Source: Herpetosiphon geysericola (GTDB taxonomy: Bacteria; Chloroflexota; Chloroflexia; Chloroflexales; Herpetosiphonaceae). From it: DNA of 64,000 bases. The stretch is taken from positions 124,001 through 188,000 of the forward strand of contig NZ_LGKP01000025.1 of the NCBI RefSeq assembly GCF_001306135.1. Direction: 5' to 3'. Made by a program: the position numbers and the translations under genes. Shown here piece after piece: positions 1 through 64,000 of this stretch. The stretch's first letter is position 1; each line of letters opens with the position of its first letter. Under the pieces are notes generated by a model. That model saw only the letters and a program-made list of their open reading frames with translations. It had not been told where the DNA came from and searched no databases.

Positions 1-1
1 T

Positions 2-1546
2 GGTGATTCGCCAGCCCCGCTCCATGCAGGCTTGTTGAGCGCCACCACTGTTGCTAGCGCCGACGTTGCGGAAATTGATGAAGTTGTTGATGCTGCTGCC
101 GAAGAAGAACTTGAGGTTGAGCCAGAGCTGGAAGAACCTGCTCCCCTAGAGCAACCAGATCCCCACAAAGCTTATTTGGCTCAGTGGTATCGCGATTGGT
201 ATAGCATGATCAAGCGCTCGTTTATCGAACGCTATAACCGCGATATTATCGGAGCTTTCCGCCAATTGCAGGATGCTGGCTATATCGAAATTATCACTTG
301 TGGCGCAACCCATGGCTACTTGCCGTTGGTGAGCCGCGATTCAACGATTTATGCCCAAATTGCGGTGGCAGTGCAAAGCTACGAACGGCACTATGGCCGC
401 AAGCCCAAAGCAATTTGGCTGCCAGAGTGCGCCTATCGCCCAGCCTACTACCCAGAAGATCGCAGCGAAACCGAGCGTAAACCAGGGGTCGAAGAATTTC
501 TCGAAGCCCAAGGCATCGAGTGTTTCTTTGTCGAAACAACCACCATCGAAGGTGGTGCACCCTTGGATAAAGCCGAAGGCAAGATTCTTGGCCCCTATGG
601 CGATACGCTGCGCAAATATGTTGTGCCAGTTACCCGCGAAGTTCCGCCAACTGGCAATAGCACGCTTCAGCCCTATTTGGTTGGCTTGAGCGATAAAGTT
701 GCCGCAATTGGCCGCCACCACAAAACTGGCTTGCAGGTCTGGTCGGCAGAATGGGGCTACCCAGGCGATGCCAACTATCGCGAGTTCCATCGTAAAGATA
801 GCGAAAGCGGCATGCAATATTGGCGCATCACTGGGCCAAAAGTCGATCTTGGCTTTAAAGATTACTATCATCCCGATTGGATTAACGACAAAATTCATGC
901 CCACGCCGATCACTTCACCAATTTGGTGCATCAAGTCATCAGCGAATATCGCGGCCAAACTGGGCGCTATGGCCTGATTTCATCAAACTACGACACCGAA
1001 TTGTTCGGCCACTGGTGGTTTGAAGGGGTCGATTGGATGCGCGAAGTGCTCCGGCGCTTGGCTGCCAATCCCGATATTGACCTGACGACGGCTTCAGAAT
1101 ATATTGCCAATAATCCACCGCGTGAATCGTTGAACCTGCCCGAAAGCTCGTGGGGTTCGAATGGCACGCACCAAACCTGGCTCAACCCTGAAACCGAGTG
1201 GATGTGGCCAATTATTCATGGGGCAGAAAAACGCATGGAGGGTTTAGTCGCAGCCTATCCCCAAACTGATGGCGATTTGGCTGAGGCTTTGGCCCAAACA
1301 GCCCGCGAATTGCTGCTGTTGCAATCGAGCGATTGGCCCTTCTTGGTAACGACAGGTCAAGCCCAAGATTATGCCACCAAGCGCTTTAATGAGCATGTCG
1401 AGCGGTTTAGCCAGTTGGCTGATGCAATCGAGGCCAATGACCTTGGCTTGATGCGCGAACTAACCGCCAGCTTCAACGACCTTGATAATCCATTCCCAAC
1501 GATTGATTATCATGTGTTTGCTGCTCGCGAGGGTTTGGTCGCCTAA
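2..1546 (+). CDS. GH57 1,4-alpha-glucan branching enzyme (5' end outside window)
   Basis: The frame is open to the left edge, so the N-terminus (including GH57 motif 1, HQP) lies upstream. A TTG at 32 is only an internal codon. The visible part has GH57 motif 2 (TCGATHGYLPL), motif 3 with the nucleophile Glu (AIWLPECAYRP) and motif 4 with the acid/base Asp (SNYDTELFGHWWFEG, near nt 985-1030), plus a helical C-terminal domain rich in Trp. This order and spacing match GH57 branching enzymes, which transfer alpha-1,4 glucan segments to form alpha-1,6 branches in glycogen. A very acidic, Ala/Glu/Pro-rich stretch (nt about 70-165) precedes motif 2 and looks like a lineage-specific insertion. A strong hairpin terminator follows. 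The GlgC pair at 59.6-62.1 kb belongs to the same pathway. The family is well supported; strict branching activity is inferred. Confidence 0.88.
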   Translation, partial: GDSPAPLHAGLLSATTVASADVAEIDEVVDAAAEEELEVEPELEEPAPLEQPDPHKAYLAQWYRDWYSMIKRSFIERYNRDIIGAFRQLQDAGYIEIITCGATHGYLPLVSRDSTIYAQIAVAVQSYERHYGRKPKAIWLPECAYRPAYYPEDRSETERKPGVEEFLEAQGIECFFVETTTIEGGAPLDKAEGKILGPYGDTLRKYVVPVTREVPPTGNSTLQPYLVGLSDKVAAIGRHHKTGLQVWSAEWGYPGDANYREFHRKDSESGMQYWRITGPKVDLGFKDYYHPDWINDKIHAHADHFTNLVHQVISEYRGQTGRYGLISSNYDTELFGHWWFEGVDWMREVLRRLAANPDIDLTTASEYIANNPPRESLNLPESSWGSNGTHQTWLNPETEWMWPIIHGAEKRMEGLVAAYPQTDGDLAEALAQTARELLLLQSSDWPFLVTTGQAQDYATKRFNEHVERFSQLADAIEANDLGLMRELTASFNDLDNPFPTIDYHVFAAREGLVA

Positions 1547-1553
1547 ATACGCG

Positions 1554-1592
1554 AACCCATGGCGGGGTTTAATCGCTACGCCATGGGTTTTT
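1554..1592 (+). terminator. Rho-independent terminator after the GH57 gene
   Basis: An 11-bp perfect inverted repeat (AACCCATGGCG and CGCCATGGGTT) with a 14-nt loop starts 7 nt after the stop codon. It runs directly into a short T run. Confidence 0.8.
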
Positions 1593-1647
1593 CAACTCTT
1601 TAAGAATCGCTGAATCAACATTGATTTGGCGATTCTATTAGTAACTA

Positions 1648-3015
1648 ATGCTTATGAAAGTACTTGTGCTTGGCAACAATGGCGCAGCCCATGCCTACGT
1701 TTGGAAGTTGTTTAATAGCCAGCGAATTGATAGCTTAGCCACCGTGCCTGGCAATGGTGGCACAAGTTTGCTTGTGCCAAATGCAGAGCCATTTGAAAGC
1801 ATGGCCGAGCTAGCGAAGTGGGCCTACGATGAGCATTTTCAGGTGATTGTGCCAGCAGAGGGCAGTTATCTGAGCAATGGCTTGGCCGATGCTGCGCTCA
1901 TGTATAAAATTCCGGTCTGTGGGCCGCCCAAACAAGCGGCAGTGCTTGAACGCTCGCGTTTGTGGCTCAAAGAATTTCTCAATCGGCACCAAATTCCAAC
2001 CTCAACTGGTCGCGCTTTGGGTGATTTGGCAACTGCTGAGCGTTACGTTGCCTCGCAGCCACTGCCAATTATGCTCTGGGGCGATTATCCTTCAGAATAC
2101 GATGGCGCATATACTGATCGCGCTGAAGCACTGGCTGCCTTGGCTGGGATTTTTGCCTTACCGCCACGCCCAGGTCATTATCGCGGCGTGGTGATTGAGC
2201 AACCTGCACTTGGCCCAACCGTCGCGCTTTCAGCCCTTACCGATGGCACAACCTTGATTCCAATGCAAGCTGTGCGAATGTACGATCGGCTTGAGGATAA
2301 CGATCAAGGCTGGGCTGCTGAAGGCATGGGCGCGCATACCACCCCAAGCGGTCTTCTCAAGCAAATAGGCGATTATCTGAGTGCAACCATTTTGGAGCCA
2401 ATTCGGGCGGCCCTGCTGCGTGATAAACTGCCGTGGTGGGGCATTCTGGGCGTTGATTGTGCAATTACTGCGCGCGGGCCGCAAGTCTTGCGCATTCGCA
2501 CAACGCTCAGCGATCCTGAGGCCCAGGTGATCTTGCCTTTGCTCGAAGATGATTTATTTCCGCTACTGGTTGCGGCCAACAATCGCAGCTTGCTCAATGT
2601 GCCAGCTCTGCGTTGGCGAGCAGAAGCCAGCGTAGGCGTGACCATGGTGGCAACTGGCTATCCGCATAGTTTTAGCACTGGCATGGCAATCGATGGCATC
2701 GCCGAGCTGGAGCCTGGGGTTGTGGCGTTTCAAAATGAGACCTCTAATCCCAATGGCTTGCGCTATGTTTCCGAAGAAATGCATATGCCCGAAAAGCGCA
2801 GCTTATTTAGCGGGGTCAGTAGTGCGCTCAGCGATGCAATTTTAGTTCGTTCAATGGGTAGCAATCACCTCGCTTCACAGGCTGGCCGAATTGTGACTGT
2901 GACGGCGCAAGCGGCTACGTTGGCTGAGGCGCATGCAAAAGCCTATCGCAATCTCAAACGCCTGCGAATTGGATCATCAACCTATCGCAACGATATTGGC
3001 CTGCGCGAACTTTAG
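1648..3015 (+). CDS. Divergent PurD-like (GARS, ATP-grasp) paralogue, probable pseudoenzyme
   Basis: The N-terminus (MKVLVLGNNGAAHAYVWKL, then PGNGGT) and the middle (VCGPPKQAAVLERSRLWLKEFL) match phosphoribosylamine-glycine ligase, the second step of purine synthesis. Length (about 455 aa) is close to PurD. The catalytic heart is not conserved. The ATP-binding VVKADGLAAGKGV segment is replaced by IMLWGDYPSEYDGAYTD. The QDHKR motif is missing, leaving only GMGAHTTPS. The metal-binding EFNxRFGDPE is changed to RIRTTLSDPE. So this is probably a paralogue that has lost or changed activity, with the true purD elsewhere. No strong ribosome site is visible; the family start MKVLVLG at 1654 is as likely as the ATG at 1648. 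The frame is intact, which argues against simple decay. Confidence 0.7.
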   Translation: MLMKVLVLGNNGAAHAYVWKLFNSQRIDSLATVPGNGGTSLLVPNAEPFESMAELAKWAYDEHFQVIVPAEGSYLSNGLADAALMYKIPVCGPPKQAAVLERSRLWLKEFLNRHQIPTSTGRALGDLATAERYVASQPLPIMLWGDYPSEYDGAYTDRAEALAALAGIFALPPRPGHYRGVVIEQPALGPTVALSALTDGTTLIPMQAVRMYDRLEDNDQGWAAEGMGAHTTPSGLLKQIGDYLSATILEPIRAALLRDKLPWWGILGVDCAITARGPQVLRIRTTLSDPEAQVILPLLEDDLFPLLVAANNRSLLNVPALRWRAEASVGVTMVATGYPHSFSTGMAIDGIAELEPGVVAFQNETSNPNGLRYVSEEMHMPEKRSLFSGVSSALSDAILVRSMGSNHLASQAGRIVTVTAQAATLAEAHAKAYRNLKRLRIGSSTYRNDIGLREL

Positions 3016-3094
3016 AAGATCGGTCTTTGGTCGCTAGGCGCGGCTCAACAGCTCGCGTATGCTGCATTTAATCTACAGTTGAGGGAAGTTGAAT

Positions 3095-3736
3095 ATGGAT
3101 CTGCTACGCACCATTGGGCTTGGGCTATTATTGATCGTGCTTACTGGCTGTTCGCTAAAGGCCGAACCATTGTCAATTCAAGAAGCCTCTGATCAAGGCT
3201 TAATCGATTTAGAATTTAAAACCGCTGGGACTGCTGGTGGCGTGCTGACAATGATCGTCACTGGCAAAACTGAGCGCTCGATTCAAATCACCATTCCTGC
3301 TGGCCAAATTTTGGATAATCAAACCGATTATCACGAAGATATGGTCTTGATTCGTTATGAAGGTCTGGTGGAAAGCCTCGAGGCTGACGTTATTCAATCA
3401 AACTTGCCGCTGATTACCAAACAAGCCACCGCTCGTTACGGCGTTATTGAAGCCTACAGCCTTGAATTGTATGCAGAGCCAGGCGCTGAAGCTGATGCGT
3501 ATGCGTTTGATGGCTTTGTTGACCCAGAATTGCAACGCCTCGTTGACCATTTGGCCCTGCAAAGCAGCGAAGAATTTGTGGGCAAACAATTGGCAATTTG
3601 GGCTTTGACCGATAACCCTGATTATGATACTACTTCAGAGATTATCGAATTTAGTGAGCATGATTTGGCTCAGGCCCGCACATTTTTGCTCGCTGCAAAA
3701 TTAGATCCTGCCGATTATCTCATGTTTGAACAATAA
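3095..3736 (+). CDS. Lipoprotein, tandem paralogue 1 of 3
   Basis: 213 aa. The start is the ATG at 3095, with GAGGGA 8 nt upstream, rather than the in-frame TTG at 3089. A short signal peptide ends in a lipobox (LLLIVLTGC), so the mature protein should be lipid-anchored outside the cytoplasmic membrane. The rest has no motif I can name. Landmarks shared with the next two genes are an N-terminal SIQEASDQGLIDLE-type segment, VRYEG, an IEAYSLE segment, QLAIWALTDNPD and the C-terminus LDPADYLMFEQ. The three genes are head to tail with gaps of 17-30 nt and form one operon. Function is unknown. Confidence 0.82.
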   Translation: MDLLRTIGLGLLLIVLTGCSLKAEPLSIQEASDQGLIDLEFKTAGTAGGVLTMIVTGKTERSIQITIPAGQILDNQTDYHEDMVLIRYEGLVESLEADVIQSNLPLITKQATARYGVIEAYSLELYAEPGAEADAYAFDGFVDPELQRLVDHLALQSSEEFVGKQLAIWALTDNPDYDTTSEIIEFSEHDLAQARTFLLAAKLDPADYLMFEQ

Positions 3737-3766
3737 GCAAAACCACCACATTGAGAGAAGATCACT

Positions 3767-4417
3767 ATGCAAAAACTCACTAAAAGTTGGCTTGGTTTGA
3801 GCCTCTGTTTGCTGCTTACCGGTTGTATGCTTAGCTACGAAAAACTTACGCTGCAAGAAACGATTGCCCAAGAACGAATTGACGTGCGCTTTCTTGCTAA
3901 AGGATTCACTGGCGATTCAATGATCGTTACTATGCGCGGAAAAGTTAATAAACCAACCAATGTAACAATTCCGCACGGTATCTTATTAAGTAATCGTAAT
4001 AAGCGTCAAGATTTGGTAGCGGTTCGCTATAAAGGGAAAACACAATCAATTGATGCAGCGAAATATAGAGCCGTTGAAGAACAATTTCTAAACGCTGAAA
4101 AGAAACAAACTGTCCATTTTGTTTTAGAAGTTTATAGCATAAACTTTGACCGAGATTATATTCAAGCTCATGATCAATTTGTGATCAATGGGATGGCAGA
4201 AGGCGATTTGAAACAATTTGTTGATTTTTTAGCCGCGCAAAAAGATGGCAATGATACTGCAAAACAGTTAGCAATTTGGGCTATCACCTATAATCCCACT
4301 CAGGAAGAGGTCTTAGAATATTATTCAAATATTCGTTCTGAGCATTTTACAATAGCAGAAGAATTAATGATCGATTCGGGCTTGAATGCAGAAGATTATT
4401 TGCTGTTTGACGAATAA
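3767..4417 (+). CDS. Lipoprotein, tandem paralogue 2 of 3
   Basis: 216 aa, with a lipobox (LLLTGC) after a short signal peptide. It has the same layout as its neighbours: TLQETIAQERIDVRF, VRYKGK, LEVYSINF, QLAIWAITYNP and a C-terminus AEDYLLFDE. It is the most divergent of the three. It is more lysine-rich and visibly more AT-rich at the DNA level than the copies on either side, which suggests faster drift or a different history. A GAGAAG ribosome site precedes the ATG. Function is unknown. Confidence 0.82.
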   Translation: MQKLTKSWLGLSLCLLLTGCMLSYEKLTLQETIAQERIDVRFLAKGFTGDSMIVTMRGKVNKPTNVTIPHGILLSNRNKRQDLVAVRYKGKTQSIDAAKYRAVEEQFLNAEKKQTVHFVLEVYSINFDRDYIQAHDQFVINGMAEGDLKQFVDFLAAQKDGNDTAKQLAIWAITYNPTQEEVLEYYSNIRSEHFTIAEELMIDSGLNAEDYLLFDE

Positions 4418-4434
4418 TAGCTAAGGATTTTTTT

Positions 4435-5085
4435 ATGATTAGTGGGATTAAATATCGATTAGCACAGTTGCTGTTTGTAACAACGTTGCTTGGCGGATGT
4501 TCCTTTACTAATAACCCTAAACCATTAAATCAAGCACTTGATCAAGGTTTGGTTGATGTTGAATTGACGAATGTTGGGACATTTGGCGATGTCATGATCG
4601 CCACAATTTATGGCAAAGCACCCGATTCGGTTGAGTTGGCAATTCCTAGCGGATTAATCGTTAAGAACGAACAATCAGATGAGGATTTTGTCTTGGTGCG
4701 CTATCAAGGTATGCTTAGCGCCCTCGATGCAATCGATCCGCAGCTTGAAGAGCCACTAACTGCCCACAAGGATCAGCCGAGCTATGGCTTGATCGAGGCC
4801 TATAGTATTGAGGCCTATACCAATTCGCCAACAATCAGCGATACATTTCGGCTTGATGGCTTTGCTGAAGCAGATTTGAAAACGCTGATCGATCTGTTTG
4901 CGCAAAAACCGCACGATCAATTTACGGCCAAACAAATTGCAATTTGGGCAATTACCGATGATGCTGATCGCGAGGTTGTCTATTGGGCGAGTTCACTGTT
5001 TAAAGAAGCAGATTTTGAACAAGCTAAAGCCTTATTAATCGAAGCCAAATTAGATCCAACTAACTATTTGATGTTTCAAGAGTAA
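4435..5085 (+). CDS. Lipoprotein, tandem paralogue 3 of 3
   Basis: 216 aa. The signal peptide ends in LLGGC (lipobox), and AAGGA precedes the ATG. It shares with copy 1 the segments LNQALDQGLVDVEL, LVRYQGM, YGLIEAYSIEAY, KQIAIWAITDD and LDPTNYLMFQE. It is clearly closer to copy 1 than to copy 2. It ends the operon, followed by a strong terminator. Function is unknown; lineage-specific duplication of a surface lipoprotein is the simplest reading. Confidence 0.82.
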   Translation: MISGIKYRLAQLLFVTTLLGGCSFTNNPKPLNQALDQGLVDVELTNVGTFGDVMIATIYGKAPDSVELAIPSGLIVKNEQSDEDFVLVRYQGMLSALDAIDPQLEEPLTAHKDQPSYGLIEAYSIEAYTNSPTISDTFRLDGFAEADLKTLIDLFAQKPHDQFTAKQIAIWAITDDADREVVYWASSLFKEADFEQAKALLIEAKLDPTNYLMFQE

Positions 5086-5087
5086 AC

Positions 5088-5123
5088 AAAACCCCCGCCA
5101 TTGTTACGCTGGCGGGGGTTTTT
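5088..5123. terminator. Bidirectional terminator between convergent genes
   Basis: A 13-14 bp stem (AAAACCCCCGCCA and TGGCGGGGGTTTTT) with a 9-nt loop has A and T tracts on both sides. It can stop the lipoprotein operon on the plus strand and the FeS oxidoreductase on the minus strand. Confidence 0.88.
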
Positions 5124-5140
5124 GGTTATGTTAGCGACAT

Positions 5141-7399
5141 TTAGGCAGTTGGTGGTTGCTCGCCCACCGATTGCAAGAGAATTTCGGCTACGTCTTTGCG
5201 GCCAAGGGTTTCTGATTGGTTGGTGTTCTTGGCAGCATCCTCGAACATCACCATACAGAATGGACAGCCCATTGCAACGGTATCTGGCTTTTCGGTTTGC
5301 AATTGTTCAAGCCGAATCACATTGACATGTTTATCGCCCCACCCTTCGAGCCAAGCGTTACCGCCGCCACCACCACAGCACATAGCTTTTTCACGATTAC
5401 GTGGCCCAGCTTCGACCAACTCCAAGCCAGGAATGCTGCTAAGCACATTGCGTGGCTCTTCGTAAATATCGTTGTAGCGGCCAATGTAACATGGGTCGTG
5501 ATAGACGACTTTTTCGTTGACTGGCACAGTTGGATTGAGCTTGCCAGCTTCGACCAAATCGTTCAAGAATTCGGTATGGTGCACCACTTCGTAATCCACG
5601 CCAGCTTTGCCGCCAAATTGAGGATACTCATTTTTGACGGTGTTGTAGCAGTGGGCGCAGGTTGTGACGATCTTCTTGAATTTGTATTGGCCCATGGTTT
5701 CGATGTTGGTATTGGCTTGTTGTTCGTACAACAATTCCTCGCCCATGCGGCGGGCTGGGTCGCCAGTACAAGTTTCTTCGTCGCCAAGGATGGCAAAATC
5801 AACGCCTGCTTTTTGCATCAACTGCACCATTGCACGGGCGGTTTTCTTCGAGCGATCATCATACGATGGCGCACAACCGACCCAATACAGCACCTCGGCT
5901 TCTTCTTTTTCGGCCAAGGTTGGCACGTCGAGGCCATCGGCCCAGGCGGTACGCTGGCGTTGTGGCAACTTCCATGGGTTGCCGTTGCGCTCGATGCCTT
6001 GCAACACCGTCTTGACCCCTGATGGAATTTCGCCCATCACCATGGTCAAGTTGCGGCGGAAATCGATAATGTCATCGACATGTTCAATCGTCGCAGGACA
6101 CTCGGTCATACACGCGCGGCAGGTGGTACAAGCCCATAACTCGTTTTCGGTAACGATGCCTTGCTCATATAAATGCAAGGTTTCGGGGGTGCCTTCGAGC
6201 AATTCGATTTTTGCCCCGTTGCTGACGGTTGTTGGGGCAGCGGTTGCGCCAGCAGGCTGGAGCATCATCACGGTGCCATCGCGCTTGAGCACAGGGCCGC
6301 CGTGCATCAAATCGCTCATCTTGGTAATCAGCCATTTGGGCGAAAGATCAGAGCCAGAGGCAAAGGCCGGACAATTATCTTGGCAGCGGCCACAACGCAT
6401 ACAGGCATCGAAGTCCATGCGGCGCTTCCATGAGAAATCGCTGAGGCTGGTAACGCCCAATTTTGGCTCATCTTTTTCCAGTTCCTCTTCCATATTTGGA
6501 ATGCGGTCGAGCGCACCTTTGGGGTCGCGATCACGGAACAAGGTGTTGAGCGGAGTATAGAAAATGTGGCGGAATTTGGTAAAGGGAATCGAGCCAACGA
6601 AGGCAAAGACTACCGCCATATGGCTCAGCCAGAGCACGCGGTGAATCCACAAGGCAACTTGGCTATGAATGATCGTGCCATCGGCAGCGCGTTCGACCCC
6701 AAGTCCGATAGCGCGGGCAACTGATGCGCCAGGATAGCCGAAGATCGCCCATTTGGCCCAACCTTGCTCGTAAACAATTGCGGTAACGGCGTTTGCACCC
6801 TCGCCAACGGTCATGGTTTGGTTGGCCAAGCGCAAAATTTCAATCAAGTAGCCACCAACCACAATGAAAATCATCGACCAAAGCACCCATGCATCGGTAC
6901 CGCGATTATCCAAGCGGGTTGGTTTGGTTTTATAGCGGCGCCACAACGCCCAGAGCAAACCAGCGAAAAAGACCACACCCATAACATCAAGAATCAGCTC
7001 GTAATACTGATAAAAGCCACCAGTTAAAATCTTGCCTTGCTCTTCACCAGCAATCGGAATGGTGAAGTCGGCTTCAGCGGCAATAATATCGGTGCCGATA
7101 AACAGCGCCAAAAAGCCGTAGAAGATAAAGGTGTGCATAATGCCTGGCGTGCGATCGCGTAAGACGCGCTTCTGCCCAAAAACCTCGGTTGTCGTTGACC
7201 ACAAGCGACTGGCAAAATTGGTCGAGCGCACTGTTGCATGGCCGCGGCGCCACAACAGAATGTCTTGATACATCTTGTAGAACATCGTGCCAATGGCAGC
7301 GATGGCAAACAAGTACAACACATACTCAACCGCATGCGGTAAGTTCCAGTAAATCTCGCGAACGGCGATAACTTGGCTGTTAAATAAAATTTCGTGCAT
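5141..7399 (-). CDS. Membrane FeS oxidoreductase, HdrD/EMO type (ETF:menaquinone oxidoreductase-like)
   Basis: 752 aa; ATG at 7399 with GAGGAA 7 nt upstream. The N-terminal third has about five hydrophobic helices like the cytochrome b / NarI gamma-type membrane domain. Two ferredoxin clusters follow (CMRCGRCQDNCP and CTTCRACMTECP), then two CCG domains of heterodisulfide reductase D type (second copy CCGGGGGNAW with MGCPFC). This single-chain fusion is the architecture of the membrane-bound EMO-type oxidoreductases, which take electrons from electron-transfer flavoprotein during acyl-CoA oxidation and pass them to menaquinone. The ETF genes are not in the window, so the partner is inferred. 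The promoter at 7466-7494 carries a palindrome inside its spacer, suggesting repression by a dedicated regulator. Confidence 0.85.
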   Translation of the reverse strand: MHEILFNSQVIAVREIYWNLPHAVEYVLYLFAIAAIGTMFYKMYQDILLWRRGHATVRSTNFASRLWSTTTEVFGQKRVLRDRTPGIMHTFIFYGFLALFIGTDIIAAEADFTIPIAGEEQGKILTGGFYQYYELILDVMGVVFFAGLLWALWRRYKTKPTRLDNRGTDAWVLWSMIFIVVGGYLIEILRLANQTMTVGEGANAVTAIVYEQGWAKWAIFGYPGASVARAIGLGVERAADGTIIHSQVALWIHRVLWLSHMAVVFAFVGSIPFTKFRHIFYTPLNTLFRDRDPKGALDRIPNMEEELEKDEPKLGVTSLSDFSWKRRMDFDACMRCGRCQDNCPAFASGSDLSPKWLITKMSDLMHGGPVLKRDGTVMMLQPAGATAAPTTVSNGAKIELLEGTPETLHLYEQGIVTENELWACTTCRACMTECPATIEHVDDIIDFRRNLTMVMGEIPSGVKTVLQGIERNGNPWKLPQRQRTAWADGLDVPTLAEKEEAEVLYWVGCAPSYDDRSKKTARAMVQLMQKAGVDFAILGDEETCTGDPARRMGEELLYEQQANTNIETMGQYKFKKIVTTCAHCYNTVKNEYPQFGGKAGVDYEVVHHTEFLNDLVEAGKLNPTVPVNEKVVYHDPCYIGRYNDIYEEPRNVLSSIPGLELVEAGPRNREKAMCCGGGGGNAWLEGWGDKHVNVIRLEQLQTEKPDTVAMGCPFCMVMFEDAAKNTNQSETLGRKDVAEILLQSVGEQPPTA

Positions 7400-7465
7400 G
7401 GGCGTTCCTCATCGAACTGGTTGAACACGGTGTGGGTCTATTGTATTACAAAAGAGGATATGCCG

Positions 7466-7494
7466 AGTTTAGCACGCATGACATCATGCGTCAA
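7466..7494 (-). promoter_or_regulatory. Promoter with embedded operator for the FeS oxidoreductase
   Basis: On the minus strand, TTGACG (7494-7489) and TAAACT (7471-7466) are exactly 17 bp apart. An 18-bp palindrome, ACGCATGA-CA-TCATGCGT (7474-7491), fills the spacer and overlaps the -35 box, where a repressor would block RNA polymerase. The start codon is about 65 nt downstream. The regulator is unknown; TetR- or GntR-type regulators of fatty acid oxidation use sites of this kind. Confidence 0.6.
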
Positions 7495-7614
7495 ACGTTT
7501 TAGTGGGGATCGGTGGTTGAGGATCGGGGATCGGGAATGCAGTTTTTAGGCGTATCAATGAGCTAGCTAGATTATTGGTTAATTGCGGCCAATTTGGTCA
7601 GAAGGCTGAACCTT

Positions 7615-7643
7615 TTGTTAAGTGGATGAGTAATATACATAAT
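7615..7643 (+). promoter_or_regulatory. Possible promoter of the permease operon
   Basis: TTGTTA and CATAAT are separated by 17 bp, about 40 nt before the permease start codon. The match to the sigma-70 consensus is moderate. Confidence 0.35.
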
Positions 7644-7684
7644 ACCTCAACGCTCATCCTCAGGGCCAATTGGAGACTAGACCT

Positions 7685-8653
7685 ATGAGCCGACTTATCC
7701 TACGCAAACTTGGGTTGTTGATCGTGTTAGTGCCGTTATTGCATTTGTTCGGGGCATGGTATGTCTATAAGTATAATGGCTATTTTTACCCACCTAAACC
7801 AATTGTTATCATGACTGAGAATGGTAGAACTGACGGTGTACAGTTTGATACGCAACCATTTATGACCAGTTATCGCGAAACTATTAGCGCGATGGCCAAT
7901 GGCGACCTTGGCCGAATTAATGAAGATCGCACGAAAGTCAACGAATACATTGATGATTTTATCATTCGTTCGGCCAAATTGTTGGGTGTAGCGTTTCTGA
8001 CGACGATTGTTTTGGGCTTGGGGATGTGTTTGCTAGCAATTTCGCCACGCACTGGGCGTATCTCACCGGTTATGGTCAGCATGTTTACACTGGGCAATGC
8101 AATTCCTGGTTTTTTCTTAGGCTCGCTCTTGATTCTAGCCTTGTTGTATGCCAAACGTATGGGCTGGACGAATCAATTATTGCTGCCAGTGCAGGGCTAC
8201 AGCACAGCGAAACATATGATTTTACCAGCGCTCATTTTGGCGTTGCGGCCTGCCTTTTATATTGCCTCAATTGGTGCTGGCTTGCTCGAAAACGAATTTC
8301 AACAAGATTATGTGCGCTTTGCCAAAAGCAAAGGCCTGCGTTGGCGCACAATTGTCCGTCGCCATGCGATTCCAAATGTGGCGCCTGCGGTTTTTGCGAG
8401 TTTAGGCCGGGGCTTGCAAATGGTGGTCGGCAGTTTGGTATTGGTCGAAGCCTTGTTCGATTGGCGTGGTGTTGGCTGGATGTTGTTCAATACGCTGACC
8501 AATGAAAAAGCAATAACCTTCTTTAATCCGCTGATTTTGAGCTTGTTATTGGCGTTGCTGGGCGCTGTATTAATTGCAGTTGATTTGTTGGCCTCGGTGT
8601 TGAGCCTTTGGATCAATCCGCTTGGGCGGCATGCTAGCGCGGGGAGAGGCTAA
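7685..8653 (+). CDS. ABC transporter permease, DppB/OppB type
   Basis: 322 aa. ATG at 7685 with GGAG 9 nt upstream; the TTG at 7670 is not needed. One N-terminal helix is followed by an external loop and five further helices, the usual layout of dipeptide/oligopeptide permease B. The EAA loop that docks the ATPase is recognisable (FAKSKGLRWRTIVRRHAIPN). The next gene starts directly after its stop codon, so the two are translated together and would form a heterodimeric channel. No binding protein or ATPase gene is nearby, so the substrate cannot be stated. The external segment after helix 1 is longer than I would expect for peptide permeases. Confidence 0.85.
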   Translation: MSRLILRKLGLLIVLVPLLHLFGAWYVYKYNGYFYPPKPIVIMTENGRTDGVQFDTQPFMTSYRETISAMANGDLGRINEDRTKVNEYIDDFIIRSAKLLGVAFLTTIVLGLGMCLLAISPRTGRISPVMVSMFTLGNAIPGFFLGSLLILALLYAKRMGWTNQLLLPVQGYSTAKHMILPALILALRPAFYIASIGAGLLENEFQQDYVRFAKSKGLRWRTIVRRHAIPNVAPAVFASLGRGLQMVVGSLVLVEALFDWRGVGWMLFNTLTNEKAITFFNPLILSLLLALLGAVLIAVDLLASVLSLWINPLGRHASAGRG

Positions 8654-9679
8654 ATGAAAAATCTGCCATTAACCTTGGGTTTGTTAATTACTGGATTTAT
8701 GCTGTTGATTGCGATTTTTGGCCCCAGCCTTGCGCCGCATGATCCGCTGGTCGAAAATCGTTCGTTTCGCTATCAAGGCAAGTTTTATGGTGGCCCGCCA
8801 CGCGAAACCTTGCCGCCGTTTGTGCACCCTGAACACCCCTTAGGCTTCGATGATATTAGCCGCGATTTGCTGAGCCGCTTATTGTGGGCGGTGCGGCCAA
8901 CCTTGATTTTATGTGTGATTATTGCGACTGTGCGCTTGGTGCTGGGGATGGCAATTGGCGGCATTACAGGGTTATTGGGCCAACGGGTCGCATGGTTGCT
9001 CGATACGCTTATGAGCATTACCAGCGCCATTCCAATTTTGATTATTGCCTTGGGCTATTTGATTTGGACAAACGGCACGGCGCTGGTGATTTATCAAGGT
9101 ACTACGCCAATGGTTGCCAATAAAGCTGGCATGAGCGCCTTTCTGATCGCCTTATGTTTAACTGGTTGGGTCAATAGCGCAAGCGTGATTCAAGGGCAAG
9201 TCCAGAAGGTGTTGCAGGCCCAGTATTTAGAAAGCGCCCATGCAATTGGCCTCAACCGCTGGCAAATTGCCTATCGCTATATTCTGCCTCAAATGCTGCC
9301 ACTGTTGCCAATGTTGCTAGCCAGCGAATTAACCGCCGTTACCTTGATTGTGGCCGAGCTTGGCTATTTAGGCTATTTTATTGGCGGCAGCTATGTCTAT
9401 AGCGATTTTACCAAAGATGTTCCCTTGCCCGATATTGTCAAACAAAAAGCCAGCCAGCCGGAGCTAGGCCAGATGCTTTCGGATTTCTTTGGTCAATATA
9501 GCCGCTCGCCATGGGTCTCGGTGTTTGCTGGCATCTTGATGGTGTTGCTCTTAATTGGTTTTACGCTCACCAGCGAAGGCCTACGCCGCCAGTTAGATAT
9601 TACGCGGCCTCGGCGTTGGAATTGGCGCGGCCTGTTTCAGCGCCAAGCTAGCAAAACCAAGCTGAAGCAAACAGCCTAG
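8654..9679 (+). CDS. ABC transporter permease, DppC/OppC type
   Basis: 341 aa. The ATG immediately follows the stop codon of the DppB-like gene. It has the OppC N-terminal segment with APHDP, followed by HPLGFDDISRDLLSRLLW, the hallmark of this family, then five helices with an EAA loop (SAHAIGLNRWQIAYRYILPQ). The C-terminus is basic and cytoplasmic. An insertion before the last helix (about residues 250-275, charged) is unusual. It should pair with the preceding permease; the ATPases and binding protein must be encoded elsewhere. Confidence 0.85.
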   Translation: MKNLPLTLGLLITGFMLLIAIFGPSLAPHDPLVENRSFRYQGKFYGGPPRETLPPFVHPEHPLGFDDISRDLLSRLLWAVRPTLILCVIIATVRLVLGMAIGGITGLLGQRVAWLLDTLMSITSAIPILIIALGYLIWTNGTALVIYQGTTPMVANKAGMSAFLIALCLTGWVNSASVIQGQVQKVLQAQYLESAHAIGLNRWQIAYRYILPQMLPLLPMLLASELTAVTLIVAELGYLGYFIGGSYVYSDFTKDVPLPDIVKQKASQPELGQMLSDFFGQYSRSPWVSVFAGILMVLLLIGFTLTSEGLRRQLDITRPRRWNWRGLFQRQASKTKLKQTA

Positions 9680-9720
9680 GGCTTTGCTATCGCCAATCAT
9701 TTTTTGCTGTCGCTCACCTG

Positions 9721-9749
9721 TTCCAACACAGCGCCGGAACGGGTACAAT
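9721..9749 (+). promoter_or_regulatory. Possible promoter of the helicase gene
   Basis: TTCCAA and TACAAT are 17 bp apart. An imperfect dyad (GTTCC...GGAAC) spans the -35 and spacer. A short inverted repeat, ACGGT and ACCGT, lies just before the ribosome site. All are weak by themselves. Confidence 0.35.
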
Positions 9750-9807
9750 AGAACCAGCAAGATTGACATAGATCACGGTTTTTGACCGTCATGTAAGGAC
9801 TAGATCA

Positions 9808-12084
9808 ATGACTCACCCGCTGCTGATTGGGCTGAATGCTCAACAACAACGCGCAGTCCAAGCGATTCATGGGCCAGTGTTGGTGCTGGCTGGCCCAGGC
9901 TCAGGCAAGACCCGCGTGCTCACTCATCGTATTGCCTATTTGATTAATGAAGTTGGCGTGCGCCCTTATAACATTTTGGCGGTGACCTTTACCAACAAGG
10001 CTGCCCGCGAAATGCGCGAACGGCTTAGCAATTTAATTGGCGAAAGCCGCGCCCACGATGTGATGATGGGCACCTTCCACTCGATTTGTGCCCGTTGGCT
10101 GCGGCGCGATATTCAGCACTTGCAACGCGCCAATGATTTCGTGGTCTACGATGCAGACGATCAGCAGCGGGTAATGAAGCAAATTTTGCGCGAATTGGAT
10201 TTAAGCGAGAAGCAATATAACCCGCGTTCGATCCACGCCCGCATTTCTGCCGCCAAAAACGAATTAATTGGGGTAGCCGAATTTGCCCGTAGCGTCAGTA
10301 GCTATTTCGATGAAATTGTGTTGCGCTGTTATGAGCGCTACGAGAAGCAATTATTTGCCAATAACGCGCTTGATTTTGATGATTTGCTGCTCAAAACTGT
10401 TAATTTGTTTGAATATCATTCCGAGGTGTTGGCCCGTTATGCTGAGCGCTACGTCCATGTGATGGTCGATGAAGTGCAAGATACCAATCGGGTACAATTT
10501 TCATTGGTCAATCATGTTGGCGCTGGCCACAACAACTACTTTTTAATTGGCGATATTCAGCAATCAATTTATGCTTGGCGCGGCGCGCGCTTGGCCAATG
10601 TGCGCGAATTTGAAGAAGCGCATCCCGATGTGCAAATTATTCCCCTCGAACAAAATTACCGCTCAACCCAACCAATTCTCGATGTGGCCCAATCGATCAT
10701 CGATGCAGCCCACGATCGCCGCCATACCACCAAAATCTGGACTGATCAGCAGGATGGTGATTTGGTTTCGCTGGTCGAAGCCTACGATCACAACGAGGAA
10801 GCCCGCTGGGTTGCCGACGAAATTATGCGCATTCGCGGGCGTGATGGTCGTTCGCTCGACGATTTTGCCGTGATGTATCGCACCAACGCCCAATCGCGGG
10901 CCTTTGAAGAAGCGATGATTAGCCGCGGCCTACGCTACAAATTGGTCGGCGGCACGCGCTTCTACGAGCGCAAAGAAATTAAAGATATTGTGGCCTATCT
11001 GCGCATAATTCATAATCCACACGACGAAGTTAGTTTGTTGCGGGTGATCAACGTGCCAGGCCGGAGCATTGGCGATCGCACTCAGCAAGAGTTGCTGCAA
11101 TGGGCTCGCAATCTTGATATTTCAATTTGGGATGCGTTAGAACTGTTAGTTACCAACGAGGCCCAAAATCCCCCAATCGGTGGCCGGGCGCGCAACGCCG
11201 TCGAGCAATTTCAAAAGTTGGTGGCTGGGCTACGCGATCTGCGCCACGATTTAATGCTTGGCGAATTAATTCAACGCTTGCTTGAGCGCGTGCCATTCCA
11301 AGAGCTGTTGGTGGCCGAGTATGGCGAGGAAGAAGGCGCTGAGCGCTGGGAAAATATTCTCGAATTGCAAAACGTCAGTATGGAATATTTGGCCTTGCCA
11401 ACCGAAGATCAACTGCCGCGCTTTTTAGAAGAAGTGGCCTTGGTCAGCGATGTTGATAGCCTTGACACCACCAAAGCTCGCGAACCAGGCGTAACTTTAA
11501 TTACCTTGCACCAAGCCAAAGGCCTTGAGTATCCGGTGGTCTTTTTGGCTGGGCTAGAAGAAGGCTTGTTGCCCCACGGGCGCTCGATTGACGACCCTGA
11601 GAGCATCGAAGAAGAACGGCGCTTGTTGTATGTTGGCACGACTCGCGCCAAACAACGGCTGTATATGCTCTATGCCTTCAAACGCGCCACGTGGGGCCGC
11701 ACCGATCTGACCATTCCTTCGCGCTTTTTGGGCGATATTCCCAAAGATTTGCTGCAACGTACGCCAACCCGTGAAGTTAAACAAATGCCAGTGCATGCGG
11801 CAACTCAATGGCAAAGCAGCACGCCGCAACGCACTCGTGGAGCGCAACCAAGCAGCAGCAGCATGTGGAGTGGCGCAAGTGGGTCAGCCCGCCCCAAACG
11901 CCCAGAACGCGAGCCAAGCGCCGCCAGTTATAGCGCAGGCGATAAAGTGCGCCATGCCAATTTTGGCGAGGGCGTGGTTGTGAGCAGTAAAATGGTTGGC
12001 GACGACGAAGAAGTGACGGTAGCGTTTCCTGGCAAAGGCGTGAAAAAACTGCTCGCTGCCTTTGCCAAACTCGAACGAGTTTAG
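9808..12084 (+). CDS. pcrA: ATP-dependent 3'-5' DNA helicase, UvrD/PcrA family
   Basis: 758 aa, ATG with AAGGA upstream. All superfamily 1A motifs are readable: Walker A LAGPGSGKTRVLTHRI (residues about 27-42), TFTNKAAREM, Walker B DEVQDTN, QSIYAWRGA, QNYRST, and TLHQAKGLEYPVVFLAGLEEGLLPH with LLYVGTTRAK. The C-terminus has a low-complexity Ser/Gln linker and then the small PcrA-type domain (VRHANFGEGVV...), which in this family binds RNA polymerase. The role is DNA unwinding in repair and removal of RecA or stalled complexes. The O-methyltransferase starts 8 nt after its stop codon. Confidence 0.95.
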   Translation: MTHPLLIGLNAQQQRAVQAIHGPVLVLAGPGSGKTRVLTHRIAYLINEVGVRPYNILAVTFTNKAAREMRERLSNLIGESRAHDVMMGTFHSICARWLRRDIQHLQRANDFVVYDADDQQRVMKQILRELDLSEKQYNPRSIHARISAAKNELIGVAEFARSVSSYFDEIVLRCYERYEKQLFANNALDFDDLLLKTVNLFEYHSEVLARYAERYVHVMVDEVQDTNRVQFSLVNHVGAGHNNYFLIGDIQQSIYAWRGARLANVREFEEAHPDVQIIPLEQNYRSTQPILDVAQSIIDAAHDRRHTTKIWTDQQDGDLVSLVEAYDHNEEARWVADEIMRIRGRDGRSLDDFAVMYRTNAQSRAFEEAMISRGLRYKLVGGTRFYERKEIKDIVAYLRIIHNPHDEVSLLRVINVPGRSIGDRTQQELLQWARNLDISIWDALELLVTNEAQNPPIGGRARNAVEQFQKLVAGLRDLRHDLMLGELIQRLLERVPFQELLVAEYGEEEGAERWENILELQNVSMEYLALPTEDQLPRFLEEVALVSDVDSLDTTKAREPGVTLITLHQAKGLEYPVVFLAGLEEGLLPHGRSIDDPESIEEERRLLYVGTTRAKQRLYMLYAFKRATWGRTDLTIPSRFLGDIPKDLLQRTPTREVKQMPVHAATQWQSSTPQRTRGAQPSSSSMWSGASGSARPKRPEREPSAASYSAGDKVRHANFGEGVVVSSKMVGDDEEVTVAFPGKGVKKLLAAFAKLERV

Positions 12085-12092
12085 GAGGAGCG

Positions 12093-12764
12093 ATGAATCA
12101 AGCAACGTGGGATGCAGTTGATCACTATATTTCCGATTCATTAGTTCAGGCTGATCCGGTTTTGGAATCAGCCTTGCAATCAAGTGCGGATGCAGGCTTG
12201 CCGCCAATTAATGTCGCACCCAATCAAGGCAAGTTGCTACACATGTTTGCCCTGATGTGTGGGGCGAAACGCATTTTAGAAATTGGCACTTTGGGTGGCT
12301 ATAGCTCTATTTGGTTGGCACGGGCATTGCCTGCAGATGGCACATTGATCACGCTGGAATATGAGCCACATCATGCCGAGGTTGCCAAGGCCAATCTGGC
12401 CAAGGCTGGCTTGAGCGATAAGGTCGAGGTGCGGGTTGGCGCGGCCTTAGCTAGCTTGGCCCAATTGGCCGATGAAGCTATTGAGCCATTCGATCTGATT
12501 TTTATTGATGCAGACAAGCCGAATAATCCCCATTATTTGGCTTGGGCGCTCAAATTTGCCCGCGTTGGCACGGTGATTATTGGCGATAACGTGGTGCGTG
12601 GTGGAGCCGTGACTGATGCCAACAACCCTGATCCAGCGATTCAAGGCACACGCCAATTGTTTGCTGATTTGGCCGCGAACCCCAAGCTCACTGCTACTGC
12701 ACTGCAAACCGTTGGTAGCAAAGGCTACGATGGTTTTGCAATTGCGATTGTGCAGCAGCTCTAA
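12093..12764 (+). CDS. SAM-dependent O-methyltransferase (COMT-like, Methyltransf_3)
   Basis: 223 aa, ATG with a strong GGAGGAG 5 nt upstream, 8 nt after pcrA. The SAM site is LEIGTLGGYSSIWLA, and the metal-binding region FDLIFIDADKPNNPHYLAWAL is typical of divalent-cation-dependent catechol/caffeoyl-CoA methyltransferases. GDNVVRGG and the C-terminal DGFAIAIV strand also fit. The real acceptor cannot be read from sequence. Co-transcription with pcrA is likely from spacing, but a functional link is not evident. Confidence 0.88.
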   Translation: MNQATWDAVDHYISDSLVQADPVLESALQSSADAGLPPINVAPNQGKLLHMFALMCGAKRILEIGTLGGYSSIWLARALPADGTLITLEYEPHHAEVAKANLAKAGLSDKVEVRVGAALASLAQLADEAIEPFDLIFIDADKPNNPHYLAWALKFARVGTVIIGDNVVRGGAVTDANNPDPAIQGTRQLFADLAANPKLTATALQTVGSKGYDGFAIAIVQQL

Positions 12765-13287
12765 GCAAATTTTTGATCAATTGCTGAATGCAAAAGCAGT
12801 AGAGCTTCGCTAGCTCAATCATAGCTCTACACTTAGAACCTCGCCCAGATAGGGCGATTGGTAGACAAATACAATCCAACTAATACCATTTTGGGGGTGC
12901 AGGGGGATGAAAAACCCCTGCGTCTCCCGCCTGGAGGCGGGACGGAAGGGTGGTGATCACAGAAGTAGCCACTATTACTTTGAATAATGCTCCGTTAAAA
13001 GCTATGAGTAATCATTAACCCTAGCTCTTTTCTACCTCATCAAAACCTACCTTTATAAGCGTGCCAAAGACAAGAAATATCTTCTCAATACTTAAAAGCT
13101 ACAAGAAATATCTATCACAAGCTTGAGTAAGCATAGGCAAAGCCTATGTTAAGCCAAGGGTCTCTCTAGTTGCAGGAACGGCAGGCGGCGAGTACCATAG
13201 TAGGTAGAGCTAGAAACGAGAAATTGTTCTAGACCCAGCATGTTCTGATGCTTGGGAAGTAACGAATTAGTGCCTAGAGAGGTTGCG
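12765..13287. other. Long intergenic region with hairpins and repeats upstream of aconitase
   Basis: This 523-bp gap has no credible gene. It holds hairpins at 12799-12830 (GTAGAGCT and AGCTCTAC), 12841-12857 (TCGCCC and GGGCGA) and 13132-13148 (CATAGGC-AAA-GCCTATG). It also holds one copy of the 52-bp dispersed repeat at 12910-12961 and a direct repeat ACAAGAAATATCT at 13070-13082 and 13101-13113 (31-bp period, about three helical turns). The last could be a regulator site for the aconitase gene. Confidence 0.6.
12910..12961 (+). repeat. 52-bp dispersed repeat, copy 1
   Basis: It matches 63426-63477 at 51 of 52 positions. It contains a perfect 8-bp hairpin (TCCCGCCT and AGGCGGGA); the only difference between copies is in the 2-nt loop. 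In this copy a second hairpin precedes it (GCAGGGG, 12900-12906 region, with CCCCTGC). A shorter inverted relative lies near 59465-59495. Confidence 0.8.
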
Positions 13288-16005
13288 ATGACGCACAAAC
13301 GCCAAGATGATTTCGGAGCCAAAGCCACATTGACCGTCGGTGATCGGTCGTTGGTCTACTATCGGCTCGACAAACTCGAAGAAGATGGAATTGCCGCCGT
13401 CTCCAAACTGCCATTCTCAATTAAAGTGTTGTTGGAAGCTATGCTGCGCAACAACGATGGTTTTGCCGTAACCAAACAAGATGTTGAGAATATGGCGCGC
13501 TGGAATGCCGCCAGCCCTGAAAAAATTGAAGTTCCGTTTAAGCCAGCGCGCGTAATTTTGCAAGACTTCACTGGCGTTCCTGCCGTGGTCGATTTGGCTG
13601 CAATGCGCGCTGCAATGGCGCAACAAGGTGGCGATCCGCAACGGATTAATCCACTGGTGCCAGTCGATTTAGTCATCGACCACTCAGTGCAAATCGATCA
13701 ATTCGGCTCAAAAATGGCCTTGTTCTTCAATGCAGAGCGCGAATTTGAACGTAACGCCGAACGCTATGAGTTTTTGAAATGGGGCCAACAAGCCTTCGAT
13801 AACTTCAGCGTCGTGCCACCAGAAACTGGAATTGTCCACCAAGTGAACCTTGAATATTTGGCAAAAGTTGTGCAAGTCTTCACCGAAGAAGGCGAATTGG
13901 TCGCCTTGCCCGATTCATTGGTCGGGACTGACTCGCACACCACGATGATCAACGGCCTTGGCGTAGTTGGTTGGGGTGTTGGTGGGATCGAAGCTGAAGC
14001 AGTTATGCTTGGCCAGCCAATCTACATGTTGTTGCCTGAAGTAATTGGCTTCAAAGTAACTGGCCAATTGCCCGAAGGCGCTACCGCCACCGACTTGGCC
14101 TTGACCGTGACTGAATTGCTGCGCAAAAAAGGCGTGGTTGGCAAATTCGTTGAATTCTACGGCCCTGGCGTGGCAAATATGGCCTTGTCAGACCGCGCAA
14201 CGATTGCCAACATGGCTCCAGAATATGGCGCAACCATGGGCTTCTTCCCAGTTGACCAAGAAACAATTCACTTCTTGCGCAACACTGGCCGCTCTGATGA
14301 ATTGGCCGATTTGGTCGAAGCCTACAGCAAAGCCCAAGGCTTGTTCCTTGATGCCAACTCGCCAGAAGCAGAATATACCGACACCGTGCATTTAGATCTT
14401 TCGACGATTGTGCCAAGCGTTGCTGGCCCCAAGCGCCCGCAAGATCGGGTCGAATTGCCAAATACCAAGGCTTCGTTCCAAAAATCGTTGACCGCGCCGA
14501 TTGCCGAGCGTGGTTTTGCCTTATCAACTGAAAAGGCCGAAAGCACCGCTACCGTGCAAAACAACGGCCACTCAGCAACAATTGGTCACGGCGCAGTCGT
14601 GATTGCTTCGATTACTAGCTGTACCAACACCTCGAACCCATCGGTGATGTTGGGTGCTGGCTTGTTGGCAAAAAAAGCTGTTGAAAAAGGCTTGACCGTT
14701 GCCCCATACGTCAAAACCAGTTTGGCTCCTGGCTCACGCGTAGTTTCAAGCTACCTCGAACAAGCAGAATTGATCGAGCCGCTTGAAGCACTTGGTTTCC
14801 ACATTGTTGGCTACGGCTGTACAACCTGTATCGGGAACAGCGGGCCGCTGCCAGAGCCAGTTGCCGCCGCCGTCCAAGAAGGCGAATTAGTTGCAGCCGC
14901 CGTGTTGAGCGGTAACCGCAACTTCGAAGGCCGGATCAATCCATTGGTCAAGGCTGCCTACTTGGCCTCGCCACCATTGGTTGTCGCCTATGCCTTGGCT
15001 GGCACAATGAACCTCGATTTAGCCACCGAGCCATTGGGCAACGACAAAGAAGGCAATCCGGTCTACTTGCGAGATATTTGGCCAAGCCAAAGCGAAATTC
15101 AAGAAACTGTGCGCAAAGCAATCAAGCCAGAAATGTTTACCCAACAATATGGCAATGTGTTTGCTGGCAGCGATGCTTGGAAACGGGTGCAAGCGCCAAC
15201 CGGCAACATCTATGCTTGGAACAACGACTCGACCTATATCCAACATCCACCATTCTTCCAAGATTTGCAGCCTGAGCCAGCCCCAATCGGCGACATCAAG
15301 GGCGCACGGGTTTTGGCCTTGTTGGGCGATTCGGTAACTACCGACCACATCTCGCCAGCAGGTTCAATTGCCAAAAATAGCCCAGCTGCTAAATATTTGA
15401 TTGATAATGGCGTTGATCCCCAAGATTTCAACTCGTATGGCGCACGCCGTGGCAACCACGAAGTGATGATGCGGGGCACATTTGCCAACATCCGCCTGAA
15501 AAACTTGTTGTTGAATGGAGTTGAAGGCGGCTATACGCTCTACTTCCCAACCGGCGAACAACAATCAATCTACGATGCCTCGATGGCCTATCAAGCCAGC
15601 GGCACGCCGTTGGTGATTTTGGCTGGCAAGGAATATGGCACTGGTAGCTCACGCGACTGGGCTGCTAAAGGCACGTATTTGTTGGGCGTGAAAGTCGTTA
15701 TCGCCGAAAGCTACGAACGGATTCACCGCTCGAACTTGGTGGGCATGGGCGTGTTGCCATTGCAATATCGCGCTGGCGAATCGGCTGCGAGCCTTGGCTT
15801 GAAGGGCGATGAAACCTTCTCCGTCGAAGGTATCAACGACGATTTGCAAGCTCGCTCAGAGTTGACCGTGCGCGCCGTTCGCCCAGATGGCAGCGAGTTT
15901 AGCTTCCAAGCGGTCGTGCGGATCGACACGCCAGTTGAAGTTGAATACTACAAGAATGGTGGGATTCTCCACACCGTTCTGCGCCAATTGGCCAAAACTG
16001 CCTAA
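13288..16005 (+). CDS. acnA: Aconitate hydratase A
   Basis: 905 aa from the ATG at 13288, which has GAGAGG upstream and matches the usual aconitase A start region; the TTG at 13252 is not needed. It interconverts citrate and isocitrate in the TCA cycle. The 4Fe-4S ligands are visible in [14 protein letters not shown] and [12 protein letters not shown]. Other marks are [25 protein letters not shown], the swivel-domain [10 protein letters not shown], and [15 protein letters not shown]. Length is normal for the AcnA/IRP type, which can also bind RNA when the cluster is lost. It is a single-gene unit with a hairpin terminator. The 523-bp gap upstream holds possible regulatory repeats. Confidence 0.96.
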
Positions 16006-16015
16006 TAGCTAAAAT

Positions 16016-16057
16016 CAACAATCCCCATGCTGTTTTCGGGCGGCATGGGGATTGTTG
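16016..16057 (+). terminator. Terminator hairpin after aconitase
   Basis: A perfect 15-bp stem (CAACAATCCCCATGC and GCATGGGGATTGTTG) with a 12-nt loop lies 10 nt after the stop codon. The T tract after it is poor. Confidence 0.7.
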
Positions 16058-16080
16058 TATCGAATTGGCTATAGGCTTTT

Positions 16081-16165
16081 GATCCACGAAGGACACGAAG
16101 CGCACGAAGGCTTGGAACCGCGAAGAACGTTTTAGCCACAGATTGCCACAGATTGGCTCAGATTA
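16081..16165. repeat. CACGAAG and CCACAGATT phrase repeats
   Basis: 16081-16129 has CACGAAG-type units in a 9-10 nt rhythm, nearly identical to 29831-29880 over about 48 bp. 16130-16165 has GCCACAGATT units. Further downstream (16189-16240) come GATCCC/TCTATGTTC phrases. No gene is present in this gap between aconitase and ppc. Confidence 0.7.
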
Positions 16166-16239
16166 TTAATTTCTCAAAGCCCAAACTCCGATCCCCAACC
16201 TCTGATCCCTACTCCTATGCTCTATGTTCTATGTTCTTC

Positions 16240-19029
16240 CTAGCCCGTATTTTTCAAGCCCGCCGCAATCCCATTGATGCTGAGCAAAATTGCATCCTCA
16301 AGGTCGCCATGTTCAAGCCCATCGGGATCGGTGCGCAAACGCCGCAGCAGTTCAATTTGCACAAAACTTAATGGATCAACATACGGGTTGCGCTGCTTAA
16401 TCGAGTGTTGCAAGATGGGGTTGGTATCCAGCAGTTCGTTAATCTGGGCAACCTCGCAAATCCACTTAACCGTGCGATCATACTCGGCTTTGATCAGCCC
16501 AAAGATTTCGTTGGCTAGGGCTTGGTCGGGCACAAGCAAGGCATATTGGGCTGCAATATCCATATCTGCCTTGGATAAAATCATTTGGGCATTATCAAGC
16601 ATCGTGCGAAAAAATGGCCAATCGTTGTACATGCCTTGTAATGTGGTTAAGCCGTTGCTATCAGCTTGAATTAAATGCTCTAAGGCACTGCCCAAGCCGT
16701 ACCAACCAGGCAAGGTATGCCGACTTTGCATCCAACTGAAAACCCACGGAATCGCCCGCAAATCTTCAATTCGGTCGCTGGCTTTGCGGCTGGCTGGCCG
16801 TGAGCCAATATTCAAGCGGCTAATTTCGGTAATCGGCGTAGCATTACGAAAATATTCCAAGAAATGCGGATGATCGTAAACCAAGCCGCGATAGACTTTG
16901 CGCGATACTTGGGCCAAGCTGCTCATTGCCGCCTGCCATTCTGGGCTGATATGAGCAATGCTCACGCCCAGCGACGAGCGCAAAACGGCGTTGATAATCT
17001 GCTCCTGATGGCGATAGGCGGTTTCTGGCTCGGCGTAGCGGTCGCTAATGACCTCACCTTGTTCAGTGATTTTGATCCGCCCGCCGACGGTGCCTGGTGG
17101 TTGGCCCAAAATTGCCCGATTGGCTGGGCCGCCGCCGCGCCCAACCGCGCCGCCTCGACCATGGAACAGGCGCATCGCTACCCGATGGCGGAAACAGGTT
17201 TCGGCCAAGGCAACTTGGGCTAAATACAACGCCCAGTGCGCATCGGCAAAGCCGCCATCTTTGTTGGAATCGCTGTAGCCCAACATGATTTCTTGCACAT
17301 CGTTGCGCAACACCAAATGTTGGCGATAGGCTTCGCTCGAAAGCAGTGTATGCATAATCTCCGGCGCGGCGATCAAATCGGCTCCGGTTTCAAATAAGGG
17401 CACGATATTCAACCAACTATGCTCGCCTGGCTGATAAATGCCAGCTTCGCGGGCCAGCAACAGCACTGCCAAAATATCGCTTGGGCCTTCAGTCATCGAA
17501 ATAATGTAGGTTTCGATCGCCTCTGCATTCAAATCGGAGAGCACAGCCCGAATTGTGCGGAAGGTTTCGATAATTTCCACCGTTTCGGGGCTGTAATACA
17601 AGTGCGTTGGAATCAAAGGCCGATTATTGGCTAGCTCACGTTCCAAAATGGCAGTGCGTTCAGCTTGGCTGAGGCTGGCGTAATCGTCGCAGATGCCTGC
17701 ATATTCAAAAATTTCGCTCAAGGCGCTGGTGTGGCGGCTGCTGTGTTGGCGAATATCGAGGGTTGCAGTGTGTAAACCAAATACTTTGGCCGAGCATTGC
17801 ACATCGCGCAAGAAGCCTTCGGCCACCGAGGCTGCGCCATTAGTGCGCAAACTATATTCCATGGTCGCCAAATCGCTCAGATATTCGTTGGCGTTTGCAT
17901 ACCACGTGCCTGCTGCTGGGCGATGGCCGCCGCGCGCCCAATCTGGCTCGTAGCGCTCAACATAGGCCAGCGTTGCGTGCAGTTTGGCGTGAATATAGGA
18001 GCATTTTTGGCGATATGGCTCGTGCGGATTGCGCCGCTCCAGCACTTGGGCCAATTCGGGAAACAACGGCGCATCGTGAACTAACGATTGAGCCAGTTCT
18101 TCGCTAATTGGCACTTGGCGCGACGATTGGCTTAAACGATGGCTCAAGCGCTCGACCGCGTGAATATGCTCGCGCAACGAACGGCCCATCAACAACTTGA
18201 GCGTTTCAACCGTAACCGATGGAATCACAAACGGGTTGCCATCGCGATCGCCGCCAACCCACGAGCCAAAACGCAAGAAGGCTGGTAAATGCCAATCGTG
18301 CTCAGGGTAGATGCGGCGTAACGATGCTTCGGTGTCACGGTAGAGCTGCGGAATCATGTCGAACAATGATTCTTCAAAGTAATAGAGATTATTCTTCACT
18401 TCGTCAATTACAGTTGGCTTGATAATTCGCACTTCATCGCTTTGCCACAGCGCCACAATCTCCTCGCGAATCGATTCGAGCAAGCGTTCGCGTTGGCGTT
18501 GAAACGTAGTTTCAGCAGTTAATTGGCGCGCTGCTTCGGCGATGCGATGATGCTTTTTCAGCGTCGTGCGGCGTTTGGCTTCGGTTGGGTGCGCCGTAAA
18601 GACTGGCCGAATCTCGGCATGATCAAGCAAATCTTGGACTTGCTGAGCGGTAATGCCACGATCACGCAGCTCTTGCAAAGCCAATTCGACCGATTCTGAG
18701 CGCGGCATATCGCCGTTTTGGCGGTCGCGTTCAGCCAGCACGCGCAAGCGTTCGACACTTTCGGCCAAGTTTACTAAGCCAAAATAATGGGTAAAGGCTT
18801 TGATTAGCCCCATGAGTTGGGCGACTGGCAATTGGCCAACCAACTCGGTGAGCGCATGAGTCTCCTGCAGTTTGCCATCGCTTCGGCGTTGCTTGGTGCG
18901 TTGGCGCACATCTTCTTCAAGCTCAAACGCTGAGACCCCATCTTGGGCCACAATCACATCGCCAAGCACATTCCCCAAGGAATGGATTAGCATAGAAAGC
19001 GGCGTGCGGTCGGTTTCAGGTGTATACAT
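16240..19029 (-). CDS. ppc: Phosphoenolpyruvate carboxylase
   Basis: 929 aa from the ATG at 19029, which has GGAG 9 nt upstream; the ATG at 19047 is less well placed. It carboxylates PEP to oxaloacetate to refill the TCA cycle. Conserved sites: FTAHPTEAKRRT with the catalytic His, VGGDRDGNPFV, VMLGYSDSNKDGG, the flexible loop FHGRGGAVGRGGGPANRAI, and a C-terminal NTG (the family usually ends QNTG). Length is normal for bacterial PEPC. A single-domain response regulator gene ends 38 nt upstream on the same strand, so both are probably one transcript. Confidence 0.96.
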   Translation of the reverse strand: MYTPETDRTPLSMLIHSLGNVLGDVIVAQDGVSAFELEEDVRQRTKQRRSDGKLQETHALTELVGQLPVAQLMGLIKAFTHYFGLVNLAESVERLRVLAERDRQNGDMPRSESVELALQELRDRGITAQQVQDLLDHAEIRPVFTAHPTEAKRRTTLKKHHRIAEAARQLTAETTFQRQRERLLESIREEIVALWQSDEVRIIKPTVIDEVKNNLYYFEESLFDMIPQLYRDTEASLRRIYPEHDWHLPAFLRFGSWVGGDRDGNPFVIPSVTVETLKLLMGRSLREHIHAVERLSHRLSQSSRQVPISEELAQSLVHDAPLFPELAQVLERRNPHEPYRQKCSYIHAKLHATLAYVERYEPDWARGGHRPAAGTWYANANEYLSDLATMEYSLRTNGAASVAEGFLRDVQCSAKVFGLHTATLDIRQHSSRHTSALSEIFEYAGICDDYASLSQAERTAILERELANNRPLIPTHLYYSPETVEIIETFRTIRAVLSDLNAEAIETYIISMTEGPSDILAVLLLAREAGIYQPGEHSWLNIVPLFETGADLIAAPEIMHTLLSSEAYRQHLVLRNDVQEIMLGYSDSNKDGGFADAHWALYLAQVALAETCFRHRVAMRLFHGRGGAVGRGGGPANRAILGQPPGTVGGRIKITEQGEVISDRYAEPETAYRHQEQIINAVLRSSLGVSIAHISPEWQAAMSSLAQVSRKVYRGLVYDHPHFLEYFRNATPITEISRLNIGSRPASRKASDRIEDLRAIPWVFSWMQSRHTLPGWYGLGSALEHLIQADSNGLTTLQGMYNDWPFFRTMLDNAQMILSKADMDIAAQYALLVPDQALANEIFGLIKAEYDRTVKWICEVAQINELLDTNPILQHSIKQRNPYVDPLSFVQIELLRRLRTDPDGLEHGDLEDAILLSINGIAAGLKNTG

Positions 19030-19067
19030 CGCCACACTCCAAACCATAGCGGCACGCTGGCCGCAGC

Positions 19068-19445
19068 CTAATCACAATAGCGCCGCACCACCTGCATCAA
19101 ATCGTCGATGGCGATTGGCTTTTCGAGATAGCCAACCGTATAGGGGAGCGGCGCAACTTCGTCGTATAAATAGGTCGAAATCACCACCACCGGAATTGCG
19201 CTGAGGCTTGGCTCTGCTTGCAATGCTTGCAGAAATTCATCTGACGACATATAGGGCAACACACGATCAAGCAATATCAGGCGCGGCGCTGGGCTGGACT
19301 GTAGGTATTTTAACCCATCCACGGCAGTTGTATAGGTTGCCACATGGTAGCCTTCATCGCGAATGATATGCGCAAGCATATCGCGCACCGTCGCACTATC
19401 TTCAATGATTACGATTTGGGCGCTCTGAGGCGTTGCTTTTAACAT
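19068..19445 (-). CDS. Single-domain response regulator (CheY-like receiver)
   Basis: 125 aa from the ATG at 19445, with AAGGAG 7 nt upstream. It is a receiver domain only. The acidic pair is in IEDSATVRDML, the phospho-acceptor Asp is in LILLDRVLP, the Thr/Ser switch is in VVVIST, and the conserved Lys is in YLEKPI. No output domain is present, so it must act by protein contact. It sits 38 nt upstream of ppc on the same strand; no histidine kinase is nearby. A role in PEPC regulation is not known for the family and is only suggested by position. Confidence 0.9.
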   Translation of the reverse strand: MLKATPQSAQIVIIEDSATVRDMLAHIIRDEGYHVATYTTAVDGLKYLQSSPAPRLILLDRVLPYMSSDEFLQALQAEPSLSAIPVVVISTYLYDEVAPLPYTVGYLEKPIAIDDLMQVVRRYCD

Positions 19446-19654
19446 ATTGGCGCTCCTTGCCATCCTACCCGAGTTTGCATCAACTCAGAATTTCTACTTA
19501 ATACGATATGATGTAGTAGTACAATATTGGCTATACGATAGCATATTGCGGCGAGCGGATTGTTGGCGGGAATAGCTGATGCGATTGGTATCAGCCATAG
19601 TAGGCAGCTTAGAGGGGATTAAGGTACGTTAACCATTTCCCCCCAAAGTCGTGC

Positions 19655-19684
19655 TTGCATGGGGTGATTTTTGACCCCTATAAT
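19655..19684 (+). promoter_or_regulatory. Promoter of the AAA ATPase gene
   Basis: TTGCAT and a perfect TATAAT are 18 bp apart, about 68 nt before the start codon. The spacer holds an inverted repeat, GGGGT and ACCCC with 8 nt between arms, which could be a regulator site. Confidence 0.55.
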
Positions 19685-19751
19685 TAACCTAGCTAATTTT
19701 GCGAATTGAGCAATGCTTGTTGCAACGGCAATCTACGAAGGGATGTGAGGC

Positions 19752-21362
19752 ATGCGATTTTTACTGGATGCGCGTTCATATGACGAAATGAAAGCTCGCA
19801 ATGATCATACACCCGACTGCTACGTGCGTCCGGGCGAATATTTGCATCATATGTATGTCGATGGGATTAAGTATGCCGTCGCGCGAGCACTCTACGATTG
19901 CTTGAAGGAAGCGCGCGAGCAAAACGATTACGAAGCAACCCGCCACTTAAATATGCACAAACAACAGCTCGATGCCTTGGTTGCCGAAGCCCAAGCCAAT
20001 GGCAAATTGAGCGGCGCGCGCGTTTTAGGGGGGGATGTGCCTAGCGATGATGGCTCAGCCCCATCGGGGAATAGCTATCACCCCAAAGTACCAACCACGA
20101 TCGAAGAAACTGGCCTCAATCGAACCCAAATTCAGGACCAATTGCTGCGGGTGATTTATAATCGCTCACGGGTAACTGGCATGGAGTTGGCGCAAGAAGT
20201 GCGCTTATTCTATAGCGTGCTCGATCCGGTCATTACCCAAATGCGCAACTCGGAATATATCGATATTGCTGGCCAACGCGGCTTTGGCGATACCAACTAT
20301 GAATATATTTTGACTCCGCGTGGCTCGCAGGCTGCTGAAGATGCCATGAAGAAAAGCAATTATAGCGGCCCTGCCCCCGTGCCATTTGATCAGTTTCTCG
20401 AATCGGTCAAAGCTCAAACGATCAAAAATATGATTATCACGCGGCGCAACATTCGTAAAGCCTTCAGCGATTTGATTATCACCGACCAAGTGTTGAATGA
20501 AGTTGGGCCTGCGGTCAACTCTGGCGCGTCGATCTTCTTGTTTGGCTACCCTGGCAATGGCAAAACCAGTATCGCCGAGCGCATTACGCGCCTGATGGGC
20601 GATGATATTTTTGTGCCCTATGCGATTGATGCAGATGGCCAAATTATCAAGGTTTACGATAGCATTGTGCATACCTTGGTCGATAAAGAGGTCAACGTTG
20701 GCACATCCGATTATGATTTACGCTGGGCCAAAATTAAACGCCCGGTGGTGGTGGTCGGGGGCGAATTGACCCTCGAAGCGCTCGATTTGACTTTCAACGA
20801 AACTGGGCGCTTTTATGAAGCACCATTCCAAATGAAGGCCAATGGCGGCATTTTCTTGATCGACGACTTTGGCCGCCAACAATGTCGCCCGATGGACTTG
20901 CTGAACCGCTGGATTGTGCCACTCGAAAAACGCTATGATTATTTGACCACGATCACAGGCCAAAAAATTGAAGTTCCATTTGATCAGTTGCTGATCTTCT
21001 CGACCAACCTCGACCCTAGCCAAGTTGCTGACGAAGCCTTCTTGCGCCGGATTAAATTCAAAATCGAGGTCCGCGACCCCGATGAATCACAATGGCGCCA
21101 AATTTGGTCGTTGGTTTGTAAAGGCCGTAAAATCAACCTTGATCCCAAGGGCTTAGATTATTTGGTCGAAAAATGGTACAAACCTGAAGAACGACCGTTC
21201 CGTATGTGCCAACCGCGCGATATCCTCGATCAGATGATTAGCATCGCCAAATATAATATGGAACAAGTGACCTTCAATCCCGATTTGATCGATGCTGCCT
21301 GTGGAACCTACTTTGTGAGCAAAGAAGCCAAAAACTTCGGTGCCAAAGTACGGCTCGATTAA
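19752..21362 (+). CDS. AAA-type ATPase with N-terminal winged-helix-like region
   Basis: 536 aa. The C-terminal half is an AAA ATPase: Walker A GYPGNGKTS (residues about 265-273), Walker B IFLIDDFGRQ, sensor-1-like LLIFSTNLDP, then an arginine-bearing FLRRIKFKIEV. The N-terminal half has a charged region, a Gly/Ser linker and a helical segment (TQIQDQLLRVIYNRSRVTG to YILTPRGSQAAEDAM) that reads like a winged-helix domain. Proteins of this layout are widespread in Chloroflexota but their function is not established. It is a lone gene with its own promoter and terminator. Confidence 0.75.
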   Translation: MRFLLDARSYDEMKARNDHTPDCYVRPGEYLHHMYVDGIKYAVARALYDCLKEAREQNDYEATRHLNMHKQQLDALVAEAQANGKLSGARVLGGDVPSDDGSAPSGNSYHPKVPTTIEETGLNRTQIQDQLLRVIYNRSRVTGMELAQEVRLFYSVLDPVITQMRNSEYIDIAGQRGFGDTNYEYILTPRGSQAAEDAMKKSNYSGPAPVPFDQFLESVKAQTIKNMIITRRNIRKAFSDLIITDQVLNEVGPAVNSGASIFLFGYPGNGKTSIAERITRLMGDDIFVPYAIDADGQIIKVYDSIVHTLVDKEVNVGTSDYDLRWAKIKRPVVVVGGELTLEALDLTFNETGRFYEAPFQMKANGGIFLIDDFGRQQCRPMDLLNRWIVPLEKRYDYLTTITGQKIEVPFDQLLIFSTNLDPSQVADEAFLRRIKFKIEVRDPDESQWRQIWSLVCKGRKINLDPKGLDYLVEKWYKPEERPFRMCQPRDILDQMISIAKYNMEQVTFNPDLIDAACGTYFVSKEAKNFGAKVRLD

Positions 21363-21380
21363 TTATCTTCAGCGAAGCAT

Positions 21381-21420
21381 ATACAAACAGCCTGTTCGTG
21401 CAACAGGCTGTTTGTATTTA
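21381..21420 (+). terminator. Terminator after the AAA ATPase gene
   Basis: A perfect 16-bp stem (ATACAAACAGCCTGTT and AACAGGCTGTTTGTAT) with a 5-nt loop lies 18 nt after the stop codon. Confidence 0.85.
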
Positions 21421-21621
21421 AATCAACCAAACATAATCAATTTAGGCGCGAGCTATTTTATTCGGAATTATGTCAAAAAAATTGAGCGCCTTTAATAAAT
21501 TCATTGACAAGCTTTTTATACTGGTTTACGAGGCGAGGTAGTAGTAGTAGTTTATGTTATAGCCCGCTACACCTGGCTAGCAATAGCTAGTGGCATTGAT
21601 TAATGCCTATTGGAGTTCACA

Positions 21622-23787
21622 ATGGTACGCAAACGGATCGTCAGCAGAAGAATCGGGTTTTGCTTAATCTTAATTGGGTTGTTACTCAATCTTACAACCG
21701 CGCAAGCCCAACGCCCACACCAAGCAAGCAGCAGATTGAGTTCCACCAATCTTCCACTCAAGCATCATGGAGCCACGTTGGATACAGCCCCATTAACTCC
21801 CAGCAGCGTCATCACTGGCACATGGAATCCGACGCTCCAGAACAATCTTGAGATTCCAGGGACGATCAGCAAATTATACGTCGATGAACATGATCGGCTG
21901 TATGTGACTGGTGGTTTCAAGTATCTGAATGGCCAGCAATTCAATGGCCTAGCCTCGTGGAATGGTACGGCATGGCAAGGCTATGGCTTACAGCCAAATG
22001 ATGCTGGGGTCATTCGTGCCATGACGACCTACCACGATCAATTAATTGTTGGTGGTGGATTTCGCCAATTTAGCGGCCAGACCATGAATGGCATTGCGCG
22101 CTGGAATGGTAGTGCCTTTGAAGCGTTTGGCACTGGTTTTAGTGGCACTAGCGATTTCTATGATTATTCGAATATCGCCAAAGTGCATGATCTTGATGTA
22201 GTCAGCGATACGTTGTATGTTAGCGGCAATTTTTCAGGCTTTAACGATTTAGTAGTTAATTCGTTGCTGGCATGGCAACCAACTGGCTATCGCAACGTTG
22301 CCAATATCGATAGCTCGCTCTATCAATTTGCGGCGACTGATGAGGCAGTTGTGGTTTCTGGCGAAGTGCTATCGATTGATAACACGGCAATTGATTATTT
22401 TGCCCGCTGGCAACAAGGGGTTTGGCACAATCTCCCAATGCCTCAGTATATTTATCCCGGCCAAGAAACCCATGTTTTGAGCAATACCTTCTATATTCGC
22501 CAACCAATTTATGATCAAGGCCTCAAAACCAAAATCTACCACTGGGCAGCCAACAATTGGCTTGCTGATCCATCATTGATCACTGGTTCGGCGATTGATT
22601 TAGTGGAATGGAATAGCCAAGCCTATGCAGCAACTAATAGCCAACTTTGGCAACGCAGCAATGCTGGCTGGAACAGTATCAATCTGCCAATGGAAATTGC
22701 CGCTATTAATGCGATTGAAGCCAGCAGCAACGGCCTATACCTTGCTGGCGATTTCACGCTCAACGGCCAACCAAGCCAATTGGTCTTTTGGGATGGCACG
22801 AATCTCACCAATTTAGCCACCACCACGAGCCATCGCTGGGTTTATGATCTTGGCAATCTTCAAGGCTCGCCGTTGGTGGGTTTTGGGCAAATAACCAAAA
22901 CCAATCTGCAATTCTGGAATGGAAGTGCTTGGCAAGACTTGGGCAATGCCCCCTATGATGCCCGCTTGTTAACCACCGATGCCCAACATACCTACTTGGT
23001 TGGCAGCAGTCCATTTACCACGACTTCTAGCATTGCCAGTGCGATTTGGCAATATGCCCCAAATGGCAGCCTAAGTGCGCCCGTTATCCTCAACCCGCAA
23101 TCAGTTACCTGGTCGATCTCAGGCACGCAAGTTTTGGCCAGCATGTACTCAGGCACGATCAATAGCCAACCAATTACTGGCGCGATTGCGATTGATGGCA
23201 ACCATTGGCAGCAACTTACCGATCAGTATAATTTTGGCCCAATCTATCCTGCCAATCAAAAATTGTATACTGTACGCTCTGAAGCAGATCGCGGCTCGTG
23301 GCTGGTATCTATTTCCGAGTGGAATGGTACGAATTGGCAAGAAGTGACTACCTGGCAGCAATTCGATAATCGCCCTAGCTTTGAAATTGTGGCTTGGCGT
23401 GATGGTCTGTATTTGCTCTACAAAAACGAATTGCGTCGCTTCGATTTTGCCAGCCAAGAGCTGGTTACGCTGGCAACCTTCAATGATGTACCCAGAGTTT
23501 TGCGCAGCGTTGATGACGATTATCTGTATGTTGCTGGTGAATTTAGCCAGGTCAATGCGCAAACGGTCGGCCCGATTGCCCGCTGGGATGGCACCAACTG
23601 GCAAGGCTTTGAGCATGTACCGAATGGCTCAATCTATGAACTAGCGGCAACCGCTGAGCGTGTGCATATTGCAGGCAGCTTTACCCATGTTGGCTCAACG
23701 CCATCATTGGGCATCGCCAGCTTCGCAATTAATCAGCTTCCTGCTGGCCCAAGCTATCGCCAATTTATTCCCCAAGCAAGCAGATAA
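21622..23787 (+). CDS. Secreted repeat protein with WNG-type propeller repeats
   Basis: 721 aa from the ATG at 21622 (GGAG upstream). A signal peptide is clear (basic MVRKRIVSRR, hydrophobic core, then TTAQAQ). The rest consists of repeats of about 45 residues with a core like LYVTGGFxxxNGQxxNGLASWNGTAWQ, which reads as a beta-propeller-type fold. Several repeats are well preserved at both ends and degenerate in the middle. The C-terminus (YRQFIPQASR) resembles the short Phe/Tyr-Leu/Ile-Pro tails of many secreted Chloroflexota proteins, possibly a sorting signal; that is inference. No catalytic motif is seen. Confidence 0.8.
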   Translation: MVRKRIVSRRIGFCLILIGLLLNLTTAQAQRPHQASSRLSSTNLPLKHHGATLDTAPLTPSSVITGTWNPTLQNNLEIPGTISKLYVDEHDRLYVTGGFKYLNGQQFNGLASWNGTAWQGYGLQPNDAGVIRAMTTYHDQLIVGGGFRQFSGQTMNGIARWNGSAFEAFGTGFSGTSDFYDYSNIAKVHDLDVVSDTLYVSGNFSGFNDLVVNSLLAWQPTGYRNVANIDSSLYQFAATDEAVVVSGEVLSIDNTAIDYFARWQQGVWHNLPMPQYIYPGQETHVLSNTFYIRQPIYDQGLKTKIYHWAANNWLADPSLITGSAIDLVEWNSQAYAATNSQLWQRSNAGWNSINLPMEIAAINAIEASSNGLYLAGDFTLNGQPSQLVFWDGTNLTNLATTTSHRWVYDLGNLQGSPLVGFGQITKTNLQFWNGSAWQDLGNAPYDARLLTTDAQHTYLVGSSPFTTTSSIASAIWQYAPNGSLSAPVILNPQSVTWSISGTQVLASMYSGTINSQPITGAIAIDGNHWQQLTDQYNFGPIYPANQKLYTVRSEADRGSWLVSISEWNGTNWQEVTTWQQFDNRPSFEIVAWRDGLYLLYKNELRRFDFASQELVTLATFNDVPRVLRSVDDDYLYVAGEFSQVNAQTVGPIARWDGTNWQGFEHVPNGSIYELAATAERVHIAGSFTHVGSTPSLGIASFAINQLPAGPSYRQFIPQASR

Positions 23788-23803
23788 GCCCTGTTAACTG
23801 CAA

Positions 23804-23835
23804 TCCACGCCCGTTTAATCACAAATGGGCGTGGA
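23804..23835. terminator. Terminator between convergent genes
   Basis: TCCACGCCC and GGGCGTGGA pair in a 9-bp stem, extended by a mismatched inner part (TTT with AAA). It lies between the repeat protein and the PadR gene and could serve both. Confidence 0.65.
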
Positions 23836-23845
23836 ATAGCTTCGA

Positions 23846-24391
23846 TCAAGCCTCGTTAAGCTGTTGGCGAATGTGCAGCAGATACTTGGTGAGCCAATCG
23901 TGTTCAGCCCGAATCATGGTTTCACTATAATCAAACAGGCCTTGGATATGCCAAACTTCGGTTGGCGCTTCGGCGCGGCGTTGCTGCACCAGCTCAATTT
24001 GGGCCCGTAATTCAGCGCAATAGTGCTCTAAGGCTTTGATAATATCGTTGAGATCAAGCAATGGAAAATTGGCCATGGCTAAGAGCAACGATGAATAGCG
24101 TTGTTGGGGCACACTCAACATTGCTTGCAAACTCTCTTGCAATGCAGCCCTGCCACTTGGTAGAATGTTATAGACCATCCGTGAAGGCCGCCCATCGCCT
24201 TGCGAGGTTTCGCCCGCCACCAATTGGGCTTGCTCAAGCTTTTTGAGCAAATAATAAATCGACGAAAACGCTATTTCCGTCCATAAGCGCATCCCCCGCG
24301 CCTGAATAATTTGTTCGAGCTCATAGCCATAGCGTGGCTGCTCTGCCAACAAGCTTAAAATTGCCGCTTCAGCCTGAGTCAACTTTTTCAT
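23846..24391 (-). CDS. PadR-family transcriptional regulator
   Basis: 181 aa. The N-terminal winged helix is typical of PadR (ILSLLAEQPRYGYELEQII, then FSSIYYLLKKLEQAQLV and GRPSRMVYNILPSGRAAL). The C-terminal helical part (about residues 95-180) is the dimerisation region of PadR subfamily 1 proteins. PadR proteins usually repress their own gene and a neighbouring efflux or detoxification gene. Here the only obvious target is its own promoter, which has a strong palindrome between promoter and start codon. The next minus-strand gene upstream is the broken aldo/keto reductase. Confidence 0.88.
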   Translation of the reverse strand: MKKLTQAEAAILSLLAEQPRYGYELEQIIQARGMRLWTEIAFSSIYYLLKKLEQAQLVAGETSQGDGRPSRMVYNILPSGRAALQESLQAMLSVPQQRYSSLLLAMANFPLLDLNDIIKALEHYCAELRAQIELVQQRRAEAPTEVWHIQGLFDYSETMIRAEHDWLTKYLLHIRQQLNEA

Positions 24392-24403
24392 AGCACATAT
24401 ATC

Positions 24404-24456
24404 CTAGTGGTAGAATAATCTACTTCTAGAGTATTAAACTATCATGGTCTTGTCAA
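24404..24456 (-). promoter_or_regulatory. padR promoter with nested-palindrome operator
   Basis: On the minus strand TTGACA (24456-24451) and TACTCT (24433-24428) are 17 bp apart. Directly after the -10 box lies a 26-bp nested palindrome (24404-24429): outer arms CTAG and CTAG, inner arms GTAGA and TCTAC, with a 4-nt centre. It covers the probable transcription start and ends 12 nt before the ATG, well placed for autorepression by PadR. Confidence 0.6.
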
Positions 24457-24481
24457 GGTGAATTCATGGGGGAAGCTTTGG

Positions 24482-24725
24482 AAGGATGCAGGATGAGCGA
24501 TGAAATCAAAAGTCAGAAGGCAAAAATCAAAATGAGAGCAAGGATGCAGGATGAGGGATGAAGTAAAATCAGAAGTCAAAAGGCAAAAATCAAAAAAGGA
24601 TCAGGCTCTGGGCTAGTGGCTATCGGAACAATTGGCGGTATGTCAATAATTCCGATAGCCAAGAGTAGCCTACTCCCATCGCTGATCCCTGACCCCTCAT
24701 ACCTTCGTGCTCTTGTGGATCGGAG
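24482..24725. repeat. Gene-free gap with imperfect 58-bp tandem duplication and phrase repeats
   Basis: Units 24482-24539 and 24541-24600 are imperfect copies rich in AAAGTCAGAAGGCAAAAATC. A hairpin follows (arms GGCTATCGGAA and TTCCGATAGCC, about 24619-24663), then GATCCC phrases and a reverse CACGAAG-type unit (24702-24722). I see no gene. Confidence 0.65.
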
Positions 24726-25144
24726 TTAGCGTTGCACAATGCTATCGATTTGCTGCATTTGGCTGGCGGTTAATGGGCCAAATTGCAATGCTTTGGCGTT
24801 TTCGCTCGCTTGGGCTACGGTGCGGAAGCCTGGAATTGGCAAGGTTTGGCTGCTACGACCCCATAACCATGCCAACGCGCCTTGGGTTAGGCTGCGGCCT
24901 TCGCTGGTGAGCACTTCGCGCAAGGCTTCGAGCTTTTTGAGCCATTCTGGGTTAGGTTTGCCGGCCTGAAAACCTTCGAACCACTCAACTTTGCTGCGCA
25001 CATCGTCGCTGCTAAAGCTGGTGCTTGGGGTAAATTTGCCAGTCAACAAGCCCATGGCCAATGGTGCACGATTGATGCTGGCCAAATTGTGGGCTTCGCA
25101 AAAAGCAATAATCGCATCGCTCTCGCCAGTGCTATGGCCATGTA
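24726..25144 (-). pseudogene. Aldo/keto reductase, 3' part, cut off by the TnpB element
   Basis: In frame it encodes HGHSTGESDAIIAFCEAHNL and continues with LASINRAPLAMGLLTGKF and a normal AKR C-terminus (GALAWLWGRSSQTLPIPGFRTVAQASENAKAL). It lacks the N-terminal barrel, which lies at 27219-27792. Joining the two parts without the element gives 993 bp, that is 330 codons plus stop, with the frame kept through the junction (QLN-LLHGHST). AKRs of this type reduce carbonyls with NADPH. The fragment has no ribosome site of its own and is not expected to be functional. Confidence 0.88.
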
Positions 25145-25240
25145 GTGAACTACCACGCCCACGAGGGGCGTGGCTTCTGCCTTCAACGACGGTTACCAGC
25201 ATTTCGCTGGGTTTACACCATCTCCAGCAGCGTTTTGGCT
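25145..25240 (-). ncRNA. Probable omega-RNA (reRNA) scaffold at the right end of the TnpB element
   Basis: In IS605-type elements the RNA guide of TnpB is made from the 3' end of tnpB and the right end. Here the region has two hairpins: CCAGC and GCTGG at 25196-25210, over the tnpB stop codon, and CCACGCCC and GGGCGTGG at 25153-25173. The guide would continue past 25145 into the reductase, reading TACATGGCCATAGCACTGGC. The 5' limit is arbitrary. Confidence 0.55.
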
Positions 25241-26350
25241 TTCCGTCGTCCCAACGGCAAGCAGGCGTATTCCTTCATGCACGATGTTAATCGCAGCATT
25301 GACATCGCGATCATGAGTCATGCCACAGGTGGGACATGTCCACACCCGATCCGCCAGCGTCAAGGTCGTTTTGGTTTTGCAGTGATGGCAGGTCTTTGAT
25401 GAGGCGTAGAACCGCCCAACCTTAACAACCCGTCGTCCATGCCATTCTGTCTTATCCATTAAAATCTGCATGAAGGTACTGAGGGCGGCATCGCTGAATG
25501 ATTTGGCCAGCTTGGTTTTCGCAAGGCCTTTGATATTCAGATCTTCGATGCACACCACATCGAATTGTCGAACGATCCCTAACACATGCTTATGCAGCCA
25601 ATCGGCGCGTTGGTTACTGATTTTCTTATGAAGTCGGGCAACGCGCTTCTTTGCTTTCAGGCGGTTGTTACTACCCTTTTGGGCGCGTGAGAGTTTCCGC
25701 TGAGCGCGGGCAAGGTTCTTCTGGCTGCGGCGGTAGAACTTCGGTGGTGCGGTCTTCTCCCCCGTTGACAGCGTGGTGAAGGATTCAAGCCCCACATCAA
25801 TGCCCACAGGCCGATCAGCCGTTGGTTGCACATCAGGGCGGTCAATGTGGCAGACAAACACCACCCACCATGCGCCTGTGGCATCCTGTTTGATCGTTGT
25901 GCTTTTGGTCACACCCATCACTGGTCGATGAATGATCGCTCGCATCAGCCCGATTTTCGGCACGCTGATCGTGCATTCATCGATTACCGTCGCGCCTTGC
26001 GGGAAGCGGAGGCTGTGTGGCGTGATTTTGCGTGCTTTGAAGCGCGGGTATTTGGCGCGTTTGGCGAAAAAGTTGCTGAAAGCGGTTTCCAAATCCATCA
26101 GCGCTTGTTGCAAGGGTTGCGAATGGCAATCACGCAAAAAGGCCATTTTGGGTTGACGTTTCAGATCAACCAACATCGCCGCAAGCCGTTGATAGCTCAG
26201 CCGTTGACCCGTTGCTTGATAGTGCGATTGCTTGCAATGCAACGCCCAATTCCAGACAAAGCGTCGGCTGCCAGCCCACTGGACCAAGGTTTCGACTTGG
26301 GCAGGCGTGGGTTGCAGACGATATTTGTAACAACGGGTCAGCGTTCGCAT
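25193..26350 (-). CDS. tnpB: TnpB RNA-guided endonuclease
   Basis: 385 aa, full length. The N-terminal helix-turn-helix-like part starts MRTLTRCYKYRLQPT. The RuvC residues are all present: Asp185 (VGIDVGLES), Glu269 (VVCIEDLNIKGL) and Asp349 (DRDVNAA). The zinc finger has Cys321, 324, 339 and 342 (TCHHCK and WTCPTCG). TnpB is the ancestor of Cas12 and cuts DNA at empty donor sites next to a target-adjacent motif, which helps the element persist. With all catalytic residues intact it is more likely an active nuclease than a nuclease-dead TldR-type regulator. No tnpA accompanies it. Confidence 0.93.
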   Translation of the reverse strand: MRTLTRCYKYRLQPTPAQVETLVQWAGSRRFVWNWALHCKQSHYQATGQRLSYQRLAAMLVDLKRQPKMAFLRDCHSQPLQQALMDLETAFSNFFAKRAKYPRFKARKITPHSLRFPQGATVIDECTISVPKIGLMRAIIHRPVMGVTKSTTIKQDATGAWWVVFVCHIDRPDVQPTADRPVGIDVGLESFTTLSTGEKTAPPKFYRRSQKNLARAQRKLSRAQKGSNNRLKAKKRVARLHKKISNQRADWLHKHVLGIVRQFDVVCIEDLNIKGLAKTKLAKSFSDAALSTFMQILMDKTEWHGRRVVKVGRFYASSKTCHHCKTKTTLTLADRVWTCPTCGMTHDRDVNAAINIVHEGIRLLAVGTTESQNAAGDGVNPAKCW

Positions 26351-26693
26351 GATCAGGCTTCCTTTTGATAGGCGCTATCCATGGCAATGGTTTGGGCGGA
26401 AACCGTTCCCGCCGAACCGACAACGGGTATCCGTCACCCATCTGTCCAAAGCCCACGACCCCAAAAATGGCGGTGCAGAGAGAAACACATGAACATGAAT
26501 GATTGGACATCACTTCTTTTGGGAGTTATTGAAAGCTCGTAACAATTAATAACAAATCAACTTTTATATGCTTATTATATATCTTTTGTATCTTTATATC
26601 AATACTATATAACCTATATTTCAATACAATATTAACTATAATCCCAAAGACTGCTATAGTAGCGTCGGTATTGACTTAAGCGAGGATCTTGTT
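26351..26693. other. AT-rich gap inside the TnpB element
   Basis: The part 26530-26650 is strongly AT-rich (long A/T runs with TATATA-like steps), unlike the flanking chromosome. It separates divergent tnpB and XRE genes and must contain both promoters. I see no gene in it. Confidence 0.6.
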
Positions 26694-26939
26694 ATGGCTG
26701 TTCGCAGTCGATTAAAAGTGCTTATTGCACAGTACAATGTGAAGAGGTTAAAAGCCAACCAGCCAACCCTAACCCTACGTCGGCTTGCAGAAGAAACAGG
26801 TTTGGCATTATCAACCATAAATGGGCTTACTACGCCGAGGGCGAGTCGAGTGGACTTCAAAACGCTCAACGCATTGTGTGAGTATTTCGACGTACAACCA
26901 GGGGAGATATTGGAATACCTTAAGGATAATATGGCATGA
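26694..26939 (+). CDS. Small XRE/Cro-type HTH regulator carried by the element
   Basis: 81 aa, ATG with GAGGA about 10 nt upstream. It is a single HTH domain: TLRRLAEETGLALSTINGL for the HTH and FKTLNALCEYFDVQPGEILEYL for the last helices, as in small Cro/CI proteins. It lies inside the insertion, divergent from tnpB, across an AT-rich gap, and has its own terminator (27007-27037). Control of tnpB is a reasonable guess but not shown. Such cargo is not standard in TnpB-only elements. Confidence 0.85.
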   Translation: MAVRSRLKVLIAQYNVKRLKANQPTLTLRRLAEETGLALSTINGLTTPRASRVDFKTLNALCEYFDVQPGEILEYLKDNMA

Positions 26940-27006
26940 AAATGCCTCTGCATGGTTATGCGCAACCAGAGGCGCGGCTCCACCAAACCAAGGAAGGCAG
27001 AGCGAC

Positions 27007-27037
27007 GGTCATTATACCCGATAATGGCCGATTTTTT
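27007..27037 (+). terminator. Terminator after the XRE gene
   Basis: GGTCATTAT and ATAATGGCC form a 9-bp stem (one G-T pair) with a 5-nt loop, followed by a run of six T. Another hairpin (GCCTCT and AGAGGC, 26944-26973) lies directly after the stop codon. Confidence 0.8.
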
Positions 27038-27218
27038 GACTGTATGGGATAGCGTCTGTGGTACGCAGCCAAAATAACCGCACCTAATTGCTATTCACAA
27101 GAGAGCCTGCTATTGCGCTCTTTAAACTGCTCTTCGTCAGAACTGGCACGCATGCATCGCATCCTGCGCGGGGAACCCACACCGTGGGTCTTGGGGCGGG
27201 GTGTTCTGCGGCAAGCCT

Positions 27219-27792
27219 ATAAATTCAATTGCTGCTGCACAGCGATACAATTTGGGCCTTCGGCAAAAAGCTGAATCGCCTCAAGCCGATCTGTGCTCCA
27301 GCAATAGCCGCGAATTTTGCCCTCGCTCACGAGGTTTTCGAGCGTATCTCGGACTGCGGTAGCATCCTCAATCGGGTAGCCCCACAAGTGAAATTGCAAT
27401 AAGTCGACATAATCGGTATTAAGCTGTTTGAGGCTTGCTTCAAGTTGGCGGCGAATTTCGGCGGGGCTAATGGGAATTTGCTCAAAGGCATCGTTGCCGC
27501 CCTCGGCCCAGCTATTGCCAAACTTGGTTGCCAGAACAAGCTGATCGCGGCGGCCTGCAATTGCTTGGGCGATCACTTTCTCGCTGTGGCCACAGCCATA
27601 AACGTTTGCTGTGTCGAGAAAATTAACCCCCAGTTCAAGCGCTGCATGAATTGCTCGAATCGATTCTGCATCGTCAACTTGGCCCCAGCCAGAAGGATTG
27701 CCATTGTGGTTGAAGGGGCCGCCGATTGCCCAACAGCCCAAGCCCAAGGCGCTCACTTCGATGCCACTTTTGCCGATAGTTCGCTTTAACAT
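27219..27792 (-). pseudogene. Aldo/keto reductase, 5' part, interrupted by the TnpB element
   Basis: It starts at ATG 27792 with AGGAG 8 nt upstream. It has the AKR N-terminus (GLGCWAIGG), the catalytic Asp and Tyr in FLDTANVYG, Lys in LATKFG and the active-site His in LLQFHLWG. It runs to CIAVQQQLNL and then hits a stop codon (27217-27219) supplied by the first bases of the inserted element. A truncated protein of 191 aa could be made, but it would lack the rest of the barrel and the NADPH-binding C-terminal part. The rest of the gene is at 24726-25144. Confidence 0.9.
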
Positions 27793-27882
27793 GCGCGTAG
27801 CTCCTAGCTAAATATTCTCGTTGCCAGCATTCTAAACATTTGCGCGCGCTCTAAGTCAATACCCAATCTTGAGCCATGCAAA

Positions 27883-27911
27883 AGCCCCTGTTTATGGATT
27901 AAACAGGGGCT
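27883..27911 (-). terminator. Terminator of the CNNM-cdd operon
   Basis: AGCCCCTGTTT and AAACAGGGGCT form an 11-bp stem with a 7-nt loop. On the minus strand it runs into TTTT. Confidence 0.8.
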
Positions 27912-27938
27912 AGCGCAAGCGTTATTTTTGAAAATGAG

Positions 27939-28346
27939 CTAATCGTTGGCAGTTAAACTTTCGCGCGCAAAGCCACCGGGCAACAACTCGCGTGGCGTGG
28001 TTGGCTGGGTTTGATCGGCCAAGTTTGCCAACAGCACGGGCATGTCGGGCGCAAGCTCGAACATAAATTGGCGGCACATGCCACAGGGTGCGACTGGCCC
28101 AGGCGTATCTGCCACTACAGCGATGGCCACAAATTCAGTTTCGCCAGCGCTCCAAGCGGCAGCAAGTGCCGAGCGTTCAGCACACAAACACACAGGATAA
28201 GCAGCATTTTCGATATTACAGCCATGGAAAATGCGTCCGCTGGCTGTCAGCACTGCCGCGCCAACTTTGAAACGTGAGTATGGAGTATAAGCTCGTTCGC
28301 GGGCGCTCTTGGCGTTCTCCAAGAGCATTTGGTAGTCAACCATCAT
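27939..28346 (-). CDS. cdd: Cytidine deaminase
   Basis: 135 aa from the ATG at 28346, with GGGAG 8 nt upstream inside the preceding gene. The zinc and catalytic sites are standard: NIENAAYPVCLCAERSAL (Cys and the catalytic Glu) and PCGMCRQ (two Cys). It deaminates cytidine and deoxycytidine to uridines in pyrimidine salvage. The start overlaps the end of the CNNM-type gene by 11 nt, so translation is coupled. A terminator follows. Confidence 0.93.
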   Translation of the reverse strand: MMVDYQMLLENAKSARERAYTPYSRFKVGAAVLTASGRIFHGCNIENAAYPVCLCAERSALAAAWSAGETEFVAIAVVADTPGPVAPCGMCRQFMFELAPDMPVLLANLADQTQPTTPRELLPGGFARESLTAND

Positions 28347-29619
28347 CGGTATTACTCCCAACCTCGGCGACTTCTGGTTCGGCAGTGGCTAAGCTTAAAT
28401 GCAGGCGTTGCGGGCGCAAACCTTGAATGGTCACAACTTCAATCGTTGTGTCATCGACGTGCACCACATCGCCGACGTTGGGCATCGAGCCAAGCAGGGC
28501 CAAAACGAAGCCACCGAGGCTATCTACATCGTCATTGATTAGGGTTAAGCCTGTGGCATCGTTGACTTCATCAATCGAGACCCGACTATCAAACAGCCAT
28601 TCGTTGGGGCTAAGCTGTTGAATTGGCGCTTCTTCGCTATCGAACTCATCCTGAATTTCGCCAACGATCTCTTCCAGCAAATCCTCAATTGTGACCAAGC
28701 CCGCTGTGCTGCCATATTCATCGACAATAATGGCCATATGCACTTTGCGACTTTGCAAGGCCCGCATCAAATCGTCAACCTTCAGTGATTCGGGCACAAA
28801 ATAGGGCTGGCGTACTAATGAGCGTAAGGGCACATCACGTTGCCCATCGCGCAACAGCGGGAACAGATCTTTAGCGTACAACACTCCGAGCACTTGGTCA
28901 ATTGAATCATCGTAGATTGGCAAGCGCGAATGGCCAGCACTAATAAACAAATTGAGCGCTTCTTCCATGCTGGCGCTGGCGGCCAAGCCCACAATATCGA
29001 TCCGTGGCACCATCACTTCGCGCACCGAGGTATCGCTAAATTCAAAAATACCCGCAATCATATCGCGTTCTTCAGCTTCGATCACGCCTTCTTCTTCGCC
29101 GACGTTGACCATTAATCTAAGTTCTTCTTCGGTGACGAGGTTGGCATTTTGGCCAGTGACGAGGCCAATTGGGCGGGCAATTTGGCGCAGCAGCCATTGC
29201 ATGGGCGCTACTAACCAGAGCAAAATTCGCAATGGACGAACCGTCCAAAGCACCATGCTATCGGGGTAGGCAGTGGCGAGGGTTTTGGGCAAGGTTGTGC
29301 CAATTGTGAGCCACACCAACAGAAAGCCCAAGAGCAATGTGGCTTGCTGCCAGCCAGTGCGATTGGCAACAAACGTCAAGAGCAACGCGGTTGCGCCAAT
29401 CGTGCCAACCGTGCTGAGCAAGAGTGTGCCGATGCGTAGATGATAGGGGTCTTCCAACAGGCGCATGGCCACGTTGGCCCGGCGTTCGCCATTTTCCAAC
29501 AGCGTATTCATTCGATGGCGTGAGATAGTAGAGAGCGCTGCTTCGGCTGCTGAGGCGACACTCACAATAATGAGACACATCGCCAGCCCAAGCAGCTCCA
29601 AACTAGATGCAGGGTCCAT
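28336..29619 (-). CDS. CNNM/CorC-type membrane protein (DUF21, CBS pair, CorC_HlyC)
   Basis: About 427 aa. Four hydrophobic helices in the first 150 residues form the DUF21/CNNM domain (LGLAMCLIIVSVASAAEAALSTISRHR is its start). Then comes a CBS pair (REVMVPRIDIVGL, LPIYDDSIDQVLGVLYAKDLFPLL, and a second with GSTAGLVTIEDLLEEIVGEIQDE) and a C-terminal CorC_HlyC domain. Homologues are Mg2+ (or Co2+) transport or homeostasis proteins, often misnamed hemolysins. I chose the ATG at 29619; the TTG at 29637 has a better ribosome site (AAGG) and is possible. Translation is coupled to cdd. Confidence 0.88.
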   Translation of the reverse strand: MDPASSLELLGLAMCLIIVSVASAAEAALSTISRHRMNTLLENGERRANVAMRLLEDPYHLRIGTLLLSTVGTIGATALLLTFVANRTGWQQATLLLGFLLVWLTIGTTLPKTLATAYPDSMVLWTVRPLRILLWLVAPMQWLLRQIARPIGLVTGQNANLVTEEELRLMVNVGEEEGVIEAEERDMIAGIFEFSDTSVREVMVPRIDIVGLAASASMEEALNLFISAGHSRLPIYDDSIDQVLGVLYAKDLFPLLRDGQRDVPLRSLVRQPYFVPESLKVDDLMRALQSRKVHMAIIVDEYGSTAGLVTIEDLLEEIVGEIQDEFDSEEAPIQQLSPNEWLFDSRVSIDEVNDATGLTLINDDVDSLGGFVLALLGSMPNVGDVVHVDDTTIEVVTIQGLRPQRLHLSLATAEPEVAEVGSNTDDG

Positions 29620-29637
29620 GGGTTCTATCGGCTTCAA

Positions 29638-30256
29638 TCGGGCCTTGCGGCGCTATTATTGCAGGCTGGTGATCGACGCAGCAGCAATAATCCAAATTGT
29701 CGCCTTCGTCCTCCTCGAACTAGAGTAGAGTAGATTTCGGTACTATGCAGTATGCGGCATATCGCAGGTGAATGCAAGAGGTCAAGCGTTAACGTTTTTA
29801 GGCTTTTAATTACAAAGCATGCCAACCTTTGATCCACGAAGGACACGAAGCGCACGAAGGACAGGAACCGCGAAGAACACGAAGATCACGAAGTTAGGTT
29901 ATGGGCTTTTGATTTCTGCCTTATGACTTTTGGCTTCATCCCTCATCCTTCATCCTTCATAATTTCGTTATGCTCTGCGCCGCTGCGTTAAAGCCTGATC
30001 CACGTAAGGTTAAGTTTTTAGCCACAGATTTTTTGGCTAGTGGCTTTTGCCCTTTGACTTTTGCCTTCTGACTTTACTTCAGGGGTTGACAAGGCGTGTA
30101 TGATGCGTTCGTCAACTTTGCACCAATAGCGCAATTGATGTGCCTTAACAACCAAAAACAGTGTGCCAAGCAATTGGACTAACTTTTAAGGAACGGTTTG
30201 CAAAATTGATACGTCATGAAGGCGTAACAATAAACACTTACTAGGAGGATGGTCGA
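29638..30256. other. Gene-free gap rich in phrase repeats
   Basis: 29831-29895 is a CACGAAG-type repeat almost identical to 16081-16129. 29905-29960 and 30041-30080 hold pyrimidine-rich phrases (TTTTGCCTTCTGACTTT and CATCCTTCATCC), the reverse complement of those at 24482-24600. 30016-30032 has TTAGCCACAGATT. The promoter of the lipoprotein at 30257 must lie in the last 150 bp, but I cannot place it with confidence. Confidence 0.65.
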
Positions 30257-30676
30257 ATGCAACGGTTTTTTGGGTATGTATTACTCGTCGTATTGATGGT
30301 TGGTTTAGTTGGCTGTGGCGGTGGCGTCAGCGATACCACCATTCCTGCACCACCAAGCAGTAGCGAATATCAAAAGGGCCAAGATCCAACGCTTGATATT
30401 ATGGTTGATAGCTTCAGCCAAAGCATGGCAAGCAACGGGACGAGCACAACCAACAAATTCTATATGTCAACCGCAAGCGCGGAAGAAATCAAGAATTTCT
30501 ATACGACTGAAATGACCAAGCGTGGTTGGAAAACCATCGAATCACCATCGATTCCCGATACAACCTCAGTCAATTTTCAAGCAGATAACAATGTAGCTGC
30601 GATTAATATGATTGATATGAGTATGGCAGGCGGCACTGGGATTCTGGTTATCACGACTGGCACGACCGTCAAATAA
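30257..30676 (+). CDS. Small lipoprotein with one copy of an IPAPPSS-type domain
   Basis: 139 aa, ATG with AGGAGG 8 nt upstream. The signal peptide ends in a lipobox (VGLVGC). The mature part is one domain: IPAPPSSSEYQKGQDPTLD, then YMSTASAEEIKNFYTTEMTKRGW and GGTGILVITT. The same domain occurs twice in the lipoprotein encoded next. The FYxxEMxxxGW segment resembles small alpha/beta lipoprotein domains, but I cannot name it. Function is unknown. Confidence 0.82.
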   Translation: MQRFFGYVLLVVLMVGLVGCGGGVSDTTIPAPPSSSEYQKGQDPTLDIMVDSFSQSMASNGTSTTNKFYMSTASAEEIKNFYTTEMTKRGWKTIESPSIPDTTSVNFQADNNVAAINMIDMSMAGGTGILVITTGTTVK

Positions 30677-30703
30677 GCTTCCAAATCTGCTAGGTGTAGG
30701 CTG

Positions 30704-30741
30704 GCCCTCAGTGTTGAGCAATTGCTTAGGCTGAGGGCTTT
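30704..30741 (+). terminator. Terminator after the small lipoprotein gene
   Basis: GCCCTCAG and CTGAGGGC form an 8-bp stem with a 19-nt loop, followed by TTT. Confidence 0.6.
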
Positions 30742-30949
30742 GTGTCGCAGATTGCCAGATTTTGGCTTGGTTGTAACCTTTGTAGTAATATCAGCGTATC
30801 AAAGCTTGTGATTATTACCACACAGTTTTTGGTAGAGCACGTTTGTGATTTGAGAGTTTGGAGAATGGGTGGCGCGATCATTGCTAAGTAGGAACCCTCT
30901 TGGCAGTAGGAATGCCGACAACAGATTTTATTTAGGAGGATTGACCCTC

Positions 30950-31948
30950 ATGTCAAAACGGACGATTAGCGCAATTTTAATTGCCCTAGCATTAAGCGCT
31001 TGTGGCAGCACTGCCGCTCCAACCGCAACCACGGCTCCAACTGCGACCACCGTTCCAACCGAAGCAGCAGTTCCAACAGCAACAGCTGAAGCTATGGTTG
31101 AGCCAACCCGCGATACTGGCAGCCCTTCAATGGATGCAGCTGAAATTCCAGCTCCACCCCAAAGCAAGCCATACGTCAAGGGTGAAAACACCATTATTGA
31201 CGCAGCTATTGGTGGCATGGAAGGTGAATTCGAAAACCAAGAAAAACAAACTGGCTTGGATCTCGAACCATTGACCTACTACATCACCGAAGAAACTCCT
31301 CAAACCATGGTAGATTTCTACGAAGGTGAAATGAGCAACTACGGTTGGGGCACGGGCCAAGTGCAAGACCAAAACTTCGGTAAAGTCTTGGTTTACCCAA
31401 GCGCAAGCTCACCAACCACGGTTGCGATGATTGGCGTGTTGGATCTTTCAACCGTCGATACCAGCATGAACCAATCGATCATTTTCACGACTGTTGGTCG
31501 TTTGGGTGGCGGTGGTAGCACCATGCCTGACGCTACTGCTGAAACCGGCGGCAGCGATCCACTTCCAGCTGGCGACTTGAGCGATATTCCAGCTCCACCA
31601 AGCAGCGAAGAATACAAAGCTGGTGACGATGCTTTGACCGATACCTTCATGGAAAGCTTTGAAAAAGGTTTTGCTGGCAGCGCTGGCGATACCACTGTCT
31701 TGGGCAAAGCAGCCTACATTTCAACTGCTACCCCTGCAGAAATCAAAACCTTCTATGACAGCGAATTGGAAGCAGCTGGCTGGACGGCTATGCCTGCGGG
31801 CGATAGCACCGGCATGGCTGGCTCACAAACCTTGACCTACACCAACATGAGCGCTGGCGAAGCCTTGGTTGTGATGACCCTCGACCGCGCTAGCATGAGC
31901 ATGGGCGATGGCATTTTGGTCATCGTGATCAAAGCCGCTGCGCAATAA
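30950..31948 (+). CDS. Lipoprotein with two copies of the IPAPPSS-type domain
   Basis: 332 aa from the ATG at 30950 (AGGAGG 10 nt upstream); the start at 30869 is not needed. The lipobox is ALSAC. A Pro/Thr/Ala-rich linker of about 40 residues, typical of surface spacers, follows. Two domains come next: the first starts IPAPPQSKPYVKG and has MVDFYEGEMSNYGWG, the second starts IPAPPSSEEYKAG and has IKTFYDSELEAAGW and GDGILVIVI. The second copy is closer to the single-domain gene at 30257, so a domain duplication plus gene duplication is likely. Function is unknown. Confidence 0.83.
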   Translation: MSKRTISAILIALALSACGSTAAPTATTAPTATTVPTEAAVPTATAEAMVEPTRDTGSPSMDAAEIPAPPQSKPYVKGENTIIDAAIGGMEGEFENQEKQTGLDLEPLTYYITEETPQTMVDFYEGEMSNYGWGTGQVQDQNFGKVLVYPSASSPTTVAMIGVLDLSTVDTSMNQSIIFTTVGRLGGGGSTMPDATAETGGSDPLPAGDLSDIPAPPSSEEYKAGDDALTDTFMESFEKGFAGSAGDTTVLGKAAYISTATPAEIKTFYDSELEAAGWTAMPAGDSTGMAGSQTLTYTNMSAGEALVVMTLDRASMSMGDGILVIVIKAAAQ

Positions 31949-31972
31949 GCATTTGATTGGCTAGCCCAATCG

Positions 31973-32015
31973 CATCCCCCTGGATTGCTTTGGCGATTCA
32001 GGGGGATGTTTTTTT
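31973..32015 (+). terminator. Terminator after the two-domain lipoprotein gene
   Basis: CATCCCCCTG and CAGGGGGATG form a 10-bp stem with a 16-nt loop, followed by seven T. Confidence 0.88.
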
Positions 32016-32074
32016 GCAAAATGGCTGTGGTATCATAGACCAGCAAGCCAAATCAAGCAGCCAAGGAGGCAGCC

Positions 32075-33235
32075 ATGACGCGTGAGCGACTTTCTGCAAG
32101 GGTGCAGAGCGTTCCACCATCAGGGATACGGCGGTTTTTTGATATTGCTGCCACAATGGAGAATGTGATTTCGCTCGGTATCGGCGAGCCAGATTTTGTT
32201 ACACCCTACACGATTACTCAAGCAGGCATTCGTTCGTTGCAACAAGGCAAAACTGCCTATACCTCAAACTCGGGGACGATCGAGCTGCGCCAGGAATTGC
32301 AAAAACATCTCAATCAGCTCTATGGAATCAATTATGATCCTGAGAATGAGTTGTTGATTACGGTTGGGGTTAGCGAAGCCTTGCAAAACGCCATGTTGGC
32401 CACCATCGATCCTGGCGATGAAGTAATTATTCCTGAGCCATGTTTTGTGGCCTATGGCCCAAGTGTGGTCTTTGCTGGCGGGGTTCCGGTGTATGTCAGC
32501 ACCTCGGTTGAGCAAGAGTTTCAAGTAACTCGCGCGGCAATCGAGGCGGCAATTACGCCCAAAACCAAAGCGATTTTAATTGGCTATCCTAATAATCCAA
32601 CTGGTGCGGTGATGAGCCGTGAGCGTTTGTTAGATATTGCAGCCCTCGCTGAGCAATATGATCTCTTGGTGTTTTCCGATGAGATTTACGATCGCTTGGT
32701 GTATGGCGTTGAGCACACCAGTTTTGCCCAATTGCCTGGCATGCGCGAACGCACAATTTTGCTTGGCGGCTTCTCGAAGGCCTATGCGATGACTGGTTGG
32801 CGGTTGGGTTGGTTGGCGGCCTCAGCAGAGATTGCCAATGCTGTGCGCAAAATTCATCAATACGCTATTATGTCTGCGCCAACAGTTGCCCAATATGCTG
32901 GTTTGGCAGCTTTACAAACTGGCGCAGAAGATGTGCAACGGATGGTCAGCGAATACGATCGGCGGCGCCAAGTGATTGTGGCTGGGTTGCGCCAAATTGG
33001 CCTGCCAACCTTTGAGCCACAAGGCGCGTTTTACGTTTTCCCCCAAGTTAGCAGCCTTGGGCTAACCAGTGAAGCCTTTGTTGAAGGCTTACTTTATAAT
33101 GAAAAGGTTGCGGTTGTGCCAGGCGATGCCTTTGGGCCAAGCGGCGCGGGCTTCGTGCGTATGTGCTATGCAACCAGCATGGATAATATTGAAACCGCCT
33201 TAGAACGAATTGAGCGCTACGTTCGTTCATTGTAA
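32075..33235 (+). CDS. PLP-dependent class I/II aminotransferase
   Basis: 386 aa, ATG with AAGGAGG 6 nt upstream. The aspartate aminotransferase fold is clear: ISLGIGEPDFVTP, YPNNPTGAV, SDEIYDRLVY, the PLP lysine in GGFSKAYAMTGWRLGW, and FVRMCYATS with the substrate carboxylate Arg. It is closest in style to subgroup I-gamma enzymes that act on aspartate, aromatic or branched amino acids; the substrate cannot be fixed. The following small gene starts 17 nt downstream. Confidence 0.9.
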   Translation: MTRERLSARVQSVPPSGIRRFFDIAATMENVISLGIGEPDFVTPYTITQAGIRSLQQGKTAYTSNSGTIELRQELQKHLNQLYGINYDPENELLITVGVSEALQNAMLATIDPGDEVIIPEPCFVAYGPSVVFAGGVPVYVSTSVEQEFQVTRAAIEAAITPKTKAILIGYPNNPTGAVMSRERLLDIAALAEQYDLLVFSDEIYDRLVYGVEHTSFAQLPGMRERTILLGGFSKAYAMTGWRLGWLAASAEIANAVRKIHQYAIMSAPTVAQYAGLAALQTGAEDVQRMVSEYDRRRQVIVAGLRQIGLPTFEPQGAFYVFPQVSSLGLTSEAFVEGLLYNEKVAVVPGDAFGPSGAGFVRMCYATSMDNIETALERIERYVRSL

Positions 33236-33252
33236 ATTGTAAAGGATGCGCC

Positions 33253-33528
33253 ATGAGTGCCGAATCACCTGTTGTATGTACGCGCTGTCAACGACAGCTT
33301 ACGCCCGATGATGTGCGCATGGCGCAGCCTTTGATCACCTTCAAAGAGCTGGTGCAAGCAGCTTTTAAAACCCCTTCCCTGTTAAGCGCAACCTTACCCG
33401 ATGTACCCTACTGCCCAGAATGTCGCGTGATTATTGCCAAACAACGCCAAACAGAACAACTTAAATTCTTGGGCGTGGCGATTGCCATTCTGGCTATTTT
33501 GATTGTGATTGTCTTGTTTGTGCTCTAG
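33253..33528 (+). CDS. Small zinc-ribbon protein with C-terminal membrane anchor
   Basis: 91 aa, ATG with AAAGGA upstream. Two CxxC pairs (CTRC near residue 9 and CPEC near residue 54) can bind one zinc. The last 23 residues are a strongly hydrophobic helix (FLGVAIAILAILIVIVLFVL), so the protein should be tail-anchored with the ribbon in the cytoplasm. It lies between an aminotransferase and a glycosyltransferase on the same strand. Function is unknown. Confidence 0.78.
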   Translation: MSAESPVVCTRCQRQLTPDDVRMAQPLITFKELVQAAFKTPSLLSATLPDVPYCPECRVIIAKQRQTEQLKFLGVAIAILAILIVIVLFVL

Positions 33529-33560
33529 CTGCATTGATGCTTGGGGATGTTTAGGAAAAA

Positions 33561-34253
33561 ATGATGCTTTTATCTGTGTTAATTCCTTGCTACAATGAAG
33601 CAGCAACGATTGCAAAAATGCTAGAGCGCTTGGCGCAAATTACCATTCCAATGCAATGGATCGCCGTCGATGATTGTTCGAAAGACGCTACCTATGAAGT
33701 CTTACAACAATTAACGACAACCTACCCACACATGCAGGTTGTGCGGCATAGCCACAATAGCGGTAAAGGCGCCGCGATTCGCACGGCGCTTACCTACGCA
33801 ACTGGCGAGATTGTTGTAATTCAAGATGCCGACCTCGAATATGACCCCCAAGATTTTTATGAATTGATCAAACCAATTGAAGCTGGGTTGGTTAATGTTG
33901 CGTTTGGTTCGCGCTTTATGGGTCGGCATACAGGCATGTATTTTTGGAATGCTATTGGCAACAAAGGTCTCACCTTTTTAACCAATTTGCTGTTTAACTG
34001 TTGGATCTCCGATATGGAAACCTGCTACAAGGTGATGCGCACCGATATTATGCGCTCGATGAACTTGGTTTCTAATGATTTTCGGATTGAGGCAGAAATA
34101 ACGGCGAAGGTTCTGATGCAGGGTGAGCGAATTTTTGAAGTGCCAATTACATACTTGGGGCGTACCTATGAAGAGGGTAAGAAAATGCACCCCAAATATG
34201 GCTTTTTGACGGTTTGGGCGTTATTCCGTTTGCGTTTGCTCGGTCGCCCATAA
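33561..34253 (+). CDS. Family 2 glycosyltransferase (polyprenyl-phosphate hexosyltransferase type)
   Basis: 230 aa, ATG with AGGA close upstream. The GT2 core is standard: LIPCYNEAATI, VDDCSKDAT, SGKGAAIRTAL, the DxD-like VIQDADLEYDPQDFYEL and RFMGRH. YKVMRTDIMRSM and FEVPITYLGRTYEEGKK resemble DPM1/polyprenol-phosphate mannose or glucose synthases. No membrane helices follow, so it is the soluble short form. It would load a sugar on a lipid carrier for wall or glycan synthesis. The ORF overlap with the long upstream version of purA disappears once the true purA start is used. Confidence 0.88.
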   Translation: MMLLSVLIPCYNEAATIAKMLERLAQITIPMQWIAVDDCSKDATYEVLQQLTTTYPHMQVVRHSHNSGKGAAIRTALTYATGEIVVIQDADLEYDPQDFYELIKPIEAGLVNVAFGSRFMGRHTGMYFWNAIGNKGLTFLTNLLFNCWISDMETCYKVMRTDIMRSMNLVSNDFRIEAEITAKVLMQGERIFEVPITYLGRTYEEGKKMHPKYGFLTVWALFRLRLLGRP

Positions 34254-34291
34254 CCACGGTATTTGCTCCTCTTACAGAAAAGGTGATACAT

Positions 34292-35578
34292 ATGCCAGTC
34301 GTTGCAGTTCTTGGCGCTCAATGGGGCGACGAGGGCAAAGGTCGTGTTGTCGATTTATTGGCAACCAAAGCCAAAATGGTTATTCGCGCTGCCGGTGGCT
34401 CGAACGCCGGCCATACCGTGATCAACCCTCTCGGCACATTTAAATTGCACCTCACGCCCGCCGGAATTTTCGATGCCAATGTGGTTAATATTATCGGCGC
34501 AGGCACGGTGATCGATCCTGCGGTCTTGCTGAAGGAACTGCAAGCCTTGCGCGAGGCCAATGTTTCGCTCGACCAATTGTATATCAGCGATCGCGCCCAT
34601 GTTGTGATGCCCTATCACGTTTCGCTCGATGCGCTCGAAGAAAAAGATCGTGGCGCAAACGAAATTGGCACCACCAAACGCGGTATTGGCCCAGCCTATG
34701 TTGATAAAGCATCACGCATGGGCATTCGGATGGGCGATTTGTTGCACGAAGAAACGTTGCTCAGCCGCCTAACCAGCGTCTTAGAATACAAAGGCCGCGT
34801 GCTCAACAAAATGTATAGTGCTCAGCCAGGCGCTTCATTGCACGATATGTATTTGCAATATTTGGAGTTTGGCCGCCAACTCGAAGCGCATATCGTGCCA
34901 ATTCATGGCATGGTGCAAGATGCCTTGCGCCGCGATATTCCAATTTTAATCGAAGGCAATCAAGGGGCCTTGTTGGATGTTGATTATGGCACCTTCCCCT
35001 ATGTGACTTCAACCGCAACTGGCTCAGCAGGCGCTTGCCAAGGCGCTGGAATTTCACCGATGCGCTTGAATGGCGTGGTGGGGATTTACAAAGCCTATAC
35101 AACTCGGGTTGGTGGCGGCCCCTTCCCAACCGAATTAACCGATGACCTTGGCGAGCATATTCGCCAAGCTGGCCACGAATTTGGCACAACCACTGGTCGG
35201 CCTCGGCGGGTTGGTTGGTTCGATGCAGTCGCGGCCCGCTACGCTGCCGAAATCAACGGCATTAGCTCAATCGCGCTAACCAAGCTCGATGTGCTTGATG
35301 ATGTTGAGACGCTGAAGATTTGTATTGGCTATCGCTGGAACGACACCGAGCTTGATTCGTTCCCATCGTCGATTTCGGTGCTGAGCCAAGTCGAGCCAAT
35401 TTACGAAGAATATCCAGGTTGGAAGAGCAGCACCAGCCATGCCCGCACCTTAGATGAGTTGCCCGAAGCTGCCCAACGCTATGTGCGCCGCTTAAGCCAA
35501 TTGGTTGGTGTGCGCTTGGGCATGATTTCGGTCGGCCCTTCACGCGAGCAAATGGTGGGATTACAGGAAATTTTCTAG
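34292..35578 (+). CDS. purA: Adenylosuccinate synthetase
   Basis: 428 aa from the ATG at 34292 (AAAGGTGA upstream); this is the normal family start MPVVAVLGAQWGDEGKGRVVD. It joins IMP and aspartate using GTP, the first step from IMP to AMP. Other marks: AGGSNAGHTV, GTTKRGIGPAYVDKASR, EGNQGALLDVDYGTFPYVTS, GRPRRVGWFD and the GTP-site TKLDVLD. The length is normal. A terminator follows. Confidence 0.97.
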   Translation: MPVVAVLGAQWGDEGKGRVVDLLATKAKMVIRAAGGSNAGHTVINPLGTFKLHLTPAGIFDANVVNIIGAGTVIDPAVLLKELQALREANVSLDQLYISDRAHVVMPYHVSLDALEEKDRGANEIGTTKRGIGPAYVDKASRMGIRMGDLLHEETLLSRLTSVLEYKGRVLNKMYSAQPGASLHDMYLQYLEFGRQLEAHIVPIHGMVQDALRRDIPILIEGNQGALLDVDYGTFPYVTSTATGSAGACQGAGISPMRLNGVVGIYKAYTTRVGGGPFPTELTDDLGEHIRQAGHEFGTTTGRPRRVGWFDAVAARYAAEINGISSIALTKLDVLDDVETLKICIGYRWNDTELDSFPSSISVLSQVEPIYEEYPGWKSSTSHARTLDELPEAAQRYVRRLSQLVGVRLGMISVGPSREQMVGLQEIF

Positions 35579-35590
35579 CTTTAACGCTAC

Positions 35591-35625
35591 GATGCGCAAC
35601 GCTTAATCACGTTGCGCATCGCATT
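35591..35625. terminator. Terminator between purA and the class III aminotransferase
   Basis: A perfect 11-bp stem (GATGCGCAACG and CGTTGCGCATC) with an 8-nt loop, followed by GCATTTTT. It lies between convergent genes and is best placed for purA. Confidence 0.8.
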
Positions 35626-35626
35626 T

Positions 35627-36841
35627 TTAGCTTACAACTTGGCTAATTGCATCGCCCAAGCGGGTAACTAATTCCTCTGCATCGTTGTGGCCGAGCACCA
35701 ACGGCGGAATAACCCGCACCACATCGTTGCCAGAACCAACCAGCAACAAGCCTTGGTCGAAGGCTGCATCGGTAATTTGGGCAGCGGTTGGGCCTTTGAA
35801 TTCTACACCCCAAATCAAGCCCCGCCCACGTACAGCGCTAATTACATCGAAACGCTCGCCCAAATCGCGTAGGCCAGCGCCCAATTCGGCCCCAACCGAG
35901 CGCACATGAGCAAGCATGGTGGGATGAGTCAGCTTTTGCAAAACCACATTGGCAACTGCACAAATAAAGGGATTGCCACCAAAGGTTGTGCCATGATCAC
36001 CATAATTCAAGGCTTTGGCGACCCGTTCGTTGACCAAAACTGCACCAATTGGCAAGCCCCCACCAAGCGGCTTGGCCAGCGCCATAATATCGGGAACCAT
36101 GCCCAAGGCTGAGTGCGCCCAAACATCGCCAGTGCGGCCCATGCCACATTGAATCTCATCGAAAATCAAAATGGCATCGACCTGATCGCAGCGGCGACGC
36201 AGGGCTTGGGCAAACTCAGGGCTGATTGGCCGAATGCCACCCTCGCCTTGAATTGGCTCAACAATCACCGCTGCAACGCTGCGATCAATCGTTGCTTCGA
36301 GGGTTGCTTGGTCGCATTCAAGGCTGATAAAACGCACGCCTGGAATCAAGGGATTAAACGGTGTGCGGTAGGCCTCGCGCGAGGTAACCGACAAGGCGCC
36401 CATCGAACGTCCGTGAAATGAATCGTGAAAGGCCACAAAACCAGTTTGTTGCTCAGGCCGTTGATTGTGGGTATAGCGGCGGGCAAACTTCAGGCTAGCT
36501 TCGATCGCCTCGGTGCCAGAATTACAGAAAAAAGCCTTGCTGGCCCACGGCGTCAGATCGATCAAGCGTTGGGCTAATTCGGCGACCGAGGCAGTGTAAT
36601 AGAGATTCGATGTGTGCAACAAGCCAGTTGCTGCTTGCTGAATCGCCGCGATAACCTCTGGATCGCCATAACCTAAGGCATTGACCGCAATTCCAGCGGT
36701 GCCATCCAACAAACGCCGTCCATCGGCGGCATGCAACCATGCGCCTTCGCCACCGACTAAAGCGAGTTTGGCTCGTTTGTAGAGCGGCAACAAAAATGTA
36801 TCACTCTGCGCAATAATCGCTTCTTGTTCGCTTTGTGTCAT
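35627..36841 (-). CDS. argD: Class III aminotransferase, acetylornithine type
   Basis: 404 aa. The fold-type I class III signature is ILIFDEIQCGMGRTG, with the PLP lysine in IMALAKPLGGGLPIGA. AVIVEPIQGEGGI and HGTTFGGNPFICAVA are as in acetylornithine aminotransferases of arginine synthesis. Related enzymes use ornithine, 4-aminobutyrate or succinylornithine, and no other arginine gene is nearby, so the substrate is likely but not certain. It is a single-gene unit. Confidence 0.82.
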   Translation of the reverse strand: MTQSEQEAIIAQSDTFLLPLYKRAKLALVGGEGAWLHAADGRRLLDGTAGIAVNALGYGDPEVIAAIQQAATGLLHTSNLYYTASVAELAQRLIDLTPWASKAFFCNSGTEAIEASLKFARRYTHNQRPEQQTGFVAFHDSFHGRSMGALSVTSREAYRTPFNPLIPGVRFISLECDQATLEATIDRSVAAVIVEPIQGEGGIRPISPEFAQALRRRCDQVDAILIFDEIQCGMGRTGDVWAHSALGMVPDIMALAKPLGGGLPIGAVLVNERVAKALNYGDHGTTFGGNPFICAVANVVLQKLTHPTMLAHVRSVGAELGAGLRDLGERFDVISAVRGRGLIWGVEFKGPTAAQITDAAFDQGLLLVGSGNDVVRVIPPLVLGHNDAEELVTRLGDAISQVVS

Positions 36842-37009
36842 GGCCTCGATTCCATCCCTGTTAGCAAAAGATCAATTGGCGTGCATTGTAGCACTTTCCA
36901 GAAACGATGAGGCATGGATCAGATTGATGTTTTAATGGAAGGCCCAGCGAACGAAGATTAGAGACTTTGAAGTGGCTATTTTGGAAGATTGGACTGGTAT
37001 TTATAGAGG

Positions 37010-37042
37010 CTCCCCTCGCCCAGTGAATGTGAGCGAGGGGAG
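37010..37042 (-). terminator. Terminator of the two-gene unit 38222-37053
   Basis: CTCCCCTCGC and GCGAGGGGAG form a 10-bp stem with a 13-nt loop, 10 nt after the stop codon on the minus strand. The T run is weak. Confidence 0.6.
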
Positions 37043-37052
37043 GCGAGAACTT

Positions 37053-37625
37053 CTATTCGGCGCTCACGAGGCTGCCGCCACGGGCCATGCCCTTGGCAAT
37101 CTTGACTGGATCACCGTTGTAGAGCACGGTTAATGGGCCAGCCATGGCGCTAAAGCGGTCGCTCGTAACTTGCCATTCGTGCATGCGGCTGCCACCAAGA
37201 TAAATTGGCGAGCCAGCCCGTAGCCAGCTAAATAAGTCGCGCATCAAATCGAGCACGGTTTTAGCCCCAAGCTGAAACGGCACCAGCATCACCGCCAACG
37301 ACCATGGCTCGGTCGGAAAGCCATCAGGGTCGCGCAATTCGGCTAGCTCTTGCAAGACGGTTGCATTGGCAAATTTTGCTAAGGCTTCGCTGGCAGCTTG
37401 CCAACGATCATATTCACTGGTGATGAGCACCAACTGCCCATCAGGAATTTGGGGTGCTAGCTGCAATGCCAAATCAACCAGTTCATCACCAAATAAAATA
37501 ATGCGGTCGGCTGGCGATTCGGGCACAACCAAACCTTTGAAATGGGGCGCAACCAAGGTTGCATATTCGTTGCGCCGATCAGCCCGATTCTGTTCGCGCG
37601 CACCACGTCCCTTTTGACGGGCCAT
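37053..37625 (-). CDS. Uncharacterised protein, possibly methyltransferase-like
   Basis: 190 aa, ATG with AAGGAG 5 nt upstream. A basic N-terminus (MARQKGRGAREQNRADRRNE) is followed by alternating strands and helices (RIILFGDELVDLALQLAP, GQLVLITSEYDRWQAASEAL, SLAVMLVPFQLGAKTVLDLM). This looks like an alpha/beta fold of RsmC-type or N-terminal methyltransferase-small domains, but no SAM motif or NPPY is visible. It follows the membrane-anchored gene at 38222 by 15 nt and is probably co-transcribed. Function is unknown. Confidence 0.7.
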   Translation of the reverse strand: MARQKGRGAREQNRADRRNEYATLVAPHFKGLVVPESPADRIILFGDELVDLALQLAPQIPDGQLVLITSEYDRWQAASEALAKFANATVLQELAELRDPDGFPTEPWSLAVMLVPFQLGAKTVLDLMRDLFSWLRAGSPIYLGGSRMHEWQVTSDRFSAMAGPLTVLYNGDPVKIAKGMARGGSLVSAE

Positions 37626-37640
37626 GAAAACTCCTTAAAC

Positions 37641-38222
37641 TTATTGTTGTTGAGCGAGTAAATTAACTTCCAGCCGAATATCCTCGGCAGGAATTTCGAC
37701 AACCATGGTTAATGCAGTCGGATTCTTGATCGGCAAGGTCAGATCAAGCGTCGTATTGGCATTGGGTGGCAAGTTGGCCGCCGCATCGCCTTGGGCAGCA
37801 AAGACGGTGCCCGATTGATCGGTAAAGCGAAATGCCGACAAGGGCACGCGCAATTCTTGCTTGCTAATATTGGTGACAACACCTTTAATTTGTAAGCCAT
37901 CGCCCACCTGTTGGAGGGTTTGAATATCGACTTTGAGCTTATCGTTGGTTACGACAGGCGTAATCGGCACAACTGCTTCGCCGCCTTGCAAACGAGCAAT
38001 TGCTGTCGAACTCCATTCCTGGACTGGAGCAGGCAAAGGTAAAATCGGCGTCCCAAGATCTTGGCTGGCAACCTGGGTTGCGTTGGCTTCTGCAAAGCGG
38101 CTACGCAGCGTTTGCTCGCTATCAGGGTTACAAGAACGAGTTGAAACCAAAAAAATCAGCACCAGTGCGATAATCACCCCGATCAGCGCCGGTGGTGGGC
38201 TATTGAGTCGCTGTGAAAACAT
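37641..38222 (-). CDS. Membrane-anchored protein of unknown function
   Basis: 193 aa from the ATG at 38222 (GGAGG 6 nt upstream). One N-terminal membrane helix (ALIGVIIALVLIFLVSTRSC) anchors an external part. After a Pro-rich spacer, the C-terminal 100 residues read as an immunoglobulin-like beta sandwich (GLQIKGVVTNISKQELRVPLSAFRF, then LPPNANTTLDLTLPIK), similar in style to DUF4352/FxLYD-type domains. It leads a two-gene unit with 37053-37625. Confidence 0.72.
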   Translation of the reverse strand: MFSQRLNSPPPALIGVIIALVLIFLVSTRSCNPDSEQTLRSRFAEANATQVASQDLGTPILPLPAPVQEWSSTAIARLQGGEAVVPITPVVTNDKLKVDIQTLQQVGDGLQIKGVVTNISKQELRVPLSAFRFTDQSGTVFAAQGDAAANLPPNANTTLDLTLPIKNPTALTMVVEIPAEDIRLEVNLLAQQQ

Positions 38223-38402
38223 TATCAACCTCCAGCACAATCGTACCAAGTATTGTACCGTGCTTTTGCAAACTGACGTTAATCAACGATGGTCATACCC
38301 GCAGCATAGGACAAAAATCCATGTTTTCGTGACGCCCGATTAACGCTACAATACGCGCATCGCTCCCTGCACTCGACTTTTGCCAGAAGGAGTTCCACAC
38401 TA

Positions 38403-39350
38403 ATGAGCTTCGAAACATATGACGACCTCTTTGAAGCGGTATCGGAGCTATATGCGGCTCAGAAATATCGCGAAACGCTCGATTTACTTGATGCAGAGGG
38501 AGCGAAATTTCCCGAACATGCATCGATGATTTCCTACCTGCGCTCGTGTATGGCAGCCCGCATCGGCTTGCCCGAACATGCAATTCAGATTCTTAGCGAG
38601 GCGGTTGCCCGTGGTTTTTGGTATGGCGCCGAAACGATTCGCCAAACTCCATCGTGGATTAGCCTCCAAGGCGACCCCGAGTTTGAGCGCTTGGCGGCGG
38701 TCTGTTTTCAACGCCAAATGGAAGCAGTCAAAGATCCCAAGATGTATATTTTGGGGCCAGATGAGCTAGGGCCGTATCCGCTGTTTTTTGCCTTGCACGG
38801 CAATGGCGATAATAGCATGCACACGTTATATGGCTGGAACAATTTGATCGATATTGATTGGATTTTGGCCGCGCCTCAATCGGCACAAGCAGAATCATCT
38901 GATGGCTATGTTTGGAACAATCAAGCGGCGGCGTTGCGGCAGTTGGTGCAGCAATTCGCCGATGTTTCAAATGAATACCAAGTTGACCCAGCACGCATTA
39001 TTTTGGCGGGCTTTTCAATGGGCGGCGAAACGGCCTTGCGCTTGGCCTTGATTGGGCCAATTGAAGCCCGTGGCTTTGTCTTGCTTGGCCCAGGCGGCCC
39101 CACCATCGACGATCCCGAGGAATGGTTGCCCGAAATTCGCGAGGCCAAAGGTCGCAATCTGCGCGGCTATGTTTTGGTCGGCGAGCACGATCGCACCATT
39201 CCCCACGACCAAATCAAACGCATGGTCAAACTATTGAACGACAATGGGATTCCCTGTGAGCTGGAAATTATCCCAGGCTTGCGCCACGCTTACCCCAGCA
39301 ATAGCTTGGAATATCTGCAACGAGCCTTTAACTTTATTGGTGTTGCCTAA
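38403..39350 (+). CDS. Alpha/beta hydrolase with N-terminal TPR-like part
   Basis: 315 aa, ATG with AAGGAG 10 nt upstream. Residues 1-105 are helical and TPR-like (LFEAVSELYAAQKYRETLDLLD). The rest is an alpha/beta hydrolase of the esterase/phospholipase type: oxyanion loop FALHGNGDN, nucleophile GFSMGGETAL, acid GEHDRTIP, and the catalytic His in GLRHAYP. The substrate is unknown. Its stop codon overlaps the start of the phosphoesterase gene by one base (TAATG), so the two are coupled. Confidence 0.85.
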   Translation: MSFETYDDLFEAVSELYAAQKYRETLDLLDAEGAKFPEHASMISYLRSCMAARIGLPEHAIQILSEAVARGFWYGAETIRQTPSWISLQGDPEFERLAAVCFQRQMEAVKDPKMYILGPDELGPYPLFFALHGNGDNSMHTLYGWNNLIDIDWILAAPQSAQAESSDGYVWNNQAAALRQLVQQFADVSNEYQVDPARIILAGFSMGGETALRLALIGPIEARGFVLLGPGGPTIDDPEEWLPEIREAKGRNLRGYVLVGEHDRTIPHDQIKRMVKLLNDNGIPCELEIIPGLRHAYPSNSLEYLQRAFNFIGVA

Positions 39351-40015
39351 TGCGTTTAGGGTTGCTAGCCGATATTCATGGCGATGGTATCGGCTTTCAA
39401 CGGGCCTTGGATTGGTTTGCCAGCCAAGCAACCGATCATATTCTGTGCGCTGGCGATGTGGTTGATCGCGGGCCTGATGCAGATGCAATTGTCCAAGAAT
39501 TGATCAAGCGAGCAATTCCCTGCATCAAAGGCAACCACGAGTTCACCTTGTTGCGCGAGCATAGCCGTTGGAGCCAAAGTAGCCAGCGCGAGCGCTTAGC
39601 CAGTCGAGGCCGGATTGTTACCCAAGCGACTTTAGAGTATGTTGCTGCGCTGCCAACCAGCCTCCGTTTGCAGTTTGATGATCAGCGTTTGGTGCTGGCT
39701 CATGGTGCGCCATGGAGCGATGTAGTTGATATGTTGCCCGAAGCGCGCAGCAGCAAATGGCAACGCCTGCTCAACGAACATCCGCATGATCAGATTATTG
39801 TGCTTGGCCATACCCATCGCCCGATGCATGTGCGCTGTGGCCATTTGCGCGTGCTCAATCCAGGCTCAGTGTATGGCGTAACCATCCGCGATAGCCACAG
39901 TTGCGCCATCTACGACACTATCAGTGCAAGCCTCACCCTCTACGATCTCAAAACTCAACAAACCAGGCTGTGTCCAGTGGTTGAGGCTGAATCTAGGCCA
40001 AGAGATCACATTTAA
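39350..40015 (+). CDS. Calcineurin-like phosphoesterase (YfcE/diadenosine tetraphosphatase style)
   Basis: 221 aa. All metal motifs are present: LLADIHGDG, CAGDVVDRGPD, IKGNHEF, LAHGAP and VLGHTHRPM, followed by NPGSVYG. This is the compact form acting on small phosphoesters or nucleotides. Translation is coupled to the hydrolase upstream by a one-base overlap. The exact substrate cannot be read. Confidence 0.88.
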   Translation: MRLGLLADIHGDGIGFQRALDWFASQATDHILCAGDVVDRGPDADAIVQELIKRAIPCIKGNHEFTLLREHSRWSQSSQRERLASRGRIVTQATLEYVAALPTSLRLQFDDQRLVLAHGAPWSDVVDMLPEARSSKWQRLLNEHPHDQIIVLGHTHRPMHVRCGHLRVLNPGSVYGVTIRDSHSCAIYDTISASLTLYDLKTQQTRLCPVVEAESRPRDHI

Positions 40016-40048
40016 AAAGATAGGTTAGTTGATTTTTTGGAGAGTCAG

Positions 40049-40357
40049 TTGGCCACAACAAAGCGTAAAATATTCGCCCATTCCAACACCTATTTGATTG
40101 GCAATTTGCTGCTTATCTTTAGCTTTTGGCTTGGCCCTGCCTGGCTCGTCTGGATACATATTCCCTGGATATGGCTTCGAGTTGTGGGTTGGGTCGTTAT
40201 CTATCTTGTTATTGCGACGCTTGAACACAATTATTGTACAGGCTTTGTTAGCCGCATTGCCGAGCGGTTTTTTCCGAATGAGGCTGAAACGCAGGCTTAT
40301 GAGCGAGCCAAAGCTGCAATGGATGCACGTCGTGGCATAGGTAATTTTGAAGTTTAA
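40049..40357 (+). CDS. Small membrane protein, unknown
   Basis: About 102 aa. The likely start is TTG at 40049 with GGAG 6 nt upstream; the TTG at 40037 lacks a good site. Two hydrophobic helices (TYLIGNLLLIFSFWLGPAWL and IWLRVVGWVVIYLVIATLEH) precede a charged cytoplasmic tail of about 40 residues. No known motif. It follows the phosphoesterase by about 30 nt and may be in the same transcript. Confidence 0.65.
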   Translation: MATTKRKIFAHSNTYLIGNLLLIFSFWLGPAWLVWIHIPWIWLRVVGWVVIYLVIATLEHNYCTGFVSRIAERFFPNEAETQAYERAKAAMDARRGIGNFEV

Positions 40358-40403
40358 TAATCATCAAGCATGCGAAGCAACCAATAATCGCCTACTCAGC
40401 ACA

Positions 40404-40437
40404 TTTAACCATACAAATATTTTAACCATACAAATAT
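40404..40437. repeat. 17-bp perfect tandem duplication at the end of the esterase gene
   Basis: The unit TTTAACCATACAAATAT occurs twice back to back and spans the stop codon of the minus-strand esterase. The duplication leaves the coding part unchanged up to the first stop. Confidence 0.8.
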
Positions 40438-41315
40438 TTTTGCAAAAAAGCCAGCATGTTGGCCAGCGCAGCGCTGGTGTCAGCTGAAGCTTTGTAGGTA
40501 AAGCCATGGGGCGCCTCAGGGTAGCTGTAGCATTCGGTGGCAACTCCCGCTTGTTTGAGCAGTGCCTCGTAGCGCAAACCCTCGGCGTGCAGCGAATCGC
40601 GCCCCGCCAGAATAAACAAGGCTGGCGGCAAGCCCACCAAATCAGCAGGCTCTGCATAGATTGGCGAAACATAGGGATCTTTGGCTTGGTGCTCCTCGCG
40701 ATAGCTCGCATCAAACATCGCCGCAATGTGTGGCGGAATCGCGCCTTTGGGATTTGGCTTCGCAAACGGACTGGTCGCAAGATCCAGCGGTGGATAATCG
40801 AGCACTTGGCAGACAAATTGAAATTGGCCTGCATGCTTAGCTTTGAGGCAGGTTACGGCGCTTAAATTGCCGCCAGCGCTATGCCCACCAATCGCCATTT
40901 TATTGCGATCAATTGCATACCGCTCAGCATGAGCATAGAAATGCTTGACCACCGCATAAACCTGATTGACAGCCATGGGATAGGGATATTTGGGCGCTTT
41001 GGCATAATCGATGCTGATGACTTTGCAACCAAGCTGCTGCTGAAACTGCACATTCATGGCTTCGTCCATATCGGCGCTACCGAGAATAAACCCACCGCCA
41101 TGCAAATCGAACAAAATTGGCGTGCGCTTGGGATTCTCCAAGCCATAGCCTAACACCCGCACCGTGCCAAATTCGGTCTCGATCATGAGTTCTTGGCGGC
41201 CAACCGAGCGCTTGAAACGGTAGAAAAAGCCTTGGATGTTGCTTGTAAAGCGTTGAATAGTGGCAAGGCGTTGGGCTTTTTTGATCTGTTGTTCGCGGCT
41301 TGGTTCAGTTGCCAT
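40422..41315 (-). CDS. Esterase/lipase, HSL (family IV) alpha/beta hydrolase
   Basis: 297 aa. The oxyanion motif is DLHGGGFILGS, the nucleophile GHSAGGNLSA, the acid lies in LAGRDSLHAEG, and the His in APHGFTY. This is the hormone-sensitive lipase family, which cleaves short acyl esters. The ATG at 41315 has GGAAGG upstream. A 17-bp tandem duplication sits on its stop codon. It stands alone. Confidence 0.88.
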   Translation of the reverse strand: MATEPSREQQIKKAQRLATIQRFTSNIQGFFYRFKRSVGRQELMIETEFGTVRVLGYGLENPKRTPILFDLHGGGFILGSADMDEAMNVQFQQQLGCKVISIDYAKAPKYPYPMAVNQVYAVVKHFYAHAERYAIDRNKMAIGGHSAGGNLSAVTCLKAKHAGQFQFVCQVLDYPPLDLATSPFAKPNPKGAIPPHIAAMFDASYREEHQAKDPYVSPIYAEPADLVGLPPALFILAGRDSLHAEGLRYEALLKQAGVATECYSYPEAPHGFTYKASADTSAALANMLAFLQKYLYG

Positions 41316-41421
41316 TGCAGGCCCACCTTCCAGCTAAATTGCTTATTTCGGCGCTATTTTAGCATTGGAAGAAGAGTTTTGTTATTGTCTCCTCGTCCCA
41401 AGCCTAAAATAGCTGCTCAAC

Positions 41422-41450
41422 TTGACAATTAGCTAGCTTGGCCGTATTCT
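41422..41450 (+). promoter_or_regulatory. Promoter of tRNA-Arg
   Basis: A perfect TTGACA and TATTCT are 17 bp apart, 16 nt before the tRNA. This is one of the best promoter matches in the window. Confidence 0.75.
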
Positions 41451-41466
41451 ACACAGCGATAGATTC

Positions 41467-41542
41467 GACTCCGTAGCTCAGTGGATAGAGCGTTTGCCTC
41501 CGGAGCAAAAGGTCGCGCGTTCGAGTCGCGCCGGAGTCGCCA
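41467..41542 (+). tRNA. tRNA-Arg (anticodon CCG), CCA encoded
   Basis: The cloverleaf is complete: acceptor GACTCCG with CGGAGTC, D stem GCTC with GAGC, anticodon stem TTTGC with GCAAA around loop CTCCGGA (anticodon CCG, reads CGG), T arm GCGCG-TTCGAGT-CGCGC, discriminator G, then CCA. A strong promoter precedes and a terminator follows. Confidence 0.96.
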
Positions 41543-41545
41543 AAA

Positions 41546-41588
41546 AAACGCCGTGATCAGCATTCCTGATCACGGCGTTTACTTTTTA
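41546..41588. terminator. Terminator after tRNA-Arg, shared with the convergent operon
   Basis: A 15-bp perfect stem (AAACGCCGTGATCAG and CTGATCACGGCGTTT) with a 5-nt loop has A and T runs on both sides. It can also end the parAB operon on the minus strand. Confidence 0.88.
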
Positions 41589-41592
41589 GCAT

Positions 41593-42243
41593 TTAGGGCT
41601 GTTTGCGGCTAATATTCCAGCGGCTGGTTTTAACTGGCTTTGGTTGCGGGTTGGCTGCTTGTTCAGTGCGCCACACGTGATAAATGCGTTGAATCGCAGT
41701 AATATTGGTGAAAATCGCCAAAATCCATAGCCCAGCAATCAACCAATTCAGAATTAAGCAGGTGCACAAAATTGTGATCCGTTCTGGCCGCCCAAGCCAA
41801 CCAGTTTCACATGGAATGTCTAAGCCTTCAGCGCGGGCACGAGCATAGCTAACCATGATCGAGCCGATAATTGAAGCATAGACCAAGCCGAGGGCCAAGG
41901 TTGTGTTGCCGATCATGGTGGTGTGAATAAACATCAATAAGCCGAAGAAAACAACCGCCTCGCTATAGCGATCCATAATTGAATCGAAGAACGCGCCAAA
42001 GCGGCTACTCTGATTGGTGGCTCGTGCTAAGGCACCATCAAAGAGATCAAAAATACTGGCCAAAATGAGTAAAACGCCACCGACCTGCAAATTGCCATTG
42101 GCCAACACAGCAGCAACACCTGCGGTCAGCAAAACGCCAATTAAGGTCACCATATTGGGCGTGATTCCCAATCGACCAAGCACTGGAGCTACAAAGTCTT
42201 CCATCAAGCGACGGGCCCAGCGTTTAATGCCGGTGCTGTACAT
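41593..42243 (-). CDS. CDP-alcohol phosphatidyltransferase
   Basis: 216 aa, ATG with AAGGAGG 4 nt upstream. The family signature DG-(x)2-AR-(x)8-G-(x)3-D-(x)3-D is complete (DGALARATNQSSRFGAFFDSIMD), and about five membrane helices surround it. It makes a phospholipid from CDP-diacylglycerol and an alcohol (glycerol-3-phosphate, inositol phosphate or other). It follows a PimA-like glycosyltransferase by 18 nt, the same pairing as in actinobacteria, where the product is phosphatidylinositol phosphate. That substrate is an inference from context. Confidence 0.88.
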   Translation of the reverse strand: MYSTGIKRWARRLMEDFVAPVLGRLGITPNMVTLIGVLLTAGVAAVLANGNLQVGGVLLILASIFDLFDGALARATNQSSRFGAFFDSIMDRYSEAVVFFGLLMFIHTTMIGNTTLALGLVYASIIGSIMVSYARARAEGLDIPCETGWLGRPERITILCTCLILNWLIAGLWILAIFTNITAIQRIYHVWRTEQAANPQPKPVKTSRWNISRKQP

Positions 42244-42261
42244 AGAGCCTCCTTGAACATC

Positions 42262-43380
42262 CTAACCAGAGAGAATGCCACGGTAGAAGGCAATCACACG
42301 TTGGGCAACTCGCTCCCAAGCATAGAGTTGCGCTTTGATTGTACCCGCTTCTGCCATTGCAGCCCGTAAGGATTGATCCTCGATCAGTTGCAAGATCGCA
42401 ACCGCCAATGCTTGGGCATTGCGCGCTGGCACCAGCAACCCTTGCACGCGATGCTCTAAAACATCACGATAGCCTGGGTTATCAGCAGCTACCACTGCTG
42501 CCCCAGCGGCCATGGCTTCAAGCAAGACGATGCCAAAGCTTTCACCACCAGTCGAAGGTGCACAAAAGAGGGTGGTTTGTTGGTAAAGAGCAGCAAGTTG
42601 GGTCTTGCTCACATAGCCCAGCCATTCAACATTGCGAATTTGCCATTGGCGAATGGCGGCCAGAAATGGCGTGGGATCGCCGCTGCCAGCAACAACTAAA
42701 CGAGCATCAGGCCGGGTTCGTTGCACATAGCTCATGGCTTCAAGCAAATAGCGAAAGCCTTTGCGCTCCTCATTGAAGCGCCCAACAAACAAAATTGTGG
42801 GGCTAGTAGTGCTCAGGCCATAGCTTGGTTGCTGCGTACCATAGGTGGCAACATCAACCCCATTTGGGATAATTGTATACTCTGCTGGAAAATAGCGATG
42901 GGCAAATTCTTGGGCTGCTGCCGAAACTGCAATTCGTCCATGCAATTTTGGTTCCAAGCGTCGCAGCAGGGCTTGAATGGTGGTGTAGCCAAGCGAGCGT
43001 GTGCCCGCAGCGTGAAACGTACCCACGTTTGGTACGCTCGAACGGCTGAGGAAAGTCGTTGGAAGGGTTGGCGAAAATGGTTCGTGAATATGCGCCAAAT
43101 CAAAATGTTGCTTTTGCAGAATCTGGCGAATTTTGGGGCCAAGCGTCAGCGAGAGGCTAACCCGCGCGACTGAGCCATTAACTGCTACTGGCGTGACATG
43201 GCCCAGCGGAATAAAATCGGGATCAGCGGGCTTGCCCTTGGAATACGGGGCGATCAGGCTTACCCGATGGCCCCAAGCCCGAAAATAGTGGGTTAGTTGA
43301 TTGACATGCTCGGTAACGCCGCCAGCATAGGCAGCATCGTATGGCCACACGAGGGCAATATGCAATGAATCGCTGGCCAT
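42262..43380 (-). CDS. GT4 glycosyltransferase, PimA-like
   Basis: 372 aa from the ATG at 43380 (GAGGAG 6 nt upstream). The GT-B features are clear: Gly-rich YAGGVTEHVNQL near the N-terminus, DLAHIHEPFSP, IPNGVDVATY, LFVGRFNEERKGFRYLLEAM, and the nucleotide-sugar site ESFGIVLLEAMAAGAAVVAAD. Overall it resembles phosphatidylinositol mannosyltransferase PimA. It lies between parB (10 nt) and the CDP-alcohol phosphatidyltransferase, pointing to synthesis of a membrane glycolipid. Acceptor and sugar are not proven. Confidence 0.87.
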   Translation of the reverse strand: MASDSLHIALVWPYDAAYAGGVTEHVNQLTHYFRAWGHRVSLIAPYSKGKPADPDFIPLGHVTPVAVNGSVARVSLSLTLGPKIRQILQKQHFDLAHIHEPFSPTLPTTFLSRSSVPNVGTFHAAGTRSLGYTTIQALLRRLEPKLHGRIAVSAAAQEFAHRYFPAEYTIIPNGVDVATYGTQQPSYGLSTTSPTILFVGRFNEERKGFRYLLEAMSYVQRTRPDARLVVAGSGDPTPFLAAIRQWQIRNVEWLGYVSKTQLAALYQQTTLFCAPSTGGESFGIVLLEAMAAGAAVVAADNPGYRDVLEHRVQGLLVPARNAQALAVAILQLIEDQSLRAAMAEAGTIKAQLYAWERVAQRVIAFYRGILSG

Positions 43381-43390
43381 AGGTTGCTCC

Positions 43391-44359
43391 TCACAAGCTT
43401 TCTCCATTGAGCAATGACTCAATCAAGGCAATTAGTTGCTCGTCGGAGTAAAAATCGATGCGGACATAGCCGCCGTTGCCTTGGCGTTTAACCTCAACTT
43501 TGGTTCCAAGCTGACGGGTCAGTTGATCAACCGCATCAGTATCATCAACACTGGGCACAACTGGCTCAGCTGGCGCAACATTGCGCGTGCTCGGGGTTGG
43601 CGTTGGCACCCCATTGCGCCGCGATGCACGCGGAGCTGCCCCGCGTTGCTGAATCGCAATCCGCGCTTGAGCTGGCGTTTGATCTTCATGCTTGATCAAC
43701 TGGGCCATTTTTTCGGCCTCACGCACTGAAAGCCGAAACTCCAAAATTTGCTCCATAGCCAAAATTTGGATGCGCTCATCGTCAATTGTGATCAGCTGCT
43801 TGAGATGCCCCGCAGTCAGTTGCTGCTCCATCACTGCTTGTTGTAAGGCCGAAGGCATTGTGAGCAAACGTAAGGCATTCGCAATTGCCGGGCGACTTTT
43901 GCCCACCCGCTCGGCAATCGCTTGCTGGGTCAGGCCAAACTCATCGCGCAACAACTGGTAGGCTTGGGCTTCTTCCAAGGGGTTCAAATCGGCGCGCTGA
44001 ATATTTTCGACCAAGGCCAATTCAAGCCGCTCTTGGGGCGTAACCTCTTTGATAATGACCGGAACTTCGCTTAACCCAGCTTGTTGCGCTGCCCGCCAGC
44101 GGCGTTCGCCAGCGATCAACTCATAGCCTGTGGCGGTGCGGGTCACCACCAAAGGCTGCAAAATGCCATGGGTCGCAATAGAAGCGCTCAATTCCTCAAG
44201 CGCTTCGGGAGTGAAAATTTGGCGGGGCTGATGCGGATTGGCTTCGATTGACTCAATCGGCACGGTCTGCAATGCGCCCACAATTGGAGCCTGTGTGCTT
44301 GGATCAGGGCGAATTAACGCACCTAAGCCTTGACCCAAACCGCGTTTTTTGGGGTTCAT
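43391..44359 (-). CDS. parB: Chromosome partition protein ParB
   Basis: 322 aa. The N-terminus MNPKKRGLGQGLGALI is typical of chromosomal ParB. The CTP-binding domain has NPHQPR, GERRWRAAQQAGL and the VENIQRADLNPLEEA box. The HTH is LTQQAIAERVGKSRPAIANALRLL. A linker of about 45 residues rich in Ala/Pro/Thr leads to a short C-terminal dimer domain. It loads at parS and works with ParA in origin segregation. Its ATG overlaps the parA stop codon (ATGA). Confidence 0.95.
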   Translation of the reverse strand: MNPKKRGLGQGLGALIRPDPSTQAPIVGALQTVPIESIEANPHQPRQIFTPEALEELSASIATHGILQPLVVTRTATGYELIAGERRWRAAQQAGLSEVPVIIKEVTPQERLELALVENIQRADLNPLEEAQAYQLLRDEFGLTQQAIAERVGKSRPAIANALRLLTMPSALQQAVMEQQLTAGHLKQLITIDDERIQILAMEQILEFRLSVREAEKMAQLIKHEDQTPAQARIAIQQRGAAPRASRRNGVPTPTPSTRNVAPAEPVVPSVDDTDAVDQLTRQLGTKVEVKRQGNGGYVRIDFYSDEQLIALIESLLNGESL

Positions 44360-45129
44360 GCTGCCTCCAGCCTGCGACTTAGTTCATCGACCAACATGCT
44401 ATAGGCAAGCGCGCCTTTGCTGGCTTGGTCATACTCGCGAATCGTTTGGCCATGGCTGGGGGCTTCACTCAAGCGAATCGAGCGCGGAACTAAGGTATTG
44501 AAAATGCGTTGCGGGAAATATTGGCGCACTTCGGCCACAACCTGTTGCGCCAAGTTCGTCCGCCCATCATACATCGTCATCACCACCCCTAAAATATTCA
44601 AATCTGGGTTGAGTGATGTGCGCACCAAATCAATGGTGTTTTTGAGTTGAGCCAAGCCTTCCAAGGCCAAATATTCGCATTGCAATGGAATAATAACGCC
44701 ATGCGCTGCACATAAGGCATTCAAGGTCAACAAGCCCAACGAGGGCGGGCAATCGATCATAATGGTGTCGAAAGTTGCGGCAATTGGCGCCAAGGCATCA
44801 CGCAAACGATGCTCGCGTCGATGCTCATCGACTAATTCAACTTCAGCGCCAGCCAATTCAACCGTTGCTGGCAACATCTGCAATTGCTCACGCCCAGTTG
44901 TGGTGATAACAATTTCGGTCGGTGCATTGCCCAAAAGCACATCATAGATCGTGGCTTTAAGCGTTTTTTTATTAATTCCCAAACTGGTCGTGGCATTGCC
45001 CTGGGGATCAAGATCGATCACCAACACCCGTTGGCCACGGGCTACAAGCTCCGCAGCGATATTCACGGTCGAGGTGGTTTTGCCAACGCCGCCTTTTTGA
45101 TTTGCTACTGCAATAATTCGTGGTGTCAT
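44356..45129 (-). CDS. parA: Chromosome partition ATPase ParA (Soj)
   Basis: 257 aa. It has the deviant Walker A ANQKGGVGKTTSTVN, the A' motif VLVIDLDPQGNATTS, and the Walker B MIDCPPSLGLLTLNAL. The lack of an N-terminal HTH identifies the chromosomal Soj type. It heads the operon parA-parB-GT4-phosphatidyltransferase. A probable extended -10 box lies at 45162-45167. Confidence 0.95.
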   Translation of the reverse strand: MTPRIIAVANQKGGVGKTTSTVNIAAELVARGQRVLVIDLDPQGNATTSLGINKKTLKATIYDVLLGNAPTEIVITTTGREQLQMLPATVELAGAEVELVDEHRREHRLRDALAPIAATFDTIMIDCPPSLGLLTLNALCAAHGVIIPLQCEYLALEGLAQLKNTIDLVRTSLNPDLNILGVVMTMYDGRTNLAQQVVAEVRQYFPQRIFNTLVPRSIRLSEAPSHGQTIREYDQASKGALAYSMLVDELSRRLEAA

Positions 45130-45161
45130 ACACTTATTTCACAACATATATCTCGCGCCGA

Positions 45162-45170
45162 ATTGTACCA
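45162..45170 (-). promoter_or_regulatory. Possible extended -10 promoter of the parA operon
   Basis: On the minus strand TGGTACAAT gives an extended -10 (TG-N-TACAAT), about 33 nt before the parA start codon. No good -35 box is seen. Confidence 0.4.
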
Positions 45171-45233
45171 TACCATCAGCGTTTGGTCTTGTCTATCACG
45201 AACGGATTTTTGCTTAATTGGGGTTAATTGGAA

Positions 45234-45260
45234 GCCAGCAACCGCTTTTTGGTTGCTGGC
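45234..45260 (-). terminator. Hairpin after the fructokinase gene
   Basis: GCCAGCAACC and GGTTGCTGGC form a 10-bp stem with a 7-nt loop, 31 nt after the stop codon on the minus strand. No T tract follows, so termination is only probable. Confidence 0.55.
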
Positions 45261-45290
45261 ACTACGATTTGGCTTAGCAAAGCTAATGGG

Positions 45291-46244
45291 CTATGCGCGC
45301 AGAAATTGCTCGATTTGCTCGGCTGTCGGTAGCCCAGGAATCGCGCCGCGCACCAAGGTGGCTAACGCTCCTGCAATCGATGCCCGCTGTAACGCATGTT
45401 CAAAATCTGCTTGATCGTTGGCCAAGGCGGGCTGCTGAATCAATTGGGCTAACAAGCAGGCCACAAAACTATCGCCCGCCCCGGTTGCATCAATCGCCTG
45501 CACGGTGGGTGCGGCAATCCGCCCTGAGCCAACTGCTGTCTGATACCAACAGCCTGCGCTGCCATCGGTCACTACAATTACTTGGCTACGGGCATGCCAT
45601 AAACTTTGCGCTGCCGCCAACGGGTCCGCCAACTCCGTCAAAAATTCGGCTTCTTCGCGGCTCAGTTTCATAATCTGGGCATACGGTAGCAGTTTCAGCA
45701 TGACGCTGCGGGCTGCTGCCAATGATGGCCAGAGGGCCGCCCGCAAATTGGGATCAAACGAAAGCAGCATGTTATTCGTTTGGGCCAACTCAATTGCGCG
45801 CAAGGTGGTTTGATAGCCCAACTCGTTGCTGGCGCTCAGCGAGCCAAAGTGCAACAACTTGGCCGTGGCAAATTGTTGTGGGTCGAGATCGCTGGGGGCA
45901 AACAACATATCAGCGCTTGGATGGCGATAGAACATAAAATCCCGCTCACCATCTGCTTGCAAGGCCACAAATGCCAAGGCTGTGCGGGCCTGCTCAGTGC
46001 GCCGCAGGCCTTGGATATCAACGTGGTGCGTTGCCAAGGTCTCAGCCAGAAAATCGCCAAAAGCATCGGCCCCAACCATGCCCAAAAAACCACTACTAAC
46101 GCCCAAGCGAGCCAAGCCTACCGCAACATTGGCTGGCGCGCCACCAGCTGCTCGTTGCCATAATGGCGTATTTGCCACGCCCAAACCAGCTTCGGTTGGC
46201 ACAAAATCAACCAATAATTCCCCAAGACATAACGCCTGTGTCAT
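45291..46244 (-). CDS. PfkB-family carbohydrate kinase, fructokinase type
   Basis: 317 aa, ATG with AGGAG upstream. N-terminal CLGELLVDFVP and GGAPANVAVGLARLG, and the catalytic DATGAGDSFVACLL are standard for ribokinase/PfkB sugar kinases; the N-terminal half is closest to fructokinases. It follows a LacI-type regulator by 11 nt, so the two form a sugar-responsive operon. No transporter or hydrolase is adjacent, so the sugar is inferred. Confidence 0.88.
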   Translation of the reverse strand: MTQALCLGELLVDFVPTEAGLGVANTPLWQRAAGGAPANVAVGLARLGVSSGFLGMVGADAFGDFLAETLATHHVDIQGLRRTEQARTALAFVALQADGERDFMFYRHPSADMLFAPSDLDPQQFATAKLLHFGSLSASNELGYQTTLRAIELAQTNNMLLSFDPNLRAALWPSLAAARSVMLKLLPYAQIMKLSREEAEFLTELADPLAAAQSLWHARSQVIVVTDGSAGCWYQTAVGSGRIAAPTVQAIDATGAGDSFVACLLAQLIQQPALANDQADFEHALQRASIAGALATLVRGAIPGLPTAEQIEQFLRA

Positions 46245-46255
46245 ACGATCTCCTC

Positions 46256-47266
46256 TTATACCTTGCTTGGCTTGGTGCTGCTGGTGCGTTCAATTAAGTT
46301 GACCGGCAAGGTGTGCAAGGTTGGGCGGCGCGTGCCCTCGTTGAGCGCTGCGAGCAGCACCTCTGCTCCTTTGCGCCCCATCTGCTCCATTGGCTGATGA
46401 ATCGTGGTTAACCCAATCAGCTGTGCCATTTCAAGATCGTCATAGCCAACCACTGCCAGATCATCGCCAGCTTTCAAGCCACGTTCGCGCAGGGCATCAA
46501 TGATGCCAAACGCTAGATCGTCGTTGGCAGCAAAGATCGCGCTTGGCGGTTCGGCCAAATCGAGCAGTTCAAGCGCTGCCTGATGGCCCCAATCGCGGCG
46601 GTCAAAGCCAGCCCGCACATATTCGGCCTGGATTGGCAGATGATGAGCGGTTAAGGCAGCCTCGTAGCCACGCTGTCGATCACGGTTGACCGTAAAGCCC
46701 AAATCTGGCTCCAACTGCCCAGAGACAAAGCCAATTCGTTGATGGCCTTGGCTAATCAGATGTTCGACCGCCTTGAATGCACCGCCCACGTTATCGACGA
46801 CCACCGAAGGCAAATTGCTGGCTTGGGTATCGATCATTACAGCGGGCAAGTTGGCTGCTTGGAGGCGTTTGATTTCTGGGGGTGCTAAGGGCAGCGAAAC
46901 AATCAATAGCCCGTCGGTGCGGCCCAAAAATGGCAGCGTGTTGAAGTAGCGTGTGCGTTGCTCAGGCGAATCAACATTGAAGATAATCAGCTGATACTCG
47001 GAATTGGCTACAACCGCTTCGATGCCGCGCAGAACTTCAATAAAAAATGGCCGCGTGAGGAAGGGCAGAATAATGGCAATCGCATTGGTTTTGGCAGTTA
47101 CTAATTGCCGCGCAGCATGATTTGGCCGATAACCAAGCTCGTCAATGACCGCCAAAACTCTGGCCCGAGTTTCCGGCAGGACGTTCGGCGATTCGTTGAG
47201 CACCCGCGAAACTGTCGCAATGCCAACTCCCGCCCGTTTTGCCACATCTTTAATCGTATATGCCAT
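46256..47266 (-). CDS. LacI-family transcriptional regulator
   Basis: 336 aa from the ATG at 47266 (AGAGGA 7 nt upstream); this is the normal LacI start (MAYTIKDVAKRAGVGIATVSRVLNES). The HTH is followed by the hinge helix (RPNHAARQL) and a periplasmic-binding-type sensor domain (VVVDNVGGAFKAVEHLISQGHQRIGFVSG, then PSAIFAANDDLAFGIIDALRERG). It probably controls itself and the sugar kinase downstream through the operator at 47291-47305. Confidence 0.93.
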   Translation of the reverse strand: MAYTIKDVAKRAGVGIATVSRVLNESPNVLPETRARVLAVIDELGYRPNHAARQLVTAKTNAIAIILPFLTRPFFIEVLRGIEAVVANSEYQLIIFNVDSPEQRTRYFNTLPFLGRTDGLLIVSLPLAPPEIKRLQAANLPAVMIDTQASNLPSVVVDNVGGAFKAVEHLISQGHQRIGFVSGQLEPDLGFTVNRDRQRGYEAALTAHHLPIQAEYVRAGFDRRDWGHQAALELLDLAEPPSAIFAANDDLAFGIIDALRERGLKAGDDLAVVGYDDLEMAQLIGLTTIHQPMEQMGRKGAEVLLAALNEGTRRPTLHTLPVNLIERTSSTKPSKV

Positions 47267-47290
47267 GGGGGTGTCCTCTCGAATGAGCCA

Positions 47291-47305
47291 TGGAAACGTT
47301 TTCAA
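47291..47305 (-). promoter_or_regulatory. LacI-type operator upstream of lacI-fructokinase operon
   Basis: The palindrome TGGAAACGTTTTCAA, with core AAACGTTT, is the classical LacI/GalR-type site. It lies 24 nt before the LacI start codon, in place for autorepression. Confidence 0.75.
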
Positions 47306-47373
47306 GGCATCTTAGCCTGAATGTAGTAGGCTTGTCAAGCGATCATACCATGGTCATGCAAAAGGGCAATAAT

Positions 47374-49032
47374 TTAGGGTTGACTATAGACAACGACCCA
47401 ATAATGGCCGTAGGTTGCTTGGGCATTTTGGGCATGGCCAATGCCAAACTCGCTAATGTTGGGGCTAAGCAAATCGGCCTGCAAGCCCGGGTCGTTGATC
47501 AGCGCGTCGAAGGCTGCTTGGGCATTGCTATGGCCCGCGCTAATATGCACATTCCAGAAACTGCTAATATGATTGGCTTGGCGCAGCAAATCGCCAATTG
47601 TTTGGCCAGCAGAGGTCGTGTTGCTAAAATAGTTGTTGTTGGCCATATCGTTGCTATGAGCTTGAGCCACGCTTTGCACTTGCGCTTGCAAGAGTAAGGA
47701 TGGCAGCCCATTTTGGCTCCGAAATTGATTGATCAAATCGGCCAATTGGCTAATTTCTGGGGCTAAGGCTTGGGTTGGCTCGATCGTTGGTTCAGCAGTT
47801 GGTGGCACTTGGGTTGGCTCGGCGGTTGGTTCAGCAGTTGGTGGCGCTTCGAGCGTTGGCACTGTGCTTGGAGTTGGCTCGCTGGTAGCGGGAACGCTGC
47901 TGGCGGTTGGTTCAGTTGAGGGCAAATTAATAATCGCGATAACTTGGGCCGTGGCGGTCGAATTGGCTGCACCCGCCGAGCGCATGCTCAACATAACTTG
48001 GGTGCCAATTAAGCCAACCACAATTAACAAGCCAAGAATGCCGATATACCAGCGGGCTTTGCTTTTGGCTACTGGTATATCGGCGAGGCTTGGTGTGTTG
48101 AGCGCAATCGTCGCCTTGCCTGCACTCGAAACCAGTTGTGGCCCGCGAATTGTATTGTTTTCGTTGATGCTTGGACTGGCTTTGCTTGGGTTTTTGAGCA
48201 ATTGCAAGGCTTTTTCGGCTGTATCAGGCCGTTTATTGGGATCAAGCTCCAGCAATTGCACCATGATTGCATCTAACCCTGTTGGCACATTATCGGCCAA
48301 CTCGCTTGGGCGCCGCAGCCGAATATGGCCAGAAATGCGCGATTCTGCTGGAACTGGCGCATGGCCGGTTAGCATGTGGTAGGCAGTTGCGCCAAGGCTA
48401 TACAAATCGGAGCGGGCATCGGTAGCGCGTCCGCGCGATTGCTCAGGCGAGGCATAAAAGAGCGAAAACGCTTTGGCGGCGGTTTCGGTGCTTTGACTGC
48501 GTTTGGCAATGCCAAAATCGAGCAGTACCAAGCGATCGTCGGCGGTGCGCTTAATATTTTCGGGCTTAATATCGCGATGGATAATATTGAGTGCATGCAA
48601 TTGGGCCAATTGGCCAAGCATCACGCTCAGAAAATGCTCGACTATGCTTGGAGCTAAGCGTTCGTGGGCCTCGATTAATGAGCCAACGGTTGTGCCGCTG
48701 ACAAACTCCATCACCAACGCGATGACGTTGCCCTCGCTCCAAATATCATAAACTTCGGGAATGAAGGGCAAATGGCGGGCATGTTGAGCCAGAATTTGGG
48801 CCTCGACCGTGACCTGTTCGCGCATAGCTGGCGAATTGGCGGTAATCAGTTTAATCGCATAATGGCGAGCTAAATCGATATCGAATGCTTCGTAAACCAC
48901 GCCAAAACCGCCTTGGCCAAGCAGGCTTTTGACCCGATAGCGATTGCGCAGCAGCAAGGGTTGATGGCATTGTGGGCAACGAACATCCGTTGCAGCCACA
49001 ACGGTTTGACATGCATAGCAGTTGATCGACAT
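47374..49032 (-). CDS. Zinc-ribbon Ser/Thr protein kinase fused to an extracellular CAP/SCP domain
   Basis: 552 aa. Order: zinc ribbon (CYAC and CPQC, residues 5-23); kinase domain (LGQGGFGVVYEAF, catalytic IIHRDIKPENI, DFGIAK, YASPEQ) to about residue 270; one membrane helix (WYIGILGLLIVVGLIGTQVM); a long Pro/Thr/Glu linker of PTAEPT-type repeats; and a C-terminal CAP/SCP domain (LINQFRSQNGLPSLL, VAQAHSNDMANNNYFS, FGIGHAQNAQATYGHYWVVVYS). The kinase is Hanks type, so the protein should signal across the membrane, with CAP as the outside sensor or effector. A kinase plus CAP is an unusual fusion to me. Confidence 0.88.
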   Translation of the reverse strand: MSINCYACQTVVAATDVRCPQCHQPLLLRNRYRVKSLLGQGGFGVVYEAFDIDLARHYAIKLITANSPAMREQVTVEAQILAQHARHLPFIPEVYDIWSEGNVIALVMEFVSGTTVGSLIEAHERLAPSIVEHFLSVMLGQLAQLHALNIIHRDIKPENIKRTADDRLVLLDFGIAKRSQSTETAAKAFSLFYASPEQSRGRATDARSDLYSLGATAYHMLTGHAPVPAESRISGHIRLRRPSELADNVPTGLDAIMVQLLELDPNKRPDTAEKALQLLKNPSKASPSINENNTIRGPQLVSSAGKATIALNTPSLADIPVAKSKARWYIGILGLLIVVGLIGTQVMLSMRSAGAANSTATAQVIAIINLPSTEPTASSVPATSEPTPSTVPTLEAPPTAEPTAEPTQVPPTAEPTIEPTQALAPEISQLADLINQFRSQNGLPSLLLQAQVQSVAQAHSNDMANNNYFSNTTSAGQTIGDLLRQANHISSFWNVHISAGHSNAQAAFDALINDPGLQADLLSPNISEFGIGHAQNAQATYGHYWVVVYSQP

Positions 49033-49188
49033 AGAGCCACCTGTCGTAAACCAAGTGAACCAATAACCCTAGCCTACACCAAGCAACTGGCCCAATGCAA
49101 TGGATAATCAGGCCTATATTGCGACCCACGACCCTCGGCCATTTGGCGAGTTAAAGTGAGGCCAAATGCTGCCGCTGGGTGTGAATTC

Positions 49189-49197
49189 TGCTACAAT
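49189..49197 (+). promoter_or_regulatory. Extended -10 promoter, possible leaderless start
   Basis: TG-C-TACAAT ends 6 nt before the ATG at 49204. Transcription would then start at or very near the start codon. There is no ribosome site upstream of the ATG, which fits a leaderless mRNA. Confidence 0.5.
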
Positions 49198-49203
49198 AGA
49201 ACT

Positions 49204-49515
49204 ATGATAAAACTACTGATGAGTTGGAATATAGCAGAAGGCCGCGAGCAAGCTCATCTTGAGTATGTCACGAGTGAGTTTGTTCCTGCTCTGATGAAGC
49301 ATGGCGCAATTAGCGATGCTTGGCTTTCGCTGGGCGGAACGCCTGAGGCCCCAGAGATGATCCTGGGGATTACCTCGGATGAAGAGATTGAACTACGCTC
49401 ATTTCTCCAAAGCAACGAATGGCAAGAACTAAGCGCCAAGCTCAGCCGCCATGTTGCTGATTTTCGCTACTGGTTTACCAACAAAATTCAGAACCCTGGT
49501 GGGTTTCAGATGTAG
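49204..49515 (+). CDS. Small protein, possibly dimeric alpha/beta barrel type
   Basis: 103 aa from the ATG at 49204. The start MIKLLMSWNIAEGREQAHLEYVTSEFVPAL and the later strand and helix pattern resemble dimeric alpha+beta barrel (EthD/monooxygenase-like) small proteins. No catalytic residue can be pointed out. No ribosome site precedes it, and an extended -10 box sits directly upstream, so it may be translated from a leaderless mRNA. It is divergent from the kinase gene and ends at a hairpin. Confidence 0.7.
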   Translation: MIKLLMSWNIAEGREQAHLEYVTSEFVPALMKHGAISDAWLSLGGTPEAPEMILGITSDEEIELRSFLQSNEWQELSAKLSRHVADFRYWFTNKIQNPGGFQM

Positions 49516-49525
49516 CCTAAAAAGC

Positions 49526-49561
49526 ATCAAGGCGATCAAGCATCAGCCCAATCGCCTTGAT
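49526..49561. terminator. Hairpin between convergent genes
   Basis: ATCAAGGCGAT and ATCGCCTTGAT form an 11-bp perfect stem with a 14-nt loop between the small plus-strand gene and spoVS. The T run is poor. Confidence 0.55.
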
Positions 49562-49609
49562 TAATCGTGCCAACAGCAATTGCTTGGCATGCAACCGCCC
49601 CAACCTGCT

Positions 49610-49960
49610 TTAGCCTTTTTTGATCAACAAGCGAATTGCCGTGCGTTCCTCTTCATCGATGGCAACATCGATAAACGAGGGGACGCAAACAATATCGATG
49701 CCTTCTTCTTGAAGGTATGAACGTGCGATTGCAACCGCTTTAATCGCTTGATTGGTTGCGCCAGCGCCGATCGATTGAACCTCGGCATGGCCAGCTTCGC
49801 GAATAACTCCGGCAATGGCCCCGGCTACCGCCGATGGGCGTGAACGTGTTGAGACCTTTAAAACTTCTGCATCGTTGTGTACTGCGCCAGCATTGCTGGG
49901 CGCATCGGCGGAAGTGGTCCGTTGGTCGTCGTTGCTAAAGCGATCAAGTTGATACGCCAT
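49610..49960 (-). CDS. spoVS: Stage V sporulation protein S homologue
   Basis: 116 aa, ATG with AAGGAGG upstream. The last 86 residues are a canonical SpoVS/Alba-like domain (EVLKVSTRSRPSAVAGAIAGVIREAG, then QSIGAGATNQAIKAVAIARSYL and DEEERTAIRLLI). The first 30 residues are an extra polar tail not seen in Bacillus SpoVS. It follows the RNase Y gene as in Bacillus (rny-ymdB-spoVS). The organism suggested by this window is not a known endospore former, so the role is probably nucleic-acid binding unrelated to sporulation. Confidence 0.93.
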   Translation of the reverse strand: MAYQLDRFSNDDQRTTSADAPSNAGAVHNDAEVLKVSTRSRPSAVAGAIAGVIREAGHAEVQSIGAGATNQAIKAVAIARSYLQEEGIDIVCVPSFIDVAIDEEERTAIRLLIKKG

Positions 49961-50023
49961 TGCTGCCTCCTTGAAAAGGAACGGTAGAGATTGCTGTCAT
50001 GCACGCATCGCGCCTTCTCAGGT

Positions 50024-50100
50024 TGAGGGAAGGGCGCTGAACAGCCGCTTGCCAAGCGGATATGTCCACGCTGGTTGGGCCAGCGTTGCCCTTTCCCTCA
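50024..50100 (-). ncRNA. Candidate structured RNA between rny and spoVS (three-way junction)
   Basis: The 77-nt segment can fold as a closed three-way junction. A 12-bp outer helix (TGAGGGAAGGGC at 50024-50035 with GCCCTTTCCCTCA at 50088-50100, one bulged base) encloses two perfect hairpins: CCGCTT/AAGCGG (50045-50059) and CGCTGG/CCAGCG (50069-50085). It has no T run and leaves 63 nt before the spoVS start. It could be a riboswitch, an RNase Y-related control element or an mRNA processing site. I cannot assign it to a known family. Confidence 0.5.
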
Positions 50101-50119
50101 GACACAGAGCCTCGCCTAC

Positions 50120-51649
50120 TTACCGTGCATAATCAACCGCACGGGTTTCGCGGATGACGGTAACTTTGATTTGACCTGGATATTGCAGGGTACTCTCGAT
50201 CTTTTTGGCCACTTCGCGGGCCAAATGGATACTTTCGAGATCATCAAGCGCATCGGGTTGCACCATAACCCGGACCTCCCGACCTGCTTGAATTGCGAAT
50301 GCCCGTTGAACACCAGGAAACGATGTGGCGACATGTTCAAGAGCTTCGAGCCGCTTGATGTAGAGATCGATGGTCTCGCGGCGGGCACCTGGGCGACCAC
50401 CAGAGATGGCATCGGCGGCTTGAACAAGAAAGGCCTCAACAGTTTGAGGTTCCTCATCGTTATGATGGGCAGCAATTGCATGAACTACCGCCGCGTTGCG
50501 GCCAAGCCGTCGGGCAATATCTGCGCCGATTAACGCGTGCGGCCCTTGTACATCGTGGTCAATGGCTTTTCCAATATCATGGAGCAGGGCTGCGGTCTTG
50601 GCAACCTGCACATTCGCGCCCAGTTCTGCTGCCATCGCTCCTGCCAAAAAGGCACATTCTAACGAATGTTGCAACACATTTTGGCCGTAGCTGGTACGAT
50701 ATTTCAACCGCCCCAGAATCTTCATCAGATCTGGATGAAGGCCTTGGACGTTGGCTTCGTAGGCCACGCGTTCGCCTTCTTCGCGGATTATTTGCTCAAG
50801 GTCTTGGCGAGTTTTATCAGCGACTTCCTCAATCCGGGCGGGGTGAATCCGACCGTCTTTCAATAGGCGGTTCAGGGTTAGGCGAGCCACTTCACGACGT
50901 ACTGGGTCGTGACATGAGAGCGTGACCGCTTCGGGCGTGTCGTCGACGATAATATCGACCCCGGTAATTTGTTCGAAGGCCCGAATATTGCGGCCTTCGC
51001 GCCCGATAATCCGTCCTTTGAGTTCCTCGCTGGGCAGTTGTACCGTGCTTACAGTAATTTCGGCGACATAATCCGATGCACAGCGTTGGATCGCCAACCC
51101 AACGATTTTGCGTGCAATTCGGTCACCATCGAGCTTTGCTGCCGCTTCGATTTCGTGGATGCGGCGAGCAGCCTCGGCACGGGTTTCTTGTTCAACACGA
51201 GTCAGAATGATTTCACGTGCTTGTTCGTTAGTGAGACCTGCGACCCGCTCCAGCTCAGCTTGTTGGGCTGTGCGGAGGCGTTCGGCTTCGCTGTGTAAGT
51301 TTTCGACCGCTCGCTCGCGCTGGCCTAACTGCCGATCGCGCTTTTCGGTTTGGTCGAGCTTACGTTCGAGGGTTTCTTCTTTGCGATTGACCCGTTCTTC
51401 TTGTTTTTGCAAGCGTAAACGGGCTTCGCGGAGTTCGTTTTCACCAACTTCCCGCAGTTGTTGTTGTTCTTCGCGGGCTTTTAATTGCAATTGTTTGTAC
51501 TCAGTCTTGGCTTGTTCTAATTGTAGTTGTGCTGCTGCTTCAGCTTGGGCGAGTGCTACACCAGATTTTTTTGTTAACCAAACATAGGCACCGCCTGCGC
51601 CTGCAGCTAGGCCAATGAGTAAAGCCAGAGCTGGAAGGATAAAGTCCAC
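50120..51649 (-). CDS. rny: Ribonuclease Y
   Basis: 509 aa. The start is GTG at 51649 with AGGAGG 7 nt upstream. An N-terminal membrane helix ([20 protein letters not shown]) is followed by a long Glu/Arg-rich coiled coil (about residues 40-160), a KH domain ([19 protein letters not shown]) and an HD domain ([23 protein letters not shown]). RNase Y is a membrane-tethered endonuclease that starts mRNA decay. SpoVS lies next downstream, with a possible structured RNA between. Confidence 0.96.
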
Positions 51650-52352
51650 AGGGTTTCCTCCTGGCTCAATTGTTAAGGTTCACCGACGAAATGGCACGAT
51701 GATAAGCTGTGTTAAGAGATTGCTAAGAATTCCGTTTCCTGCCGTATCATAGACGTTTTGCTAGGTAGTGTCAAGCTGATACGTGATACAGATTAATCCC
51801 TTGGTGTTATCCCTCTGATCCTACACCATAAGCAGTTTTGTATCCCCTTTACGTGGGATGATTAATGGGGGATATTTTCTCCAAGTTTCTCTATATTCTC
51901 TCCATTTAGGCGCATTTTTCTCTAAACTTGGCTCAGTTGTGGGGATGATTATGATCATTATGCTAAATTGAACATAGCGCTACAAGTAAAAATTTTCCTA
52001 ACATTCCTATGCACTCATCAGGATAAATGCTCGTTGATGGGCATTAGTTGGTCCTAGTTTGGCGTATCAAACCGCAGCATGATCGCTCGCCAGCACCACA
52101 TTTGTTCGTAGCGCTGGCAGTTTTAGCCTAGAATTGTTACAAAATTTTAATAAAAGCTTGTTTAGAGGCTGGTCGATCAATTGATCTTGCTGCTTGTTCA
52201 TCCCTGCTTTGCTCGCTTGCATCCGCCGCACGGAGCTATTGTGCTTGCCTGCATGGGCACGTTGATCACCATTATGCACCTTAGATACATAGCATTGTTT
52301 TGGGCAGCGAGTAGAGTTATGCCATCGCAATCTCGGATGAAGGGAGTTAATC
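51650..52352. other. Long intergenic region with a gene relic
   Basis: No intact gene is visible. The left part is the rny leader and promoter. 52186-52228 is a degraded copy of the 3' end of the APH-type kinase gene (55168-55210, about 38 of 43 bases alike). 52145-52168 (TAATAAAAGCTTGTTTAGAGG) recurs with changes at about 53684-53707. The region marks the border of the accessory cluster. Confidence 0.6.
52186..52228 (-). pseudogene. Relic of the APH-type kinase gene 3' end
   Basis: It reads RRMQASKAGMNKQQDQL on the minus strand, against RRMQASKAWMYQQQGQF in the intact gene at 55127. Nothing of the catalytic part remains. It shows that a second copy once lay here, consistent with repeated duplication in this cluster. 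Confidence 0.65.
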
Positions 52353-52728
52353 ATGCAGCCAACATATCATATTCCAGCCTATCAAATACCAATTTGGCAG
52401 CTATTGAAACGGAATATTCTCTTGTTTTTCATTGCTGGACTATCTACGGCTGGAATATTTGGATCGTTGTATTCCTTTTATCAAAAATACGGTTTTAATT
52501 TCGGTCATTAATATTTTATCGAGAGGACTACGACCCTTAGCAATAATTCCTTATATTGCACTAGTTTTGATCGTTTTAGGATTGATTGGAATTGATTGGC
52601 AGCGCTTTATGTATACCGGATCTGTATTAAATCGTGGATACCGATGGGGAATTACTAGTGTAATAATACTAACGCTTCATGTATTGGGAATGTGGTATCT
52701 TATTTTACATTTGCTTCATAACGCCTAA
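52353..52728 (+). pseudogene. Frameshifted small membrane protein gene
   Basis: From ATG 52353 (GGGAG 8 nt upstream) one frame gives 52 aa with a hydrophobic helix (ILLFFIAGLSTAGIFGSLYS) and stops at 52509. The +1 frame continues from there to 52728 with two more helices (PLAIIPYIALVLIVLGLIGI and SVIILTLHVLGMWYLILHLL). Skipping one base at the A run 52483-52487 gives a single protein of about 124 aa with three helices. A frameshift, or a sequencing error, in one gene is more likely than two overlapping genes. It is the only plus-strand gene in the cluster, and its stop codon overlaps that of the convergent gene. Confidence 0.55.
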
Positions 52729-53171
52729 TTTCGGCTTTGTTGATAGCGCTCATACACCCATTTTCGCGAACTAGGTTCTTCATACAAGTTGGCTAGATAG
52801 CTACAGAAGTTCTGGTCTTCATCATCAATATGATCGTAGACGGGATCGATTGCAGCAACAATCGCTGAACGTGATTTCCAATAACGCGTTTGCAGAATGC
52901 TGGTTGCATCAGTTTTGATGCTCAGCTTGCCAATAAACATTCCCGATACGTGGCTGATCTGCAAGTCGGGTGTAAAAGGGAGCACTATTTGATCAACGAG
53001 TAGATAAAGCTGATCAAACGCGAGCAAACCGATTAACACCTGCCCACCCTTAATTTTGCGTAAGACAGTGCCCATGCCAACGACCGCGCGCTGATCGCTT
53101 GGGTCGATAGGTAGTGCAAGTGCTGGAAGTTCGATGCTTGGCTCTAAACTGGGGTACTGCTCAAGTTGCAT
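52725..53171 (-). CDS. Domain A protein (paralogue of the N-terminal part of 56510-57316)
   Basis: 148 aa from the ATG at 53171 (AAGGAG 7 nt upstream). It has MQLEQYPS, then DQRAVVGMGTVLRK, LIGLLAFDQLYLLVD, a TRYWKSR segment, DPVYDHIDDEDQNFCSYLA and the end RKWVYERYQ. The same domain forms the first 155 residues of the protein at 56510. I do not recognise the family. Small, acidic and duplicated next to a barstar homologue, it could be an immunity-type protein. It closes a minus-strand unit 53616-53443-53171. Confidence 0.72.
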   Translation of the reverse strand: MQLEQYPSLEPSIELPALALPIDPSDQRAVVGMGTVLRKIKGGQVLIGLLAFDQLYLLVDQIVLPFTPDLQISHVSGMFIGKLSIKTDATSILQTRYWKSRSAIVAAIDPVYDHIDDEDQNFCSYLANLYEEPSSRKWVYERYQQSRN

Positions 53172-53200
53172 TAAATAGCTCCTTGCTTGGAATGTTCGTT

Positions 53201-53443
53201 TTAGCATAATTTTTTATAGTTCGGCCTAAACATTGATACTTGTAGATAGACCTTGGTCGAACAGATTGGGCAAATTCCACGTTTGAGATTGTATGGAAGC
53301 TGGGTTCCACAGGTTGAACAGATTGCCCACTCACAAAACCCATAATCAAAGCCAGCCCAATCAGGATCTTGCCTGGTCGGGATAGGCGATTGCGTGGATT
53401 TCCCACGGTTCCCACGCTTGATTCCCATCGGGTGTGTTCTCAT
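53201..53443 (-). CDS. Small zinc-ribbon protein
   Basis: 80 aa. Two CxxC pairs (ICSTC and ICPIC, residues about 42-63) suit one zinc ion. The N-terminal half is basic and unstructured. The ATG overlaps the stop codon of the 58-aa gene upstream (ATGA), which argues that this short frame is really translated. It ends 29 nt before the domain A gene. Function is unknown. Confidence 0.62.
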   Translation of the reverse strand: MRTHPMGIKRGNRGKSTQSPIPTRQDPDWAGFDYGFCEWAICSTCGTQLPYNLKRGICPICSTKVYLQVSMFRPNYKKLC

Positions 53444-53616
53444 AAAAAGCGGGTGGCATTACCCAAGAAAAAATGCGACTCGACAATTGGAACTTCGGTT
53501 CCGGGTAATGTCTGCCCAGCAAATACTCGTTGTAACACAGCTAATAATTCCTCATCGGGTAGTTCTTTTAATACCTTGATCAACGAATTGCGATCGGCTG
53601 GATTCAAAATCGACAT
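53440..53616 (-). CDS. 58-aa protein heading a small operon
   Basis: ATG at 53616 with AAGGA 5 nt upstream. It starts MSILNPADRNSLIKVLKELP and continues with acidic, helical residues (DEELLAVLQRVFAG), ending in a more hydrophobic tail (HFFLGNATRFL). Its stop codon shares bases with the start of the zinc-ribbon gene (ATGA). The ribosome site plus coupling make it credible despite its size. No function can be given. Confidence 0.6.
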   Translation of the reverse strand: MSILNPADRNSLIKVLKELPDEELLAVLQRVFAGQTLPGTEVPIVESHFFLGNATRFL

Positions 53617-53863
53617 ATTAATCCTTCTTTATTCAGAAATAGCTCTCTGCATTTGGGCATAACGCTCCAGTTTTAGCTCCAAAAAGCTTAATAAAAGCTA
53701 GCTTAGAGGTAGGATACTGAGAATTTCGAAGCCAAGCATATCCAACTATCTGGCCGATGTGCATACAGCGGGAGCTACCAACCCTTGAGGCTGCTGCCCT
53801 CGACGTGTTTGTGCTTTCCCCACAGGATGCATATTTTCGAGGCAATCCTTCCCTCATCATCCT

Positions 53864-55075
53864 TCAAACAGGCTTTTCCAGCTCTAGGAGCATCGCTTTG
53901 TTGACATAGCTCTGCGCGCTCAAATGATTGCAATAATCATCCAGCGTATCAGCAAAGCTCTGCCAGAGCAGCGCCCGCGTCACGGGGTCGCCAACGAGCG
54001 CGTCAAACTGCTGCTTTTTGGTTCGCTTGGCATGCGAGAGTCCTCCATAGACCCACAGATCAAACACCTGCCGCCGGGTTAGCGGCTTGTCGATCCTGTC
54101 GATCACGTTCCCTTTGGTATCGACGACCGGATACCGATCAACCAGCTCCGTAACTCCATCCAATACCATAGCGAATACGTTTTGATTTCCGAGATAAAGG
54201 CGGGCAGGCTCAGTGCCAATCGTTGCAGCTTTGTAGTATTGCGCGAGGTTTTCCAGCGAACATTCTTCGGTGTCGTCGATGAAGCAGCGCATGGTCAGCA
54301 CAAACGCAGCGGTTGCTTCGGAGCTTGGTCCTTTCGCTATCGCATTGAACAGATACTGGTCGTTGGCTGCGCGCGCTGACCGTATTTTGGCTTTGTTCCG
54401 ATGGTTTACTAGGGACTGGACAAAGGACAATTTCCATTGAGATCGCTTCTGATGGTTGTCGATGCGATCTTCCCATTGTTTGGCGTCGTTCTCGCGCTCC
54501 CTGATGTGTTGGACAAAGGATAAGCCCAACAGCGTATCCACCGTCTCATTAAAGCGCCGCAGGATAGCGATAAAGTGTTCAATGTTCGATGGCGTGGCGC
54601 GAGGGAACAGCGCACCGTGGACTACGAACCGATCGCGAATCGCCGCGATACGCTGAAATTGAAGATCCTCGGCATGGGCTTTCAGCGATTGCTTGAACGC
54701 AAGAAGCTCCGTTCTTGAGTCGCCCTCAATCCGAATCGTCAACATGGGGTCTATGCCGCTCCGATATTGCTCTGCGTTCGGCGGTGGCCCTGTGGTGGTG
54801 TGTACGAGCGCCATCCCTTGGTTGAGGAGCGCACCTTGGTCATAGTGAAGGGTTAACGTTGCCATCATCCCATAATCGATTTTGGTCATGCTCCGGTTAT
54901 ATGCGGTAATCGCGATCACCACGAATGTGCCTTCGTCTCCCATGGATGGGATGTAGGGACGGCGAATTTCGAGCGTATCCCCGATACAAATATCTGTGAG
55001 TGCTCGTCCACCGACATGCCAATCGGTTGGACCACGCTGCTCAACATGGACTATGTCAAAGGCTAAATTGTTCAT
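53864..55075 (-). CDS. 403-aa protein of unknown function
   Basis: ATG at 55075 with AGGGAG 5 nt upstream. Residues 1-100 look like a beta barrel (WHVGGRALTDICIGDTLEI, GTFVVIAITAYN). The rest is mostly helical, with a charged stretch around residues 195-240 and a C-terminal YGGLSHAKRTKKQQFDALVG. I do not recognise it. Its codon use (more CGG, CGC and GTC codons) is visibly different from the AT-rich barstar gene nearby, so the cluster is of mixed origin. It follows the APH-type kinase by 51 nt and may be its partner or cargo. Confidence 0.7.
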   Translation of the reverse strand: MNNLAFDIVHVEQRGPTDWHVGGRALTDICIGDTLEIRRPYIPSMGDEGTFVVIAITAYNRSMTKIDYGMMATLTLHYDQGALLNQGMALVHTTTGPPPNAEQYRSGIDPMLTIRIEGDSRTELLAFKQSLKAHAEDLQFQRIAAIRDRFVVHGALFPRATPSNIEHFIAILRRFNETVDTLLGLSFVQHIRERENDAKQWEDRIDNHQKRSQWKLSFVQSLVNHRNKAKIRSARAANDQYLFNAIAKGPSSEATAAFVLTMRCFIDDTEECSLENLAQYYKAATIGTEPARLYLGNQNVFAMVLDGVTELVDRYPVVDTKGNVIDRIDKPLTRRQVFDLWVYGGLSHAKRTKKQQFDALVGDPVTRALLWQSFADTLDDYCNHLSAQSYVNKAMLLELEKPV

Positions 55076-55126
55076 GGTATCTCCCTAGTCCCTGTTAGAT
55101 ATGGTTACGATTTACTGGACAAGCGT

Positions 55127-56164
55127 TCATGAGGCAAACATCGTCTGCAACAGCACGATAAATTGGCCTTGCTGCTGATACATCCATGCTTTGCTCGCTT
55201 GCATCCGCCGAATTGCCTGCTCTAAACTCGTGTGGCTCGGTAGGTCGGGCTTGCTGATGGCCCAAATCAGCGGGATGGCGGTGCGCAAGCCAATTAACTG
55301 GGGCATGGCGGCAATTTCCTGCGGGGTGAGCTTAATCCATTCTGCATAGCCACGGCAAAACTGCTCAGCCACCGCCCACGGGTTTGCCGGATTGCTATCA
55401 AGTTGCATGATCATCCGCAAAGCCATAGCCACATCGAGCGCGCGTGCTGCTGAGCAGGCAAATTCAAAATCGAGAATCGCGGCTACACGCCCGTAGCGCA
55501 TGAGGATGTTGGGTGGAGCAAAGTCGTTATGGCAAACCTGTTGCGGCAAACTGGGATATTCATTCGCCACAAACGCCATGAGGCTGGCTGCTTCGCTGCG
55601 CCACCACGCCCAGAGTTCAGCGTCGCTGGCCGAGCCGCCAAACTGTGCCGCCGAGAGTTGCAGCGGATCGTAGCGCGGCTGGGCATAGTTCAGCAATGCT
55701 TGAAACAGCGCATAGGGGCGACGCTCGCGCATTGGGCATGTTTGGAGCAGCGTTTGCAATTCACCAAGCGCCGTCCCCATTACATAGGCCCATTGGTTAA
55801 TGGTTGGGTGCTGTTGGCCGTTGGGTAGCAGCCGAAATTCTGGGGCTTCGCCAGTAATATACGGCGTTAGGGTGAATAATCCCTGCACTACCGAGCCTAG
55901 GTAAGAGATGCTACGAATCATTATCATTGGTACGGGCAAGGCAAATGAGCTGGGATGGCGGGCAAGCCACATTACCAGCTGATGCTCATAGAAAAGCCAA
56001 TCTTGACGCTCATACGGATAGCATTTCAAGACAAAATCGCCATTGGAGGCGCGAAGATGCAGACTAAGGTTATTGGCACTTGCGAGCTGGGCAACTACCT
56101 GAACAGGCTCGATTAAATCAAATGCCTGAATTGCCGCAGCAACGAATGGATTAATCTCGTGCAT
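55127..56164 (-). CDS. Aminoglycoside phosphotransferase (APH) family kinase
   Basis: 345 aa. It has the APH core: Lys in DFVLKCYPYE, the catalytic loop VCHNDFAPPNIL and the metal site AAILDFEFACSAARALDVAMAL. These kinases act on small molecules (aminoglycosides, homoserine, choline, fructosamine and others), and the substrate is not readable. It sits 29 nt after the domain B gene in a minus-strand operon. A second, decayed copy of its 3' end is at 52186-52228. Confidence 0.85.
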   Translation of the reverse strand: MHEINPFVAAAIQAFDLIEPVQVVAQLASANNLSLHLRASNGDFVLKCYPYERQDWLFYEHQLVMWLARHPSSFALPVPMIMIRSISYLGSVVQGLFTLTPYITGEAPEFRLLPNGQQHPTINQWAYVMGTALGELQTLLQTCPMRERRPYALFQALLNYAQPRYDPLQLSAAQFGGSASDAELWAWWRSEAASLMAFVANEYPSLPQQVCHNDFAPPNILMRYGRVAAILDFEFACSAARALDVAMALRMIMQLDSNPANPWAVAEQFCRGYAEWIKLTPQEIAAMPQLIGLRTAIPLIWAISKPDLPSHTSLEQAIRRMQASKAWMYQQQGQFIVLLQTMFAS

Positions 56165-56193
56165 GGTTGTTTGCGCTCCAAATATAGCGTTAC

Positions 56194-56526
56194 TCAGCCC
56201 AGCGTGTTCGGTAGATTCCGAAGTTGTAAAAATTCGATGCAGTTTGGCTTAAGTTCCGGCCAGCGACTGACAATCTGCGCAACAGCCGTTTGACATGCCT
56301 CATCGGAGTCAAGCAGGGCAGCTTGAGTGATGGCGAGCGCAGCTCTGACTTTTTCGATCTGATCTGCATAAAGCCATTCGCGCATAACTCGATAGATATC
56401 TGCGCCTCCCTGTTCATCCATCAGCCAGATTAAGCCTTCTACTTCTGCGGCAAAATGTTCTGGGGAGACTTTTTTCGTCAGCCTAATAAAGAGGTATTCA
56501 ATGGCTCGATCAATCGTCATATTCAT
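56194..56526 (-). CDS. Domain B protein
   Basis: 110 aa from the ATG at 56526, with GGGAGAG 7 nt upstream, which lies inside the end of the A+B gene (17-nt overlap). The domain reads MTIDRAIEYLFIRLTKK, then a WLMDEQGGADIYRVMREWL segment and SDEACQTAVAQIVSRWPELKP. The same domain is the C-terminal half of the upstream protein and the N-terminal part of the gene at 58663. All helical and acidic, with no known motif. The overlap suggests a duplication that kept translational coupling. Confidence 0.7.
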   Translation of the reverse strand: MNMTIDRAIEYLFIRLTKKVSPEHFAAEVEGLIWLMDEQGGADIYRVMREWLYADQIEKVRAALAITQAALLDSDEACQTAVAQIVSRWPELKPNCIEFLQLRNLPNTLG

Positions 56527-57316
56527 TTTTTGACTCTCCCTTACCGTAGTTTTTATGCCCCTCCCATATTTGTTGAAATGCGTAACACATTGGCTCAAGC
56601 TCGGGCCAGCGCCCAACAATTCGCGCGACAGTTGTTTGATAGGCCTCATCGGATGTAAGTAACAGAACTTCTTCGATCGAGAGCGCAACTTTAACTTTTT
56701 CCTTATCATCGGATTTAAGCCATTCGCGCATAATCCGATAGATATCTGAGCCATCATCATCCATAATCCAACTAAGGCATTGTAATGTTTCTGAAAAAAG
56801 GCTTGGCGGAGTATGCGGCGATAGGCGGCTCAATAGGTACTCTAAAACCTCATCAAGAGTGGTCGCTATGGGTTCTTTGGCTGGTTGATAGCGCTCATAG
56901 ATCCATTTTCGCCAATTTGGGTTTTGATAGCGGGAGGCTAGATAGCTGCAAAAGCTTTGTTCAGCATCATCAATCTGATCGTAAACGGGCTCGAGGTCGG
57001 CTACGGTTAATGGGCGCGATTTCCAATAGCGCGTTTGGATGAGGTTGGTTGCGCCAGCGTTGATACTCAGATTGCCCATAACTTTGCCCGATTCGTGGCG
57101 AATGGACAAGGCAGGTGTGAAAGGCATAACTTTGTTATCAACGAGTAAGTAGAGCTGATCAAACGCGAGCACGCCGATTAGTGCTTTGCCGCCATCAAGC
57201 TTGCGCAAGACTGTGCCCATGCCAACGACCGAGCGCTGATCGCCTGGAGCTGTAAGGAGCGCAAGTGCTGGAAGTTCGATGGTGGCTTCTCGACTGGGGT
57301 ACTGCTCAAGCTGCAT
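56510..57316 (-). CDS. Domain A + domain B protein
   Basis: 268 aa from the ATG at 57316 (AGAGGAG 7 nt upstream). Residues 1-155 are domain A (MQLEQYPS, VVGMGTVLRK, IGVLAFDQLYLLVD, TRYWKSR, DPVYDQ-type, RKWIYERYQ), close to the stand-alone copy at 52725. Residues 160-268 are domain B (LDEVLEYLLSRL, WIMDDDGSDIYRIMREWLKS, SDEAYQTTVARIVGRWPELEP). It is the founder-like full form of the family in this cluster. The function is unknown. Confidence 0.75.
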   Translation of the reverse strand: MQLEQYPSREATIELPALALLTAPGDQRSVVGMGTVLRKLDGGKALIGVLAFDQLYLLVDNKVMPFTPALSIRHESGKVMGNLSINAGATNLIQTRYWKSRPLTVADLEPVYDQIDDAEQSFCSYLASRYQNPNWRKWIYERYQPAKEPIATTLDEVLEYLLSRLSPHTPPSLFSETLQCLSWIMDDDGSDIYRIMREWLKSDDKEKVKVALSIEEVLLLTSDEAYQTTVARIVGRWPELEPMCYAFQQIWEGHKNYGKGESKNEYDD

Positions 57317-57400
57317 GTTGCTGCTCCTCTGGTTTTCCACAGACTCAGGATTTGCATATTTTCAGGCTCATCTTGGTTCGCTTAATAAGGTTTTTAGCTG

Positions 57401-57931
57401 CTACTCTTCATTATTGCTATCAAGTAACAAGGTAAAGCGATGTTTGACGAGAATTTTTTCTGGATGAATTGTCATATCGCTAATAAATTGCTCGACAACT
57501 AAAGGAAATAATTCATACTCTAAAGGCATAAATACATAGAGCCAATAAGGGCCTTCTCCTGTATTTCCTCTGTTGATTGAGCCAAGCATTGATGATGCAA
57601 TACTGACCATAAGCTCTTGAATAGATGGTTCGATTAAATCAAAATTTATCAATATAATGATAGTTAGATAATTTGGATAATCTATAAGCGCATAATCTGA
57701 AAAACAATCATTAAACGAATCCCAGGAATTCCAAAAATAATCTGGGAAATTAAATTTTTCTCTGGCTAAATCAAAAAAATCATTTTTACTTTGGATCGAA
57801 GCACCATCAATAGTTAAAATATTAACAAAATCTTTAAGGCTATCTTGTGCAGCAAGAATATCATCAATATTTGGTACAAAATACCAGTCTGGCTCCAATT
57901 TATTGAGTTGATCAACTGTTCCTGACAACAT
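57401..57931 (-). CDS. Barstar-family protein
   Basis: 176 aa. The core reads ILTIDGASIQSKNDFFDLAREKF, then NFPDYFWNSWDSFNDCFSDY, the barstar signature (barstar helix and the Phe-Pro-x-Tyr motif followed by Trp/Asn-rich residues). Barstars inhibit barnase-type ribonucleases; many act as immunity proteins to polymorphic toxins. It is longer than classical barstar (about 90 aa) because of extra residues at both ends. The gene is clearly more AT-rich than its surroundings, a sign of transfer. No toxin gene is in the window. Confidence 0.8.
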   Translation of the reverse strand: MLSGTVDQLNKLEPDWYFVPNIDDILAAQDSLKDFVNILTIDGASIQSKNDFFDLAREKFNFPDYFWNSWDSFNDCFSDYALIDYPNYLTIIILINFDLIEPSIQELMVSIASSMLGSINRGNTGEGPYWLYVFMPLEYELFPLVVEQFISDMTIHPEKILVKHRFTLLLDSNNEE

Positions 57932-57978
57932 ACTCCGTTCCTTATAACGAATGGCTAATTTATGCTCCAGTAGTTTGC

Positions 57979-58662
57979 TTATGATTGTCTATGCAAAAAA
58001 TCACGCCAGGCACTAATTGTTCTTTGAACATCGCTATGTGATTCGCCAGCCATAGAATCGAGATAGCGGCCTAGGTTAACGAAATCAACCTCTTTCAATG
58101 AATCGATTGCGACACTTCGACAAAGATAATAAGGATCACGTAACGCGGTGATAAAAAATGGAATATAGAATGGGTCACAACATTGCATAAATGATCTTAA
58201 TACGGCCACCCGAATATGTGATTCATGACCCATGACCAGTTTATAGAAAATCGGATCGACGAGTGTTGAAGGTTTATCATCTTTGAACTTAACTAAGCTA
58301 TTCACGGCAAAACGGCGAACATCTTCATCGGGATCATCAAGTAAGCTGATAATTAATGGTAAGGCCTGATGATCACGAACTATCCCAACATATTGACACG
58401 CAAATCCACGGCGTTTTGGTGAAGGATCATTGAGCATCGGATAAATCCACGGGCCACCTGGATCATGCAATTCTTCCAATGCACCTAAAATCTCAACGTC
58501 AAGGCCATCAATATTGGAATCACGACCCAAGGCCTTACGCAAAACTGGAATTGATACTGGGTCACCAAGGATTCCAACCAGTTCACAGGCTTCCAACGCC
58601 GCCCAAGTCGTTCCATCCTCAATGAGGGGCAAGAGATAAGGCAAACTCGCTGAGCCAGCAGC
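57979..58662 (-). pseudogene. HEAT-repeat part of a domain B-HEAT gene, split by an in-frame TAG
   Basis: About 227 codons in the same frame as 58663-59097, separated from it only by TAG. It encodes five or six HEAT repeats (SASLPYLLPLIEDGTTWAAL, GILGDPVSIPVLRKALGRD, LLDDPDEDVRRFAVNSLVKF and others). A TTG at 58644 could serve as a start but has no ribosome site. The sequence on both sides of the TAG (PILAVYQHPDMQTAKDAF, then AAGSASLPYLLPLIED) reads as one HEAT repeat, so the stop is probably a nonsense mutation in a 372-aa protein. Separate translation of the HEAT part is possible. Confidence 0.65.
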
Positions 58663-59097
58663 CTAAAAAGCGTCTTTTGCTGTCTGCATATCGGGGTGTT
58701 GATACACTGCAAGAATCGGTAGCCAGTTGGCTAATGATTGAATTGGTAGCCCTTTTCTGTTGCTATGTTTGGGAACTTTTTTATTCAGATCCCAAAGCAG
58801 CTGAAATTTATGACACATTGGTGCAAGTTCGGGCCAGCGTTCAACAATCCTTCTAATGGTTGCTTGGTATTCTTCATCTGAATCAAGTAAAAAAACCTCG
58901 TCAAGCGAGAGCGCAATTTTGACTTTTTCAATCTCATCAGAGTCGAGCCAGTTGCGCATGATTCGATGCATATCAGCACCATTATCATCAATAAGCCAGA
59001 CTAACTCTTCTACTATGTGCGCAAAAAGTTCTGGCGAGGCGTTTTTGTCCAGCCGCAACACGAGATATTCCAAAGCCTGATCAAGTGTGATAGTCAT
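58663..59097 (-). CDS. Domain B protein, N-terminal part of a split B-HEAT gene
   Basis: 144 aa from the ATG at 59097. Residues 1-105 are domain B (MTITLDQALEYLVLRLDK, WLIDDNGADMHRIMRNWLDS, SDEEYQATIRRIVERWPELAP). The last 40 residues (GLPIQSLANWLPILAVYQHP) already look like the first HEAT helix. It ends at TAG 58665-58663, after which the frame continues into HEAT repeats for 227 codons. The truncated protein alone could still be a working domain B unit, as at 56194. The ribosome site (AGGGG) is weak. Confidence 0.65.
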   Translation of the reverse strand: MTITLDQALEYLVLRLDKNASPELFAHIVEELVWLIDDNGADMHRIMRNWLDSDEIEKVKIALSLDEVFLLDSDEEYQATIRRIVERWPELAPMCHKFQLLWDLNKKVPKHSNRKGLPIQSLANWLPILAVYQHPDMQTAKDAF

Positions 59098-59613
59098 ACG
59101 CGCCCCTGTCGATTAGCTTCAGATTGCTATACTCGCTCCAGCGAGGATTAGTTCACCCGAAGGATGGCTTTGGGCTATTGGCTTTTGGACAGGAATAATC
59201 TGTGGAATCTGTGGCAAAAAACTTAACCTTCGCGATCTTCGCGGTTTCCATTCTTCGTGCTCTTCGTGTCCTTCGTGGATCGGAATGTTAACGCAGAGGC
59301 GCAGAGGAATATGGCTATGGGCTATTAGTTTGAGGAATTTCAATCCTAATCATCTGTGGAAATCTGTGGCTTAAAAAACTGATCATTCGTGCAATTTGTG
59401 CAATTCGTGGCTAAAAAATAAATCTTTGTGGTTTCCGAACTGCAAAGCCTATTTCGTTGCTAACGGGAGACGCAGGGGGGTTATATCCCTGCGTCTGCTA
59501 ATAGTTATGAGTTGGAATGTTGGTGCTTTCTCTATTGGCTCAAGATTTTGTGAATTGGCAATACCGCACCTTCGTGCTCTTCGTGTTCTTCGTGGTTTCA
59601 GCCTACTCTAGCC
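59098..59613. repeat. Gene-free gap with mosaic repeats
   Basis: 59197-59220 and 59351-59378 carry ATCTGTGGAAATCTGTGGC-type units (reverse of CCACAGATT). 59228-59282 and 59568-59600 carry CTTCGTG-type units (reverse of CACGAAG). 59465-59495 is an inverted pair (GACGCAGGG and CCCTGCGTC) related to the 52-bp repeat. I see no gene. Confidence 0.7.
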
Positions 59614-60837
59614 TTAGAATGTTTCGCCGCTGGCCAAATCTTGATCAACGAAGCTACGGGCGCTTACCACAACATTGCGGCCAATCGTATGGCCGGCGCT
59701 AACTCGCGCTGCCTTGCCAATCACGGTTAAACCAGTGTTCAACAATTGCGGTTGGGCAGCATTGGGCATGCCAATTGGGCCTTCGCCCACTTTGCAATCG
59801 CGGCCAATTACCACCTGTTTGTCAACCACACAGTTATCAAGCACCACACCTGGCTCAATCACGCTATCGGGCATAATGACCGAATCGCGGATAATTGCGC
59901 CTGCGCCAACCACAACTCCGGTGCCAATTACCGAGCCAGAAACATGGCCATCAACCCGACAACCATCGCAAAGCAAGCTGCGTTCGATCCGCGCTGAAGA
60001 GCCAAGCTGGGCGGCTGGGCGTTCAAACGAGCGCGTGCGCACCACCCACTCAGGATCATACAAATCGAGCGCTGGGGTTTCGGCCAGCAAGGCAATATTC
60101 GATTCGTAATAGGCTTGCACCGTGCCAACATCAGCCCAATAGCCATTGAAGGTATAGGCGCTAACATTGGCTTCGCTGACGATGCGCGGCAACATTTCGC
60201 TGCCAAAATCAACCGATTGATCACGATAGAGCAGATCGACCAAATATTCTTTGCGGAAGGCATATACGCCCATCGAGGCCAAGGCGCTGCTGGTACGGCG
60301 CGGCTTTTCTTCGAAGTTCGTCACCCGACCTTCGCCATCGACCGTGACCATGCCATAACGATAGGCTTCGTGCGGCGGCACGCTATGCACCGCCAAGGTA
60401 ACATCAGCGCCGCGCTGCATATGCAAATCGAGCAAAGGCCGATAATCCATCTTGTAGACGTGATCGCCAGCCAAAACCATCACATAATCAACGGGCCGTT
60501 CTTCGATCACATCGAGATGATAGCGAATGGCATCGGCAGTACCACGTTGCCAACCGCCGCCATCGGGCGTTGGAAAGGGGTGCAAGACCCGCACGCCGCC
60601 TTGCAAACGGTCGAGATCCCATGGCTTGCCTACACCAATATGCTCGTGCAACGAACGTGGCTGATGCTGCGAAAGCACGCCAACATCGTAAATACCCGAA
60701 TTAACACAATTCGAAAGCGTAAAATCGATAATTCGATATTTGCCAGCAAACGGTGTTGCCGCTGCTGCTCGGCCAGCGGTTAGCACGCTTAACGAAGGGC
60801 TTGCCCCACCAGCCATAATCAAAGCTAAAACACGCAT
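59614..60837 (-). CDS. GlgC paralogue with degraded active site (GlgD-like)
   Basis: 407 aa from the ATG at 60837 (GGGGAG 8 nt upstream), 18 nt after the intact glgC. The overall fold is that of ADP-glucose pyrophosphorylase: [51 protein letters not shown] and a left-handed beta-helix tail. But the nucleotide loop [10 protein letters not shown] is changed to GGASPSLSVL and RAKP to RAAA, losing the Arg and Lys that bind the phosphates. This pattern matches GlgD, the non-catalytic regulatory subunit in Firmicutes. It probably forms a heteromer with the neighbour. Confidence 0.85.
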   Translation of the reverse strand: MRVLALIMAGGASPSLSVLTAGRAAAATPFAGKYRIIDFTLSNCVNSGIYDVGVLSQHQPRSLHEHIGVGKPWDLDRLQGGVRVLHPFPTPDGGGWQRGTADAIRYHLDVIEERPVDYVMVLAGDHVYKMDYRPLLDLHMQRGADVTLAVHSVPPHEAYRYGMVTVDGEGRVTNFEEKPRRTSSALASMGVYAFRKEYLVDLLYRDQSVDFGSEMLPRIVSEANVSAYTFNGYWADVGTVQAYYESNIALLAETPALDLYDPEWVVRTRSFERPAAQLGSSARIERSLLCDGCRVDGHVSGSVIGTGVVVGAGAIIRDSVIMPDSVIEPGVVLDNCVVDKQVVIGRDCKVGEGPIGMPNAAQPQLLNTGLTVIGKAARVSAGHTIGRNVVVSARSFVDQDLASGETF

Positions 60838-60855
60838 ACTACACACTCCCCAGCA

Positions 60856-62103
60856 CTAGATCGATTCGCCGCTGGCGACATCGCCGTTGAAGCGGTCTTC
60901 ATCGCAATCGGATGGAATCACAACATTGCGGCCAATGCTAATGCCTGCGGGAATATGCGCACCCTTGCCAACAATGCTAATGCCCGTGGTCAGTTTATCG
61001 GGCTGTAAACGGTTGGGAACGTTCTCAGTGCCAACCCCAAGTTGCACATTCGCCCCAATCACCACATCTTTATCAACAATCACCCGATCAAGCACCGCGC
61101 CGGGGCCAATCCAGGTATCGGTCATCACGATCGAATCGCGCACCACCGCCCCGGGCGAAACGTACACCCCAGGCGAAAGCACCGAATGCTCAACCGTGCC
61201 GCGCACCACACAACCATTGCAAATCATCGATCCTTCGACTTTGCTTTGCGGGCCAAATTTAGCTGGCGGGCGTTCCTCGGAGCGGGTGTGAATCCGCCAC
61301 TCTGCATCAAACAAATCGAGCGTGCAATCGGGATCAAGCAATTCCATGCTGGTTTCCCAATACGATTGTACCGTGCCCACATCGACCCAATAGCCTGAGA
61401 AGGGGTGAGCATACACATTGTCGTTGGCGATCATGGTCGGGATGACATGCTTGCCAAAATCAAGATTTGGATATTGGCTACTGGTTTCGCGCAACCGTTC
61501 GACCAAACGCTTTGCATCAAACACATAAATGCCCATCGATGCCAAGGTACCCTTATCGCGGGCCTTGGGTTTTTCGCTAAACTCGACAACCTGATCGCTA
61601 TCGTTAACCGTCATAATCCCAAAGCGATCAGTTTCTTCGAGCGAAACGTGCATGACTGCCACCGTCAGATCGGCGTTTTTGGCCAAGTGGGTGGCGATCA
61701 AATCGCGGTAATCCATCTTATAAATATGGTCGCCGGAGAGAATCAGCACGAGGTCAGCTCGTTGTTCACGGATGTAATTGATATTTTGCAGAATGGCATC
61801 AGCGGTGCCGCTATACCAACTCTGATCATCGCGACCTTGATAGGGTTGCAGCAAGCGCACCCCGCCGCGATTGCGGTCGAGATCCCAGGGCTTGCCGATG
61901 CCGATATGGTCGTTGAGCGAATGAGGCCGATATTGAGTGAGCACCGCAACATCGAAAATATTGGAGTTAACACAGTTGGAAAGCGTAAAGTCGATAATGC
62001 GATACTTGCCAGCAAATGGAACCGAGGGCTTGGCGCGTTTTTCGGATAGCACGCTTAAGCGTGTCCCCTCACCGCCAGCCATAATCATCGCGACTACGCG
62101 CAT
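60856..62103 (-). CDS. glgC: Glucose-1-phosphate adenylyltransferase (ADP-glucose pyrophosphorylase)
   Basis: 415 aa from the ATG at 62103, with AAGGAGG 4 nt upstream. All catalytic motifs are intact: [65 protein letters not shown] and SMGIYVFD. The C-terminal beta-helix carries the allosteric part. It makes ADP-glucose, the donor for glycogen synthase, the controlled step of glycogen synthesis. It is co-transcribed with the degenerate paralogue. Confidence 0.94.
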
Positions 62104-62265
62104 AGAACCTCCTTTGGTACCGGGGATTCGCGCACCATTATACTCAATTTCGCCTGTCCTCACGCCAAAATCAAGCAACGCATTTCAGCCAAATTATCTA
62201 GCCCCAAAACTGGCAGAGTTTGCTATGCTTAGGAGTATTGATTGGTGTGTTACGAGGAAACCCCT

Positions 62266-62763
62266 ATGAGCAATCACGATCAATTAGCATTAGTGCGCCA
62301 AAAGCATATCGAACTGATGCGATTGACCCTCGATACGCTGGGCCATGTGCTCAGCAACGTCAGCCAAGATCAAGCCACTAGCTTGCGCGATGGCCCCGAC
62401 GGCTGGACTGTGGTCGAAGTGCTGTGCCATTTACGCGATTACGACCAGATTTTTCTCGAACGAGCGCTGATGATGCGCGATCAGGATTTTCCGTTGTTGC
62501 CAAGCTACGATCACGAAGCTATGGCGATCGAGCGCAACTACAACGGCAACGATCTCGGTACCGTCTACGCAGCCTTGCAGGAATCACGCCCCCGCTTTAT
62601 CGCCTTTTTCCAAGCGCTCACCCCTGAACAATGGGCCAAAGCTGGCACGCACCCAGAACGCGGCTACTTTTCGCTCACCGATGCAGCCATGCAAGTTGGC
62701 ATTCACGATGTGATTCACCTTGAACAAATCAGCCGGATTTTATTGCAAGCAAAGGGGCAATAG
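62266..62763 (+). CDS. DinB-family protein, tandem copy 1
   Basis: 165 aa from the ATG at 62266 (GAGGA 7 nt upstream). It is a four-helix bundle of the DinB/YfiT type, with the likely metal His residues in [13 protein letters not shown] and [11 protein letters not shown]. Members are putative metal-dependent enzymes, including thiol (bacillithiol or mycothiol) transferases. The next gene starts 2 nt after its stop and is a close paralogue; most of the two sequences align without gaps. Confidence 0.85.
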
Positions 62764-62765
62764 CC

Positions 62766-63257
62766 ATGTCTGATTCCAGTTTAATTAATTCGATGTTGCG
62801 CTGGCATGTGCCACTGATGAGCCGCACGCTCGAAACTTTGGGTCATATTTTGGCTCGCGTTAGCCAACAACAAGCCACAACCTTGCGCGATGGCGCTGCT
62901 GGCTGGACGGTGCTCGAAGTTGTCTGCCATTTGCGCGATTACGACCAGATTTTTCAAGAGCGTGCGACCAGCATCATTGAGCAAGATAATCCGCTGTTTC
63001 AAAGCTACAGCCCTGATGAACTGGCTCGCGAGCGCAACTATAACGCCAGCGATTTACACGCCGTCTATGCTGAATTATGTGTTTCGCGCACCCGCTACGT
63101 GGAGTTTTTCCAAAGCCTCAACCCTGATCAATGGCAACGCCAAGGAACCCACGCCAAGCTGGGCGCATTCTCACTGGCCGATGCCTTGATGCAGGTAACT
63201 GGCCACGATTTGATTCACTTGGAGCAAATTACGCGGATTTTGTTGCAAGCTGAATAG
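62766..63257 (+). CDS. DinB-family protein, tandem copy 2
   Basis: 163 aa, ATG 2 nt after the stop of copy 1. It shares with copy 1 the blocks [40 protein letters not shown], the TGHDLIHLEQITRILLQ end, and the His pattern. A tandem duplication that kept both copies suggests a heterodimer or split specificity. The substrate is unknown. Confidence 0.85.
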   Translation: MSDSSLINSMLRWHVPLMSRTLETLGHILARVSQQQATTLRDGAAGWTVLEVVCHLRDYDQIFQERATSIIEQDNPLFQSYSPDELARERNYNASDLHAVYAELCVSRTRYVEFFQSLNPDQWQRQGTHAKLGAFSLADALMQVTGHDLIHLEQITRILLQAE

Positions 63258-63300
63258 CGCACGAGGGATCAGGGGCCAGGCGTTAGAGATCAGGTGACAG

Positions 63301-63355
63301 CAACCACGAAGATCACGAAGAACATGAAGTTTTGATCCACGAAGGACACGAAGAT
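63301..63355 (+). repeat. CACGAAG phrase repeat
   Basis: About six units in a rhythm of 9-10 nt (CCACGAAGATCACGAAGAAC and GATCCACGAAGGACACGAAG), similar to those at 16081 and 29831. GATC-type phrases flank it (63261-63298, 63391-63420). Confidence 0.7.
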
Positions 63356-63425
63356 GATAAGGCTCTAGGCTGTTGTCCCAGAACGACCAACCGATCCCCA
63401 GCCCCTGACTTCAGACCCCTCGTCC

Positions 63426-63477
63426 AAAAACCCCTGCGTCTCCCGCCTTGAGGCGGGACGGAAGGGTGGTGATCACA
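63426..63477 (+). repeat. 52-bp dispersed repeat, copy 2
   Basis: Same orientation as copy 1 at 12910-12961, with one difference in the loop of the 8-bp hairpin (TCCCGCCT and AGGCGGGA). It sits in the gap between convergent genes. Confidence 0.8.
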
Positions 63478-63507
63478 CCCAATTATGTGAAAAAACCACC
63501 CTTTTAA
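63462..63507. terminator. Hairpin between convergent DinB and ArsA-like genes
   Basis: AAGGGTGGT and ACCACCCTT form a 9-bp stem around a 24-nt loop, followed by TTAACTTTT. One arm belongs to the dispersed repeat; copy 1 has no second arm. A terminator role is possible. Confidence 0.45.
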
Positions 63508-63528
63508 CTTTTAAGCAATCACTTACCG

Positions 63529-63999
63529 CTAGGCAGTTTCAAGCGGCGCTGGCGCACCAAATTGCACCACCAACTCGCCATTACGAAACACCGCGCGCAA
63601 GGCTGGCCGATCAGCCAACATCGTCGGCAAAATCATCTCGCGGCGGAAATTGCCAATTTCAATAAACAGCTGATCGCCACGTTTGGTCATATTAACTTTA
63701 TTAACTTCGACGTGGGGCAAGGGCAAGCGTAATTCATATTGATCGCCTTGCTTAGTAATGTCCATGGTTTTGCCCACGTAAAAAACATCAAGCGGATTGC
63801 GATCGCCAAACAACGCTGCGCCCACATCAGCCAAATCATCAAGGCCTTTAATTTCACGCGAGTACATTGGCGCTTCCCAAATTGGCAACGGCGTGAAAAT
63901 ATCGTGCACTTGAGCGCGATAGCTGGCCTGCACTTCTTGCATTTGCTCAATAAAACTATGGCCACGCACATCGCTTGGCATGACCCGATTGAGCACCAC
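63529..63999 (-). CDS. ArsA/Get3-like ATPase, C-terminal part (5' end outside window)
   Basis: The frame is open to the right edge, so the P-loop part is missing. Visible are VVLNRVMPSDVRG (the nucleotide-base binding region of ArsA-type ATPases), PLPIWEAPMYSREIKGLDDLADVGAALFG, and a C-terminal HSP20-like beta-sandwich (YELRLPLPHVEVNKVNMTKRGDQLFIEIGNFRREMILP). This ArsA plus HSP20-like layout is common in Chloroflexota and actinobacteria. These are probably soluble ATPases for protein or metal handling, not arsenite pumps, but the function is not established. Confidence 0.8.
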   Translation of the reverse strand: MVLNRVMPSDVRGHSFIEQMQEVQASYRAQVHDIFTPLPIWEAPMYSREIKGLDDLADVGAALFGDRNPLDVFYVGKTMDITKQGDQYELRLPLPHVEVNKVNMTKRGDQLFIEIGNFRREMILPTMLADRPALRAVFRNGELVVQFGAPAPLETA

Positions 64000-64000
64000 G

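What the first reader, a model, noticed from the sequence alone, without database searches (positions are those of the whole stretch)
24726..27792. TnpB element splits an aldo/keto reductase and leaves an in-frame, intact empty site
Both halves of one reductase flank the insertion. Removing exactly 25145-27218 (2,074 bp) gives 993 bp = 330 codons plus stop, with the frame kept through the junction and no missing or extra base. This fixes the element ends: TTTAT target on the left, TAGTTCAC end after a hairpin on the right. The guide would be TACATGGCCATAGCACTGGC, next to a TTTAT-like target motif, so the system is fully specified by sequence alone. The insertion is probably recent, as the host gene shows no other decay.
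Basis: partly seen in the sequence, partly recalled or inferred. Interest (0 to 1): 0.8.

Follow-up and report, generated by a model that had tools for sequence, protein, structure and literature searches.

The report
TnpB element with swappable repressor cassette
A small jumping gene carrying an RNA-guided DNA cutter (TnpB) has cleanly split a reductase gene in a Herpetosiphon bacterium, and it and its sister copies carry interchangeable repressor-like genes beside the cutter, as if phage-style on/off switches were being traded between elements.

Summary
Removing 25145-27218 restores a 330-codon aldo/keto reductase, and all five same-genus relatives held have that gene uninterrupted at the homologous junction. 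About 18 further copies share the ends TTTAT|AGnnnnGCCGCAGAAC...GTAGTTCAC|. It is an IS200/IS605-type TnpB element in Herpetosiphon (Chloroflexota); TnpB is intact and closest to ISDra2 TnpB, and only a 3' remnant of tnpA is left. That part is a new member of a known kind.

Sister copies carry one of eight HTH types at this same place (HTH_26 types 12-33% identical in protein; one type of another family), while ends and tnpB stay about 84-88% identical in DNA. Cassette type does not follow the tnpB tree; two copies in one genome share an identical cassette but have diverged tnpB. HTH genes are under purifying selection. Similar HTH genes open integrase-bearing, prophage-like elements in these genomes.

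Best explanation: a captured, exchangeable repressor-promoter module controls tnpB. Repression is inferred; no operator was demonstrated.

The parts
27219..27792 (-). 5' part of the split aldo/keto reductase (574 bp)
   Evidence: PF00248, E=3.6e-35; joins in frame with 24726-25144
27219..27223 (-). TTTAT: insertion target and predicted TAM
   Evidence: TTTAT in 15 of 17 left flanks of related copies
26971..27218 (-). Conserved left end, starting AGGCTTGCCGCAGAACACC
   Evidence: 77-87% identical in sister copies
27006..27036 (+). Terminator-like hairpin plus T run behind the HTH gene, inside the left end
   Evidence: pattern match only (number found not above shuffles), but the hairpin arms recur in the left-end alignment
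26694..26939 (+). Cro/C1-type HTH gene, 81 aa, class F; proposed repressor
   Evidence: PF13443 HTH_26, E=6.1e-14
26632..26660 (+). Promoter-like site facing the HTH gene (TTAACT-17-TATAGT, TG before -10)
   Evidence: 9 of 12 matches; consensus match only
26574..26602 (-). Promoter-like site facing tnpB (TTGATA-17-TATAAT)
   Evidence: 11 of 12 matches; reached in 1% of shuffles of the cassette region
26353..26473 (-). 3' remnant of tnpA in front of tnpB
   Evidence: alignment to full-length copies and shared tnpA tail
25193..26350 (-). tnpB, 385 aa, RuvC motifs GIDVG, CIEDLN, DRDVN and zinc finger present
   Evidence: NF040570 335 bits against cut-off 100; ISDra2 TnpB 8h1j/8bf8 E about 6e-68
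25153..25173 (-). Right-end hairpin CCACGCCCCTCGTGGGCGTGG; the last about 75 nt of the element are the predicted omega-RNA 3' part
   Evidence: near invariant in 18 copies, 9-pair stem
25145..25152 (-). Right tip TAGTTCAC
   Evidence: invariant in 18 copies
25125..25144 (-). Predicted guide, TACATGGCCATAGCACTGGC
   Evidence: position next to the right end; by analogy with ISDra2 (PMC8612924)
24726..25144 (-). 3' part of the split reductase (419 bp)
   Evidence: PF00248, E=1.1e-21

Best explanation
A recent insertion, 3' of a TTTAT target, of an IS200/IS605-family element that has lost tnpA but keeps an intact TnpB and its right-end omega-RNA; it must have moved with a Y1 transposase supplied in trans, or before tnpA was lost. 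TnpB, guided by about 20 host bases next to the right end, would cut any chromosome copy from which the element has been excised and so have it copied back. Between left end and tnpB the element carries a divergent Cro/C1-type HTH gene and two opposed promoters. I propose that this HTH protein is an autorepressor of the promoter of tnpB (and of tnpA in full-length copies), and that repressor plus promoter form a cassette, taken from prophage-like integrative elements, that is exchanged between IS copies much as phages exchange immunity regions. Shown: insertion, ends, empty site, intact TnpB frame, position of and selection on the HTH genes, exchange of the cassette as a unit. Inferred: nuclease activity, movement in trans, repression, direction of capture.
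For: Insertion and ends. TnpB. HTH gene divergent to tnpB at the same place in nearly all sister copies, eight classes. Promoter toward tnpB 11-12 of 12 in classes B, C, D, F. Cassette 100% identical in L050 and L053 while tnpB dS is 0.59. Class not clustered on the tnpB tree. Purifying selection on HTH genes, dN/dS 0.07-0.34. Replacement caught half-way in L006/L046. HTH_26 gene divergent to a YLNGE-type ORF, next to a tyrosine integrase, in L132 and L133; same ORF at 75% identity in the prophage-like L157.
Against: No operator found: palindromes in the promoter regions are no better than in shuffles. Promoters of classes A, G and H are not above shuffles. Two copies (L049, L054) have lost the HTH gene but keep tnpB. 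Retention of the HTH gene in tnpA-deleted copies is also expected from neutral deletion. No cassette identical in DNA to a prophage copy was found. The tnpB tree is poorly supported.
Confidence: 0.6

Rival explanations
1. An ordinary tnpB-only IS605 element in which the HTH genes are passengers: the stretch between the ends is free to gain and lose DNA, and the HTH protein regulates only itself, not tnpB.
For: Variable middle with other passengers, such as an HNH gene; no operator signal; HTH lost in L049 and L054.
Against: Always the same gene type, place and orientation, divergent to tnpB, with the promoter toward tnpB inside the exchanged unit; purifying selection.
Confidence: 0.27
2. The HTH protein is an activator, or an antitoxin-like or host-directed regulator carried as cargo, which helps the element persist by an effect unrelated to tnpB control.
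For: HTH proteins alone do not tell repressor from activator; the closest class-F relatives lie on other plasmid-like contigs, beside toxin-antitoxin-like genes.
Against: No partner toxin or effector in the element; no PADLOC match for the HTH protein.
Confidence: 0.1
3. The HTH classes are one gene that stayed in the element and diverged fast, with no exchange.
For: Seven of eight classes belong to one Pfam family, HTH_26.
Against: Class C is HTH_17; genes are conserved within classes; identical cassettes in copies with diverged tnpB; no link with the tnpB tree.
Confidence: 0.03

Closest known systems
ISDra2 of Deinococcus radiodurans (IS200/IS605 family; PMC8612924)
   Same: TnpB family (nearest solved natural relative), insertion 3' of a pentanucleotide that doubles as TAM, guide next to the right end, hairpin at the right end, no target duplication.
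   Different: TTTAT instead of TTGAT; tnpA reduced to a remnant; an HTH cassette divergent to tnpB, which ISDra2 (overlapping tnpA and tnpB between its ends) does not have.
IS1341-type elements (tnpB without tnpA)
   Same: tnpB between IS605-like ends without a functional tnpA.
   Different: Here the tnpA loss is recent (remnant in place, full-length sisters exist), and the HTH cassette is extra. IS1341 features are recalled from general knowledge and PMC9956272, not tested in depth.
Phage immunity region (repressor gene with divergent early promoter, exchanged between phages)
   Same: Small Cro/C1-type HTH gene divergent to a promoter, exchanged as a unit between otherwise similar elements.
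   Different: Carried by a 2-3.5 kb insertion sequence and placed before tnpA/tnpB; repression and class-specific immunity untested.
TldR, TnpB-derived RNA-guided repressors (PMC13418256)
   Same: TnpB lineage joined to transcription control.
   Different: Here TnpB keeps its RuvC residues and the regulator is a separate HTH protein.

Membership tests
IS200/IS605-family TnpB element | TnpB with RuvC and zinc-finger motifs | tested here: met
IS200/IS605-family TnpB element | Insertion 3' of a fixed short target without target duplication or terminal inverted repeats | tested here: met
   empty site in five relatives, TTTAT in 15 of 17 flanks
IS200/IS605-family TnpB element | Subterminal hairpins; conserved right end as source of the omega-RNA | tested here: met
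   right-end hairpin near invariant in 18 copies; the RNA itself not observed
IS200/IS605-family TnpB element | Y1 transposase TnpA in the element (autonomous members) | tested here: not met
   only a 3' remnant here; an intact frame exists in sister copy L046
IS200/IS605-family TnpB element | RNA-guided, TAM-dependent cleavage | not testable with these tools
   needs a plasmid-interference test
Phage-type immunity module | Cro/C1-type HTH gene divergent to a regulated promoter | tested here: met
   regulation itself not shown
Phage-type immunity module | Operators next to the promoter recognised by the cognate repressor | tested here: inconclusive
   no palindrome above shuffles
Phage-type immunity module | Exchange of repressor plus promoter between related elements | tested here: met
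TldR | Loss of RuvC catalytic residues | tested here: not met
   motifs intact in the alignment

The most novel reading that the evidence does not exclude
An IS family in which expression of the RNA-guided nuclease (and of the transposase) is under copy-specific, exchangeable phage-type repressor/operator modules, so that copies fall into immunity classes: a copy entering a cell without its repressor switches on TnpB, while a copy of the same class is silenced.
Probability: 0.35. Interest if true: 0.78.

Novelty: new variant of a known kind. Interest (0 to 1): 0.55.

Why it matters
How TnpB nucleases, which can cut the chromosome of their host, are kept in check is little known. A family of closely related TnpB elements that swaps whole repressor-promoter cassettes would make control of TnpB and of IS copy number directly testable, and would show insertion sequences borrowing the logic of phage immunity. 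The split reductase with five intact relatives also gives a clean natural target for testing TTTAT-dependent, guide-directed cleavage of an empty site.

Tried and rejected
Open frame after excision as proof of the ends: rejected, many neighbouring cut pairs keep the frame; relatives settle it. Host origin of the first six bases AGGCTT (absent in copy C43): rejected, since AGnnnn-like hexamers recur in the other copies and would put a stop (TTA TAG) into the reductase. Retention of the HTH gene in tnpA-deleted copies as evidence of function: dropped, a rough estimate shows neutral deletion would spare it about as often. Operator search by palindromes: no signal. Rfam for the omega-RNA or left end: nothing. 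Covariation in the right end: too conserved to tell. HTH association outside the genus: one case, in another genus of the family, among 40 more distant tnpB loci. PADLOC matches to Cas12f reflect common TnpB/Cas12 descent. Papers: no report of an HTH or repressor cassette in TnpB elements in the library searched; absence there is not proof.

Full report
What is there. On the minus strand the window holds, in order, the 5' part of an aldo/keto reductase (27792-27219), an insertion (27218-25145) and the 3' part of the same reductase (25144-24726). Both parts match PF00248. Cutting out exactly 25145-27218 gives 993 bp and 330 codons without an internal stop. Frame alone is weak evidence, since many neighbouring cut pairs stay open, so I looked for the empty site.

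Empty site. Five same-genus genomes each hold one full-length uninterrupted copy, 92-95% identical in protein. The joined sequence aligns to four of them without a gap at 85-92% in DNA, and to G002 with two gap openings away from the junction. At the junction two relatives read AATTTAT|TGCATGG and three have TTTAC or TTTGT. In our genome the site before insertion was TTTAT|TACATGG. The reductase shows no decay (dN/dS 0.047-0.063 against relatives, 0.02-0.05 between intact copies), so the insertion is recent relative to the split of these species. The genus is Herpetosiphon: contigs of the same length are named H. aurantiacus DSM 785 (G001), H. giganteus (G003) and H. llansteffanensis (G005).

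Ends. The own genome holds two more related elements and the five relatives about sixteen. Left ends read TTTAT, six variable bases mostly beginning AG, then GCCGCAGAACACC, with TTTAT in 15 of 17 flanks. Right ends read GGCGTGGTAGTTCAC. One copy (C43) lacks the six bases after TTTAT. The guide would be TACATGGCCATAGCACTGGC; no intact TTTAT+guide site is left in the genome.

The nuclease. TnpB (25193-26350) is intact and over the NCBIfam cut-off for RNA-guided TnpB. Its nearest solved natural relative is ISDra2 TnpB; the RuvC motifs GIDVG, CIEDLN and DRDVN and the zinc-finger cysteines are present. By the model for ISDra2 (PMC8612924), TnpB cuts the donor joint left by excision, where TAM and right-flank guide target are brought together, and repair from the sister copy restores the element. 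In this copy tnpA survives only as a 3' remnant in front of tnpB, and the only Y1 gene found in the genome contains a stop, so movement must have been in trans or before tnpA was lost.

At 26694-26939, on the other strand, lies an 81-aa Cro/C1-type HTH gene (HTH_26, E=6.1e-14). A promoter-like site faces tnpB (26602-26574, TTGATA-17-TATAAT, 11 of 12) and another faces the HTH gene (26632-26660); a terminator-like hairpin follows the HTH gene inside the left end. Nearly every other copy has a small HTH gene at the same place and in the same orientation, but of different types. I distinguish classes A to H, seven of HTH_26 and one (C) of HTH_17. The HTH_26 classes within the genus are 12-33% identical in amino acids, although ends and tnpB of the same copies are mostly 77-88% identical in DNA. 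The left border of the exchanged stretch lies just beyond the HTH stop codon; the right border lies past the promoter, at the YLNGELIGY-type ORF, at tnpA or at the tnpB ribosome-binding site. Two copies, L049 and L054, have no HTH gene.

Exchange as a unit. L050 and L053, two copies in one genome, have a cassette 98-100% identical over about 400 bp, with the HTH genes identical, while most of their tnpB is far less alike (tnpB dS 0.59). On a tnpB tree of 19 copies the class labels are not clustered: 12 changes, shuffled mean 11.1, all 200 shuffles as low. That tree is star-like with little support, so recombination inside tnpB is likely too. In L006 and L046 an HNH gene plus a class-E HTH gene lies inside the start of an older class-D HTH gene, apparently a replacement caught half-way. 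HTH genes are under purifying selection within classes (dN/dS 0.07-0.34), as is tnpB (0.12-0.20).

Where the cassettes may come from. Full-length copies (L045, L046, C44 of this genome) read: left end, HTH (reverse), a YLNGELIGY-type ORF, tnpA, tnpB, right end. An HTH_26 gene divergent to a YLNGE-type ORF also opens integrative elements with a tyrosine integrase (L132, L133), and L157 and L133 carry phage-type genes such as an endolysin. The ORF of L157 is 75% identical to that of the IS, although no HTH gene was listed beside it in L157. A cassette identical in DNA to a prophage copy was not found, so capture and its direction are inferred.

How it most likely works. The cassette promoter transcribes tnpB and its omega-RNA; the HTH protein binds between the two promoters and holds this down. 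Exchange of the whole cassette keeps repressor and operator matched and gives copies different specificities. Repression is the untested step: palindromes in the promoter regions are no better than in shuffles, and retention of the HTH gene in tnpA-deleted copies is also expected by neutral deletion. The rival that the HTH genes are passengers remains open at about one in four.

Comparison and verdict. As an element this is a new member of the IS200/IS605 TnpB kind, and its guide and TAM follow the known rules. The exchangeable regulator cassette is, as far as the searched papers go, not described for TnpB elements. It appears limited to the family of Herpetosiphon: one case in another genus (L076) among 40 more distant tnpB loci examined in the order. 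I therefore rate it a new variant of a known kind.

Noticed in passing
L006 about 780-830 (G000:C43, near 156803): The second copy in this genome sits on the last codons of a substrate-binding-protein-like gene: GAA TAA becomes GAG TGA, so the protein sequence is unchanged by the insertion.
   Followed up: partly
L006 and L046, middle region: An HNH_3 endonuclease gene travels with the class-E HTH cassette and lies inside the start of an older class-D HTH gene; it may drive the exchange.
   Followed up: partly
L058 about 990-1032 (G005:C11:136.9 kb): A scar of about 45 bp, left tip fused to right tip, lies in G005 at the same site as the C44 copy of this genome: an internal deletion that removed all genes.
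   Followed up: partly
L132 10-17 kb, L133 11-19 kb, L157 4-12 kb: Integrative, prophage-like elements with tyrosine integrase and endolysin; L133 has a tandem run of at least four small HTH genes in front of its early operon.
   Followed up: partly
L006, L045, L046, L007; chromosomal loci L138-L151: A protein family without Pfam match (motif DFALYLNGELIGY) found in the IS, in the integrative elements and as a gene at apparently stable places in the order; function unknown.
   Followed up: partly
window 26533-26565 (-) and the leaders of other cassettes: Leader hairpins with variable stems and a similar loop (about GCTACGAAC, here GTTACGAGC) lie between promoter and first gene in several classes.
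   Followed up: no
window 27217-27221 (-): The element's first bases AG turn TTTAT|AG into a TAG stop in the reductase frame, so the 5' part ends within two codons of the junction.
   Followed up: yes
L044 about 1150-1225 (G003:C8) and window 23846-24391: A class-A copy in H. giganteus lies directly behind a gene whose end (HDWLTKYLLHIRQQLNEA) equals that of the PadR-like gene next to the split reductase here, although the reductase lies 40 kb away there.
   Followed up: no

Follow-up and report, generated by a model that had tools for sequence, protein, structure and literature searches.

What does a string of small tandem genes beside rny do in Herpetosiphon geysericola, a member of a genus of filamentous, predatory bacteria, and could it protect its host against the toxins of rivals? 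The array lies on the minus strand of the window, that is the whole stretch of 64,000 nucleotides analysed here, taken from a 6.14 Mb genome (G000). It is located between a glgC-like gene (59614–60846) and rny (RNase Y), an anchor gene outside the array that is also on the minus strand (50120–51649). Read in the direction of transcription, towards rny, the array consists of a gene joining a domain B to HEAT repeats (B+HEAT, 57979–59097), a barstar homologue (57401–57931), a 268-aa gene joining a domain A to B (A+B, 56510–57316), a 110-aa B-only gene (56194–56526) whose first 17 bp are shared with the 3' end of A+B, an APH-type kinase (55127–56164), a gene for a 403-aa protein of no recognised family (53864–55075), two overlapping tiny ORFs (53201–53616), a 148-aa A-only gene (52725–53171), and the remnant 3' end of a second APH gene (52175–52288). 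From B+HEAT to the 403-aa gene the gaps measure −17 to 84 bp on a single strand. The tiny ORFs encode 58 aa and 80 aa, the latter with zinc-ribbon-like cysteines (CxxC pairs), and have no match at the loci of the other five Herpetosiphon genomes. The original prediction had described a cluster of A, A+B, B and B+HEAT forms on one strand with relics and mixed base composition; all four forms are indeed on the minus strand, the APH relic is present, and the GC content falls to 0.40–0.42 at 57–58 kb and 52–53 kb against about 0.51 around. Its naming of barstar, kinase and HEAT genes was likewise correct, as Pfam and NCBIfam recognise barstar (PF01337, E 3.3e-11), APH (PF01636, E 1.6e-25) and HEAT repeats (E 9.4e-18) alone among the array genes. 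Neither database detected a toxin family among these genes, and a relative's RHS protein used as query matched no RHS-type toxin in the window, in agreement with the earlier statement that the window holds no toxin.

Domains A and B form genuine families within the array. The A-only protein is 66% identical to the A part of A+B (E 2.8e-61), and the other two B copies are 50–54% identical to its B part (E 2.0e-36 and 1.4e-27). Since the matches of the A+B protein in its own genome are the four cluster loci only, the A/B pattern is not due to chance. Searches of Pfam, NCBIfam and PHROGs returned no significant match for A, B or the 403-aa protein, and the PDB no significant sequence relative. 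Among 60 relatives the A+B protein has matches in members of the genus only, and profile searches of about 300–400 Chloroflexota genomes found A and B in six Herpetosiphon genomes only. No relatives of A+B were found in plasmids and none of B in viral contigs. Two scans of 84,980 species genomes, which rest on a few short peptide patterns, gave H. aurantiacus DSM 785 as the sole relative, and it emerged in the second of them. Domain A has been seen nowhere except in the array. B has a second subfamily of stand-alone proteins of about 140 aa elsewhere in Herpetosiphon genomes, with LRR, DUF7919, MarR or unknown genes as neighbours and not beside RHS genes. The original prediction had held that housekeeping contexts or known unrelated families for A and B would tell against it; neither was seen, B elsewhere being this second small-protein subfamily only. 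One B member matched Tsi6 weakly (E 0.17), short of significance, and this match was set aside. The structure prediction proposed earlier gave a model for B and not for A. With AlphaFold2 and a 22-row alignment, B is modelled as a helical domain (blocks 151–260 at pLDDT 67–96); A was not modelled usefully, with pLDDT under 36 over residues 1–110, and the model of the 403-aa protein is unusable (mean pLDDT 36). The B model resembles HEAT/ARM helical hairpins in many chains, with VIA Z up to 7.7, not above the helical-model background; the best Foldseek E is 0.05, and a profile comparison of B with the HEAT part by hhalign is not significant. The modelled fold may be called HEAT/ARM-like, at a Z within background.

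Comparison of six species at the rny site, with one genome per species and the relatives' genes called by a mechanical ORF picker, revealed an array adjoining rny in all six, although in G003 the 403-aa gene is split between contigs and the link crosses that break. The rny gene is 99–100% identical in the relatives compared, and beside it gene number, type and order vary and relics abound. Towards rny, G001 (H. aurantiacus DSM 785, CP000875.1) carries B+HEAT, A+B, B, an APH gene with a TAG, a group II intron reverse transcriptase, and the 403-aa gene. G002 carries a HEAT relic, A+B, B, APH, several B genes of which one has an internal stop, a second APH, and the 403-aa gene. The array of G003 consists of barstar, A+B, B, APH and the 403-aa gene, and that of G004 of a HEAT relic, A+B and a 403-aa gene with an internal deletion. 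G004 has a second set, APH-B-B, on another contig together with Tn3, group II intron, IS4 and resolvase genes. In G005 the order is an RHS-repeat gene, an IS, an A relic, two B genes, APH and the 403-aa gene. A+B is intact in five of the six species, and the 403-aa gene is the constant partner next to rny (6/6). In the window itself the B+HEAT gene runs in one frame with an in-frame TAG at 58663–58665, where its intact 366-aa orthologue in H. aurantiacus has TGG. A frame-shift was ruled out, the frame being continuous with this single TAG, and the gene is probably a pseudogene or yields a truncated B-only product. Several in-frame TAGs in relatives prompted the idea of TAG recoding, which was rejected: they share no position, and most either mark where a shorter B gene truly ends or are isolated losses here and there. 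Compared with the other five Herpetosiphon genomes, the window is inverted over about 40000–59600, from the array through rny and parA/parB-like genes to about 40–43 kb, and the metallophosphatase that flanks the array in the others sits at 39350–40015 on the plus strand. The inversion ends have no clear inverted repeats. The intergenic stretch 59101–59612, at one of these ends, is made up of short dispersed CACGAAG-type repeats, which are also found at about 16.1, 29.9 and 63.3 kb.

The sequences of the array genes carry traces of exchange between copies. The A-only gene of the window groups with the A of the G003 A+B gene (100/100 support), its closest relative, and apart from the A+B gene of its own locus. 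In the B part of the G001 A+B gene, the first half is 83% identical to G002 A+B and the second half 51%, and this second half is 83–88% identical to the window A+B and to a stand-alone B of G002. By nucleotide, donor support at 94 informative sites is 37:7 in one half and 2:48 in the other, and 0 of 2000 shuffles gave as few runs in a run test on these sites. The two APH copies of G002 show gene conversion: their identity is 43–73% in the first 500 bp but 100% in roughly the final 400 bp. Recombination between tandem paralogues has been documented for the immunity genes esaG and tipC (PMC9484751). Those T7SS immunity arrays share with the present one strings of non-identical paralogues and recombination between conserved blocks; they have known toxins, EsaD and TelC (PMC9484751), whereas the A/B array is tied to no secretion locus or toxin. 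Estimates of dN/dS are 0.18–0.42 for A and B genes, 0.20 for barstar, 0.21–0.24 for APH, 0.41–0.66 for the 403-aa gene and 0.02–0.05 for rny; on this measure the A and B genes are under purifying selection, yet fast-evolving compared with rny. These values together with the mosaics indicate an array that is constrained and evolves through birth, death and exchange of parts. They bear directly on the idea that the array is decaying and mostly neutral, with recombination-amplified paralogues and mobile elements gathered at a permissive site by rny and no present common function. Losses of the expected kind are numerous: the TAG in the window B+HEAT gene, HEAT relics in G002 and G004, the TAG in the G001 APH gene, the truncated A of G005, the stop inside a G002 B copy and the APH relic of the window. 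The intact A+B, B, barstar and APH genes nevertheless have dN/dS of 0.18–0.42 at dS of 0.15–0.76, and A+B survives in nearly every species, which makes neutral decay improbable.

The barstar gene gives the array its one firm tie to immunity families. It scores 43.5 bits against a curated cut-off of 23.4, and its DSFND aligns to the DALEE of the genome's canonical barstar, so the DxxxD barnase-binding motif is kept. In all six genomes a single barnase-type gene, accompanied by a neighbouring barstar of its own, lies away from the array (G000:C34:130020–130663 in the window genome). No barnase-type RNase gene stands beside the array barstar, the genome's only match being at that other locus. As this sole barnase-type gene is paired with its own barstar, the array barstar, the second of the genome, is an orphan. 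It occurs in two of the six genomes, those of the window and G003. Toxin or secretion genes had been proposed as the genomic partners to look for with A and B, and one such neighbour was found. In G005 a gene for a 2263-aa RHS-repeat protein (PF05593, DUF6531) lies immediately upstream of the array on the same strand, with an IS between; its last 250 residues, the tip, were found in no other genus member. A tblastn search detected no RHS remnants at the corresponding site in the other genomes, and a partner of the proposed kind was seen in one genome of six. RHS genes occupy several loci in every genome, about six per 6-Mb genome as lower bounds, and by our rough estimate the chance of an RHS locus within 10 kb of the array in any of six genomes is roughly 11%; with several loci per genome, the single adjacency in G005 is weak evidence. 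In G004, contig C42 (L028:13710–19205) encodes an 1831-aa teneurin-TTR/YD-repeat protein; IS4 and resolvase genes separate it from the second APH-B-B set, about 4.6 kb away. G003 has neighbouring genes for patatin-EAD7 and NACHT-FGE-sulfatase-EAD7 proteins (L030:11638–17348), a combination reminiscent of conflict systems; not far from them are a B2-type gene and, where a contig ends, a copy of the 403-aa gene.

The variable content, relics, mosaics, orphan barstar and RHS adjacency in G005 are marks of a polyimmunity locus, and our best reading, made by association, is that the array is a locus of this type, a stockpile of antidotes against the toxins of rivals; we give it a probability of about one half. 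Small cytoplasmic antidote genes would be kept in tandem and co-directionally at one chromosomal site beside rny. The A, B, HEAT-repeat and barstar proteins would each block an arriving toxin domain by binding to it, with the fusions A+B and B+HEAT as polyimmunity proteins. New variants of A and B would arise as tandem copies recombine, and copies no longer in use would decay. Zhang et al. (2012, PMC3482391) have described polyimmunity loci and proteins with which the array shares one orientation, tandem small genes with short gaps, no toxin inside, content that varies between close strains (here species), fusions of unrelated domains, and recombinase-type and other mobile-element genes nearby; here Tn3, group II intron and resolvase genes stand at or near the arrays of relatives. 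Barstar and HEAT repeats are both listed as immunity types in that survey (PMC3482391); barstar is a recognised immunity family in the array, HEAT a plausible one, and A and B match no listed family. The array also differs in its embedded kinase and 403-aa protein and in its host phylum, as extended polyimmunity loci were not found in Chloroflexi in 2012 (PMC3482391). The SAIDI-1 islet of Salmonella Typhi (PMC7400221) similarly holds orphan immunity genes without toxins at a fixed chromosomal site, and one of its versions includes a HEAT-repeat gene. Unlike A and B, for which no cognate toxin was found, the SAIDI-1 genes have homologues in other places that lie downstream of known toxins. Direct binding between an immunity protein and its nuclease toxin is known for the HEAT-like Tdi5a (PMC13392607). 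This helical protein provides a precedent for the way in which a HEAT or B-type domain could directly block a toxin, though its toxin, unlike any of the array, is known and adjacent. The A, B and HEAT proteins may be immunity proteins that act by direct binding. Counting against a polyimmunity locus are the presence of barstar in two and of an RHS neighbour in one of six genomes, and the fact that neither the 403-aa protein nor the APH kinase, the array's most constant members, is a recognised immunity type. The dN/dS of the 403-aa gene, the second B subfamily standing away from RHS genes, the unusable model of A and the missing profile similarity between B and the HEAT part count against it too. 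The immunity reading of the original prediction has partial support: it fits the variable genus-wide array, its recombination, orphan barstar, HEAT member and one RHS neighbour, but the two constant members are atypical of immunity loci.

The kinase and the 403-aa protein, which we infer to belong functionally to the array, invite two other explanations. The N-terminal module of the 403-aa protein, about 104 residues long, also stands alone in the window genome (L109:13121–13459, G000:C34), about 7.5 kb from the barnase-barstar pair. A likeness between the 403-aa protein and UvrC UVR regions (E about 0.003–0.006) is short, one helix long, and was judged to be chance. The locus could be an operon particular to the genus, serving defence or stress and built around the two proteins, in which A, B and HEAT are scaffold or sensor parts, barstar is a passenger, and a triggered sensor leads the kinase to phosphorylate a small molecule or protein. 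The 403-aa gene is at the site throughout and APH in most genomes, and the kinase keeps its catalytic motifs (HNDFAPPN and DFE) under the constraint given above. For the C-terminal region of the 403-aa protein, the sole convincing distant relative found in Chloroflexota (G142, L072) adjoins an AAA_21/AbiEii-type ATPase. Yet the kinase, duplicated or broken among relatives, is nonsense-mutated in H. aurantiacus and missing from the main locus of G004, both of which retain A+B, and the copy number of B varies between loci, so the stoichiometry is not fixed. PADLOC likewise gave no confident match to system proteins; its weak matches were Csx1 (13 bits) and a HEAT-ARM model (17 bits), and A+B, B and the 403-aa protein had none. 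We consider such an operon rather unlikely. Alternatively, the site might serve small-molecule resistance or metabolism, with an APH-family enzyme modifying an antibiotic or metabolite and the other small genes unrelated to it. The enzyme is a confident member of PF01636, but it falls below every NCBIfam cut-off for aminoglycoside phosphotransferases and homoserine kinases, and B copies accompany it, on the second G004 contig as well; we regard this explanation as very unlikely.

Returning to the polyimmunity locus, a bolder form of that reading takes A and B as two new immunity-domain families peculiar to a predatory Chloroflexota lineage, which recombination re-assorts among themselves and with HEAT repeats and a co-diversifying kinase into combinatorial antidotes against undiscovered Herpetosiphon toxins; we put it forward tentatively and think it rather doubtful. 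If the stockpile reading is true, a polyimmunity locus would be present in a phylum without extended ones reported in 2012 (PMC3482391), and two undescribed domain families would be added. The array would also be a clear natural example of antidote-type genes diversified by intragenic recombination outside Firmicutes, and the RHS tips of Herpetosiphon would offer a handle on the toxins that strains of this predatory genus use among themselves.
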